Assembly (NCBI GenBank): GCA_009379955.1 | Contig: WHST01000041.1 | Span: forward strand, 1 to 45,877 | Length of the DNA stretch: 45,877 nt | Source: Streptosporangiales bacterium | Lineage (GTDB): Bacteria; Actinomycetota; Actinomycetes; Streptosporangiales; WHST01 | Direction: 5' to 3' | Shown here: positions 1 to 45,877 of the stretch, piece after piece | Layout of the letters: every line of letters starts with the position of its first letter | How positions within the stretch are numbered: position 1 is the first letter of the stretch | Notes under the pieces: generated by a model | Told to the model about the DNA's origin: nothing | Seen by the model: the letters and a program-made list of their open reading frames with translations, nothing else | The model's database searches: none | Made by a program: the position numbers and the translations under genes

Positions 1-32
1 ACCGTTGTGATCACGCCGTCGCCAGGGACACC

Positions 33-73
33 GCGGGCCACCCCCTACTTTTCACCCGTAGGGGATGGCCCGC
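33..73. terminator. Intergenic hairpin, 16-bp stem
   Basis: Arms at 33-48 and 58-73 pair over 16 bp with one mismatch around a nine-base loop (TTTTCACCC). There is no T-run after it. It probably ends a transcript entering from outside the window, but the neighbouring gene is not visible. Confidence 0.4.
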
Positions 74-105
74 CAGGGTCCCCCAGTGGTTGACGTGATC
101 AACGT

Positions 106-139
106 GGACTTCACCTCGTGCCGGGACGAGGTGAAGTCC
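106..139. repeat. Intergenic hairpin repeat family B, copy 1
   Basis: Arms at 106-119 and 126-139 form a perfect 14-bp stem with a 6-base loop. It is preceded at 90-103 by a short GTTGA...TCAAC palindrome. The same hairpin, with the same kind of flanking TGATCA/GTTGACG sequence on the opposite side, lies at 25783-25840 between two convergent genes, so the unit is repeated in inverted orientation. It may act as a bidirectional terminator. Confidence 0.6.
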
Positions 140-180
140 ATGTCGGTGAGGTGAAGCTCCGCCGACGACCCTCGCAGCGC

Positions 181-236
181 ACCCGTGAACGGCACCCTCA
201 CCATGCCCCGACACGGTGAGGGTGCCGTTCACGGGT
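181..236. repeat. Intergenic hairpin repeat family A, copy 1 (terminator-like)
   Basis: Arms at 181-202 and 215-236 are perfectly complementary over 22 bp with a 12-base loop. The stem core (GGCACCCTCACC with its complement) recurs at 10278-10331 and 41061-41110, both between convergent gene ends, so this is a repeated bidirectional-terminator-like element. Confidence 0.65.
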
Positions 237-568
237 CGTGGCCGCGAGGCGACCGACACCACGACCGAGTCCACCCTTGTCACCCGCCCGGGGTCGCCGC
301 ACCAGCGGCGATGGATGACTGACAACTCACCTCGAGGGTGGGTCTTCCCACACCTGTTCACCGACCGGCGGTGCGGTGATCTTGTCCTCGTCCATATTCA
401 AACACTAGACCGAGCCAGTTACGGTACTCCGCGAATTCAGGCGTATTACCGACCGATGCGGATCACGAACCAATAACGAATAGGCAGCCGCGGACCGGCG
501 ACCACGCAGCCACCGGGAAGCAAGGCAGCCACAGGAGCTGCCTCACCCCGTAGACGCGCGCTGTTCAG

Positions 569-650
569 GTCGATCGTCGGGTGTCAAGACTCCGCCAGAC
601 CACAGCACCGCCATAAACGCCAAGCGGATTCTTGACACCCGACGATCGAC
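569..650. repeat. Long inverted repeat (27-bp arms, 28-base centre)
   Basis: Arms at 569-595 and 624-650 pair over 27 positions with one mismatch; the outer 21 bp are perfect. The 82-base element has no frame of its own worth calling. It could be a small non-autonomous mobile element, the folded end of a lost insertion sequence, or a strong terminator for the leftward operon ending at 722. The right arm also contains a TTGACA hexamer at 632-637. Confidence 0.6.
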
Positions 651-721
651 TTAAACAATGAAAAGAGGGGTGAGGCAGCGGACCCCACAGACAGCGCACC
701 CAACAGGCACCAACCCACAGA

Positions 722-2707
722 TCACCCAACAGTAAGCACCGTATGCAGCCCCAAGTCCGCAGCAACAGACCCCGAGCCCACCAGCGAGAAGGACGGAACC
801 CGCTGACCCAGCCGAGGCGAGTACCACCCCGCGACGGGTTCGAGAGACCCCCGATACACCGTCCACGAAAGCCGACCGGGCAGATCGAGGGTCGCCTCAC
901 CGGAGGACCACCGCAGCTTCGCCACCGAGCCGTCCAGCACCGCCGTGACGTCGGGACCGAGGTGGTACGCCATCCGCAGCCGATGCCCGGCACCGCCGAG
1001 GACGCGGTCCTCGACGTGCAGGGCGCGGCGCACGCGGTCGAGGCTCACCGTCCTGCGGTGCGTCGCCGGTGGCGACAGGGCGCGGTAGCCGTCGTGCTCG
1101 GCGGTCCACCTGACCGTGTCCTCGTCGTCCCCGACCGCGGTGTCGAGCACCCTTGTCCTGGCATGCCTGAGCCACAGGAAGGGACCGCCGTCGATCGACT
1201 GGTCGCGGTCGGCCAGCTCCACGGTGTTGTGGGCGAGGGTCGACCTGAAGTAGCCGCGCCAGCGTGGATCGCCGTGGTAGCAGTACGTCCCCGGGTCGAC
1301 GAGCACGTCGACACCGCCCACCCGCAGCTCGACCGAGAGCGCGTCGGCGTGGGCGTGGGCCGCGATCGACAGGAAGCCGTGCGGCCCGCCGTCGCACCGG
1401 CACCAGATCTCTGGTCGCGCGTCGTCATGGGTGCGCAGCAGCGTCATCCCGGCGTCCGCGAAGTGCGACGGACGCACGAGCGGCCGGTCACCCGCCCGCA
1501 CGCGCGGCCCGAGCAACGACCCGACGAGCGTGCTCGACACGTCGGGCGCAGCGCGTGGCCACCAGTCGAGCCGCGCGACGGCCGCCTCGCCGAGTGCGAG
1601 GAACGACGTCCAGGTGCTCGCGTCCGGCGGGTCGAGGACAAGAGCTCTCCCCTCGTCGCCGTCGCCCTGCCGAGGCGGCCGCCCCGTCTCGTCGACGACG
1701 GCCGCGGCCGCGTCGAACATCCGCGTGAGCAGCTCCCACGTGGCCGGCGCGAGCGGCGTGCCCGCAGCGTCGGCCTCCACGGCGGCGAGCAGGCCGAGCT
1801 CGGCGACGAAGCGGTGGTAGTCGGACGCCAGCTCGCGGTTCAGCCCGTCGCCGAACGTGTTGCGGTCGAGCTCGCGCGCGAGCCGCGCCGACGCGTCGGC
1901 GCGCCAGCGCGCGCTCTCCGCGAACCACGGGAACGCGCAGGCCGCGACGAGCCGGCCGGCGGCCTCGGCGATCACGTGGTTGTTCGCGGACGAGCCGCGG
2001 CTGACGAACCCGGCGAGGTAGCGCTGGTGCCAGTACAGCTGCCGGAGCGCGAGGTCGTCGCGTTCGAACAGCTCGCCGACACCCGGCCAGTCCGCCAGCA
2101 GCCGCCTGATCCACGCCCAGCCGATCAGCCGGATCCCGGTCTCGATGCCGCTGGTCCAGTGGATGCCGGACAGGAACGGGTTCTCCCGCCACCACGAACG
2201 GAGCTGCTCGGCGACCCGCTGCGCGTACGCGTCGTCGCCGGTGAGGTACCAGGCCGACGCGAGCAGGGTGAGGTGGTGCTGCCGCGACAGCTCCCAGACC
2301 TGCTTGACGTTGCCGGTCTCGCCCTCGGACCTGTGGTTGATGCGGAACGCGTACACGTCGGGCGACGACCGCCGGCCGGTGACCGGGTCGAGGAACCAGT
2401 CCGGCGCGACGAGGTCGGTGCGCACGACGCCGAGCACGTCGAGGTGCCCGGCGAGGATCTCGTCGGCGGCCTTGACGACCGCCGCCTTCGCGTCGGCGGG
2501 AACGGCGTCACGCGCGTCCTCGGGCAGCACCGCGGTGAACCGGCGCTCGGGCACCAGCCGCACCGGGGTCGCGGGCTCCTGCCCAGGACGCACCTGGAGC
2601 GACGCCCACCGCGTCTGCCGCACCTGGTCCCGGGTGCGCCAGACCACCTCGGCGGGCGACATCCGCGCGAGCCGGCGCGCATACCACCGCAGCGAGGGAC
2701 CGCTCAC
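722..2707 (-). CDS. Heparinase II/III-like (polyuronate lyase-like) protein
   Basis: 661 aa. It starts at a GTG whose GTGA overlaps the stop of the upstream oxidoreductase; the open frame continues much further upstream, but only in the shadow of that gene. The N-terminal ~350 residues are helical, of the heparinase/alginate lyase toroid type (motifs RINHRSEGETGNVKQVWELS, SANNHVIAEA). The C-terminal part has the heparinase II/III signature: HAHADAL near residue 450, then VDPGTYCYHGDPRWR and STLAHNTVELA. No signal peptide is visible. Members of this family cleave uronic-acid polymers by beta-elimination; those in polysaccharide clusters next to AsnB and a two-domain oxidoreductase are mostly of unknown substrate. 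It is the last gene of a five-gene leftward operon that begins with an AlgD-type dehydrogenase, so a uronate-containing polymer is a reasonable substrate guess. Confidence 0.88.
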   Translation of the reverse strand: MSGPSLRWYARRLARMSPAEVVWRTRDQVRQTRWASLQVRPGQEPATPVRLVPERRFTAVLPEDARDAVPADAKAAVVKAADEILAGHLDVLGVVRTDLVAPDWFLDPVTGRRSSPDVYAFRINHRSEGETGNVKQVWELSRQHHLTLLASAWYLTGDDAYAQRVAEQLRSWWRENPFLSGIHWTSGIETGIRLIGWAWIRRLLADWPGVGELFERDDLALRQLYWHQRYLAGFVSRGSSANNHVIAEAAGRLVAACAFPWFAESARWRADASARLARELDRNTFGDGLNRELASDYHRFVAELGLLAAVEADAAGTPLAPATWELLTRMFDAAAAVVDETGRPPRQGDGDEGRALVLDPPDASTWTSFLALGEAAVARLDWWPRAAPDVSSTLVGSLLGPRVRAGDRPLVRPSHFADAGMTLLRTHDDARPEIWCRCDGGPHGFLSIAAHAHADALSVELRVGGVDVLVDPGTYCYHGDPRWRGYFRSTLAHNTVELADRDQSIDGGPFLWLRHARTRVLDTAVGDDEDTVRWTAEHDGYRALSPPATHRRTVSLDRVRRALHVEDRVLGGAGHRLRMAYHLGPDVTAVLDGSVAKLRWSSGEATLDLPGRLSWTVYRGSLEPVAGWYSPRLGQRVPSFSLVGSGSVAADLGLHTVLTVG

Positions 2708-4896
2708 TGCGTCTCCACCGCTCCTATGGCTTCCGGCCGGCCGCTCGCCAGGCTCCGGTCCACCGCGATCGTCGCCCGCGTGGTCGCAACGAGCGAGTCG
2801 AACGCGATCGGCATCGGACCGCCCGTGCGCACCGCCGCGACGAAGCGTTCGAGCTCGCGGCGCTGACCCTTGTCCTGGCCCCCTCTCGCCCGCCTGGTCG
2901 TGGCGCGCCGCCCGGTCCACAGCCGCGTCGACCGGAAGTCGTCGAGGCGCGCGTTGCGCCCGCCACCGGTCGCGTCGAGGGTCTCCTTCGGGAACCGCTC
3001 GTTGCCGCCGGTGACGTACGTGACGGTGCCCACCGATCCGTTCGCGAAGCGCAGAGTCACGTGGACGTCGCCCGGCTCGCCGCCGCCGACCGCGTAGACC
3101 CCGACGGGCGGGCTGTCGACCCACCACGTGAGCGTGTCGAGGAAGTGCCCGCCCTCGCCGGCGAACCTGCTGCCCTCCTGCGCCTCGTCGAGGTACCAGC
3201 TCGATGCGTCGAGCGCGCCGGCGTTCACCAGGTAGCGGACGGCGGCGCCGTCCCCGCACGGGCCGAAGCCCGCCTTGAGGTCGGTGAGCAGTGGCGCGAA
3301 CCGGCGGTTGAACCCGACCATGATCCGGTCGTTCCCGGTCTCCGCGACGGTCTCGACGATCCGGTCGACCTCCTCGGAGGTCAGGGCCAGCGGCTTCTCG
3401 ACGAAGACCGCCTTGCCGCGTTCGAGCGCGCGACAGGCGAGGTCGGCGTGCGTGCTGTGGCGCGTGACGACGAACACCGCGTCGACCGCGTCGTCGTCGA
3501 GCACGGCGTCGGCGTGCGTCGACACGCGGGTGAAGCCGAACCGCCGCTTGGCGTTGGCCGCGGACAGTGAACGGTTGGTCGCCACGTGGACGAGCTCGGC
3601 CGCGCCGTCCTTCGCGAGGTGGGGCAGCAGCATCGACGACGCGTAGTTGCCTGCGCCGACGAAACCGAGCCGCGGCGTCGCCCCGTCCCGCTGGCGCGGG
3701 AGCACCGTTGCAGGCGGGACGACCCGCGGTGGCGTGTACCCGGCTCCGGGCGCCGCCTCCGCCGGCGCAGGGTACGCGAACAGGAAGCCCACACCGGGCA
3801 GCGCGCCCTCGCTGAGCTGTCGGTAGGCGTCCGTCGCGTCGGCGATCGGGAACACCCGCGCGATGAGCGACCCGACGTCGATCTGCTCGCGGGCGATGAG
3901 GTCGACGAAGCACTCGAGGTTGCGCCGCTCCGTCCACCGCACGTAGCCGATCGGGTAGTCGACGCCGTGGAGCTCGTACGTGTCGTCGTAGCGCCCTGGC
4001 CCGTACGACCGGGAGAAGCGGACGTCGAGCTCCTTGTCGTAGTAGGCGTTCCACGGCAGGTCGAGACGGGTCTTGCCGATGTCGACGACGCGGGCACGGT
4101 CGCGCGCGAGCCGTGCCGCGGTCTCGACGGGCCCGTTCGACGACCCGCCGGCCACCAGGAACACGTGGTCCGCGCCGGCACCTCCGGTCGCCTCGGACAG
4201 CGCGCGTTCGAGCGTCTCGACGCCCGCCTCCGACGGCTCGGCGGCGAGCAGCGCGCCCGCCTTCTCCGCCATCCGGCAGCGTTCCTCGACCGTGTCGATG
4301 CCGAAGACGCGGACGCCCGACGCGACGAGCAACCGGACGACGAGCTGACCGACCAGGCCGAGACCGACGACGCACGCCGAGTCGCCGAGCTGCACCTCGG
4401 ACCTGCGGACGCCGTGCATGGCGATGGCGCCCACGGTGGCGAACGCGGCCTGCTCGGGCGGGACGCCATCGGGCACGGGCACGCACATGTTCGTGGGGAT
4501 CCAGTTGTACTCGGCATGGAGCGCGTACTCGTTGCCCGCGGCGGCGACGACCTGGCCGACGCTGAACTCCTCGGCTCCGCGCCCGACCTCGACCACCACG
4601 CCGCACAGCGAGTAGCCGAGCGGGGTGTAGGAGTCGAGGCGGTTCATGACCTTCTTGTACGTCGTCAGCGCGCCCTGCTTGGCGACGGAGTCGACGACCT
4701 TGCGCACCTGGTCGGGACGCGCGCGTGCCTTGCCGAGCAGCGAGAGCTTCGCCTCGCCCACCTTCATCAGCTCGGTACCCGTCGAGATGAGGGAGTACAG
4801 CGAGCGGACGAGCACGCCGCCGGGCGCACACGTCGGCGGCGGGACGTCGAGCACGGTCAGCTCGCCCGAGCGGTAGTTCTGCGCAACCTGTCTCAT
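2704..4896 (-). CDS. Two-domain oxidoreductase (MDR alcohol dehydrogenase-like + Gfo/Idh/MocA)
   Basis: 730 aa. Residues about 1-375 are an MDR/alcohol dehydrogenase fold with an NAD(P) loop (VVGLGLVGQLVVR). The usual catalytic zinc cysteine is absent: the position reads SLISTGTE where zinc enzymes have GICGTD. Residues about 405-700 are a Gfo/Idh/MocA oxidoreductase (FVGAGNYASSMLLPHLA; VEKPLALTSEEVD; the HFLDTLTWW region). This fusion recurs in bacterial polysaccharide loci beside a heparinase II/III-like gene and asnB. Its reaction is not established; a nucleotide-sugar or uronate redox step is an inference. It lies 34 bp after asnB and overlaps the heparinase-like gene, so the three are very probably co-transcribed. 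Confidence 0.88.
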   Translation of the reverse strand: MRQVAQNYRSGELTVLDVPPPTCAPGGVLVRSLYSLISTGTELMKVGEAKLSLLGKARARPDQVRKVVDSVAKQGALTTYKKVMNRLDSYTPLGYSLCGVVVEVGRGAEEFSVGQVVAAAGNEYALHAEYNWIPTNMCVPVPDGVPPEQAAFATVGAIAMHGVRRSEVQLGDSACVVGLGLVGQLVVRLLVASGVRVFGIDTVEERCRMAEKAGALLAAEPSEAGVETLERALSEATGGAGADHVFLVAGGSSNGPVETAARLARDRARVVDIGKTRLDLPWNAYYDKELDVRFSRSYGPGRYDDTYELHGVDYPIGYVRWTERRNLECFVDLIAREQIDVGSLIARVFPIADATDAYRQLSEGALPGVGFLFAYPAPAEAAPGAGYTPPRVVPPATVLPRQRDGATPRLGFVGAGNYASSMLLPHLAKDGAAELVHVATNRSLSAANAKRRFGFTRVSTHADAVLDDDAVDAVFVVTRHSTHADLACRALERGKAVFVEKPLALTSEEVDRIVETVAETGNDRIMVGFNRRFAPLLTDLKAGFGPCGDGAAVRYLVNAGALDASSWYLDEAQEGSRFAGEGGHFLDTLTWWVDSPPVGVYAVGGGEPGDVHVTLRFANGSVGTVTYVTGGNERFPKETLDATGGGRNARLDDFRSTRLWTGRRATTRRARGGQDKGQRRELERFVAAVRTGGPMPIAFDSLVATTRATIAVDRSLASGRPEAIGAVETQ

Positions 4897-4930
4897 GTCG
4901 CCCTTCGCCTGGTATCTCGCCGTACGCCCG

Positions 4931-6835
4931 TCAGCTCACGCCGAGGGACCGCATGTTCCGGTGCCATGTCTCGAGCGTCAGCAGCTGCCAGATCTGCTTC
5001 GACCTGTCCTCGCGCCCGGAGCGCTCGTCGTCGACGAGACGTGCGAGGGCGGGACGCCGCAGGAACCCCGAACGCGCCAGCTCGCCGGACAGCAGGTCGT
5101 CGTCGACCATCTCGCGCAGGTCGGTGTCGACCCAGGCCCGCAGCGGCGCGCCGAACGACGCCTTCGGCCGGTACACGATCTCCTTCGGCAGCCAGGCCTC
5201 GGCGGCGCGCTTGAGCGCGAGCTTGCCCTGCCGACCACGGATCTTGTCCCCACCGGGGATCGAGAACGCCGCGCGCACGACCTCGGGGTCGACGAACGGC
5301 ACCCGTACCTCGGTCGACGCGGCCATGCTCGCCCGGTCGGTGTACGCGAGGTTGAGTCCGGGCAGGAACATCCGCGTGTCGGCCAGGCACATGCGGCTGA
5401 CGTGGTCACCGAGCGCGTTGTCGTGGTACGTCTCCGCGTGCTCGTCGAGGATCTCCCCGACGTGGCCGGCGAGCTCCGGGTCGAGGAGGTCGACCAGCTC
5501 GCCGGGGTCGTACATGGTGTAGCTGCGCCGGAACGCCGCCTCCTCGGGCAGCTCGGCGAACGTGAGGAACCGCTTGGCCCAGCGGACGTACCGCAGGCCG
5601 CGGCCGTTCGCGGTGACCGGAGCGCGGTCGACCGCGGCGTGCACGGCCCCGGTGAGCGGGTCGGGGAGCCGCCGGTAGCGCTGCGCGATCACGCAGGCGA
5701 GCTGCTTGCGGTAGCCGCCGAACAGCTCGTCGGCGCCCATCCCCGACAGCAGCACCTTGACCCCGGCGTCGCGCGCGGCCTCGCACATCAGCAGCGTGTT
5801 GATCGCCGCGGGGTCGCCGATCGGCTCGTCGAGCACGTCGGTGATGCGCGGCAGCAGGTCGACGACGTTCGGCGCGATCTCGATCTCGTGCAGGTTGACG
5901 CCGTACCTCGCCGCGACCTTGCGCGCGTAGATCGCGTCGTCGGGCATCGCCTCGCGCCGCTGGTCCTCGGGCCGGAACGTGATCGTGTACGCGTCGAGGC
6001 CCGGCTCGGCACGCTTGGCGAGCACCGTGACGAGGCTGGAGTCGAGGCCGCCGCTCAGGAAGCTCGACACGGGCACGTCGGAGACGAGGTGCGCGGCGAC
6101 CGAGTCCTCGAGCACCTGGCGCAGGTCGGCCGGCGGTCCCGCGGCGGCCTCGGCCGCGACGTCGGCGATCCGCCAGTACGTGCCGTACCGGCTGCCGCCG
6201 TCCGGGCAGAACTCCGCCCACGACCCCGGCGGCAGCTTGTGGACCCCCTCGATCGCGCACCGGTTCTCCGGCAGCCAGTAGAAGAGCATCGACGCGATCA
6301 GGGCACCGGGCTCGGTGCGCAGCTCGGGACCGATCGCCGCGACCAGCGCCTTGAGCTCGGACGCGAAGACGACGCCGCCCTGCCGCAGGGTGTAGAAGAG
6401 CGGCTTGATGCCCATCGGGTCGCGCGCCAGCGTGAGCTTCCGCGTCCGCTCGTCGAACACGGCGAACGCGAACATGCCGCGGAAGCGCGAGAGCGCACCG
6501 GTCCCCCAGTACCGCCACGCCTCGAGCACCACCTCGGTGTCGGAGTCGGTACGAAAGTGCACGCCCGCCCGGGTGAGCTGGGTACGCAGCTCGCGGTAGT
6601 TGTACAGCTCGCCGTTGTACGTCAGGGTCAGACCCTGCTTCGTGAACGGCTGGTCTGCGGCGGCGGTGAGGTCGATGATCGACAGACGCCGGTGCGCCAG
6701 GTGCAGCTGGAGGTTCTCCTCCTCGATGCACACGATGCCGCTCGCGTCAGGACCGCGGTGGCCGAGCCGTTCGCTCATCGTCAGGGCGACCGCCTTGCCG
6801 TCGTCCTGCTGGAAGCACCCCGCGATCCCGCACAT
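4931..6835 (-). CDS. asnB: Asparagine synthase (glutamine-hydrolysing) family amidotransferase
   Basis: 634 aa, close to the family length. MCGIAG at the N-terminus gives the Cys2 nucleophile of a class II glutamine amidotransferase domain (about 1-210). The synthetase domain (about 235-600) carries the ATP-pyrophosphatase loop SGGLDS near residues 259-264. In a polysaccharide operon such proteins are often thought to amidate a carboxyl group, for example on a uronic acid, rather than to make free asparagine; here that is an inference from the neighbouring uronate-forming dehydrogenase. It starts 3 bases downstream of the GT4 stop, which implies translational coupling. Confidence 0.9.
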   Translation of the reverse strand: MCGIAGCFQQDDGKAVALTMSERLGHRGPDASGIVCIEEENLQLHLAHRRLSIIDLTAAADQPFTKQGLTLTYNGELYNYRELRTQLTRAGVHFRTDSDTEVVLEAWRYWGTGALSRFRGMFAFAVFDERTRKLTLARDPMGIKPLFYTLRQGGVVFASELKALVAAIGPELRTEPGALIASMLFYWLPENRCAIEGVHKLPPGSWAEFCPDGGSRYGTYWRIADVAAEAAAGPPADLRQVLEDSVAAHLVSDVPVSSFLSGGLDSSLVTVLAKRAEPGLDAYTITFRPEDQRREAMPDDAIYARKVAARYGVNLHEIEIAPNVVDLLPRITDVLDEPIGDPAAINTLLMCEAARDAGVKVLLSGMGADELFGGYRKQLACVIAQRYRRLPDPLTGAVHAAVDRAPVTANGRGLRYVRWAKRFLTFAELPEEAAFRRSYTMYDPGELVDLLDPELAGHVGEILDEHAETYHDNALGDHVSRMCLADTRMFLPGLNLAYTDRASMAASTEVRVPFVDPEVVRAAFSIPGGDKIRGRQGKLALKRAAEAWLPKEIVYRPKASFGAPLRAWVDTDLREMVDDDLLSGELARSGFLRRPALARLVDDERSGREDRSKQIWQLLTLETWHRNMRSLGVS

Positions 6836-6838
6836 ACG

Positions 6839-8125
6839 TCAGCCCCCCTGCATTGTCGAGACGCCGGTGGTGGACGCCGGCGCGGCGTCGGTAGGGGCGG
6901 CGAGGCCGTTGTAGACGCCGACGTACGCCTGCAGCTGGTGCGTCCACGCCAACTCGCGCTCGACGCGCCTGCGGCCGAACGCGCCCATCCGCCGGCGGCG
7001 CGGCTCGTCGTCGGCGAGGGCGACGATCGCGTCGGCGTACTTGTCGACGTCGTTCGGCTCGACGTAGACGGCGGCGTCGGCAGCGGACACCCGCGTCTCG
7101 CGCAGGTCGAAGGCGACGACCGGGAGGCCGAAGGCCATGTACTCCATGGTCTTGTTCATCGTCGAGACGTCGTTGAGCGGGTTGAGCGGGTCGGGTGAGA
7201 GCCCGATGTCCGCCGTCGACATGACCTCGGCGACCGTCTCGTCGGGAGCGCGTCCGGTGAACTCGACGTGCCCGCGCAGGTCCAGCTCGTCGCGCAACGC
7301 CGCGAGCTCGTCGTAGCAGTCGCCGCTGCCGATGATCGTGAACGCGATGTCGTCGCGGCCCAGCTCGTGCACGACCCGGTGGGCCGCGCGCACCACGACG
7401 TCGACACCGTCCTGCGGACCCATCACGCCGATGTACGCGGCCAGGTGGCGGCGTCCGCGGCGGCGCTCGGGGTACTCCTGCCCGCGACGCAGCAGGTCGG
7501 GGTCGGGCCCGGTGCGCACCACGGTGACGTCGGCCGGCAGCTTGCCGCTGCGTTCCACCGCGATCCGCCGGTACGAGTCGTTGGTCGAGATGACGTGGTC
7601 GGCCGTCCGGTGCGTGCGGCGTTCGAGCGCGCGCAGCATGCGGTACGGGAACGACGCGCCATCGGGAAAGCGCGACTCGTACAGCTCGGGACACAGGTCG
7701 TGGTGGTCGAACACGAACCGGCTGCCGTCGGTCCTGCGCAGGAACGAGGCGATCGGCCAGAAGATGTCGGGCGGGTTGCAGGCCTGGAACACCTGGAACC
7801 GCCCGCGCCTGCGCGCCCGGCCGGTCAGCCACGCGGTCGCCGCGAACGAGGTGATGTACTCCGCGAGGTAGCTCAGCGTGCCACCGGTGGTGACGAAGCC
7901 CTTGTACTTGTACAGGTGGACGCCGTCGAGGTGCTGGTACGACGGGTCGCCCGGTCCCTTGGGGCACACCACGGAGACGTCCCAGCCGTCGGCGACGAGC
8001 GCCTGGCACTCCAGCCACACGCGGCGGTCGAACGGCACGGGCAGGTTCTGCACCACGACCAGCGCCCGGCGCTGCGTCCCACGGCGGGCGGCTCGGCGCC
8101 GCGCGCTGCGATCGACGGCTACCAT
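6839..8125 (-). CDS. GT4-type glycosyltransferase (GT-B fold)
   Basis: 428 aa from the ATG at 8125, which overlaps the stop of the upstream dehydrogenase by 7 bases. N-terminal motif LPVPFDRRVWLECQALVADG and C-terminal DPLNPLNDVSTMNKTMEYMA followed by GLPVVAFDL are typical of actinobacterial GT4 enzymes that use nucleotide-activated sugars. The EX7E region reads NKTMEYMAFGLP. No membrane segments, so it is a cytosolic enzyme adding one residue of the lipid-linked repeat unit. Donor sugar not predictable; GDP-linked sugars are plausible given the neighbouring gene. Confidence 0.87.
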   Translation of the reverse strand: MVAVDRSARRRAARRGTQRRALVVVQNLPVPFDRRVWLECQALVADGWDVSVVCPKGPGDPSYQHLDGVHLYKYKGFVTTGGTLSYLAEYITSFAATAWLTGRARRRGRFQVFQACNPPDIFWPIASFLRRTDGSRFVFDHHDLCPELYESRFPDGASFPYRMLRALERRTHRTADHVISTNDSYRRIAVERSGKLPADVTVVRTGPDPDLLRRGQEYPERRRGRRHLAAYIGVMGPQDGVDVVVRAAHRVVHELGRDDIAFTIIGSGDCYDELAALRDELDLRGHVEFTGRAPDETVAEVMSTADIGLSPDPLNPLNDVSTMNKTMEYMAFGLPVVAFDLRETRVSAADAAVYVEPNDVDKYADAIVALADDEPRRRRMGAFGRRRVERELAWTHQLQAYVGVYNGLAAPTDAAPASTTGVSTMQGG

Positions 8126-9423
8126 CCGACCCCCTCGTATCCGGCGAGCGCCTCGACGTCGTCGCCGAGGCGTCCGCTCAGGTCGACGACCCGCCGCGGT
8201 GGGTTCGCCACCAGCGCGTCGAGCACCGCGGGGTCCGTGGACGACACGAGTGCGACGTCGGCGCCGCGCAACGCCTCGAGCGGACCGTCGGTGAACAGCC
8301 GCCGCAGGTGCGGCAGCTTCGACTCCACGTGTTTGCGGTTCGCGCCGATCAGCCGCGCGGGGTTGACGAGAGCGTCGTAGATGCGCAGCTCGTACCCCTT
8401 GCCGATGAGGCGTTCCGCCAGCTCGACGCTCGGGCTCTCGCGCAGGTCGTCCGTCGCGGACTTGAAGCTCAGCCCGAGCAGCGCGACCACCTGCGCGTCC
8501 GTCGCGACGACCCGGTCGACCACCTCGTGCACGACGCGCTCGTTGCTCGCCAGGGTGCCGGCGAGCAGCGGCATGTCGGCGCTGTTCATCCGCGCGAGGT
8601 ACAGCAGCGACCTGAGGTCCTTCGGCAGGCACGACCCGCCGAACGCGAAGCCCGGCCGCAGGTACGTCGGCGAGATGTTGAGTCTCGTGTCGGTGCAGAA
8701 GAGCTCCATCACCTCGCGGGTGTCGACGCCGAAGGGGCGGAACATCCGACCCATCTCGTTGGCGAACGACACCTTGGTGGCGTGGAACGCGTTGCACGCG
8801 TACTTCAGCGCCTCCGCGCTGCGGACGTCGACGACCCGTACCGACCGGTCGAGGAACCCGAACAGCTCCGTGACGACCTTACCCACGCGCTCGTCAGGCG
8901 TGCCGACGACCACGAACGGCGGGTCGAAGAAGTCGGCGACCCCCGAGCCCTCGCGCAGGAACTCCGGGCACATCCCCGCACCCGCACTCTCCGCGGGCAG
9001 CGCCGGCGCGACGACGTTCTCCACCGTCCCCGGCGGGACCGTGCTGCGCACGACGACCGCGTGGAAGTCCGACGCCGCGGGCCGTGCGACGGTCAGCGCG
9101 CGGGCGATGCCATCGACGGCGCTCTGCACGTACGACAGGTCGGTGCTGCCGGTGGACGTCGACGGCGTCGGCACGCACACCAGCGACAGGTCCGCACCGT
9201 CCAGTGCGACCTGCGGATCGGTGGTCGCGTGCAGGTTCCCCGCGACGACCGCCGCGGAGATCATCTCCGCGAGACCCGGCTCGATGACGGGACTGCGTCC
9301 CGCGTTGATCGCATCGACCTTCCCTGCGTCGACGTCGACTCCCCAGACGTCGTGACCGTGTGCCGCCAGACAGGCGGCGGTGACCGACCCCACGTAACCC
9401 ACGCCGAACACGGCGACCCTCAT
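8119..9423 (-). CDS. algD: GDP-mannose 6-dehydrogenase, AlgD-type
   Basis: 434 aa. Rossmann motif GVGYVG at residues 7-12; catalytic cysteine at about Cys265 inside PGFAFGGSCLPKDLRSL. The AFGGSCLPKD form, the block GLSFKSATDDLRESPSVELA followed by IGKGYELRIYD, and GANRKHVESKLPH match the AlgD (GDP-mannose to GDP-mannuronate) branch closely. UDP-glucose dehydrogenases usually read GFGGSCFPKD. The reaction is a four-electron NAD-dependent oxidation in the cytosol. The gene heads the leftward operon, with AGGGGAG just before the ATG. If the assignment holds, the polymer contains mannuronate or a derivative. UDP-glucose remains the main alternative substrate, but I consider it less likely. Confidence 0.85.
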   Translation of the reverse strand: MRVAVFGVGYVGSVTAACLAAHGHDVWGVDVDAGKVDAINAGRSPVIEPGLAEMISAAVVAGNLHATTDPQVALDGADLSLVCVPTPSTSTGSTDLSYVQSAVDGIARALTVARPAASDFHAVVVRSTVPPGTVENVVAPALPAESAGAGMCPEFLREGSGVADFFDPPFVVVGTPDERVGKVVTELFGFLDRSVRVVDVRSAEALKYACNAFHATKVSFANEMGRMFRPFGVDTREVMELFCTDTRLNISPTYLRPGFAFGGSCLPKDLRSLLYLARMNSADMPLLAGTLASNERVVHEVVDRVVATDAQVVALLGLSFKSATDDLRESPSVELAERLIGKGYELRIYDALVNPARLIGANRKHVESKLPHLRRLFTDGPLEALRGADVALVSSTDPAVLDALVANPPRRVVDLSGRLGDDVEALAGYEGVGW

Positions 9424-9465
9424 GGCGACTCCCCTGCTGACAACGACGATGCCCTGCGCAGTGGG

Positions 9466-9471
9466 TCTATA
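9466..9471 (-). promoter_or_regulatory. Candidate -10 box for the algD operon
   Basis: On the minus strand this reads TATAGA, about 43 bases before the algD start. No good -35 is seen; the left half of the shared inverted repeat (TGATACA, 9492-9498) lies about where a -35 or an activator site would be. Confidence 0.35.
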
Positions 9472-9491
9472 GAGCGGCCACCGACCACGAT

Positions 9492-9528
9492 TGATACAGC
9501 GACGTTGCGGGCGAAAGCGGATGTATCA
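9492..9528. promoter_or_regulatory. Shared inverted-repeat operator, copy 1
   Basis: TGATACA at 9492-9498 and its complement TGTATCA at 9522-9528 are 23 bases apart in the divergent gap between algD and the methyltransferase gene. The same arms, 22 bases apart and with matching flanking bases (GCG inside the left arm, CGG before the right), recur at 11984-12019 in the other divergent gap of the locus. This suggests a common binding site for one regulator of the polysaccharide operons. Confidence 0.6.
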
Positions 9529-9580
9529 GGGTGGACGCTCGCGCATCCTCTGGTGGGGCACGCCGACCGGAGGTTCACTC

Positions 9581-10252
9581 ATGACCGGACTCGCACAACG
9601 GGTACACCACAAGCTCGGAGATCCCGACCGCAAGAACTCGCTGTCGAGCAGGCGCCGCGCCGTCCGCTTCCAGGAGCTGCTGCGACGCTTCCCGGCGCTG
9701 GACTCGATGCGCGTCCTCGACCTCGGGGGAACTCCGGAGTTCTGGCGCTCGGCCCCCGTGCAGCCCGCGTTTGTGACGACGGTCAACCTCGACCCGAAGT
9801 TCGAGCCGGAGGAGTCGTGGCTGCACCACGTCGAAGGCGACGCGTGCAACCCCGCCACGGTGGACCGCTGCCCGGGGACGTACGACATCGTCGTCTCCAA
9901 CAGCCTCATCGAGCACGTCGGCGGCTACCAGCGTCGTCGCGACCTCGCCGCCGTGATCAGCTCCGCCGCGCCCGCCCACTGGGTACAGACGCCCGACCGC
10001 TACTTCCCCGTCGAACCGCACTACGTCGCTCCGGGTTTCCAGTTCCTCCCCGTGTGGGCCCGCGCCCGCCTCGTCAGCCGGTGGCCGCTCGCCCACGAGC
10101 GCGTCTACACCACCGAGGACGCCCTCGCCCAGGTGCTGACGATCGACCTGGTGAGCGCCACCGAGCTGCGCCACCTGTTCCCCACCTCGAGCATCTGGCA
10201 CGAGCGCATGTTCCGTCTGTCCAAGTCACTCGTCGCGATCGGCGGCGCCTGA
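9581..10252 (+). CDS. Class I SAM-dependent methyltransferase
   Basis: 223 aa from the ATG at 9581, chosen because CCGGAGG at 9567-9573 is correctly spaced and the upstream in-frame extension overlaps the operator. SAM-binding motif VLDLGGTPEFW, then VNLDPKF (acidic end of strand 2) and DIVVSNSLIEHVGG (motif II/post-I region) fit the Methyltransf_11 fold. Cytosolic. It is monocistronic, divergent from algD, and ends at a strong hairpin. Probable role: methylation of a sugar or glycolipid intermediate; the substrate cannot be deduced. Confidence 0.8.
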   Translation: MTGLAQRVHHKLGDPDRKNSLSSRRRAVRFQELLRRFPALDSMRVLDLGGTPEFWRSAPVQPAFVTTVNLDPKFEPEESWLHHVEGDACNPATVDRCPGTYDIVVSNSLIEHVGGYQRRRDLAAVISSAAPAHWVQTPDRYFPVEPHYVAPGFQFLPVWARARLVSRWPLAHERVYTTEDALAQVLTIDLVSATELRHLFPTSSIWHERMFRLSKSLVAIGGA

Positions 10253-10277
10253 CCCGGCGCGCGCACTACTGCGGCCA

Positions 10278-10331
10278 CCCGTGAGGGGCACCCTCACCGT
10301 GTCAGGGCACGGTGAGGGTGCCCCTCACGGG
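10278..10331. terminator. Bidirectional terminator, hairpin repeat family A, copy 2
   Basis: Perfect 24-bp arms at 10278-10301 and 10308-10331 with a six-base loop, between the convergent ends of the methyltransferase (10252) and the beta-helix gene (10366). The stem core matches copies at 181-236 and 41061-41110. Confidence 0.8.
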
Positions 10332-10365
10332 CCAGGCGCAGGCGCCCGCCACCGGAGCCGGCGAC

Positions 10366-11916
10366 TCAGCGGAACCGGCTTCCCTTGTCCTGGCGGTACG
10401 GCTCGGCGCGCCACTTGGCGGCCGACAGCTCGCGGGACACGTCGTAGCCCACGAACGTCCACGGCCCGACGTACGTGTTGGCGTACCAGCGGTTGTCCTG
10501 GTCGAAGGTGATCGCCTGCTGCACCACCTCACCGTCGTACGGCGACCAGGCGGGGTAGGTGCCGTAGTTGGCGAGCAGTGCCATCCGCCCGCAGGTCTTG
10601 CTCCGGCATCCGGGGACGGCGGCCGGGTCGAGCACGAAGCGGTTGTCGTGGACGGAGACGCGCTGGGTCTTCCACCGGCAGTCGGCGTAGAGCGTGCCGC
10701 GGGCGATACCGGGCTGCGCGCATCGCGACGCCTTCGGGACGAGGCGGGTGCAGTCGCCGCTGGGGTTCGCCGGGCTGTTGCAGAAGCGGTCGGCGTTCTC
10801 CCAGGCGGTGATGCCCGACCAGTTGTTCTCGAGCAGGTTGCTGTGGACGTCGATCTTGTCGGTGCGCGCCGGGATGCGCGGCTCGCCGCCGGACTCGGAG
10901 AGGTAGATGGCCGAGCTCGGGAACGTGTCGCCGCGGTCGGAGAACTCCCGGCCCTCGACCCAGTTGTTCCTGCGCATGACGTTGTCGCGGATGATCGCGT
11001 TGTAGCTGGTCTCGTAGATGATCGCGGCGCTGTCGTTCTCCTCGAACAGGTTGTCCTCGACGAGGATGTCGTTGTTGTTGACGTCGGCCCACAGACCCGG
11101 CCCGCGGTTGTCGTGGATCCAGTTGTTCCGCAGGTCCGCGCCGTCGACCGCCCAGAGCTTGAGGCCGCCGGTGCACCCGCAGCCCTCGAGCTTCCGCTCC
11201 CAGTCGTCGGTGTTGTTGCCGACGATCTCGTTGCCCTCGACGACCAGGTCGGTGATGGTGTTGCCCTGCTTGTACGCGTTGATGCCGTACTGGCCGTTGT
11301 CGCGCAGGCAGTTGCCGCGGATCCGCTGGTGCTCGCCCGCCATCATGGCGGCACCGGAGTTCTTCTCGATGGTGTTGTGCTCGACCACCCAGCCGTCACC
11401 GGAGTCGTGGTTGACGACTCCCTGGTTGTGCGGCGCGACAAACCCCGTGATCGTGAGGTACCTGACGGTGACGCCCGAGGCCTGCTGGGTGAACGCGAAG
11501 TAGTTGCGCCCCTTGCCGTCGAGCACCGCGCCGGGTGCGCCGAGGTAGGTGTTGCCGGTCTTCGGGATCACCTGGCCGAACCGGTCGTCGCCGAGCGTGT
11601 GCCTGCCGGGACGGAGCCAGAACGTCGTGCCCGGCGGGTTCGCCTGGGTCTTGTCGGAGAGGTCGACGTCGACCGCCGGGTCGACGACCACGGCACCCGC
11701 CGGCGGGCGGGCCGGTCCCCGCGCCATGGCGTCGCAGACCCGCGCCACCTCGACGTTCCGCGTCGGCCCCTCGTCGGTGGCCGTCGGACGGGGTGTCGGC
11801 CGGTCGTCAGGGACCGCCGCGAGCGGGGTGGACGTGTGCGCCACCGCCAGGACCAGCACGAGCACGACGAGCGCCGCCAGCGCGCCGCGGACGCCCCTCC
11901 TGCCCGTGGCGTCCAC
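10366..11916 (-). CDS. Secreted or membrane-anchored right-handed parallel beta-helix protein
   Basis: 516 aa. A positively charged start and a hydrophobic segment at about residues 11-33 (GALAALVVLVLVLAVAHT) give a signal peptide or N-terminal anchor. A Pro/Thr-rich linker follows, then from about residue 120 a series of short repeats with N-ladders (VEHNTIEKN, VEGNEIVGNN, LRNNWIHDNR, VEDNLFEEND, IRDNVMRRNN, VHSNLLENNW). These are typical of NosD/pectate-lyase/AlgG-type beta-helices (PF13229). Several cysteines late in the protein may form disulfides. The family includes polyuronate lyases and mannuronan C5-epimerases; next to an AlgD-type enzyme, action on a uronate polymer is a testable inference, not a demonstrated function. 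It is divergent from the long rightward operon and shares its operator region. Confidence 0.8.
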   Translation of the reverse strand: MDATGRRGVRGALAALVVLVLVLAVAHTSTPLAAVPDDRPTPRPTATDEGPTRNVEVARVCDAMARGPARPPAGAVVVDPAVDVDLSDKTQANPPGTTFWLRPGRHTLGDDRFGQVIPKTGNTYLGAPGAVLDGKGRNYFAFTQQASGVTVRYLTITGFVAPHNQGVVNHDSGDGWVVEHNTIEKNSGAAMMAGEHQRIRGNCLRDNGQYGINAYKQGNTITDLVVEGNEIVGNNTDDWERKLEGCGCTGGLKLWAVDGADLRNNWIHDNRGPGLWADVNNNDILVEDNLFEENDSAAIIYETSYNAIIRDNVMRRNNWVEGREFSDRGDTFPSSAIYLSESGGEPRIPARTDKIDVHSNLLENNWSGITAWENADRFCNSPANPSGDCTRLVPKASRCAQPGIARGTLYADCRWKTQRVSVHDNRFVLDPAAVPGCRSKTCGRMALLANYGTYPAWSPYDGEVVQQAITFDQDNRWYANTYVGPWTFVGYDVSRELSAAKWRAEPYRQDKGSRFR

Positions 11917-11983
11917 GAAGGTGTCCTCCCCTGCGGCGTGCTCCGGCGGAGCCGTCGTCCACTGGAGCGCCGGGACCCGGTGG

Positions 11984-12019
11984 TGATACAGCGCACGCTA
12001 CGCCGATTCCGGTGTATCA
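11984..12019. promoter_or_regulatory. Shared inverted-repeat operator, copy 2
   Basis: TGATACA at 11984-11990 and TGTATCA at 12013-12019, 22 bases apart, in the gap between the beta-helix gene (leftward) and the SDR epimerase operon (rightward). See copy 1 at 9492-9528. Confidence 0.6.
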
Positions 12020-12102
12020 GATCGAGGTCACGCCGATCTGTTGGAAGGGACCACTCCGGCCCCACGGATTCGAACGACCGACCGACGGGCAGGGGACGAC
12101 GG

Positions 12103-13179
12103 ATGAAGGTACTGGTCGCAGGCGATCGCGGCTACATAGGTGCGGTGCTGGTCCCGTTCCTGCGCGGGGCGGGACACGAGGTCGACGGCCTCGACCTCGG
12201 CCTGTACGAGGGGTGCGACTTCCGCGGCGGCCCGGAGGACGTGCGGCGGGCGCCGCGCGACACCCGTGACGTCATCCCGGGCGACGTCGCCGGGTACGAC
12301 GCGGTCATCTGCCTGGCCGCCCTGTCCAACGACCCGCTCGGCCACCTCAACCGCGCGACGACGTTCTCGGTGAACCTCGACGGAACGGTGCGGCTGGCTC
12401 AGCAGGCCAAGGCCGCCGGCGTGCCGCGGTTCCTGTTCGCGTCGTCCTGCAGCCTCTACGGAGCCGCGGGCTCGGACGCGGTCGCCGAGGACGCCACGAT
12501 GTCGCCCGTGACGCCGTACGGCGAGACCAAGGCGCTCGCCGAGGTGGAGCTCTCCAAGCTCGCCGACGACGACTTCAGCCCGACCTACCTGCGTAACGCC
12601 ACGGCGTACGGGGCCTCGCCCAGGCTCCGTCTCGACATCGTGGTCAACAACCTCACCGGCATCGCGACGACGACCGGGCAGGTGCGGCTGGAGAGCGACG
12701 GCACGCCGTGGCGGCCGCTCGTCCACATCGAGGACATCAGCCGGGCATTCCTCGCGATGATGGAGGCACCCCGCGAGCTCGTGCACGACGAGGCCTTCAA
12801 CATCGGCCGCGCCGAGGACAACGTCCAGGTGCGCGACATCGCCGAGATGGTCCGCGACGCCGTGCCCGGCTCGACGGTGACGCTGGCGGACGGCGCCGGG
12901 CCCGACGTGCGCGACTACCGCGTCGACTTCGCCAAGCTGACCGACACCTTCCCCGACCTCGGGCTCGCCTGGACGGTGCGCGACGGCGTCGAAGAGCTCG
13001 CGAAGGCGTACCTCGACCACGGGCTGACGTACGGCGAGTTCACCTCGGCGCAGTTCGTCCGGCTGCGGCGGATCAACCAGCTGCTCTCCCTCGGTCTCGT
13101 CAACGAGGAGATGCGGCGTACCAGCGACCAGCCCTTCCCGACCCCCGGGTCGGTTCGCGTCGAGGAGACCACGCGATGA
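12103..13179 (+). CDS. NAD-dependent epimerase/dehydratase (extended SDR)
   Basis: 358 aa from the ATG at 12103, preceded by AGGGGACGACGG; the frame stays open far upstream but that part is the shadow of the beta-helix gene. N-terminal dinucleotide motif GDRGYIGAVL. Catalytic serine region FASSCSLYG, and Tyr139-x3-Lys143 in PYGETK. It acts on a nucleotide sugar in the cytosol: epimerase, 4-ketoreductase or 4,6-dehydratase cannot be told apart by motif alone. It is the first gene of the rightward operon, and its stop overlaps the ATG of the C-methyltransferase, which suggests a shared pathway. Confidence 0.87.
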   Translation: MKVLVAGDRGYIGAVLVPFLRGAGHEVDGLDLGLYEGCDFRGGPEDVRRAPRDTRDVIPGDVAGYDAVICLAALSNDPLGHLNRATTFSVNLDGTVRLAQQAKAAGVPRFLFASSCSLYGAAGSDAVAEDATMSPVTPYGETKALAEVELSKLADDDFSPTYLRNATAYGASPRLRLDIVVNNLTGIATTTGQVRLESDGTPWRPLVHIEDISRAFLAMMEAPRELVHDEAFNIGRAEDNVQVRDIAEMVRDAVPGSTVTLADGAGPDVRDYRVDFAKLTDTFPDLGLAWTVRDGVEELAKAYLDHGLTYGEFTSAQFVRLRRINQLLSLGLVNEEMRRTSDQPFPTPGSVRVEETTR

Positions 13180-14408
13180 CAACCCTTCCGTCCTGCCGCC
13201 TGTGCGGCGCCACCCTGACCCGCACGTTCGTCGACATCGGCATGTCGCCGCCGTGCGAGAGCTACGTGAGCGCGGACGCGCTCGACGGGCCGGAGACGTT
13301 CTACCCGCTGCACGTCCGCATCTGCGACGAGTGCCTGCTCGTGCAGCTGCCCGCGTACGTCACGGCCGAGGACGTCTTCAGCGACTACGCCTACTTCTCG
13401 TCGTACTCCGACAGCTGGGTGGCGCACGCCGAGCGGTTCGTCGCGGGCATGGCCGACCGGCTCGGGCTCGACGAGCACAGCCTGGTCACCGAGGTCGCGA
13501 GCAACGACGGCTACCTGCTGCAGCACGCGGTCGCCCGCGGCATCCGGGTGCTCGGTGTCGAGCCGGCAGGCAACGTCGCCGTCGTCGCGCAGGAACGCGG
13601 CATCAGGACCGAGGTCCAGTTCCTCGGCGAGCGGACGGGGACGGAGATCGCGGAGCGGTACGGCGCCGCCGACCTGGTCGTCGGCAACAACGTGTTCGCG
13701 CACGTGCCCGACCTGCTCGACTTCGTGCGCGGCCTGCGCGCACTCGTCGCCGACCACGGCATGGTGTCGCTGGAGTTCCCGCACCTGCGCCGGCTGATCG
13801 AGAGCCGGCAGTACGACACCATCTACCACGAGCACTACTCGTACTACACGCTGAAGACGGCCGCCGCCGCGCTGGCGACCGGCGGGCTGACCGTGGTCGA
13901 CGTCGAGGAGCTGCCGACGCACGGCGGCTCGCTGCGGGTCATGGCGATGCCCGACGCGGCCGCCGGCGAGCCGTCCGACATGGTCGGCAAGGTGTTCGCC
14001 GAGGAGCGCGAGGCGGGCCTGCACACGGTCGAGGGCCACGCCGGCTTCGCGCGCGACGTCTTCGAGGTCAAGGCCGCGCTCGTCGAGTTCCTCGTCTCCG
14101 CCGCGCGCGCCGGCAAGTCCGTCGCCGGCTACGGCGCACCGGGCAAGGGCAACACGCTGCTCAACCACTGCGGCATCCGCGAGGACCTGCTCCCGTTCAC
14201 CGTCGACCGGAGCCCGCACAAGCACGGGATGTACCTGCCGGGCACGCACATCCCGATCCACCCGCCGGAGCGCCTCGCCGAGGTGAGACCCGACTACATC
14301 CTGATCCTCCCGTGGAACCTGCGCGAGGAGATCGTCCACCAGCTCGAGTACGCGCGGGAGTGGGACGCCAAGTTCGTCGTCCCGATCCCGCACCTTGACG
14401 TGATCTAG
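13176..14408 (+). CDS. NDP-sugar C-methyltransferase (TylC3/TcaB9-type)
   Basis: 410 aa. Domain order is that of sugar C-3 methyltransferases: an N-terminal zinc-binding domain (Cys7, Cys10, Cys50, Cys53), a central SAM fold (EVASNDGYLLQ near 106-116), and a C-terminal domain with GYGAPGKGNTLLNH and FTVDRSPHKHGMYLPGT. The catalytic set Tyr217, Glu219, His220 in YHEHYSYY lines up with Tyr222/Glu224/His225 of TcaB9. The substrate would be an NDP-4-keto-6-deoxy sugar, giving a branched-chain sugar. ATGA overlap with the epimerase gene; nine bases separate it from the cytidylyltransferase-like gene. Confidence 0.9.
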   Translation: MTTLPSCRLCGATLTRTFVDIGMSPPCESYVSADALDGPETFYPLHVRICDECLLVQLPAYVTAEDVFSDYAYFSSYSDSWVAHAERFVAGMADRLGLDEHSLVTEVASNDGYLLQHAVARGIRVLGVEPAGNVAVVAQERGIRTEVQFLGERTGTEIAERYGAADLVVGNNVFAHVPDLLDFVRGLRALVADHGMVSLEFPHLRRLIESRQYDTIYHEHYSYYTLKTAAAALATGGLTVVDVEELPTHGGSLRVMAMPDAAAGEPSDMVGKVFAEEREAGLHTVEGHAGFARDVFEVKAALVEFLVSAARAGKSVAGYGAPGKGNTLLNHCGIREDLLPFTVDRSPHKHGMYLPGTHIPIHPPERLAEVRPDYILILPWNLREEIVHQLEYAREWDAKFVVPIPHLDVI

Positions 14409-14417
14409 GAGATTGCC

Positions 14418-15248
14418 ATGAAGGTCGTGATCTTCTGCGGGGGTCTGGGGCTGCGCATGCGCAGCGGGGTGGACTCCGCGCCGAAGCCGATGATGACCAT
14501 CGGCGACCGGCCGGTGCTGTGGCACGTGATGCGCTACTACGCGCACTTCGGTCACAACGAGTTCATCCTGTGCCTCGGGCACGGCGCCGCCTCGGTGAAG
14601 CAGTACTTCCTGCAGTACGAGGAGACGCACTCCAACGACTTCGTCCTCGCGAAGGGCGGCCGGCAGATCGAGCTGCTGGAGTCGGACATCAGCGAGTGGC
14701 GGATCACGTTCGTCGACACCGGCATCGACACGAGCATCGGCGAGCGGCTGCGCCGCGTCCGCCCGTACCTCGAGGACGACGAGATCTTCCTCGCCAACTA
14801 CGGCGACGTGCTCACCGACGCCCCCATGGACAGGATCGTCGACCAGTTCGCGACGAGCTCCGCCGTGGCGAGCCTGCTCGCGGTGCGGCCGCAGGAGTCG
14901 TTCCACATCGTCGAGTTCGACGCCGACTCCCGCGTCGGCGGTATCCGCTCGGTCACCGACCTCCCGCTGTGGATCAACGGCGGCTACTTCGTGCTGCGGC
15001 AGGAGGTGTTCGACGTCCTCGGCAAGGGCGAGGACCTCGTCGGCGACGCGTTCACCCGGCTGTCGGCGATGAGCAAGCTGCTCGCCGTGCCGCACCACGG
15101 GTTCTGGGCGGCGATGGACACGCTCAAGGAGCGGCAGGGCCTGGAGGAGCTGTACCGCCAGGGCTCACCGCCGTGGGTGGTGTGGGCACGCGACGCGGCC
15201 AGGTCCGCCGAACGACCCGCGGCGCCGGCGCCGGTGCTGGCCTCCTGA
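14418..15248 (+). CDS. Glucose-1-phosphate cytidylyltransferase-like nucleotidyltransferase
   Basis: 276 aa, slightly longer than RfbF-type enzymes (about 255). It has the nucleotidyltransferase N-terminus VVIFCGGLGLRMR, then APKPMMTIGDRPVLWHVMRY, and later NYGDVLTD and WINGGYFVL, all typical of the glucose-1-phosphate cytidylyltransferase branch rather than of dTDP-glucose synthases. The reaction would form a CDP-sugar from sugar-1-phosphate and CTP. A GAG-rich ribosome site (TAGGAGATTGCC) precedes the ATG. With the epimerase and C-methyltransferase it suggests a CDP-linked branched deoxysugar, although no clear CDP-glucose 4,6-dehydratase is in the window. The C-terminal Ala/Pro tail looks dispensable. 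Confidence 0.82.
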   Translation: MKVVIFCGGLGLRMRSGVDSAPKPMMTIGDRPVLWHVMRYYAHFGHNEFILCLGHGAASVKQYFLQYEETHSNDFVLAKGGRQIELLESDISEWRITFVDTGIDTSIGERLRRVRPYLEDDEIFLANYGDVLTDAPMDRIVDQFATSSAVASLLAVRPQESFHIVEFDADSRVGGIRSVTDLPLWINGGYFVLRQEVFDVLGKGEDLVGDAFTRLSAMSKLLAVPHHGFWAAMDTLKERQGLEELYRQGSPPWVVWARDAARSAERPAAPAPVLAS

Positions 15249-15895
15249 TGCTGCCGTTCGACCTGGGCCTGCGCGGCGGGCGCCCCCATCTGGTGGCTCT
15301 CGCCGCGCACCCCGACGACCTCGAGATCGGGTGCGGCGGCACACTGCTCACCCTCGCCGCGACGGTCCCCGGCCTCACCGCGGAGATCGTCGTCGCCACC
15401 GGCACACCCGCACGACTCGACGAGGCGAGAGCGAGTGCCGCGCTCTTCCTCCCGGGGTGCACGGTCTCCGTCCGCACCGGCGACCTGCCGGACGGGCGCC
15501 TGCCCGCCCACTGGAACGAGGTCAAGGAGCTGCTCGAGGCCACGGCCCGCGACGGCCACGCCGACCTCGTCCTCGCCCCGAGCACCGCCGACGCCCACCA
15601 GGACCACCGGCTTGTCGCCGAGCTCGTGCCCACCGTGTGGCGCGACCACCTCGTGCTCGGTTACGAGATCCCGAAGTGGGACGGCGACCTCGGCCGTCCC
15701 ACGCTCTACGTCCCGCTCGACGACGACGTCATGCGCGACAAGGTCGAACGCCTGCACAAGGCGTTCCCCTCACAGGTGGGGCGCGACTGGTTCGACGACG
15801 AGGTCTTCCGCGGCCTCGCCCGGCTGCGCGGCATGGAGTGCCGGGCGAAGTACGCCGAGGCGTTCACGACGACGAAGGCGAGGCTCACGTGGTGA
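15248..15895 (+). CDS. PIG-L/LmbE family deacetylase
   Basis: 215 aa; the ATG overlaps the previous stop by one base. Zinc motif AAHPDDLEIGCGG with His21 and Asp24, and the distal His117/His120 in DAHQDHR. These metal ligands are intact. Family members remove N-acetyl groups from amino sugars; in polysaccharide clusters this may free an amine on an amino sugar made by the class III aminotransferase encoded further on. Cytosolic, since no signal peptide is seen. Confidence 0.87.
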   Translation: MLPFDLGLRGGRPHLVALAAHPDDLEIGCGGTLLTLAATVPGLTAEIVVATGTPARLDEARASAALFLPGCTVSVRTGDLPDGRLPAHWNEVKELLEATARDGHADLVLAPSTADAHQDHRLVAELVPTVWRDHLVLGYEIPKWDGDLGRPTLYVPLDDDVMRDKVERLHKAFPSQVGRDWFDDEVFRGLARLRGMECRAKYAEAFTTTKARLTW

Positions 15896-17046
15896 CGACG
15901 GCGTCCCACTGCCGGGGTTGCGGCTCCACCGACCTCGTGCTCGTCGTCGATCTCGGCGAGCAGACCGCCGCCGACTACTTCCCGCCGGTGGACACGCCGG
16001 GCGAGGACCCGCGGTGGCCGCTGGAGCTGTGGCTGTGCCGCGTGTGCACGCTCGTCCAGCTGGGTGACGTCGAGCCCGCGCTCCCCGAGGTACCACTCGC
16101 CGTGGAGTCCGCGACGAGCCTCGCGCACTCCGAGCGGTCGGTCGGCGAGATCCTGCGCGAGCACCCCGACCTCGCCGACGCACCGGTGTACGAGTTCGCC
16201 AGCCACCACGGCGGTTCGTGGCTCGGTCACCTCGGCGCCGCCGGCTGCCGGGTCGCCGGCGGCGGCGAGAAGGCGCGACTGGTCGTCGACGTCCACGGTC
16301 TCGTGCATCACCAGGACCTCGGACGCAGCCTCGACGAGCGCGCGGAGCGACTGGCCCCCGACGGCCTGCTCGTCTGCGAGTTCCACCACCTGCTCCCACT
16401 CGTCACCGGCACCCAGTTCGACACGATCAGGCACGGGCACTGGACCTACCTGTCGCTGGGCGCCGTCCGCGCACTCGCCGCCGCGCGCGGTCTGGTCGTT
16501 GTCTCGGTCAGGCACGTGGCGCTCTTCGGCGGCAGCCTGCAGGTGCATCTCAGACACACCGCCAGTGATCCCGAGGTCGACACCACGGTGCAGGAGGTCC
16601 TCGACGCCGAGGCCGCGGCGGGTCTCGACGACCGGCAGCGGCTCGCGGCGCTGCAGCAGGCGGCGTGGAGCTCGGCGGCGGCACTCCGCCGACGACTCGT
16701 GGCGGAGAAGCATCGCGGGCGTACCGTCCTCGGCTACGGCGCACCGTCGAAGGCACCGGTACTGCTCGACCTCAGCGAGGTCGGACCCGAGCTGCTCGCG
16801 TTCACGGTCGACGCCGCACCGGGGAAGCACGGTCGTCGCATCCCCGGGCGCGGTGTCCCGATCCGCCCGGTCGACGACCTGCGCGCCGCACGACCGGACG
16901 TCGTCCTGCTGTTCACGTGGGACATCGCGGACGAGGTGATCGCCTCGCTCGAGGCGGACGGCGGGTGGGGCGCGGAGTACCTGGTCCCCCTCCCCGAGCC
17001 GCACGTCGTGGCGGCGCCCGCCGAGCCCCGTCCCCTCGCGGGGTGA
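15892..17046 (+). CDS. C-methyltransferase-family protein with degenerate catalytic residues
   Basis: 384 aa from the GTG that forms a GTGA overlap with the deacetylase stop (a GTG one codon earlier is also possible). The same three-domain family as the gene at 13176: N-terminal CxxC pairs are kept (CRGCG and CRVC), and the C-terminal GYGAPSKAPVLL and FTVDAAPGKHGRRIPG are kept. The central SAM fold is damaged: the glycine-rich motif reads YEFASHHGGSW, and the catalytic Tyr-His-Glu-His reads Arg180-His-Gly182-His183, losing two of the three catalytic groups. About 25 residues are also missing from the centre. It may be a non-methylating partner, a different enzyme, or a decayed copy; the intact long frame argues against simple decay. 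Confidence 0.8.
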   Translation: MTTASHCRGCGSTDLVLVVDLGEQTAADYFPPVDTPGEDPRWPLELWLCRVCTLVQLGDVEPALPEVPLAVESATSLAHSERSVGEILREHPDLADAPVYEFASHHGGSWLGHLGAAGCRVAGGGEKARLVVDVHGLVHHQDLGRSLDERAERLAPDGLLVCEFHHLLPLVTGTQFDTIRHGHWTYLSLGAVRALAAARGLVVVSVRHVALFGGSLQVHLRHTASDPEVDTTVQEVLDAEAAAGLDDRQRLAALQQAAWSSAAALRRRLVAEKHRGRTVLGYGAPSKAPVLLDLSEVGPELLAFTVDAAPGKHGRRIPGRGVPIRPVDDLRAARPDVVLLFTWDIADEVIASLEADGGWGAEYLVPLPEPHVVAAPAEPRPLAG

Positions 17047-17049
17047 GGC

Positions 17050-18390
17050 ATGACGCCCACCGAGGACACCGCAACGGCCGCGCCGACGCCCGTCGCACCG
17101 CCGCCTGTCGCACCGCCGTCCACCGCACCGTCGCGCTCCGCGTACGCGCGGAAGGCGCGCGGCGCGCTCGGGCGGCTGACCTGGGGTCTCGCCGACCAGG
17201 GTGTCGCGAGCCTGACCAGCTTCTGCGTGGGCATCGTCGTCGCTCGGGCGCTCAGCGCGGCGGAGTTCGGCGCCTTCAGCCTCGTGTGGGTCACGTTCGG
17301 CGTCGCCGTCAACTTCTCCCGCGGGCTCGCCACCGACCCGCTCGTAGTACGCCACAGCGGCGCACCGACCGAGGAGTGGCGCGCCGCCGTGCGCCGGTCG
17401 ACGGGCACCGCGGTCGCGGTCGGCCTCGTCACCGGTGCCGCGTGCGCGGCCACCGGCCTCGTCCTCGGCGGCACGCTGGGCAAGGCGTTCCTCGCCCTCG
17501 CCGTCGTCATGCCTGGCATCCTGCTCCAGAACGCCTGGCGCTTCGCGTTCTTCTCTGCGGGGAAAGGCGCCCATGCGTTCGCGAACGACATGGTCTTCGC
17601 CGTCACCCTGGTCCCGTTCCTCTGGCTGGCGTTCGACCGGACGAGCGTCGCCTGGTTCGTGATCGCGTGGGGCGCGGCGGGCGCGGTCGCCGCCGTCGTC
17701 GGCTGCCTGCAGATCCGGCTGGTCCCCGACCTGACCGGGGTCGGTGAATGGCTGAGCAGGCAACGCGACCTGGGACCGCGGTACCTCGTCGAGAACGTCA
17801 GCCAGGGCGTGTCGACACAGCTGCACATGTACGGCGTCGGCGCCATCGTGGGCCTCGCCGCGGCCGGCACGATCCGCGGCGCGGAGCTGCTCCTCGGCCC
17901 GTTCGTCGCCGTACTGATGGGCGTGGCCATGTTCGCCGTGCCCGAGGCCACGCGCGTGCTGCGCAGGTCGACGCGGATGCTGTGGTACTTCTGCCTCGGC
18001 ATCGGCGCGATCCAGGCCGCCGGCACCCTCGCGTGGGGCCTGGCGCTGACCTTCCTGCTGCCGGACTCCGTCGGTGAGCAGGTGCTCGGTCCCGTCTGGG
18101 CGACGGCGTCGCTGCTGATCCTCCCGACCACGCTGGCGGTCATGACCGCCGGCTTCTCGAACGGCGCGACCACGGGCCTTCGGGCGCTCGGCGCCGCCAC
18201 GAGGAGCCTGAACGCCCAGGTGTTCACCTCTGCGGCCTACCTCGTCTTCGGCGTCATCGGCGCCGCGGTGGACGGCGCCTTCGGTTCCGCCTGCGGTTGT
18301 GCCTTCGCCACGCTGCTCGGCGCCTTCGTCTGGTGGCGGCAGCTGCACACAGGACTGCGCGATCACGAAAGGATGATGAGGATCGCATGA
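17050..18390 (+). CDS. Polysaccharide flippase (MATE/Wzx-like), paralogue 1
   Basis: 446 aa. A proline/threonine-rich N-terminal tail of about 30 residues precedes roughly 12 hydrophobic segments of a MOP-superfamily exporter (LADQGVASLTSFCVGIVVARALS; GVGAIVGLAAAGTIRGAELLLGPF). It would flip lipid-linked repeat units across the membrane. Its protein and DNA are strikingly similar to the gene at 20555, for example around 17750-17830 against 21217-21297, which points to recent duplication. Only three bases separate it from the upstream gene. Confidence 0.82.
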   Translation: MTPTEDTATAAPTPVAPPPVAPPSTAPSRSAYARKARGALGRLTWGLADQGVASLTSFCVGIVVARALSAAEFGAFSLVWVTFGVAVNFSRGLATDPLVVRHSGAPTEEWRAAVRRSTGTAVAVGLVTGAACAATGLVLGGTLGKAFLALAVVMPGILLQNAWRFAFFSAGKGAHAFANDMVFAVTLVPFLWLAFDRTSVAWFVIAWGAAGAVAAVVGCLQIRLVPDLTGVGEWLSRQRDLGPRYLVENVSQGVSTQLHMYGVGAIVGLAAAGTIRGAELLLGPFVAVLMGVAMFAVPEATRVLRRSTRMLWYFCLGIGAIQAAGTLAWGLALTFLLPDSVGEQVLGPVWATASLLILPTTLAVMTAGFSNGATTGLRALGAATRSLNAQVFTSAAYLVFGVIGAAVDGAFGSACGCAFATLLGAFVWWRQLHTGLRDHERMMRIA

Positions 18391-19295
18391 CTCCTCGGCT
18401 CAGCATCGGCCTTCCCGTCTACAACGGGGAGAACTACCTCGCGGAGTCCCTCGACGCGTTGCTCGACCAGAGCTACGCGGACTTCGAGCTGATCATCTCC
18501 GACAACGCCTCGACGGACCGTACGGAGGAGATCTGCCGCGACTACGAGGCACGTGACGACCGGATCAGGTTCTTCCGCCAGCCGGTCAACATCGGGGCGG
18601 GTCCCAACCACAACTTCGTGTTCCACCAGGCGCGCGGCGAGCTCTACAAATGGGCGTCGCACGACGACCTGTACGGACGCGACCTGCTGCTGCGTTGCAT
18701 CGAGGCACTCGACGCGGACCCGAGGCTCGCGCTCGCCCACACCTGGCAGGCGATCATCGGCGCGTCCGGCGAGGTCGTACTGCCCGTCGACTACACCCTC
18801 GCGACGGACTCGCCGGACGCGCCGGAACGCTTCCGCGCCATGCTGTTCGGCGTCGGCGGCGACGACTTCTACGGCGTCATCAGGCACGACATCCTGCGGC
18901 GTACGCCCCTGCAGCAGAGCTACCACCACGCCGACCGGACCATCGTGGCGGAGCTGGCGCTGTACGGGCCGTTCCACCAGGTGCCCGAGATGCTGTACTT
19001 CCGCCGCGACCACCCGGACCGCGCGGAGCGGGCACGGCCGACGATGCGGTCACGGTGCGCCAACCTCGACCCGCGAAGGGCGAACCGGTGGCGAAACCCG
19101 ACGGCACGGCTCGTCGGCGAGTACGTGTGGGGCTTCGTCAGTGCGATCCGGCGCGCGCCGCTGTCGGCCGCAGACCGCCGCCGGTGCTACGCCCACCTGG
19201 GACGTTGGATGGCGAGCCGCGTCCGCGTCCGCCCGATGCCGACCATCGAGGACAGCGCGAACGCCGCGCGTGTGAAGGAGCCTGCGGTCTCGTGA
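18387..19295 (+). CDS. Family 2 glycosyltransferase
   Basis: 302 aa. GT-A fold start LSIGLPVYNGENYLAESLDA, then IISDNASTDRT and a metal-binding type motif in WASHDDLYGRD. No membrane segments. The ATG overlaps the flippase stop. It would transfer a sugar to the lipid-linked intermediate at the cytosolic face; donor and linkage unknown. It sits between two duplicate flippase genes. Confidence 0.87.
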   Translation: MTPRLSIGLPVYNGENYLAESLDALLDQSYADFELIISDNASTDRTEEICRDYEARDDRIRFFRQPVNIGAGPNHNFVFHQARGELYKWASHDDLYGRDLLLRCIEALDADPRLALAHTWQAIIGASGEVVLPVDYTLATDSPDAPERFRAMLFGVGGDDFYGVIRHDILRRTPLQQSYHHADRTIVAELALYGPFHQVPEMLYFRRDHPDRAERARPTMRSRCANLDPRRANRWRNPTARLVGEYVWGFVSAIRRAPLSAADRRRCYAHLGRWMASRVRVRPMPTIEDSANAARVKEPAVS

Positions 19296-20551
19296 CGGTC
19301 CCCTCACCTCCGCGAATCGCGCTCTTCGGCCTGCTGGGTTCTGGCAACATCGGCAACGACGGCTCGTTCGAAGCGGTCCTGGCGCATCTGCGTGAGCACC
19401 ATCCCGACGCCGAGCTGACGTGCGTGTGCACGGGGCCCGACGTCGTCGAGAAGCGCTACGGCGTGCGGGCGATCCCGATGCACACCCATCCCCCGGGCGC
19501 CGTGCACCGATCACGGGTGACGGCCGCCGTGCTGAAGTCCCTCGGGAAGGCCGCGGACGCGTTCCGCACGCTGCGCTGGGTGCGCCGCCACGACGTCGTC
19601 CTGGTGCCGGGCATGGGTGTCCTCGAGACGAACCTCCCGCAACGGCCGTGGGGGTTCCCCTACGCGCTCCTGCTGGTCACCGCGACCGGCCGGCTGATGG
19701 GCACGAAGGTCGCCCTCGTCAGCGTGGGCGTCTCGCCGACCAGGCAGCCGGTCACCAAGCGAGTGCTCGCCACCGCGGCCAGGTTCGCCACGGCCAGGTC
19801 GTACCGCGACATCCTGTCCAGGGACGCGCTGCGGGAGATGGGCGTCGACACGAGCGGCGACACCGTCTGCCCCGACCTCGCCTTCGCCTTACCGGTGCCG
19901 CGGGTACGGACGCCCGCACCGACGCGGACGGTCGGCCTCGGCGTGATGGCCTACCACGGGAACCACGCGGACCGGCACGTCGCCGACGACATCCACCGGG
20001 CGTACGTCGGCGCGTTGCAACGGTTCGCCGAGCGTCTGGTCGACGACGGCTACCGGCTGCGGCTGTTCACCGGCGATCCGGCGGACGAGAGCGTGTCGGC
20101 GGCGGTCGTCGCGTACCTGCGGGAGCGCCGCCCGGATCTCGACGACGACCGCGTCGTCGCGACGCCGCCGTCGTCGCTCGGCGAGCTGATGGAGGCGATG
20201 TCCGACGTCGACGTCGTGGTCGCCTCGCGCTACCACAACGTGCTGTGCGCGCTGAAACTCGGCAAGCCGACGATCTCGATCAGCTACGCCGAGAAGAACG
20301 ACGTGCTGATGGCGCAGTTCGGGCTCGGCGACTACTGCCAGCCCCTGCGCGACCTCGACCTCGACCGGCTCACCGCGCAGTTCACGTCCCTCGTCGACCG
20401 CCGGGAGGAGCTCGCGCGGGGCATGCGCCGGCAGAGCGTGACCAACGCGCGGCTGGTCGGGGAGCACCTCGCCGCGCTGTCGACCCGGCTGTTCGCCGGC
20501 ACGTCCACGTCCGCGCGGCCCTCCGCCGGATCCCGACCACGGGCGGGCTGA
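19292..20551 (+). CDS. Polysaccharide pyruvyltransferase family protein
   Basis: 419 aa from the GTG overlapping the GT2 stop (GTGA). N-terminal IALFGLLGSGNIGNDGSFEA, central VLVPGMGVLETNLPQRPWG and VALVSVGVSP, and C-terminal VVVASRYHNVLCALKLGKPTI followed by SYAEKND match the PS_pyruv_trans fold (PF04230). Members transfer pyruvate from phosphoenolpyruvate to form a ketal on a sugar, adding negative charge to the polymer. A few family members have other roles, so the ketal is inferred. Confidence 0.85.
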   Translation: MTVPSPPRIALFGLLGSGNIGNDGSFEAVLAHLREHHPDAELTCVCTGPDVVEKRYGVRAIPMHTHPPGAVHRSRVTAAVLKSLGKAADAFRTLRWVRRHDVVLVPGMGVLETNLPQRPWGFPYALLLVTATGRLMGTKVALVSVGVSPTRQPVTKRVLATAARFATARSYRDILSRDALREMGVDTSGDTVCPDLAFALPVPRVRTPAPTRTVGLGVMAYHGNHADRHVADDIHRAYVGALQRFAERLVDDGYRLRLFTGDPADESVSAAVVAYLRERRPDLDDDRVVATPPSSLGELMEAMSDVDVVVASRYHNVLCALKLGKPTISISYAEKNDVLMAQFGLGDYCQPLRDLDLDRLTAQFTSLVDRREELARGMRRQSVTNARLVGEHLAALSTRLFAGTSTSARPSAGSRPRAG

Positions 20552-20554
20552 GGC

Positions 20555-21910
20555 ATGGCGCCCGGCAGGCACTCCGTACCGACGCAGCCGCCCGAGTCGC
20601 GCTCGGCGGTGGCGCGGAAGGTGCGCGGCGTGCTCGGGCGGCTCACCTGGGGCCTCGCCGACCAGGCGGTCTCCAGCCTGACCAACTTCGCGGTGGGCCT
20701 CCTCGTCGCGCGCTCGCTGAGCGCGGCGGAGTTCGGTGCGTTCACCCTCGCCTGGGTCACGTTCGGTGTCGCCCTCAACCTCTCCCGCGGGCTCGCCACG
20801 GATCCGCTCGTGGTGCGCTACAGCGGCACGTCGCGCTCGGTGTGGCGCGCGGCCGTACCGGCGTCGGCGGGCACCGCTCTCGCGGTCGGCCTCGCCGGCG
20901 GTGTGGTCTGTGCGGTCGCCGGCCTGGCCCTCGGCGGGACGCTCGGCGCCGCGTTCGTCGCACTCGGGATGGTTCTGCCCGGCCTGCTGCTCCAGGACGC
21001 CTGGCGCTACGCCTTCTTCGCGGCGGGGAAGGGCGCGCGGGCGTTCGCGAACGACATGCTCTGGGCGGTCGCGCTGGTGCCGTTCCTCGGCCTGGCGTCC
21101 ACCAGGGCGAGCGTCACCTGGTTCGTGCTCGCCTGGGGAGCCGCGGCGGCCGTCGCCGCACTCGTCGGCTGCCTGCAGACCCGGCTCCTCCCCGACCTGA
21201 GGGGCGTGGTCGGCTGGCTGAGCAGGCAACGCGACCTGGGGGCGCGGTACCTCTTCGAGAACGTCAGCCAGGGAGTGTCGTCGCAGCTGCGCATGTACGG
21301 CGTCGGCGCGATCGCCGGACTCGCCGCCGCAGGCACGATCCGCGGCGCCGAGCTGCTCCTCGGCCCGTTCCTCGCCGTGCTGATGGGCGTCAGCCTGTTC
21401 GCCGTCCCCGAGGCCGCGCGCGTCCTGCGCAGGTCGACGCGGACGCTGTGGCACTTCTGTCTCGGCGTGGGCGGACTGCAGTCGCTGGGCACCCTGGCCT
21501 GGTGCCTGGCCCTGCTCCTGTTCCTGCCCGACGCCGTGGGAGCCGCTGTGCTCGGTCCGGTCTGGGCGACGGCGTCGCAGCTGATCCTGCCGGTCTCGCT
21601 GTCGGTCATGAACGCCGGCTTCTCCGCCGGCGCGACCGCGGGGCTTCGCGCGCTCGGCGCCGCCGGGAGGAGCCTGCGCTCCCAGCTGTTCACCTCGGCC
21701 GCCTACCTCGTCTTCGGCGTCATCGGCGCGGCCGCGGGCGGCGCCTTCGGCTCTGCCTGCGGGTGCGCCGTCGCCACCCTGCTCGGCGCGGCCGTGTGGT
21801 GGTGGCAGCTGCGCGAAGGACTGCGCGACCACGACCGCGCGGCGAGGAGCCCCGCCCTCGCTGCCGCCACACCCAGACCCGAGTCCACGCACATCGACCA
21901 GGGAGCATGA
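20555..21910 (+). CDS. Polysaccharide flippase (MATE/Wzx-like), paralogue 2
   Basis: 451 aa. It aligns end to end with the protein encoded at 17050, sharing blocks such as RLTWGLADQ, AAEFGAF, LSRGLATDPLVV, WLSRQRDLG, and ENVSQGVS, with a shorter N-terminal tail and a longer C-terminal tail. About 12 membrane segments. Both copies look intact. Having two near-identical exporters around a GT2 and a pyruvyltransferase suggests either a duplicated cassette or two repeat-unit variants. Confidence 0.82.
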   Translation: MAPGRHSVPTQPPESRSAVARKVRGVLGRLTWGLADQAVSSLTNFAVGLLVARSLSAAEFGAFTLAWVTFGVALNLSRGLATDPLVVRYSGTSRSVWRAAVPASAGTALAVGLAGGVVCAVAGLALGGTLGAAFVALGMVLPGLLLQDAWRYAFFAAGKGARAFANDMLWAVALVPFLGLASTRASVTWFVLAWGAAAAVAALVGCLQTRLLPDLRGVVGWLSRQRDLGARYLFENVSQGVSSQLRMYGVGAIAGLAAAGTIRGAELLLGPFLAVLMGVSLFAVPEAARVLRRSTRTLWHFCLGVGGLQSLGTLAWCLALLLFLPDAVGAAVLGPVWATASQLILPVSLSVMNAGFSAGATAGLRALGAAGRSLRSQLFTSAAYLVFGVIGAAAGGAFGSACGCAVATLLGAAVWWWQLREGLRDHDRAARSPALAAATPRPESTHIDQGA

Positions 21911-21911
21911 G

Positions 21912-23762
21912 ATGGACGTCGTCCAGGTACCCAGGATCGCCGGCGCGCTACTGCTCCGGCCGAGCCCGCACGTCGACGCGCGCGGCTTCTTCTCCCGCAC
22001 CTTCGACAGCGCGGTCGTGCGTGCGGCCGGCCTCGACCCCTACGCGTTCGTGCAGGACAGCCTCTCCCGGTCGGTGCGCGGTGTCGTCCGCGGACTGCAC
22101 CTGCGGTCCGGTGACGGCGAGGCGAAGCTCGTGCGGTGCTCCGCCGGCGCGGTCTTCGACGTCGTCGTCGACATGCGTCCCGACTCGCCCACCTACGGCA
22201 ACTGGGAGTCGTTCGAGCTGTCCGGCGACACGCAGGTGACCCTGTACGTCCCCCGCGGGTGCGCGCACGGCTTCCAGGCGCTCACCGAGCCGGCCGACGT
22301 GGCGTACCGCATCGACAGGGAGCACGACCCGGCGGAGGACGTCACGATCGCGTTCGACGACCCCGAGCTGGCCATCCCCTGGCCGCTCCCCGTCACCACC
22401 ATGTCGGCGCGCGACCGCGGTGCCGCGCCGGGCACTGCGCCCACCCCGGAGGCCGGGCTGCCCCGGTCGAGCCGGATGACCGAACGCCTGCACGCGCTGG
22501 TGCCGGGCGGCGCGCACACGTACGCCAAGGGCGACGACCAGTACCCGCAGGGGCTCGCGCCGATCATCAGCCACGGCCGCGGCGCGCACGTGTGGGACGT
22601 CGACGGCAACGAGTACGTCGAGTACGGCTCCGGCCTGCGCTCGGTGGGCCTGGGTCACGCGCACCCGCGCGTGACCGAGGCCGTCACGCGGCAGCTCGAG
22701 CGCGGCGCGAACTTCGCCCGGCCGGGCGCGATCGAGGTCGAGGCGGCGGAGCGCTTCCTGCGTACCGTCCCGACCGCGGACATGGTGAAGTTCGCGAAGA
22801 ACGGCTCGGACGTCACGACCGCGGCGGTCCGGCTCGCGCGCGCGGTGACGGGACGTCCGCTGGTGGCGATCTGCGGGGACCACCCGTTCTTCTCCACCGA
22901 CGACTGGTTCATCGCGACGACGCCGATGGCGTCCGGCATCCCCGGCGCGGTCGGCGCGCTCACGGTGAGCTTCCCGTACGGCGACCTCGCCGCGACCGCC
23001 GAGCTGCTGCGCAGGCACGACGGCGAGATCGCGTGCCTGATGCTCGAGGCCGCGACCCAGCACGACCCACCGGACGGGTACCTCGCCGGCCTGCGCGACC
23101 TCGCCCACGCGCACGGCTGCCTGCTCGTCTTCGACGAGATGATCACCGGGTTCCGCTGGGCCGACGCCGGCGCGCAGGGCCTGTACGGCGTCACGCCCGA
23201 CCTGTCGACGTTCGGCAAGGCGCTCGGCAACGGGTTCGCGGTGTCGGCGCTCGCAGGGCGGCGCGAGATCATGGAGCCCGGCGGCCTGCGGTCCGGCGGC
23301 GACCGGGTGTTCCTGCTGTCGACCACCCACGGCGCCGAGACCCACGCACTCGCCGCCGCGATGGCCGTCCAGGACGCGTACGAGGCCGAGGGAGTCATCG
23401 CCCGCATGCACGCGCTCGGCGACCGGCTCGCGACCGGCGTCCGCGAGGTGACCGCGGCGACGGAGGTCGGCGAGCACGTCGTCGTCCGCGGCCGGGCGAG
23501 CAACCTGGTCTTCGCGACGCTCGACGGCGACGGCCGCCCGTCACAGGAGTACCGCACGCTGTTCCTGCGTCAGCTCCTGCTCGGCGGCGTCATCGCCCCG
23601 TCGTTCGTCGTGAGCGCCGCTCTGACCGATGCCGACATCGACCACACCGTCGACGTCGTCGCCCAGGCCTGCGCCGTCTACGCCAAGGCGCTCGACGCCG
23701 GCGACCCCGGCCCGTGGATGGGCGGCCGTCCCGTCAAGCCGGTGTTCCGCCTCCGTGCGTGA
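21912..23762 (+). CDS. Fusion: RmlC-like 3,5-epimerase + class III aminotransferase/aminomutase
   Basis: 616 aa in one uninterrupted frame. Residues about 1-175 are a dTDP-4-dehydrorhamnose 3,5-epimerase-like cupin (DARGFFSRTF, SLSRSVRGVVRGLHLR with the catalytic His, VPRGCAHGFQAL). Residues about 190-616 are a glutamate-1-semialdehyde aminomutase-like PLP enzyme: VPGGAHTYAKGDDQYP, DVDGNEYVEYGSGL, LVFDEMITGFRW, and the PLP lysine at Lys436 in TFGKALGNGF. The two parts plausibly epimerise and then aminate a keto-sugar. It is last in the rightward operon. A sequencing-error merger is unlikely, since the linker (about 175-190) reads smoothly with no internal start favoured by a ribosome site. 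Confidence 0.85.
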   Translation: MDVVQVPRIAGALLLRPSPHVDARGFFSRTFDSAVVRAAGLDPYAFVQDSLSRSVRGVVRGLHLRSGDGEAKLVRCSAGAVFDVVVDMRPDSPTYGNWESFELSGDTQVTLYVPRGCAHGFQALTEPADVAYRIDREHDPAEDVTIAFDDPELAIPWPLPVTTMSARDRGAAPGTAPTPEAGLPRSSRMTERLHALVPGGAHTYAKGDDQYPQGLAPIISHGRGAHVWDVDGNEYVEYGSGLRSVGLGHAHPRVTEAVTRQLERGANFARPGAIEVEAAERFLRTVPTADMVKFAKNGSDVTTAAVRLARAVTGRPLVAICGDHPFFSTDDWFIATTPMASGIPGAVGALTVSFPYGDLAATAELLRRHDGEIACLMLEAATQHDPPDGYLAGLRDLAHAHGCLLVFDEMITGFRWADAGAQGLYGVTPDLSTFGKALGNGFAVSALAGRREIMEPGGLRSGGDRVFLLSTTHGAETHALAAAMAVQDAYEAEGVIARMHALGDRLATGVREVTAATEVGEHVVVRGRASNLVFATLDGDGRPSQEYRTLFLRQLLLGGVIAPSFVVSAALTDADIDHTVDVVAQACAVYAKALDAGDPGPWMGGRPVKPVFRLRA

Positions 23763-23849
23763 GGTTCGCGCCCGAGGTTCGCTGCCACGCCCCTCACCTC
23801 GCTCCAAATGATCATGTTGAGTGTGTCGTTTCCGTGATCCCAACGTGAA

Positions 23850-23889
23850 TCGGGGGTTCCCACCTGCTGCAGGCGACGGGAACCCCCGA
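23850..23889. terminator. Bidirectional terminator hairpin
   Basis: Perfect 12-bp arms at 23850-23861 and 23878-23889 with a 16-base loop, between the convergent ends of the fusion gene (23762) and the DedA gene (23920). Unrelated in sequence to the two repeat families. Confidence 0.75.
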
Positions 23890-23919
23890 ATCGCGAGGGG
23901 TACGCGGTGACCAGCGGCG

Positions 23920-24648
23920 TCAGCTCGGGCGAGTGCTGCCGTTGTGCTCCTCGGTGCCCTCCGTCGCCTGGGTGCCCTCGGTCGACTGGGCGTCCTCGGC
24001 CGTCTCGCGGCGGGCCTTGCGCAGGCGGCGGACGCGGGACACGACGAACCAGGCGACGGCGAGGACCACGACCGCGATGACGATCTTCTGGAAGACGCCG
24101 ACGTACGTCTCGACAATGTGCCAGTTCTCGCCGAGGAAGTAGCCGGCGAGGATCAGCAGAGTGTTCCAGATCAGGCTGCCCATCGCCGTGAAGGCGAGGA
24201 AGATCGGCAGGGACATCCGTTCCACGCCCGCCGGGATGGAGATGAGGCTGCGGAAGATCGGGATCATCCGGCCGAAGAAGACGGTCTTGACTCCGTGCCG
24301 GGTGAACCACGCCTCGGTGCGCTCGATGTCCGACACCTTCACCAGCGGCAGCCGCGCGGCGATGGCGATGACGCGGCGGCGTCCGACCAGGGCGCCGACG
24401 TAGTAGAGGATCACGGCGCCGACGAGCGACCCGACCGTGGTCCAGACGATGGCCGCCACGAGGCTCATGTCGCCGCGGCTCGCGGTGAAGCCGGCGAGCG
24501 GCAGGATGATCTCACTGGGGATTGGCGGGAAGAGGTTCTCGAGGGCGACGGCGAGGGCGGCGCCGGGAGCGCCGAGGGTCTCCATGAGGGAGACGACCCA
24601 GCCGACGATCCCACCGGACGGTTCCGCGTTGAGTGGAGTGGCGATCAC
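23920..24648 (-). CDS. DedA family membrane protein
   Basis: 242 aa from a GTG at 24648; an ATG at 24585 would give 221 aa. DedA/SNARE-associated signature: ENLFPPIPSEIILPLAGF, GSLVGAVILYYVGALVGRR, FFGRMIPIFRSLISIPAG, then a last membrane helix near IVIAVVVLAVAWFVVSRV and a charged Glu/Thr-rich tail. Family members take part in membrane lipid handling, including recycling of undecaprenyl phosphate, which would suit a polysaccharide locus. On the minus strand TAGCGT lies 7 bases before the GTG and no ribosome site is visible, so the message may be leaderless. Confidence 0.85.
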   Translation of the reverse strand: MIATPLNAEPSGGIVGWVVSLMETLGAPGAALAVALENLFPPIPSEIILPLAGFTASRGDMSLVAAIVWTTVGSLVGAVILYYVGALVGRRRVIAIAARLPLVKVSDIERTEAWFTRHGVKTVFFGRMIPIFRSLISIPAGVERMSLPIFLAFTAMGSLIWNTLLILAGYFLGENWHIVETYVGVFQKIVIAVVVLAVAWFVVSRVRRLRKARRETAEDAQSTEGTQATEGTEEHNGSTRPS

Positions 24649-24728
24649 CGGATGAACGCTACAAACACGTCGCGTGGTCGGGCCATGCGGCCATCCTCCC
24701 TGTTTGCTGACGAACTCCACATCCGGCC

Positions 24729-24755
24729 CCCTGCGGAGTTCCGCAGGGTTAGCGT
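24729..24755 (+). promoter_or_regulatory. Perfect palindrome and -10 box before the VanZ-like gene
   Basis: Nine-bp arms at 24729-24737 and 24740-24748 separated by two bases, followed at 24750-24755 by TAGCGT, which ends six bases before the GTG start at 24762. The same TAGCGT hexamer sits before the divergent DedA start. The palindrome is placed to act as an operator. Confidence 0.4.
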
Positions 24756-24761
24756 GAGGCG

Positions 24762-25778
24762 GTGACGGACGCGGACGGACTCGGTGGACCTCCGCCGCGT
24801 CGGTTCGACCGCGTCTCCGCGTGCCTGCTCGCCGCCCTTCTCGCCCTGCTCGCAGCGGCGGCGTACTACCCGTTCGACTGGAGCCCGCCGCGCGCGGTCG
24901 ACAACGACGTCCGGCGCACCGCGGCCGGCACCCTGCGGTTCGGCGAGGACAACGTCGCGCGGACGCCCGGCACCCCGGCGTGGGTGGCAGACGCGCGGGA
25001 CGGCGCACCGGTCCGGATCGACCTGCGGGTGCGCCCGGCCTTCCCGCAGCGGTACGCGCCCGTCTCGATCCTCATGGTGGCGCGGGACTTCTGGCACACC
25101 GACATCGGCATCGACCAGGACGGCAGGAACCTCGTCGTGTCGGTCGGCCGGCCGGGCGCGACGGAGAACGGCGACCCGCCGTTCGTCGTGGACGGTGCCT
25201 TCGGTCCCGGCAGGTGGACCGCCGTCCGGGTGGTGCTGGAGCGCGCCGCGATCGTCGTGGCCGTCGACGGGACGACCCGGGTGCGTGAGCCGCTGCCGGC
25301 GGGCTACCAGCGCAGCTGGGACGGCGGGCGACTCGCGCTCGGCGACGAGGTGCACGGCGGCCACGGCTGGCAGGGCGAGATCGCCAGGGCCGAGGTGCGG
25401 ACGCCGAACCGGACGGTCGACTACGTGCGACCGGGCGCGCTCGACGTGCCGGCCGAGTCGTTCTACCTGCCCGACCACGTCGCGCCGTTCCCGCCGATCT
25501 CGCGGCTGGAGTGGGCGATCCTCGCGCTGCACCTGCTGTCGTTCGTCCCGGTGGGGTTCCTCGTCGCCCGGCTGCGGCGGCCCCCGTTCGCGATCCTGCC
25601 CGTGACGGCGCTCGCTGCGGGATTCGCCGCGCTGCTGGCGCTCGGCAAGTTCGGCTTCGACGGGCGGCACACGGCCGTCGCCGACGTCGCCTGCCAGGTC
25701 ACCGGCGCCCTGGCGGGCGCCTGGCTCGCGCATCGCCGGCTCTGGCGGAGCCTTCGCAGGCGACGCTTCACCTCGTGA
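24762..25778 (+). CDS. VanZ-like membrane protein with a central LamG/concanavalin-like domain
   Basis: 338 aa from a GTG. One membrane helix at about 18-38, then about 190 residues predicted to be extracytoplasmic and beta-rich (FRVRP-type strands such as VRIDLRVRPAF, WTAVRVVLERAAIVVAVDG, GRLALGDEVHG). This resembles a LamG-like sandwich. Three C-terminal helices (about 243-325) carry the VanZ-type pattern SRLEWAILALHLLSFVPVGFL and GKFGFDGRHTAVADV. VanZ-like proteins are linked to glycopeptide tolerance and to envelope glycolipids, but their activity is unknown. Monocistronic; its end lies beside hairpin family B. Confidence 0.75.
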   Translation: MTDADGLGGPPPRRFDRVSACLLAALLALLAAAAYYPFDWSPPRAVDNDVRRTAAGTLRFGEDNVARTPGTPAWVADARDGAPVRIDLRVRPAFPQRYAPVSILMVARDFWHTDIGIDQDGRNLVVSVGRPGATENGDPPFVVDGAFGPGRWTAVRVVLERAAIVVAVDGTTRVREPLPAGYQRSWDGGRLALGDEVHGGHGWQGEIARAEVRTPNRTVDYVRPGALDVPAESFYLPDHVAPFPPISRLEWAILALHLLSFVPVGFLVARLRRPPFAILPVTALAAGFAALLALGKFGFDGRHTAVADVACQVTGALAGAWLAHRRLWRSLRRRRFTS

Positions 25779-25782
25779 CCGT

Positions 25783-25840
25783 GGACTTCACCTCGTCCCG
25801 GCACGAGGTGAAGTCCCTGCTGATCACGTTGACGTGATCA
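25783..25840. terminator. Bidirectional terminator, hairpin repeat family B, copy 2
   Basis: Perfect 14-bp arms at 25783-25796 and 25803-25816, then a second small palindrome at 25821-25840 (TGATCACG, four bases, CGTGATCA). The pair matches, in inverted orientation, the one at 90-139. It lies between convergent gene ends at 25778 and 25866. Confidence 0.75.
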
Positions 25841-25865
25841 ACGGGGAGCGCCCGCCGCACGAGCC

Positions 25866-26828
25866 TCAGTGTCCCTGGTCGGCTGCGCGGCGCGCGCGGC
25901 GCTGGCGGAGCACGCGGCGACCGAAGTCCGCCAGCTCCACGGTGTAGCGGTTGGTGAGGCGCCGCGGCTCCTGCACCCAGCGGTACGCCCAGCACAGCCC
26001 CAGCCGCACCACCCAGGACGGGTAGTACTGCAGCCGCTCGGCCAGGTGGTCGATCCATGCGCCGCCGGTCATGACGACGGGGACGTCGAGCCCGTCCAGG
26101 TAGTCGACGACGAAGCGCTGCTGGTACGGCGTCGGGATGCTCACGACGAGGAAGTCGGGCTTCGCCCGGGCGATCTCGGCGCGCATCCGCTCGAACGCGG
26201 CCGGCGTGTACTGCCGGTCGAGGCCCTCGCCAGGGGTGCGGTAGCCGTACGTGTGACCCGCGATGCGCAGGCCGGGGAAGCTCGCCGTCACCCGGTCGGC
26301 CGCCGCGGCAGCGACGCCGGGTGCCGAGCCGAGGAGGAACACCCGTGCCTCGCGCCGGGCGAGCTCCGCGAAGAGCGGCTCCACGATGTCGTCGTTGGCC
26401 AGCCGCCGCGGGATCCGCCTGCCCAGCATGCGCGCCGCGAGCATCACCCCGTGGCCGTCGGAGAGCACGTGGTCGAAGGCGTTGATCCGCTCCCGCAGGC
26501 CCGCGTCGTCGTGTGCCGCGACGAGGTAGTTCGGGTTCGCGAACGTGACCCGTAGCCGCCGACGCCCGTCGAGCGCGTCGCCGATGTCGGCGAGCAGCCG
26601 GTCGAGGTCGATCGCGCTCACCCGGACACCGAGGACGTCGACGCACGGGTACGGGGACAGTGGCGGAGCGGGCGGAGCCGAGGGCTCCAGGGGCAGCGCT
26701 GTCGAGATCAGCTCGCGCACGCCGACCACGTCACGCACAGCCACGTCACGGGCAGTGTCCACGCAGGCTTCTCCAGACAGGTGCAGAAGGGGCAGTCGAC
26801 GAAACGTTACGGGTACTGGAGACATCAC
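25866..26828 (-). CDS. WecG/TagA/CpsF family glycosyltransferase (GT26)
   Basis: 320 aa from GTG 26828 (an ATG at 26825 is equally possible; no clear ribosome site, and the first ~50 residues are unusually long, so a later start cannot be excluded). The family fold begins at VDVLGVRVSAIDLDRLL; signature residues include TFANPNYLVAAH, LSDGHGVMLAARMLG, RVFLLGSAPGVAAAAA, and MTGGAWIDHLAERL. Members transfer N-acetylmannosamine(uronate) or related sugars to a polyprenyl-linked acceptor at the membrane. It would add an early residue of the repeat unit or of a wall glycopolymer. Confidence 0.87.
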   Translation of the reverse strand: MMSPVPVTFRRLPLLHLSGEACVDTARDVAVRDVVGVRELISTALPLEPSAPPAPPLSPYPCVDVLGVRVSAIDLDRLLADIGDALDGRRRLRVTFANPNYLVAAHDDAGLRERINAFDHVLSDGHGVMLAARMLGRRIPRRLANDDIVEPLFAELARREARVFLLGSAPGVAAAAADRVTASFPGLRIAGHTYGYRTPGEGLDRQYTPAAFERMRAEIARAKPDFLVVSIPTPYQQRFVVDYLDGLDVPVVMTGGAWIDHLAERLQYYPSWVVRLGLCWAYRWVQEPRRLTNRYTVELADFGRRVLRQRRARRAADQGH

Positions 26829-26880
26829 GTAGGTGACGTGCCGGTATCACGGACGCACCGTGTCCGCGGGTCGCACGCCG

Positions 26881-27843
26881 TCACCGGCGCGACGCCGGGC
26901 GGTCGGGCAGGTACCGGTAGCCGAGAAGACCAGGCACGGTCAGCGCCGTGACGAGTGCGCGTGTCGACCGGGGCATCTGCTCGCGCCACGCCTCGTCGAG
27001 GCGCAGCGGCACCGTACCGACGGTGAAGCGCATCGGGTTGCCCGCGACGCTGTGGTCGGTCGGCAGCTCGACGGCGTCGTCGCCGAGGAACGCCAGGTCG
27101 TCGACCGTGGGACGGTGCCGCAGGAACGTCGCCACCCTGGCGACGGACGCCCGTGGCGAGGCGACGAGGTCCTCGTACCGCAACAGCACGGACGGGACGC
27201 CGAGCGTGCCGAGGACGCCGAGCAGGCCGTTGTAGACGTCCCACTCCACGGCCGTGCGCACCGGCGGGTACTGCGCCATCGGCTTTCCGCCGCGGTCCGG
27301 TCGCTCGACCCGTTTCGACCAGGAGTAGCACACCCCGTGGCTGGACCGGACGAGATGAACCAGGCGCAGGTCGACGTCCGGCACCCGGCGCAGCAGGTAC
27401 GCCGATGACGGGTACTTGGAGGTGTCGACGACGACATCGGCGTCGCTCACGTCGCGCACCGCCGCGTACACCCGCGACATCAGCTCCGCGTACCTGCGCA
27501 GCCGCGCCTGGTAGCGCGGCGAGACCGACGGCGCGGCCATCAGCGGGACGAACCTGACGCGCTCCACCGACTTGCGCAAAGCCCAGGCCTCGCGTGCGAC
27601 CGATTCGTCCCAGCCGCCGAAGGCGCGCTCACCGACCTCGGTCCAGAACGGACATGTGTGGAACGACCGGCCACAGCCGCACATCCGGTCGTTGACCACG
27701 CCCTGGTCCCACAGGTAACAGAGCTCGCCGACCGCGCAGAAGCCCCTGGTCGCGCCGAGGATCCGGGACAGCAACGTCGAGCCGCTGCGCCCGTGGCCGC
27801 CGACGAAGGCGACGCGTACGGCACCTGGACTGCTCTCCGTCAC
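26881..27843 (-). CDS. PAPS-dependent sulfotransferase, paralogue 1
   Basis: 320 aa from the GTG at 27843, chosen because GAGGAGG lies 5 bases before it; an ATG 14 codons upstream is open but lacks a ribosome site. The PAPS 5'-phosphosulfate loop is HGRSGST (17-23) followed by LLSRIL, and the 3'-phosphate region is LVRSSHGVCYSWSKR. A cysteine cluster (CGCGRSFHTCPFW) is shared with the sulfotransferase at 28981. No signal peptide. With cysDNQ at 41-44 kb it points to sulfation of a carbohydrate or lipid-linked precursor. Confidence 0.85.
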   Translation of the reverse strand: MTESSPGAVRVAFVGGHGRSGSTLLSRILGATRGFCAVGELCYLWDQGVVNDRMCGCGRSFHTCPFWTEVGERAFGGWDESVAREAWALRKSVERVRFVPLMAAPSVSPRYQARLRRYAELMSRVYAAVRDVSDADVVVDTSKYPSSAYLLRRVPDVDLRLVHLVRSSHGVCYSWSKRVERPDRGGKPMAQYPPVRTAVEWDVYNGLLGVLGTLGVPSVLLRYEDLVASPRASVARVATFLRHRPTVDDLAFLGDDAVELPTDHSVAGNPMRFTVGTVPLRLDEAWREQMPRSTRALVTALTVPGLLGYRYLPDRPASRR

Positions 27844-27967
27844 CACACCTCCTCGGTCGGTCGCACAGGAGTACCGGACGTCCACGTTACGAAGCGATCA
27901 GCCGACAGGATGCGCGTTGAGTGAAAGGCTTCGTCAGTCGAGCACACCAAACGAGGTCGAGGAGTCA

Positions 27968-28984
27968 ATGCCACGTCACCGTCGGTTGCTCGCGGTCGCA
28001 CTCGTCGCCGCCCTCGCCTGCGGGGTCACAGCGGGCTGCACGCCACCGGGCGAGGAGAACGGCACGTCACCCTCCCCGGAGAGCACGCGATCGAGCGAGC
28101 CGACCGACCGGGTCGCGGGCGGTCCCCGACCCCCGACGAAGGGCGCGTGGATCGGCGCGGCGGTGCAACCGCGCAAGGTGACACAGGAGGGACGCGTGCA
28201 GGCGTTCCAGGAGTTCGAGAGCGTCACCGGACGCACCCTCGACGTGGTGCACACCTACCATCCGTGGGACGACCCGTTCCCGAGTGCGGCAGACGAGCAC
28301 TTCCTCGAGCGCGGCCAGGAGCTGCTCATCGGCTGGGCAGGCTCGGACTCCCCCGGCATCGCCGCTGGGCGCTACGACCAGCTGATCAGGCAGCGGGCAC
28401 GCGACGTGAAGGCCGTCGACGACCAGCTCATGATCGCGTACCGCTTCGAGATGGACCGCCCCAACCTGCGCAGCCAGGTGCGCTCGGCGAAGGACTACAT
28501 CGCCGCGTGGAAGCACATCCGCGCGATCTTCGCGGAGGAGGGCGCGACGAACGTCGGCTGGGTATGGGCGCCGACCGCCAAGGGCTTCACCGAGGGGGAC
28601 GCGGCCGATTTCTACCCCGGTGACAACCAGGTCGACTGGCTCGGCGTCGATGCGTACACCGGTCCCCGACTCCGGCCCTTCTCCGAGGTGATGCGTGCCT
28701 ACATGGACTTCGCCGCCGAGCACCCAGGCAAGCCGATCATGATCGCCGAGTTCGGTCTCTCCGACCGTGACGGCAAGCGCCCCGCCTGGCTGAAGGCCGC
28801 ACGCGAGTACGTCAAGGAGCAGCCACGGATCAAGGCGGTGCTCTACTTCAACGGCAACAGCGAGGCGCGACCCAACGCGCTGCTCGCGCTGCAACCGTCG
28901 GAGACGGGCCGGACGGCGTTCAACGACTGGCTCGCCGACCCGCACTTCAACACGCGCAGGCATCCGGTCACGGAGCCCGGATGA
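27968..28984 (+). CDS. GH26-like glycoside hydrolase, lipoprotein
   Basis: 338 aa from the ATG at 27968 (GAGGAG just upstream); a GTG at 27917 is open but would bury the signal peptide. Lipobox VTAGC with the lipidated Cys24, then a Ser/Pro/Glu linker. The catalytic domain (from about 75) has the GH26 pattern: acid/base Glu161 in YRFEMDR and nucleophile Glu261 in IAEFGLSD, 100 residues apart. GH26 enzymes are mostly beta-mannanases or related endo-glycanases. A role in trimming or releasing the cell-surface polymer is inferred from context. Its stop overlaps the second sulfotransferase gene. Confidence 0.82.
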   Translation: MPRHRRLLAVALVAALACGVTAGCTPPGEENGTSPSPESTRSSEPTDRVAGGPRPPTKGAWIGAAVQPRKVTQEGRVQAFQEFESVTGRTLDVVHTYHPWDDPFPSAADEHFLERGQELLIGWAGSDSPGIAAGRYDQLIRQRARDVKAVDDQLMIAYRFEMDRPNLRSQVRSAKDYIAAWKHIRAIFAEEGATNVGWVWAPTAKGFTEGDAADFYPGDNQVDWLGVDAYTGPRLRPFSEVMRAYMDFAAEHPGKPIMIAEFGLSDRDGKRPAWLKAAREYVKEQPRIKAVLYFNGNSEARPNALLALQPSETGRTAFNDWLADPHFNTRRHPVTEPG

Positions 28985-29901
28985 CCGCCGTACGGGTCGG
29001 CTACCTGGGCGGGCTGGGCCGCAGCGGCACCACGCTGCTCGCCCGCCTTCTCGGCGCCCTGCCCGGCGTGTGCAGCGTCGGCGAGGACGTCCACCTGTGG
29101 GAGCGCGGAGTCGCCGCCGACGAGCGGTGCGGCTGCGGCAAGGCGTTCCACGACTGCGAGTTCTGGAGCGCGGTCGGCGAACGCGCCTTCGGCGGCTGGC
29201 ACACCCTCGACCTCGACCGCGTCCGCCACGTCGCCGGCGCGGTCGAGCGCACGCGTCACGTGCCCCGGCTCGCCCACCGTGTCCCGCGCGAGACCCACCA
29301 CCTGCTCACCGAGCACCTGCACACGTACGAGCGCCTCTACGCCGCCATTAGCGACGTCTCCGGCTGCCCGGTGGTGATCGACGCGAGCAAGCACAGCTCG
29401 CTCGCGTTCTGCCTGCGCTGGTCCCGCCGCCTCGACCTGCGGGTCCTGCACTGCGTACGCGACAGCCGTGCCGTGGCCAACTCCTGGCTGCGCACGGTCC
29501 GACGACCCGAGGTCGTCGGACGGGACGACTACATGCCCGTCTACCCGCCGGCGCGCACCGCCGCGCTGTGGTGCGTCGAGAACGCGTGCTTCGAGCTGCT
29601 GGGGCGCCGGGGCACGCCACTGCAGCGGGTGCGCTACGAGGACTTCGTCCGCGACCCCCTGGCGACGGTGCGCGCCGCCGCCGACTTCCTCGGCACGGCC
29701 CGGCCGGCCGACTCGCTCATGTCGGGCGGCGTCGCGCACCTGCAGCCGTCCCACTCGGTGTCCGGCAACCCGATGCGGTTCGTCCAGGGCGACGTCGAGA
29801 TCGCGGCGGACGACGCGTGGCACGGCCAGCTCGCGCCGCGTTCGGCACGCCTGGTCTCCGCGCTGACCCTGCCGTTGCGGTTCAGGTACGGGTACCGATG
29901 A
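28981..29901 (+). CDS. PAPS-dependent sulfotransferase, paralogue 2
   Basis: 306 aa; the ATG overlaps the stop of the GH26-like gene. PAPS loop GLGRSGTT (residues 11-18), 3'-phosphate region LHCVRDSRAVANSWLR, and the same cysteine cluster (CGCGKAFHDCEFW, then VGERAFGGW) as the paralogue at 26881. Placement between a GH26-like hydrolase and a GT2 suggests sulfation of a saccharide being built or remodelled. Confidence 0.85.
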   Translation: MTAVRVGYLGGLGRSGTTLLARLLGALPGVCSVGEDVHLWERGVAADERCGCGKAFHDCEFWSAVGERAFGGWHTLDLDRVRHVAGAVERTRHVPRLAHRVPRETHHLLTEHLHTYERLYAAISDVSGCPVVIDASKHSSLAFCLRWSRRLDLRVLHCVRDSRAVANSWLRTVRRPEVVGRDDYMPVYPPARTAALWCVENACFELLGRRGTPLQRVRYEDFVRDPLATVRAAADFLGTARPADSLMSGGVAHLQPSHSVSGNPMRFVQGDVEIAADDAWHGQLAPRSARLVSALTLPLRFRYGYR

Positions 29902-29930
29902 GCGAGGAAGCGGTGCGGGGGTATCGATGA
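29898..29930 (+). CDS. Ten-codon mini-ORF bridging two genes
   Basis: ATG at 29898 overlaps the sulfotransferase stop (ATGA), and its own TGA at 29928-29930 overlaps the ATG of the GT2 gene (again ATGA). It encodes MSEEAVRGYR. It may only keep ribosomes coupled across the gap. The two junctions look alike (GGGTACCGATGA and GGGTATCGATGA), so it may be a small duplication of the gene end. Peptide function is not claimed. Confidence 0.35.
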   Translation: MSEEAVRGYR

Positions 29931-30841
29931 CGAGCAGCCTTCCCGCGGTCACCGCGATCATCCCGACCGTGGACCGGCCCGAGCTGCTGCGCCGCGCCAT
30001 CGCGTCCGTCGCCGACCAGGACTACGCCGGCCGGCTGAGCTGCGTCGTCGTGTACGACGGCACCGAACCGGATTGGTCGCTCAGCCGCGCCGGCGACCGG
30101 CCGGTGACGGTCGTGGTCAACACCCGCAAGCCGGGTCTCGCGGGTGCGCGCAACACCGGCGTCGTGCTCGCCGACACCGCGCTCGTGGCGTTCTGCGACG
30201 ACGACGACGCGTGGCTGCCGGGCAAGCTGACCGCCCAGGTGCAGCGCCTCGCCGAGGTCCCCGAGGCCGTCCTCGCGAGCTGCGGCATCAGGATCGAGTA
30301 CGGCGACAGCACGACCGACCGCCGGCTGCCGTCCGACACGATCGCGCTCGACGACCTCCTCCGCTCCCGGCTCGCCGAGCTCCACTCGTCCTCGTTCGTC
30401 TTCCGGCGCCGGCGGCTGCTCGACCTGGGCCTGGTCAACGAGGAGGTGCCTGGCGGCTTCGGCGAGGACTACGACCTGCTGCTCCGCGCGGCCCGCGCGG
30501 GACCGATCGCCAACGTCCGCGACGTCCACCTGCTGGTCCGATGGCACCGCGCCTCGCACTTCGTCCGCCGGTGGGACACCATGGCGGCCGCGCTGGAGTG
30601 GCTGCTCCGCGAGTACCCCGAGTTCGCGTCCGTCCGCGCCGGCGAGGCCCGCATCACCGGCCAGATCGCCTTCGCCCACGCCGCACTCGGCCGGCGCCGT
30701 ACGGCCCTGCGCTGGGCCCGCCGCACGGTCGGTCGCAACCCGCTCGAGGCCCGCGCCTACCTGGCGCTCGCGGTCGCGGCGGGCGCGGTGAAGGCCGACG
30801 CCCTGGTGAGCCGCCTGCAGGCGCGAGGCCGCAGCATCTGA
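29927..30841 (+). CDS. Family 2 glycosyltransferase
   Basis: 304 aa. GT-A motifs: VTAIIPTVDRPELLRRAIAS, TRKPGLAGARNTGV, and the DXD-type FCDDDDAWLPGKL, then GGFGEDYDLLLRAA with the catalytic-base type acidic pair. C-terminal helices are charged rather than membrane-spanning. Coupled to the sulfotransferase gene through a mini-ORF. Acceptor and donor unknown. Confidence 0.87.
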   Translation: MTSSLPAVTAIIPTVDRPELLRRAIASVADQDYAGRLSCVVVYDGTEPDWSLSRAGDRPVTVVVNTRKPGLAGARNTGVVLADTALVAFCDDDDAWLPGKLTAQVQRLAEVPEAVLASCGIRIEYGDSTTDRRLPSDTIALDDLLRSRLAELHSSSFVFRRRRLLDLGLVNEEVPGGFGEDYDLLLRAARAGPIANVRDVHLLVRWHRASHFVRRWDTMAAALEWLLREYPEFASVRAGEARITGQIAFAHAALGRRRTALRWARRTVGRNPLEARAYLALAVAAGAVKADALVSRLQARGRSI

Positions 30842-31047
30842 GTCGGCACGACAGCATCGCGACGGGCCAGTCATCCATCGCCGCCGGTCCGGCGCCCCGA
30901 GTGGGGTCACCGGTCGGGGTGATCACCACGACCTGGCTGCCCAGACCCGCCTGCCAGGCGTGCCGCGACCGGTAACGGTGGTCCAGGGACCCGGGTCGGC
31001 CTCGACCGCGGTGGGTGGCCGCGGATGCACGACTTCACTCCGAGGGC

Positions 31048-31084
31048 TTTGCGAAACCGAGGCAGCCGCTATAACTAGAGATAG
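31048..31084 (+). promoter_or_regulatory. Promoter with overlapping palindromic operator
   Basis: TTTGCG at 31048-31053 and TATAAC at 31070-31075 form a -35/-10 pair spaced by 16. The -10 lies inside a palindrome, CTATAACTAGAGATAG (31069-31084), centred on CTAG, as is common for GntR/HutC-family operators. It precedes the GTG at 31105. The GntR/UTRA regulator encoded at 33770 is the natural candidate to bind it. Confidence 0.5.
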
Positions 31085-31104
31085 TCAAACCCGGGAGCGC
31101 CTCT

Positions 31105-32202
31105 GTGACAGTACCCAGCCCCGATCCGCTTCGCGCCGTCGTCGACGACGGCGTCGCTGAGAACATCGACCGGCTCATCAGTCTCGACATGCGTGGCGAC
31201 ATGTACGTTCCAGAGCTCTACGCCGCTGCGCGCGAACTGGCCGGGATGCCGCTGATGCTTGCCGGCGCCCGTGCCGTGCGGAGCGCCCTTCACTGCACTG
31301 CCGCGGAGCAGCGAAGTACGGTCGCGCTGTTCACCGGTTTCCGGATACCTCCGACGGGCGTGCCGGAGACCGACGGAGTCATCGGCACAGCGGTGCTCGC
31401 GCATGGCATCGCCCGGGCCACGGGCGCCGTACCGGTCGTCGTCTGCGAGCCCGAGTGCTTCCCGGCCGTGCGGGCTGCCCTCGTGGCGGTCGGCCTCTCC
31501 GTCGCCGTCATCGACGACGCCTCCACCACGCCCGCCGCCGCGGACAGTTACCTCGTGCCGTTCGGCATCGGTGATGCCGCGGCCGACGTGGAATCGCTAC
31601 TCACGGCTCAGTCGCCCGTCATGGTGGCGGTGGCGGTCGAGCGACCCGCCGCCAACGACCGCGGGTACTACCACTTCGCCGGCGGCATGCGGGTCGAGGG
31701 CGTCATTGCGCCGATCGACGACCTGTGGACACGGCTGCGTGACGACGGCGTCCCCACGGTCGCGATCGGCGACTTCGGCAACGAGCTCGGTACGGGCTAC
31801 CTCGCGGCGACGGTGGCCGCAGGCACCGAGTCGGGGGCAGCGTGCGGCTGTGGCTGCGGTGGTGGGGTGGCGGCCGCGACGACGGCGGACGTCACGATCG
31901 CCTGTTCGGTCTCCGACTGGGGCGCCTACGGCCTGGCGGCGATGCTCGGCCAGCTCGCCGGTGTCCCCGAGGCCCTACCCGACACGGCGACCTACCGGCG
32001 CACGGTCGATGCCGCGAACCTCGCCGGCGCGATCGACGGGACGAGCCGGCTGGGGATCCCGGCCATCGACGGCATCGGCATCGAGTTCCACGCGCGGCAC
32101 TACGAGCTGATTCGCGACGTCGTCGCTCACCCCAACCGACCGTCCATGAACAACGCCATCCGGCGCCATCGCGCCGGACTCCGATCGGAGCGCGCCCGAT
32201 GA
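31105..32202 (+). CDS. D-glutamate cyclase family protein (DUF4392)
   Basis: 365 aa from GTG. Recognised by the glutamate-cyclase-like blocks: an N-terminal helical part (IDRLISLDMRG, MYVPELYAAARELAGMPLML), GFRIPPTGVPETDGVIGTAV, VAVERPAANDRGYYHFAGG, and IGDFGNELGTG. A Cys/Gly-rich stretch (ACGCGCGGGVAAATTADV) and IACSVSDWGAYGLAAML follow. The characterised mammalian relative turns D-glutamate into 5-oxo-D-proline; bacterial substrates may differ. The stop overlaps the start of the M20-like gene, so the two products probably act together. Confidence 0.82.
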   Translation: MTVPSPDPLRAVVDDGVAENIDRLISLDMRGDMYVPELYAAARELAGMPLMLAGARAVRSALHCTAAEQRSTVALFTGFRIPPTGVPETDGVIGTAVLAHGIARATGAVPVVVCEPECFPAVRAALVAVGLSVAVIDDASTTPAAADSYLVPFGIGDAAADVESLLTAQSPVMVAVAVERPAANDRGYYHFAGGMRVEGVIAPIDDLWTRLRDDGVPTVAIGDFGNELGTGYLAATVAAGTESGAACGCGCGGGVAAATTADVTIACSVSDWGAYGLAAMLGQLAGVPEALPDTATYRRTVDAANLAGAIDGTSRLGIPAIDGIGIEFHARHYELIRDVVAHPNRPSMNNAIRRHRAGLRSERAR

Positions 32203-33701
32203 CCGACCGTGTCCCCGACCTCGCCACGCGCGTGTCGATCGAGACTGAGTTCGGGTCGGCCGTAGACGCGAGGCTGACTGCCGACGTCGCCCGGATCGCT
32301 GACATGGTCCGGCAGCCGAGCGTCAGCATCGACGGGCTGGGCGTGCGCGAGTCCGGGCACCAGCTCGCCGACGCCCTGCGCGAGCTGGGCTGCGACGAGG
32401 TCGAGGTCGTCGACACCCCCGCACATCCCGTCGTCTGGGCGTACCTCGACGCGGGCGCCGACCGCACCCTCGTCAACTACGGCATGTACGACACCCGACC
32501 GACGGGCGATCCCAAGTCCTGGACCGGCGGCGATCCGTTCAGCGGCACCGTCGCTCCGGCCGACGGCTTCCCTGCGGTGATGTACGGGCGCGGCGGGCTC
32601 GTACCGAAGGGACCGACCGTCGCCTGGCTGGCCGCGATCACCACCTACCGCGAGGCGCGCGGCCAGCTCCCGTTCAACATCGCCTTCCTCTTCGAGGGCA
32701 GCGAGATCATCGGCAGCCCGGGTTACCTCGACGTGGCCGCGCGCTACGCCGACCGCATCACCGACCCCTTCGGATGTGTCTATCTCCGCGCCTCGCAGAA
32801 GCTCACCGGCGAGATGCAGCTCTTCCTCGGCTACAAGGCTTTCTTCACCATCGAGCTCACCGCCAGCGGAGCGTCGTGGGGCCGTGGTCCGTCGACGGCG
32901 GCCGTGCACAGCGCGAACCGGACGATCGTCGACAGCCCGACCGAGCGGCTCGTTCACGCTCTCTCGACACTCGTGACGCCCGACGGTGAGATCGCCGTGG
33001 AGGGCTGGCGTCCGGGCTACACCGGTGACGTCCTCCGCCCCACGGAGAAGCCGCTGGTCGACGCGCTCGTCGAGCGCTACCGCGGCGCACCGTGGCAGGA
33101 GGTGATGCCCGGACTCGCCGGCGGCGGTGTGGAGCGTTTCGCCGGAGACGTGCTGGGGAAGGACGTCCTCGACCGCTACCTCTACGCGTCGAGCCTGAAC
33201 ATCCAGGGGCTCTACGCCGGCTACACCGGGCCGGGCACGCGCACGTACACCATCCCGTCGGCCGCCTCGGCACTGCTCGACCTGCGGCTGGTCACGGACC
33301 AGTCGACCGACGAGGTCATCGGGGCCCTGCGCGAGCACCTCGACGCGCACGGGTACCGGGACATCGAGATGGACGTACGCGGGGCGTTCGACGGGTGGAC
33401 CAGCTCGCCCGACTCCCCGCTCGTGTCGGCGTTCGTCGACGCCTCCGAACAGTTCGGCGCATCCATGGACCTCTGGCCGCGCACCGGCGGCGGCGGGCCG
33501 TGGGCGGCACTCGCCCGCCGATTCGACGTTCCGGTGATCATGGGTGCGGGCGTCGGGACCGGGAAGCGCGGCGGAGCCGTCGACGAGTACCTCGTCATCG
33601 ACGGCGGAGGCAGGGCCCCTGGGCTCCGCGAGATGGAGCTCTTCGGCATCACCTTCATCGACGACCTCGGCAGAGTGCTGGCGGCAGAGGAGAACCGATG
33701 A
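32199..33701 (+). CDS. M20-family homologue lacking the canonical metal ligands
   Basis: 500 aa, the length and layout of M20 dipeptidases (catalytic halves about 25-205 and 370-500, lid between). Every standard metal position is changed: HxD reads Met96 (NYGMYDTRP), GRGxxDDKG reads GRGGLVPKG (Leu134-Val135-Pro136), the Glu pair reads Glu169-Ile170 in EGSEIIGS, the SDT region reads RAS (197-199), and the last His reads Gly (RGGAVDEY, 457-464). The lid motif HSG is also absent. The surrounding fold is well kept, so this is a deliberate family branch, not a decayed gene. Activity cannot be assumed; a metal-free hydrolase, a binding protein or another chemistry are open. Confidence 0.8.
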   Translation: MTDRVPDLATRVSIETEFGSAVDARLTADVARIADMVRQPSVSIDGLGVRESGHQLADALRELGCDEVEVVDTPAHPVVWAYLDAGADRTLVNYGMYDTRPTGDPKSWTGGDPFSGTVAPADGFPAVMYGRGGLVPKGPTVAWLAAITTYREARGQLPFNIAFLFEGSEIIGSPGYLDVAARYADRITDPFGCVYLRASQKLTGEMQLFLGYKAFFTIELTASGASWGRGPSTAAVHSANRTIVDSPTERLVHALSTLVTPDGEIAVEGWRPGYTGDVLRPTEKPLVDALVERYRGAPWQEVMPGLAGGGVERFAGDVLGKDVLDRYLYASSLNIQGLYAGYTGPGTRTYTIPSAASALLDLRLVTDQSTDEVIGALREHLDAHGYRDIEMDVRGAFDGWTSSPDSPLVSAFVDASEQFGASMDLWPRTGGGGPWAALARRFDVPVIMGAGVGTGKRGGAVDEYLVIDGGGRAPGLREMELFGITFIDDLGRVLAAEENR

Positions 33702-33769
33702 CCCGGCAGCCCCCCGCCGTCGCTGCCCGCCCGCGCGCCGCGCCCCGCTCCTGGACGACCCCAGCGTGC

Positions 33770-34567
33770 TCACGGCCGCGTGTGCGGGGGATCCTCGAAG
33801 TGGAGCTCGGTCAGCGGCGTTGTGCTCCGGAAGCTGAACCGGCTCGACGGGTAGAGCGACGTGCCGGTGATGACGGTCGACCCCGCGGGGTTGGCACACC
33901 AGAGCTCGCGGGTGAGCAGGGGTTCCCCGACCCCGCACTCCAGCGTGCGCGCGTACTCCTTGGTGCAGATCGCCGCACCGATGTCCGAGCGCATCGTCAC
34001 CACGCGCAGACCGATCTCCTCCATCACACCGAACACCGACGTGCGCGCGAAGTCGGCCGCTGTCGACTCGTCCGCCACCTGGGGAAGGAGCCAGCGTGTG
34101 TCCCAGGCGACGGGGACGCCGCGGACCCTTCGGCGGCGCTCGAGGTAGGTCAGACCGCTGTCCTCGGCCAGGCCGAACCGGACGGCGATGTGGGCAGGCG
34201 GGACGCGCAGCCCGAAGTCGAGGACCTCGCCGGACACGTCGGGGCTCTGTGTGCGCCACGCGTCGGGGTAGCCGTGCCCGGTCATGTGGTCGAGCTCGTC
34301 GGTCAGTCGCGGCGTGGCGAAGGTGCCCTTCGAGCGCACGCGGTAGACGGCTCCCGCGTTGACGAGTTGCGTGTACGCCTGGCGCACGGTCATGACGCTC
34401 ACGCCGAAACGCTGGGCCAGCTCGATCTCACCTGGGAGGGGTGCTTCGACGCCGCCGCCGTCGGCCAGCAACTGCCAGAGATGGCGTTCGATGGAGACGT
34501 ATGCCGCCTCGCGCTTGCCCGACTGTCGTGCTCCGTCGTCGGGATCCTTCGCTAGAGAAACCGGCAC
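33770..34567 (-). CDS. GntR family regulator, HutC/UTRA type
   Basis: 265 aa. Winged helix at about 22-90 (LPGEIELAQRFGVSVMTVRQ, AYTQLVNAGAVYRVRSKGTF). UTRA ligand domain from about 110 to 255 (GLTYLERRRRVRGVPVAWDT, GEPLLTRELWCANPAG). It converges on the M20-like gene and diverges from the binding-protein gene, so it very likely controls both flanking transcripts in response to the imported compound or a metabolite of it. The GTG start leaves only 54 bases of shared promoter. Confidence 0.88.
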   Translation of the reverse strand: MPVSLAKDPDDGARQSGKREAAYVSIERHLWQLLADGGGVEAPLPGEIELAQRFGVSVMTVRQAYTQLVNAGAVYRVRSKGTFATPRLTDELDHMTGHGYPDAWRTQSPDVSGEVLDFGLRVPPAHIAVRFGLAEDSGLTYLERRRRVRGVPVAWDTRWLLPQVADESTAADFARTSVFGVMEEIGLRVVTMRSDIGAAICTKEYARTLECGVGEPLLTRELWCANPAGSTVITGTSLYPSSRFSFRSTTPLTELHFEDPPHTRP

Positions 34568-34575
34568 ACCCCCAC

Positions 34576-34615
34576 GGTATAGAGCTGCGAACGATCAACG
34601 CAATCACGAGAGGAG
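34576..34615. promoter_or_regulatory. Divergent promoter between GntR and ABC importer genes
   Basis: The 54-bp gap holds TATAGA at 34578-34583 as a rightward -10 and, on the other strand, an overlapping TATACC (34576-34581) about 8 bases from the regulator start. The ribosome site of the binding-protein gene is AGGAG at 34611-34615. No convincing -35 in either direction. Confidence 0.35.
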
Positions 34616-34621
34616 TTCCCG

Positions 34622-35704
34622 ATGGACGAAACGAGGGTCCTTCACGTCCCGGTGTCCCGCCGCGCTCTGTTCGCCGGCGCGTTCGGTGCGGCCGGCCTGG
34701 CCCTGCTCCCCGGCTGCACCATCGGAGGTGGCAAGGGCGACGGCAAGGCCACGACCAAGCTGACGGCGACCGAGTGGGGCGGCGTCTGGGATCAGGCCCT
34801 GACCCAGATGGCGGCCGACTTCACCGAGGCGACCGGGTTCACCATGGTCAACTCGATCGACAACAACAACGGCCTGGTGAAGATCCAGCAGAATCCCGAC
34901 CTCTACCAGGTCGCCTGGCTGACGGCCGACAAGTCGACCGCTGGCCTGAGGTCCGGAGACGTGCAGGCCATCGACACCAAGAAGGTCGAGCGGTACGCCG
35001 ACCTCTACCCGAACATCGTGAAGGCGCTGCGGATCGAACAGGGGCTCTCCGGTGTCCCGGTGAGCTGGGGTGCCACCGGCATCCTCTACCGACGTGACCT
35101 CGTGGGCTGGGACATCAAGACCTGGAAGGATCTCTGGGACGAGCGCCTCGCCAAGTCGATCGCCATCCAGGCGATGCCCGCGCTCGGCTCGGCGTCGACG
35201 GTCCGGATGGCCGCACGCACGTGGGGCTCGGGACCGGACGACCTCGACGCCGCATGGGCCGCCCTCGAGAAGCTCGCGCCCAACGTGCAGTACCAGTACA
35301 CGATCAGCTCGGACACCGTGAACAAGCTCGCCAACGGCAGCCTCAAGGTGGCCACGACGTTCGCGAACTTCGGCCTGCCGCTGGCCGACCGCGGCGTCGA
35401 GGTCGTCGTTCCGGCCGAGGGCGGGCCGTGGAGCCCGCAGGTGATCTCGATCCCGACGCAGTCGGACAACGTCGAGGGCGCCTACGCGCTCATCAACTGG
35501 ATGCTCGATCCGAAGACGCAGGCACGCTGGGTCGAGCTCACCGCCGTAGGCCCCGGCAACCAGGAGACGAAGATCCCCGCGAGCATGAAGGGCCTGCTGG
35601 TCGAGAACGACGCCGTCGCCAAGGCGGTCTGGAACGACGACTTCCTCGAGATGGGGGCCAGCCTCGACAAGTGGGCCGCGCGCTGGCAGCAGATCTTCGG
35701 CTGA
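34622..35704 (+). CDS. ABC importer substrate-binding lipoprotein (PotD/polyamine-opine type)
   Basis: 360 aa. Twin-arginine-like signal (SRRALFAGAFGAAGLALL) followed by the lipobox LLPGC, so it is exported, perhaps by Tat, and anchored as a lipoprotein. The body fits the extracellular solute-binding family of the spermidine/putrescine/opine importers (GVPVSWGATGILYRRDLVG; DLYQVAWLTADKSTAG; ALINWMLDPKTQARWVE). First gene of a five-gene rightward operon with two permeases, an ATPase and an amidohydrolase. Ligand unknown; the amidase and cyclase-like genes suggest an N-acyl or glutamyl compound. Confidence 0.87.
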   Translation: MDETRVLHVPVSRRALFAGAFGAAGLALLPGCTIGGGKGDGKATTKLTATEWGGVWDQALTQMAADFTEATGFTMVNSIDNNNGLVKIQQNPDLYQVAWLTADKSTAGLRSGDVQAIDTKKVERYADLYPNIVKALRIEQGLSGVPVSWGATGILYRRDLVGWDIKTWKDLWDERLAKSIAIQAMPALGSASTVRMAARTWGSGPDDLDAAWAALEKLAPNVQYQYTISSDTVNKLANGSLKVATTFANFGLPLADRGVEVVVPAEGGPWSPQVISIPTQSDNVEGAYALINWMLDPKTQARWVELTAVGPGNQETKIPASMKGLLVENDAVAKAVWNDDFLEMGASLDKWAARWQQIFG

Positions 35705-35735
35705 GGCGAGCGACCACGGACGTGAGGAGTCCGAC

Positions 35736-36581
35736 ATGACCCCGACGATCCCGCCGCCGGCCCGAACCACGCGCGTCAGGCCGGACGCCCGTGGAAAGCT
35801 CCTGGTGCTCCCGCTCTTCTGTTACACCCTGGCGGTGTTCGTCGTTCCGCTCGTGCTGCTCGTCCGCACGTCGTTCGCGGAGACGGTCACCGGCGGCATC
35901 GGCAGTTTCACTCTCGAACACTACGAGCGCTTCTTCACCACGAGGTTCTACTGGCAGGTCCTGCTCACCACGCTCGTCCTGTCGCTGCTCGCGTCATTGA
36001 TCGTCGCCGTCTTCGGGGTGCCGTACGCCTACGGGTTACTGCGCAGGCCCCGCGGTCGGGCGTTCTTCCTGTTCGCTCTCATCGCGCCGCTGCTCGTCAA
36101 CCAGGTGGTCCGCGTGTTCGGCTTGCAGATCCTGGTCAACTCGATCAACACGCAGCTCGAGAAGATCGGCGTGCCACAGTTGCCGTTCACCTACAGCTTC
36201 GAAGCGGTCCTGCTCGGGCAGGTGCTCTTCCTCTTCCCCTTCATGGTGATCGCCGTGTACTCCTCGCTCGGACGCCTGCCGCTCGCGGTCGAGGAGGCGG
36301 CGGCCACGCTGGGCGCGAGCCGCCTCCGCGTCTTCCGCCACGTCGTCCTGCCCGCGGCACGGCCGGGCATCATCGCGGGCTTCGTCCTCACGTTCACCAC
36401 CTCGACCGGTGCGTACCTCATTCCCCGGATGCTGGGCGGCGGCAACGTCACGACCGTTCCCCTGCTCATCTACAACGACGTGTCACAGGGACAGTCGATC
36501 GCGATGGCCGCCGTCGTGGGTCTGGTCCTGACGATCATCGTCGTGCCCATCCTGCGGCTCGGTACGGGAAGGGAACGATGA
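35736..36581 (+). CDS. ABC importer permease (PotB type)
   Basis: 281 aa. Six membrane segments with the inner-membrane ABC loop EEAAATLGASRLRVFRHVVLP (EAA motif) near residues 187-207. The N-terminus starts with a Pro/Arg-rich cytosolic tail. Lies 31 bases after the binding-protein gene, and its stop overlaps the next permease start. Confidence 0.9.
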   Translation: MTPTIPPPARTTRVRPDARGKLLVLPLFCYTLAVFVVPLVLLVRTSFAETVTGGIGSFTLEHYERFFTTRFYWQVLLTTLVLSLLASLIVAVFGVPYAYGLLRRPRGRAFFLFALIAPLLVNQVVRVFGLQILVNSINTQLEKIGVPQLPFTYSFEAVLLGQVLFLFPFMVIAVYSSLGRLPLAVEEAAATLGASRLRVFRHVVLPAARPGIIAGFVLTFTTSTGAYLIPRMLGGGNVTTVPLLIYNDVSQGQSIAMAAVVGLVLTIIVVPILRLGTGRER

Positions 36582-37375
36582 CCGTGCGCCGGACCTCCCT
36601 CTACAACTGGATCGTCGCCGTGGTCATGGTGCTGCCGCTCGTCGTCATCATCGCCGTGTCCGTCAACCCGAGTCAGTACTCGCTCTTCCCGCCCGAGGGG
36701 TTCTCCCTCACCTGGTACGCCGCAGCCTTCACCAACCTGGCCTTCGTCAACGCGCTCCTGCTCAGCCTGCAGATCGCGTTGATATCCACGCTGGTCTCAC
36801 TCGCGCTCGGCACGTCGGCGGCGTTCGCGGTGCGCCGACTCCGGTCGAGCGGCGGCCGGGTCCTCACCGCCGCGCTCGCCACGACGGCGCGCATCGTGCC
36901 CGAGGTACTACTCGGGCTGGGCCTGTTCATCTACTTCGGCAACGTCATCCCGGTGGGCCTCGGCGCTCCGGCAATCGTCTTCGGCCATGTGCTGATCTGC
37001 CTCCCGATCGCGTTCCAAGTCGTCGTATCCGCCCTCGCCCAGCAGGATCGCTCCCTGCAGGAGGCGGCCGCGACCCTCGGCGCCGGCCCTCTCGCCACGT
37101 TCCTCCGAGTGACGGTCCCCACGCTCGCACCCGGGCTCATCGGTGCCGGGTTGCTGTGCTTCGTGTTCTCGTTCGACAACGTGAACATCTCGCTCTTCCT
37201 GGCCGCGCCCGGAGAGTCGCCGCTGCCGATCCAGATGTACAGCTACCTCGACTTCCGTTCCGATCCGATGGTCGCCGCGATGTCGTCGGCGCTCGTGGCG
37301 CTCGGCGTCGTGATCTTCTTCGTGGCCAACCGGGTCGGCGCACTCAGATTCCTCGAGAACGGAGCACTGCGATGA
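36578..37375 (+). CDS. ABC importer permease (PotC type)
   Basis: 265 aa, six membrane segments. The EAA loop is LQEAAATLGAGPLATFLRVT followed by VPTLAPGL. Forms the membrane channel with the product of the gene before it. ATGA overlaps on both sides show tight coupling in the importer operon. Confidence 0.9.
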   Translation: MTVRRTSLYNWIVAVVMVLPLVVIIAVSVNPSQYSLFPPEGFSLTWYAAAFTNLAFVNALLLSLQIALISTLVSLALGTSAAFAVRRLRSSGGRVLTAALATTARIVPEVLLGLGLFIYFGNVIPVGLGAPAIVFGHVLICLPIAFQVVVSALAQQDRSLQEAAATLGAGPLATFLRVTVPTLAPGLIGAGLLCFVFSFDNVNISLFLAAPGESPLPIQMYSYLDFRSDPMVAAMSSALVALGVVIFFVANRVGALRFLENGALR

Positions 37376-38478
37376 TCGCCGCCCCGCCCACCGAGTCCTT
37401 TCTCTCGATCGAGGGTGTCACCAAGCGCTTCGACCAGGGCGGCGGCGTCTCCGACGTGAGCCTGTCGCTGCCGCGCGGCAAGATGCTCGTGCTGCTCGGT
37501 CCCAGCGGCTCGGGCAAGACCACGTTGCTGCGCTCCATCGCCGGACTGGAGCGTCCCGACTCCGGTGCGCTCACGCTGGACGGAGCGACGATGAACGGCA
37601 TACCTACCCACAAGCGCGGTGTAGGGATGGTCTTCCAGACCTGGGCCCTGTTCCCGTTCCTCACGGTCGCGGAGAACGTCGCGTTCGGACTGAAGATGGC
37701 GGGGCTGCCGAAACGGGAACAAGTCGCGCGCGTCGCCGAGGCGCTCGACCTGGTGCATATGAGCGGCTTCGGCGACCGCAAGCCCGCCCAGCTCAGTGGC
37801 GGCCAGCAACAACGCGTTGCGCTTGCGCGTGCCATCGTCACCCGCCCGAAGTTGCTGCTCTTCGACGAGCCGCTCTCCAGCCTCGACCAGAAGATCCGGG
37901 TCGAACTGCGGACGCAGCTGCGACAGATCCAGCTGGATCTCGGCTTCACCGGCGTCTACGTCACGCACGACCACTCCGAGGCGCTCGCACTGGGGGACGA
38001 GATCGCAGTGATGCGCGACGGGTACGTCGTCGAGACCGGTGGCCCGGTCGAGATGTTCACCAGCCCGAAGCACTCGTATACGGCGCAGTTCCTGTCGGTC
38101 GGGACGACGCTCCCGATCGAGAGCGTGGACCCCACCACGGCGACCGTGACGACATCGTCCGGGCTCGCCCTCGCCCTGCCCGGCACCGCCGCGTCCGCGG
38201 CGGTCACGGGGAAGGTCGTCCTCGTGCCCACCCGGGCGGTGACGCTGCTGCCCCGCGGGACAGGTGAAGACACCGAGCGGGACGACCATGACAACGTCTT
38301 CGACGGCGAGGTCACCGCGGTCGAGTTCGAGCAGGTCAGCGTGCTGTACACCGTGCGGACAGCCGAGGGGAGCGTCGAACTGCGCAGCAGCGAGCCGCTC
38401 GACTCGCCGCTGGCCGGCGTCGGCGCGCCCGTCAGCATCGTGGTCGACGCCAGAAGGGTTTCGGTGATCGAACCGTGA
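37372..38478 (+). CDS. ABC importer ATP-binding protein (PotA type)
   Basis: 368 aa from the ATG at 37372, which overlaps the permease stop. Walker A GPSGSGKT at 43-50, Q-loop FQTWALFPFLT, signature LSGGQQQR, Walker B LLLFDEP, and the H-loop VTHDHSEAL. A C-terminal TOBE-type domain (about 265-368) is present as in PotA/FbpC. Powers the two permeases. Confidence 0.9.
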   Translation: MIAAPPTESFLSIEGVTKRFDQGGGVSDVSLSLPRGKMLVLLGPSGSGKTTLLRSIAGLERPDSGALTLDGATMNGIPTHKRGVGMVFQTWALFPFLTVAENVAFGLKMAGLPKREQVARVAEALDLVHMSGFGDRKPAQLSGGQQQRVALARAIVTRPKLLLFDEPLSSLDQKIRVELRTQLRQIQLDLGFTGVYVTHDHSEALALGDEIAVMRDGYVVETGGPVEMFTSPKHSYTAQFLSVGTTLPIESVDPTTATVTTSSGLALALPGTAASAAVTGKVVLVPTRAVTLLPRGTGEDTERDDHDNVFDGEVTAVEFEQVSVLYTVRTAEGSVELRSSEPLDSPLAGVGAPVSIVVDARRVSVIEP

Positions 38479-39641
38479 GCGACCCGATCGCCACCGGCGT
38501 CGACGCCGACTTCGAGCGCGCGCGCGAACTGGCCGGCGTCATCCACTCCCGGCCCGAGCTCGGCTTCGCCGAGCACTTCGCCGCCGACGCTCTCACCAGG
38601 TGGCTCGGGGACAGCGGGTTCACGGTCACCACGGGCACCGCCGGTCTGCCGACCGCGTTCACCGCCGTGAGTGGATCCGGTGGCGGCACCGTGGCCTACA
38701 TGGTCGAGTACGACGCCCTCCCCGGCGGCCTCGGTCACGCCTGCGCGCACCACCTCATAGCCGGCGGCGTGACGCTGGCCGCGGTCGCGCTCGCCGCGTC
38801 TCGTGGCGACCGGCCCGGACGGATCCTCGTCGTCGGCACTCCCGCCGAGGAGGGCGGCGGCGGCAAGCAGCTGCTCCTCGACGCGGGCGCCTTCGATGGA
38901 GTCGACGCCGCGCTGATGTTCCACGGCGCCGACCGGACGATGGTCGACCGTCCCATGCTCGCCTCGCTCGTCTACCGCGCGACCTTCACCGGAACCCCGG
39001 CCCACGCCGCCAAGAACCCCGAGGCCGGCAGGAGCGCGCTGTCCGCGGCGACCCTCCTGCTCCATGCCGCCGACACGATGCGCGTCCACTTCGGGGCAGA
39101 CGCCCGACTGCACGGCATCATCGAGGACGGGGGTCAGGCGCTCAACGTCATTCCCGAACGCGCTGTCGTGGCGTTCCAGGCGCGTGCCGCGACAACCACC
39201 CGGGCACGCGAGATCGGGCGGTGGTTCGAGGAGTCGTGCCAGGCGGCGGCGACGATGACGCAGACGCGTGTCGCGGTCGACCGGCCGACGCCGGAGTACG
39301 CGCACCTGGTCAGCAACCCCGTGCTCGCCGCACAGTGCGCGCGCTACCTGGGCGATGCCGGTGAGACCGTCGAGCCCGTCGCCGCGAACGAGGCGACCGC
39401 GAGCACGGACGCCGGGAACGTGAGCCACAGGGTGCCTACCCTCCACCCGTTCGTCCGGGTGGCACCGAGAGGCACGCCCAGCCATTCGACCCTGCTGCGC
39501 GACGCCGGGCTGGAACCTCTGGCCTTCGACGGTATGCGGGCCGCCGCGAGCGCACTCGCCCGGCTGGGGGCCGATGTGCTCGACGACGAAGAGTTCCGCG
39601 CCCGGGTCCGGGCCGCGTTCGTCGACGACGCAACCCGGTAG
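38475..39641 (+). CDS. M20D family amidohydrolase
   Basis: 388 aa from a GTG overlapping the ATPase stop. Unlike the M20 homologue at 32199, its metal site looks intact: GLGHACAHHLIAGG, PAEEGGGGK with the Glu pair, and the middle His in MFHGAD. The dimer/lid domain carries GTPAHAAKNPEAGRSALSA. This branch includes aminobenzoyl-glutamate, N-acetyl and indole-acetyl amino acid hydrolases, so it should cleave an amide bond in the imported compound, in the cytosol. Confidence 0.87.
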   Translation: MSDPIATGVDADFERARELAGVIHSRPELGFAEHFAADALTRWLGDSGFTVTTGTAGLPTAFTAVSGSGGGTVAYMVEYDALPGGLGHACAHHLIAGGVTLAAVALAASRGDRPGRILVVGTPAEEGGGGKQLLLDAGAFDGVDAALMFHGADRTMVDRPMLASLVYRATFTGTPAHAAKNPEAGRSALSAATLLLHAADTMRVHFGADARLHGIIEDGGQALNVIPERAVVAFQARAATTTRAREIGRWFEESCQAAATMTQTRVAVDRPTPEYAHLVSNPVLAAQCARYLGDAGETVEPVAANEATASTDAGNVSHRVPTLHPFVRVAPRGTPSHSTLLRDAGLEPLAFDGMRAAASALARLGADVLDDEEFRARVRAAFVDDATR

Positions 39642-39776
39642 AGGTGCTCGCTCGGCGAATCGGACACGGGGCGTCACCGTCGGCAAAGATCTCAAAATGA
39701 TCACGCCGGTAAAGTCCGTTATCAGAGGTATATCATCACTTGTCGTATAGCCGAGTGACGCGTCCTCGGCTACTGT

Positions 39777-39864
39777 CCCGAACTTGTCCGGACGTCCGAA
39801 CCCCACACGGGGACAACGTCCGGGGGGAACGGATGTTCGGGTGACCTCTCGCCCCCAACGGAGG
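39777..39864 (+). promoter_or_regulatory. Structured 5' leader of the second GH26-like gene
   Basis: Nested stems: CCCGAAC 39777-39783 with 39835-39841; CCGGACGT 39788-39795 with 39816-39823; CCCC 39801-39804 with 39809-39812. A further CCTC at 39845-39848 can pair with the GAGG of the ribosome site at 39861-39864. Upstream, an AT-rich patch (39711-39751) is a likely promoter. The shape suggests an RNA control element; in actinomycetes c-di-AMP riboswitches precede wall hydrolases, but this one is shorter than that class and the match is not established. Confidence 0.4.
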
Positions 39865-39872
39865 ATGCCCCA

Positions 39873-41030
39873 ATGCCGCACAGTCATGGAGGCAGGCGAC
39901 ACGCGAGGCCGCGATCTCGCCGATCCCCTGCCCGCAACGCCACGACCGGGCTCGTCGCCCTCGCCTCGGTCGTGACCCTCGCCGGTCTGAGCGCGTCCAC
40001 GACGGCCGACGCCGCGCTGTGGTCCCGCCAGGGCTCGCACGCCTCGTCGACCGCATCGGCCCCCGAACGTGCCGACGACGTGCCGGGCGCCGAGCACCTC
40101 GTCCCGGTGCGGCCACCGGCGAAGAAGCAGCAGCACGACCCGACGAAGGAGGCGAAGAAGGAGGCAGAGCCCGCGGCGAAGGAGACGGGCGGGACCGGCG
40201 CCGCCGACCGCACGGAGGCGGGGCCGACGAAGTTCGGTGCCGCCGTCCGTGCCGGCCGCGGCGAGACGTACCGCCAGGCCGTCGACAGGTCCGTGCGCCA
40301 GTACGGCCGGCTCGGCGTGGTGCGCAAGTTCTATCCCGGCCTGCCCGCACCGTGGTCGCGCATCCGGCACGACATCGGCTCGCTCACGCCGGCCGTCTCG
40401 TTCAAGGCGAGTCCCGCTCAGGTCCTGTCGGGCAGGCACGACGCGCGGCTGAAGGAGTGGTTCGCGTCCGCGCCGACCGACCGGCCGATCTACTGGACCT
40501 ACTTCCACGAGCCCGAGAACGACGTCGACGCGGGCGCCTACAGCCCGGCGCAGTTCACGGCCGCGTGGAAGCGGATCAGCAGGCTCGCCGACGCGGCTGA
40601 CAAGCCCAACCTGAAGGCGACCCTCACGCTGATGTGCTGGTCGCTCGAGAAGGGCTCCAAGCGTGACTGGCGTGACTACTTCGCGGGCAGGCAGTACGTC
40701 GACGTGCTCGCATGGGACTGCTACAACAAGGCGATCACACGCGCCGACTACGCCGACCCGAAGGCGATGCTCGGCACGGCGATCGCCACCGGCAGGTCCG
40801 TCGGCCTCCCCGTGGCCTTCGGAGAGTTCGGCAGCAAGCTCGCCCCAGGTGACAACGGCACCCGCCGCGCCGCCTGGCTGCTCGCCGCCGCCAGGTACCT
40901 GCACGACAACGACGTCGTGTACGTCAGCTACTTCGACTCGACCGTCGGCGGAGAGTTCCGGCTGCTCGACCGCGTGTCACAGCTCGCCTGGCGCACCGTC
41001 GTGACCGGCACCGCCCGCTGGCAACGGTAG
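39873..41030 (+). CDS. GH26-like glycoside hydrolase, secreted
   Basis: 385 aa. Arg-rich start and hydrophobic segment (about 24-44) ending in ADAA, a signal peptide; then a Lys/Glu/Pro-rich linker to about residue 120. Catalytic domain has the GH26-type acid/base Glu213 in YFHEPEND and the nucleophile Glu318 in FGEFGSK, 105 residues apart. It is more distant from the first GH26-like protein (27968) than a recent duplicate would be. Monocistronic with a structured leader, it ends at hairpin family A. Probably acts on a surface or environmental glycan. Confidence 0.8.
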   Translation: MPHSHGGRRHARPRSRRSPARNATTGLVALASVVTLAGLSASTTADAALWSRQGSHASSTASAPERADDVPGAEHLVPVRPPAKKQQHDPTKEAKKEAEPAAKETGGTGAADRTEAGPTKFGAAVRAGRGETYRQAVDRSVRQYGRLGVVRKFYPGLPAPWSRIRHDIGSLTPAVSFKASPAQVLSGRHDARLKEWFASAPTDRPIYWTYFHEPENDVDAGAYSPAQFTAAWKRISRLADAADKPNLKATLTLMCWSLEKGSKRDWRDYFAGRQYVDVLAWDCYNKAITRADYADPKAMLGTAIATGRSVGLPVAFGEFGSKLAPGDNGTRRAAWLLAAARYLHDNDVVYVSYFDSTVGGEFRLLDRVSQLAWRTVVTGTARWQR

Positions 41031-41060
41031 CGACGCCCCCCGCCCCCGATGCCGCAGACA

Positions 41061-41110
41061 CGTGAGGGGCACCCCGACCGGACCAGGACCCGGTGAGGGT
41101 GCCCCTCACG
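41061..41110. terminator. Bidirectional terminator, hairpin repeat family A, copy 3
   Basis: Arms at 41061-41081 and 41090-41110, 21 bp with two mismatches, between convergent ends of the GH26-like gene and cysN. The outer stem is the same as copy 2 at 10278-10331. Confidence 0.75.
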
Positions 41111-41146
41111 GTGCGGCGATCCCGGGGTGACCCCGGCCGAGTACAC

Positions 41147-42403
41147 CTAGGTCTTGTCGATCTCCAGCATGCCTGCCGCGACGGTCTGGTTCGTCGCCTC
41201 GTCGATGAGGATGAACCCGCCGGTCTCCCTGTTGCGTCCGTAGTCGTCGCAGAACAGGGGCTGGGTCGTGCGCAGCGAGATCCGGCCGATCTCGTTGAGA
41301 CCCAGCTCGACGGCGCCCTCGTTGCGGTGCAACGTGTTGATGTCGAGCTGGTACTGCAGGTCCTTCACCATCGCACGCACGGCGTGCGTGGTGTGCTTGA
41401 GCGTGTAGCGTCGACCCGGCTTCAGGCTGCCCCGCTCACTCATCCAGCACACCATCGCGTCGAGGTCCTGCGTGACCCGCGGTGAGTTGTGGGGCCGGCA
41501 GATCATGTCGCCGCGCGAGATGTCGATGTCGTCGGCGAGCCGCACGACCACCGCCATGTCGGGGAACGCCTCCTCGACCGGTCCGTCGTAGGTGTCGATC
41601 GCGGTGATGGTGCTGGTGAACCCGGACGGCAGCGCGAGCACCTCGTCGCCGACCTTCATCACGCCGCCGGCGACGGTGCCGGCGTAGCCGCGGTAGTCGT
41701 GGTACTCCTGCGCCTTGGGCCTGATGACGTACTGCACGGGGAAGCGCACGTCGATGAGGTTGCGGTCACTCGCCACGTGGATGTTCTCCAGGTGGCCGAG
41801 CAGGGTCGGTCCGTCGTACCAGGTCATCTCGCTCGACCGCTCGACGACGTTGTCGCCCTTGAGCGCCGAGATCGGGATGATCGTGAGGTCGGGCACCCGC
41901 AGCCGCTGCGCGAAGACGGCGAACTCCTCGCGGATCCTCGTGTAGACGTCCTCGCGGTAGTCGACGAGGTCCATCTTGTTGACCGCGAGCACCAGGTGCG
42001 GCACCCGCAGCAGCCCCAGCAGGAACGCATGGCGCCTGCTCTGCTCGGTGAGGCCGTGCCGCGCGTCGACGAGCACGATGCCTAGATTGGCGGTGGACGC
42101 CCCGGTGACCATGTTGCGCGTGTACTGCACGTGGCCCGGGGTGTCGGCGATGATGAACTTCCGCCGCGGGGTCGCGAAGTAGCGGTACGCCACGTCGATC
42201 GTGATGCCCTGCTCGCGCTCGGCGCGCAGGCCGTCGGTCAGCAGGGCGAGGTCGGTGTACTGGTCGCCGCGGGCGCGGCTGGCGCGCTCGACCGAGTCGA
42301 GCTGGTCCTCGAAGATCGCCTTCGAGTCGTACAGCAGCCGGCCGATCAGCGTGCTCTTGCCGTCGTCGACGGAGCCGGCGGTGGCGAAACGCAGGAGGTC
42401 CAT
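41147..42403 (-). CDS. cysN: Sulfate adenylyltransferase, GTPase subunit
   Basis: 418 aa. Translation-factor-type GTPase: GSVDDGKST (P-loop), DTPGHVQYTRNM (G3), NKMDL (G4), then two beta-barrel domains. It drives APS formation by CysD through GTP hydrolysis. The protein ends after the barrels, so it has no C-terminal APS-kinase domain. Start overlaps the cysD stop. Confidence 0.95.
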   Translation of the reverse strand: MDLLRFATAGSVDDGKSTLIGRLLYDSKAIFEDQLDSVERASRARGDQYTDLALLTDGLRAEREQGITIDVAYRYFATPRRKFIIADTPGHVQYTRNMVTGASTANLGIVLVDARHGLTEQSRRHAFLLGLLRVPHLVLAVNKMDLVDYREDVYTRIREEFAVFAQRLRVPDLTIIPISALKGDNVVERSSEMTWYDGPTLLGHLENIHVASDRNLIDVRFPVQYVIRPKAQEYHDYRGYAGTVAGGVMKVGDEVLALPSGFTSTITAIDTYDGPVEEAFPDMAVVVRLADDIDISRGDMICRPHNSPRVTQDLDAMVCWMSERGSLKPGRRYTLKHTTHAVRAMVKDLQYQLDINTLHRNEGAVELGLNEIGRISLRTTQPLFCDDYGRNRETGGFILIDEATNQTVAAGMLEIDKT

Positions 42404-43317
42404 CAGAAGTAGCCCTCCTTCTTGCGGTCTTCCATCGCGGCCTCGCTGAACTTGTCGTCGGCGCGCGTGGCGCCGCGCTCGGTGATGCGGCTCGTCGCCA
42501 CCTCGACGATGACCTCTTCGACGGTGGACGCCGTCGACTCGACCGCACCGGTGCAGGACATGTCACCAACGGTGCGGTACCTGACCGTCGCCTCGTACGG
42601 GGTCTCGTCGTCGCGCCTGGTGATGACGTCGGAGTCGGACAGCAGCATGCCGTCGCGCTCGAACACCTTGCGCACGTGGGAGAAGTAGATGGACGGCAGC
42701 GCGATCCGCTCCCTGGCGACGTAGTCCCAGATGTCGAGCTCGGTCCAGTTGGACAGCGGGAACACCCGCATGTGCTCGCCGGGATGCACCCGGGCGTTGT
42801 AGAGGCTCCACAGCTCGGGCCGCTGGCCCTTGGGGTCCCACTGGCCGAACTCGTCGCGGAACGAGAAGATCCGCTCCTTGGCGCGGGCCTTCTCCTCGTC
42901 CCTGCGCGCGCCGCCGAACAGCGCGTCGAAGCCGTGTTCGACGGTGGCGTCGAGCAGCACCTGGGTCTGCAGCCGGTTGCGGCCCTGCCCGGGCAGCTCG
43001 TGGACGCGGCCGTCGGCGAGGGCGTCCTCGACCGACGCGACCTCGAGCCGGACGCCGAGCTCGGCGACGAGCCGGTCGCGGAACTCGATCACCTCGGGGA
43101 AGTTGTGCCCGGTGTCGACGTGCATCACGGGGAACGGCACCGGTGCGGGCCAGAAGGCCTTGACCGCCAGGTGCAGGAGTACGCAGGAGTCCTTGCCGCC
43201 GGAGAAGAGCAGGGCGGGCCGCTCACATTCGGCCGCGGCCTCCCTGATGACGTGGATGCCTTCGGCCTCGAGCGCGTCCAGCTGCGACAGGCGATAGTCG
43301 GACGTGGTGATCGCCAT
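42403..43317 (-). CDS. cysD: Sulfate adenylyltransferase, catalytic subunit
   Basis: 304 aa from the ATG at 43317; the frame stays open much further upstream, but that stretch is the shadow of cysQ. PP-loop motif LFSGGKDSCVLLHLA, HVDTGHNFPE, the FGGARRDEEKARAKER stretch, and the typical C-terminus EAAMEDRKKEGYF. Makes adenosine 5'-phosphosulfate from ATP and sulfate with CysN. In this place it supplies activated sulfate to the nearby sulfotransferases rather than, or besides, cysteine synthesis. Confidence 0.95.
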   Translation of the reverse strand: MAITTSDYRLSQLDALEAEGIHVIREAAAECERPALLFSGGKDSCVLLHLAVKAFWPAPVPFPVMHVDTGHNFPEVIEFRDRLVAELGVRLEVASVEDALADGRVHELPGQGRNRLQTQVLLDATVEHGFDALFGGARRDEEKARAKERIFSFRDEFGQWDPKGQRPELWSLYNARVHPGEHMRVFPLSNWTELDIWDYVARERIALPSIYFSHVRKVFERDGMLLSDSDVITRRDDETPYEATVRYRTVGDMSCTGAVESTASTVEEVIVEVATSRITERGATRADDKFSEAAMEDRKKEGYF

Positions 43318-43334
43318 GGGCGACAGGTTCCTCC

Positions 43335-44093
43335 TCAGACGGCGTGCGCCGCGTTGAGCGCGTTCATCACACGGCCCGCGATCTCCTGGCGGCAGACCAC
43401 GAGGTCGGGAAGTGAACGCTCTGCGGTGTCGTACGTCAGCGGGGATCCGTCGAGCCGAGACGTGTGCAGGCCGGCGGCCCGAGCGACCGCGATCGGCGCG
43501 GCGGAGTCCCACTGGTACTGCCCGCCGGCATGGACGTACGCCTCGGCCTCGCCGCGCACCACCGCCGCGACCTTGGCACCCGCCGAGCCCATCGGCACCA
43601 GCTCGCCGGGCAACACCTCCGCCAGGCGTACGGCCTCCGCTGGAGGGCGCGTACGACTGACCAGGATACGAGAGGGAGTGCGCAGGTGGGACAGCGCGGG
43701 TGGGTTGTCGGCGGTGAGCACCATGCCCAGCGCGGGCAGGGCCACGGCGCCGGCGACGAGGCGGCCCGTCTCCCACAGCGCGACGTGCACCGCCCAGTCG
43801 GACCGGTCGAGCTCGCCGTACTCCCGGGTGCCGTCGAGCGGGTCGATGATCCACACCCGGTCGGCTCCCAGCCGGCGCTCGTCGTCGGGCGCCTCCTCGG
43901 AGAACACGATGTCGGCGGGACGCGCCTGGCCGAGGAAGTCGGCGAGCACGCCCTGCGCCACCCGGTCGCCCTCGTCACGCAATGCCCCGGGGTCGCCGTC
44001 ACCGCGCTCCGCGCGCAACCGCAGCAGGGCCTCACCGGTGCGCCTGGCCGCGGTCCTCGCCACGGCGTGGTCATCGAGCTCCTGGGACGTCAT
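43335..44093 (-). CDS. cysQ: 3'(2'),5'-bisphosphate nucleotidase (CysQ-type, inositol-monophosphatase fold)
   Basis: 252 aa. IMPase-fold metal motifs: FSEEAPDD, WIIDPLDGTREYG, and WDSAAPIAVARAAG. Breaks down 3'-phosphoadenosine 5'-phosphate, the inhibitory by-product of sulfotransferases. The gene lies 17 bases before cysD, and with cysDN and two sulfotransferases it completes most of a sulfation module. Other phosphatase substrates of this fold cannot be fully excluded. Confidence 0.88.
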   Translation of the reverse strand: MTSQELDDHAVARTAARRTGEALLRLRAERGDGDPGALRDEGDRVAQGVLADFLGQARPADIVFSEEAPDDERRLGADRVWIIDPLDGTREYGELDRSDWAVHVALWETGRLVAGAVALPALGMVLTADNPPALSHLRTPSRILVSRTRPPAEAVRLAEVLPGELVPMGSAGAKVAAVVRGEAEAYVHAGGQYQWDSAAPIAVARAAGLHTSRLDGSPLTYDTAERSLPDLVVCRQEIAGRVMNALNAAHAV

Positions 44094-44115
44094 ACGCGTC
44101 CGCCTCCCCCGCTCA

Positions 44116-45615
44116 CTAGTACGCTCCCGACTTCCTCAGCACCGCACCCAGGGTGCGGCAGACGATCAGCATGTCCAGCAACAGGGACCAGCGTTCCACA
44201 TACCGAATGTCGAGCCGCACCGCTTCCTCCCACGGGAGGTCGGACCGTCCGCTGACCTGCCACAGCCCGGTGATGCCCGGGCGCACCACGAACCTGCGGT
44301 GCACGTAGCTCTCATAGCGCTCGACCTCGCGCCGCAGCGGCGGCCGTGGACCGACGAGGGACATCTCACCGCGCAGGACGTTGACGAGCTGCGGCAGCTC
44401 GTCGAGGGAGTACCGGCGCAGGAAGCCGCCGAGCCGCGTGACCCGCGGGTCCATGCGCATCTTGAACAGGACGCCGTCACCGTCGCTGACCGGCAACAGC
44501 TCGGTGAGCCGATCCTCGGCCTTCGGCACCATCGTGCGGAACTTCAGCATCACGAACTCGCGACCGCCCTGCCCCACCCTGGACTGCCGGAAGAGCACCG
44601 GTCCGCGGTCGGACAGCTTGATCGCGAGGGCGAGCGCCAGCAGGAACGGCGACAGCAGGAGCAGGCCGAGCCCGGAGCCGACCTTGTCGAAGCTCGCCTT
44701 AAGCAGCCGGCGCCAGCCGCTCAGCTCGATGTGCTCGACGTGCAGGAGCGGCAGGTCGGCGACCGGCCGGACGGTGACCCGGGGTCCGGCCACCTCGAGC
44801 AGCGCCGGCGCGACGAGCAGGGTGGTGTCGCTGCGCTCCAGCTGCCAGCTGAGCCGTCGCAGCGCGACACCGTCGAGCTCCGGGCACCCGAGCACGACCA
44901 CGACGTCGGCGCCGACCGCGGCGACCGCGTCGTCGATGTCTGCGAACGACCCGAGCACGGGGACGCCGCAGTCCTCGATGACCATCGACGAGCGGACGGC
45001 CAGCCGGTGCGGCGGGAGGCACGCGCCGACGACCTGGAGGCCGTGGAAGCGGTCGCGGCTCAGGGTGCGGCAGAGGTTGGCGGTGGAGCGCTCGTACCCG
45101 ACGATCACGGCGCGCCGCATGCACTCACCGTGCATCCAGCGGCGCCGGTGCAGTCGGCGGCGCCAGGCGTAGCGCAGCACCAGTGTCGAGAGCGTCGTCA
45201 TCGGCACGAGGAGGATCAGCCAGCCACGGGCGACGTCGGCGTTGGCGAGGTACGACGCCACCGCCACGGCGACCATGAGGGCCGCGCCGGCCTGGAGCAC
45301 CTTGCGGTACTCCTCCGTGCCCTCGTGGAGGAACCTCGCCTCGTAGGCGCGCAGCAGTGTCAGGGTGCCGAACCAGAGCATCGGGAACGCGACGGTGGCG
45401 ACGGCGTAGGCCACGTAGAACGAGCCGAGCAGGCCGAACCGCACCCCGAAGGCGACGGCCGCCGACACCCCGGCGCAGACGAGGTCGATGAGGAGGATGC
45501 CCCGGCGATAACGGGCCTGCCAGGCGTACACCTGGTTACGTATCGCCCGTGAGGCGACATCCGGGGCTGATCTGGTGGTTCCGTCACTGTCGGGGTCGGT
45601 GCGCACTACCGACAT
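44116..45615 (-). CDS. Polyprenyl glycosylphosphotransferase (WbaP/CpsE/WcaJ type)
   Basis: 499 aa from an ATG with CGGAGGA upstream. Four to five N-terminal membrane helices (about 38-150), a CoA-binding-like domain (about 165-290), then the catalytic sugar transferase domain from about 305: a re-entrant helix (GLGLLLLSPFLLALALAIKL), RQSRVGQGGREFVMLKFRTM, SLDELPQLVNVLRGEMSLVG, and PRPPLRREV. It transfers a sugar-1-phosphate, usually glucose or galactose, to undecaprenyl phosphate and so starts repeat-unit synthesis. First gene of the leftward operon with cysQDN, a link between chain initiation and sulfation. Confidence 0.9.
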   Translation of the reverse strand: MSVVRTDPDSDGTTRSAPDVASRAIRNQVYAWQARYRRGILLIDLVCAGVSAAVAFGVRFGLLGSFYVAYAVATVAFPMLWFGTLTLLRAYEARFLHEGTEEYRKVLQAGAALMVAVAVASYLANADVARGWLILLVPMTTLSTLVLRYAWRRRLHRRRWMHGECMRRAVIVGYERSTANLCRTLSRDRFHGLQVVGACLPPHRLAVRSSMVIEDCGVPVLGSFADIDDAVAAVGADVVVVLGCPELDGVALRRLSWQLERSDTTLLVAPALLEVAGPRVTVRPVADLPLLHVEHIELSGWRRLLKASFDKVGSGLGLLLLSPFLLALALAIKLSDRGPVLFRQSRVGQGGREFVMLKFRTMVPKAEDRLTELLPVSDGDGVLFKMRMDPRVTRLGGFLRRYSLDELPQLVNVLRGEMSLVGPRPPLRREVERYESYVHRRFVVRPGITGLWQVSGRSDLPWEEAVRLDIRYVERWSLLLDMLIVCRTLGAVLRKSGAY

Positions 45616-45736
45616 CCAGGTCCTCCGAAGGCGATCGCGGGTGCCCTGCAGAGACCGGGGCCGTCGACGGTCCCCGTCAGCGTCGGCGACACATGCCCCC
45701 TATGTGCCCGACCGTCTCCAGGACAACTCGCCCGGA

Positions 45737-45766
45737 TACTAGTAGTACTTTGTTACGTGTGTCGCT
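45737..45766 (-). promoter_or_regulatory. Promoter of the glycosylphosphotransferase-cysQDN operon
   Basis: On the minus strand GCGACA (45761-45766) and TAGTAT (45737-45742) are spaced by 18. This predicts a 5' leader of about 110 bases before the ATG at 45615. The -10 lies in an AT-rich patch with a TACTAGTA palindrome. Confidence 0.45.
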
Positions 45767-45805
45767 ACCGCTGATCCGGCTCGTGATGTGGTCGTGTTCT
45801 GATCC

Positions 45806-45877
45806 GTGACCCCGGAGGAGATGGACCAGGTCAGGCCGCGGCTGGTGGCGTTCGCTGCGGAGATGCTCGGCGGGCTG
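45806..45877 (+). CDS. Start of an IS701-type transposase (cut by window end)
   Basis: 24 codons from a GTG to the edge. The translation, VTPEEMDQVRPRLVAFAAEM followed by LGGL, resembles the N-terminus of IS701-family transposases of actinomycetes. Too short to confirm, and no terminal repeat was identified with confidence. If real, it marks the right border of the polysaccharide locus with a mobile element. Confidence 0.4.
   Translation, partial: MTPEEMDQVRPRLVAFAAEMLGGL

Follow-up and report, generated by a model that had tools for sequence, protein, structure and literature searches.

A Streptosporangiales M20-fold protein that has lost all five metal ligands and kept the rest of its active site, possibly a metal-independent enzyme

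The M20 family is a textbook family of two-metal hydrolases. In the carnosinase CN2, metal 1 is bound by Asp132, Glu167, and His445 and metal 2 by Asp132, His99, and Asp195, while Glu166 is the catalytic Glu, and in CN1 mutation of a metal ligand abolishes activity (PMC6271292); therefore, a metal-free M20 hydrolase would need some form of compensation. In the M20A aminoacylases, a catalytic Asp, a catalytic Glu, and a lid His have been described beside the metal ligands (PMC11511702). Searches of open-licence papers turned up no account of M20 proteins that lack their metal ligands. Metal-free descendants of metalloenzymes are already known in other folds, for example creatinase, which has the pita-bread fold. 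In the class Ie R2 ribonucleotide reductase, a conserved metalloenzyme fold continues to function with its metal-binding carboxylates replaced by Val, Pro, and Lys, but its fold and chemistry are unrelated to M20, and metal-free function is proven there whereas we infer it here (PMC11846895).

The window analyzed here is a 45,877-nucleotide stretch of DNA from a Streptosporangiales bacterium (contig WHST01000041.1), and the gene of interest in it (Table 1) encodes a protein matching PF01546 (Peptidase_M20, E 3e-13) and PF07687 (M20_dimer, E 2e-6), both above the curated cut-offs. Its best NCBIfam matches are to the dipeptidases PRK06446 (E 1.5e-45) and PRK08201 (E 1.4e-36), but with 156 bits against a cut-off of 369 and 126 bits against 441, respectively, the protein lies outside both named families. 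An AlphaFold2 model built with 34 related sequences (mean pLDDT 91.4, pTM 0.90) has only M20 proteins as its top structural matches, led by Sso-CP2 (4mmo; Z 38.8 over 433 residues, 2.8 Å), with CN2 and Dug1p also among the best. Taken together, Pfam and the predicted structure identify the protein as a genuine M20-fold homologue of the carnosinase-like branch, with a catalytic domain and an inserted dimerisation/lid domain, and both the frame and the fold proposed in a first-pass annotation of this DNA are confirmed.

The nearest solved relatives by sequence and structure are the Sso-CP2 carboxypeptidase (4mmo) and an M20 peptidase from S. pneumoniae (2pok), which share the two-domain fold with the window protein over nearly the full length at about 25% identity. 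The Asp, the catalytic Glu, the lid His, and the Arg are kept in all three. However, 4mmo and 2pok retain the family ligand motifs, whereas in the window protein the five ligands are all missing and an additional SWGRGP insert precedes the lid His. Likewise, the carnosinases CN2 and CN1 and Dug1p (M20A) match the fold at Z 34–35, and the equivalents of catalytic Glu166 and the lid His are kept in the window protein, but His99, Asp132, Glu167, Asp195, and His445 of CN2 are all replaced.

We aligned the protein with PDB sequences and with 79 canonical relatives to read the ligand columns, and counted residues over these 79, over the ten proteins of group 2, to which the window protein belongs, and over the 32 sequences (two of them fragments) of group 1, both groups being described below. 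At the five columns the window protein has M96, V135, I170, R197, and G459 instead of the canonical H, D, E, D (or E), and H, so that V135, I170, and G459 stand at metal 1 positions and M96 and R197 at metal 2 positions, with E169 as the catalytic Glu. The replacements noticed in the first-pass annotation are numbered correctly to within one position. Met96 and Ile170 are exactly the columns of CN2 His99 and Glu167. Leu-Val-Pro 134–136 had been set against the bridging Asp, and V135 is that column while L134 and P136 are not; Arg-Ala-Ser 197–199 had been set against Ser-Asp-Thr, where the ligand is indeed lost and R197 is the Asp195 column; and within the proposed Gly458–459, it is G459 that falls on the His445 column. 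Glu169, called the general base there, is kept as claimed. By contrast, the HSG motif of the lid is not gone, as H237 (in AAVHSANRT) aligns with the family lid HS(G) and only the Gly has changed.

Thus, the five ligands that mark a metallo-hydrolase are missing, but the catalytic Asp, Glu, and lid His known from M20A enzymes are all present as D98, which lies two residues after the first-ligand column, E169, and H237. K137, R363, and E463 are kept too, and R363, which aligns with an Arg invariant in 79/79 canonical sequences, is probably the lid Arg that binds the C terminus of the substrate.

Table 1. Features of the window, with residue counts in the alignment columns (group 2, ten proteins; group 1, 32 sequences; canonical, 79 sequences)
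Feature	Position	Strand	Evidence or column content
DUF4392/D-glutamate cyclase-like protein	31105..32202	+	PF14336, E 6e-57; 4-base overlap with the M20-fold gene
M20-fold protein, five metal ligands all replaced, 500 aa	32199..33701	+	Intact frame (ATG at 32199, stop at 33701), Pfam, alignments, AlphaFold2 model
Met96 codon, His99 (CN2, metal 2) column	32484..32486	+	Met 8/10 group 2, 31/32 group 1; His 79/79 canonical
Asp98 codon, non-metal active-site Asp, kept	32490..32492	+	10/10 group 2, 32/32 group 1, 79/79 canonical
Val135 codon, bridging Asp132 column	32601..32603	+	Asp 79/79 canonical; Asn 31/32 group 1 (one unreadable); group 2 has K, G, V, A or a gap
Glu169 codon, catalytic Glu166 of CN2, kept	32703..32705	+	Invariant in all groups
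Ile170 codon, Glu167 (metal 1) column	32706..32708	+	I/L 10/10 group 2; Glu throughout group 1 and the canonical set
Arg197 codon, Asp195 (metal 2) column	32787..32789	+	Alignments
His237 codon, lid-domain His, kept	32907..32909	+	10/10 group 2, 31/32 group 1, 79/79 canonical
Gly459 codon, His445 (metal 1) column	33573..33575	+	His 78/79 canonical, 30/30 scorable group 1; group 2 has E, G, A or D
GntR/UTRA (HutC-type) regulator	33770..34567	-	Family match
PotABCD-like ABC importer: binding protein, two permeases, ATPase	34622..38478	+	Family matches
M20D-type amidohydrolase	38475..39641	+	TIGR01891 above cut-off; normal-looking motifs GHACAHH, PAEE, HG, HS in the sequence

The same losses recur in other organisms. 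Relatives were collected by searching plasmids and by scanning genomes with an alignment as the query; whole-genome searches around the members from archaea, Alphaproteobacteria, and Chloroflexota supplied more, while a scan of genome contigs with a single-sequence query found no relatives. Group 2 comprises ten distinct proteins, namely the window protein, six from haloarchaea (Natronosalvus, Natrialba, the MAG protein L036, L120, L121, and L122), one from a Chloroflexia MAG (L037), and one each from Bosea (L033) and Microvirga (L038), with 33–41% identity between lineages, and it forms a single clade with support of 100/100 in a tree from which the ligand columns were left out. The bridging Asp, the second Glu, the second-site Asp, and the last His are absent in all ten, and the first His is kept only by Bosea and Microvirga. 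By contrast, D98, K137, E166, E169, H237, R363, and E463 are invariant across the group. Basic residues appear at former ligand columns, i.e., Arg197 in the window protein, Lys/Arg197 in Bosea and Microvirga, and Lys135 in five haloarchaeal proteins, but none was seen at the former ligand columns in the Chloroflexia protein or in L122, and the column is not fixed across the group. Column 459 carries an acidic residue in haloarchaea. With the losses repeated in nine other members from two domains of life, the alignments place the loss of the ligands beyond chance. Closer to home, 394 further genomes of the class gave no match at E 1e-70 and 150 nearby genomes only weaker M20 relatives; the gene is therefore sporadic there and was probably acquired by transfer.

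Group 2 nests inside a broader ligand-depleted M20 clade that counts about 40 proteins and spans many phyla (support 100/99, ligand columns removed), and this clade is still one derived group, with support of 99, when a CPG2-like M20 serves as the outgroup. The group 1 sequences of this clade come from Gammaproteobacteria, sphingomonads, Acidobacteria, Myxococcota, Bacillota, Gemmatimonadota, Chloroflexota, Armatimonadota, and Nanoarchaeota (loci L039-L056, L058, L063, L073, L098, L034, L035, L132, L133, and L136-L139), and are labelled as ordinary metallo-hydrolases where annotated. Nearly all have Met in place of the first His and Asn in place of the bridging Asp, and they mostly lack the second-site Asp but keep Glu170 and the last His. 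Judged by these residues, metal site 1 is largely intact in group 1 and site 2 largely gone, and the members of this group may be one-metal enzymes. Two proteins show other combinations: L141 (HDE-x-H) keeps the first His and Asp and has Pro-Gly at the second-site Asp and a Trp near the lid His, and L134 (MDEWH) has Met at the first His and Glu-Asp in the bridging motif; both are possibly earlier or mixed, intermediate states. The depleted clade carries further marks that are absent or rarer in canonical proteins, namely an inserted W-G-x-G-P stretch at about 227–231, Q200, K213, R250, N334, D361, D388, and G455. No NCBIfam family reached its cut-off with the ligand-depleted proteins. Pairs within the depleted clades give dN/dS of 0.06–0.26 by a simple counting method, in which the values near 0.06 rest on nearly saturated dS.

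The pattern of ligands suggests a stepwise series from two metals to perhaps one and then to none. Tentatively, this might be extended to catalysis itself, in that an inter-domain M20 clade would have passed from two-metal through apparently one-metal to metal-free catalysis by ordered ligand loss, with Lys/Arg replacing the metals and the intermediate still alive in many phyla, a scenario that we regard as possible rather than probable.

The M20-fold gene starts within the stop codon of the DUF4392 gene (ATGA), so that the translational coupling to a D-glutamate-cyclase-like gene noted in the first-pass annotation holds locally. The pairing is not conserved, however, since none of six relatives (three genomes and three plasmid records) has a DUF4392 gene, while in the genome of the window that search recovers two. 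The second copy (locus L152, G000:C33:22,000-25,500) lies between a D-glutamate cyclase gene (PF07286) and a canonical CPG2-like M20 gene that starts 4 bases past the DUF4392 end, and this locus is likely a D-glutamate/N-acylglutamate catabolic operon. An M20 gene thus stands beside DUF4392 twice in this genome, with two different kinds of M20, which hints, weakly, at glutamate derivatives as substrates. On the other side, the GntR/UTRA gene is convergent to the M20-fold gene and points away from the PotABCD-like importer and M20D genes; a promoter and terminator scan found none. Elsewhere, group 2 genes adjoin ABC importers of the peptide or sugar type and genes for hydrolases and dehydrogenases, including the isochorismatase family, the PTE family, M19, amidohydrolases, acetamidase, the agmatinase family, and D-2-hydroxyacid dehydrogenase, with no DUF4392 gene among these neighbours.

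The window protein belongs to a distinct M20-fold clade that has lost the ligands of both metal sites and kept the rest of the active site, and with moderate confidence we hypothesize that it most likely catalyzes a metal-independent reaction. The substrate would be an N-substituted amino acid taken up by import, perhaps one derived from glutamate, and lid residues including Arg363 would hold it; the reaction would be of the amide or lactam type, with Glu169 acting as general base or acid. The basic side chains that replace ligands (Arg197, Lys/Arg197, or Lys135) might take over part of the charge stabilisation provided by the metals. The product would pass to the coupled DUF4392 glutamate-cyclase-like protein, while the PotABCD-like importer and the canonical M20D could perform other steps of one catabolic cluster.

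The main rival is that the protein is a non-catalytic, substrate-binding pseudoenzyme, i.e., an M20-fold binding, scaffold, or regulatory protein, a substrate holder, or a partner of DUF4392 or M20D. The loss of all metal ligands, the tight coupling to the DUF4392 gene, and the co-encoded canonical M20D, which could be the true catalyst, are all consistent with such a role. However, the invariance of Glu169, Asp98, and His237 in all ten group 2 proteins goes beyond the needs of a binder, and the absence of DUF4392 from the six relatives argues against a dedicated partnership, so that we consider this explanation somewhat unlikely.

Alternatively, the protein might still be a metalloenzyme, with a single metal bound by residues not recognised as ligands, such as Asp98, Glu166, Glu169, His237, Asp462, Glu463, or Gln200. 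Asp98, Glu166, Glu169, His237, and Glu463 are invariant and lie within active-site motifs, Gln200 (Gln/Glu) is specific to the clade, and in the larger clade Glu170, the last His, and the Asn could form a one-metal site. However, Asp98, Glu166, Glu169, His237, and Glu463 also occur in canonical proteins, alongside the five true ligands, and are therefore not new ligands, and the group 2 replacements include Lys and Arg, which would repel a metal. Among residues near the site, we found no conserved His, Asp, or Glu that is absent from canonical proteins, except Gln200 (Gln/Glu) and residues of the lid and C-terminal helix, and the alignments reveal no ligands at shifted positions. A hidden one-metal site is thus improbable.

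Finally, a decaying pseudogene of an ordinary M20 peptidase, which the lost ligands and a long tree branch might suggest, is highly improbable and was rejected, since the 500-codon frame is intact, the losses are fixed in a clade of relatives from two domains of life with dN/dS of about 0.06–0.25, and the non-ligand catalytic residues are kept. The closest homologues carry the same losses instead of normal ligands, and the branch without metal sites is real, ancient, and under purifying selection; being shared by two domains and so constrained, a metal-free branch is favoured over the decayed exception that the first-pass annotation had named as a possible refutation.

If catalysis in this clade did become metal-free by such steps, the clade would give M20, a metallopeptidase family, a metal-free enzyme of its own. 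Databases name these relatives automatically as "M20/M25/M40 family metallo-hydrolase," a name that our analysis suggests is wrong for dozens of proteins. Moreover, a monophyletic lineage that shed its ligands in what looks like an ordered way, yet retained the catalytic Glu, Asp, and His, offers a natural series for studying how an active site survives without metals.

Several other features of the window deserve mention. The DUF4392 protein has a Cys/Gly-rich stretch at residues ~243–252, AACGCGCGGG, a potential site for a metal or a cluster. Directly downstream of the importer and M20D genes lies a 385-amino-acid open reading frame (39873-41030) that matches neither Pfam nor NCBIfam at E 0.01. 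Genes of the surface-polysaccharide type (sulfotransferase, glycosyltransferase, and sugar transferase) flank the catabolic cluster (27917-30841 and 41147-45615), and the flanks also carry PAPS reductase, inositol-phosphatase, and EF-Tu-like GTPase genes, possibly for sulfate activation.
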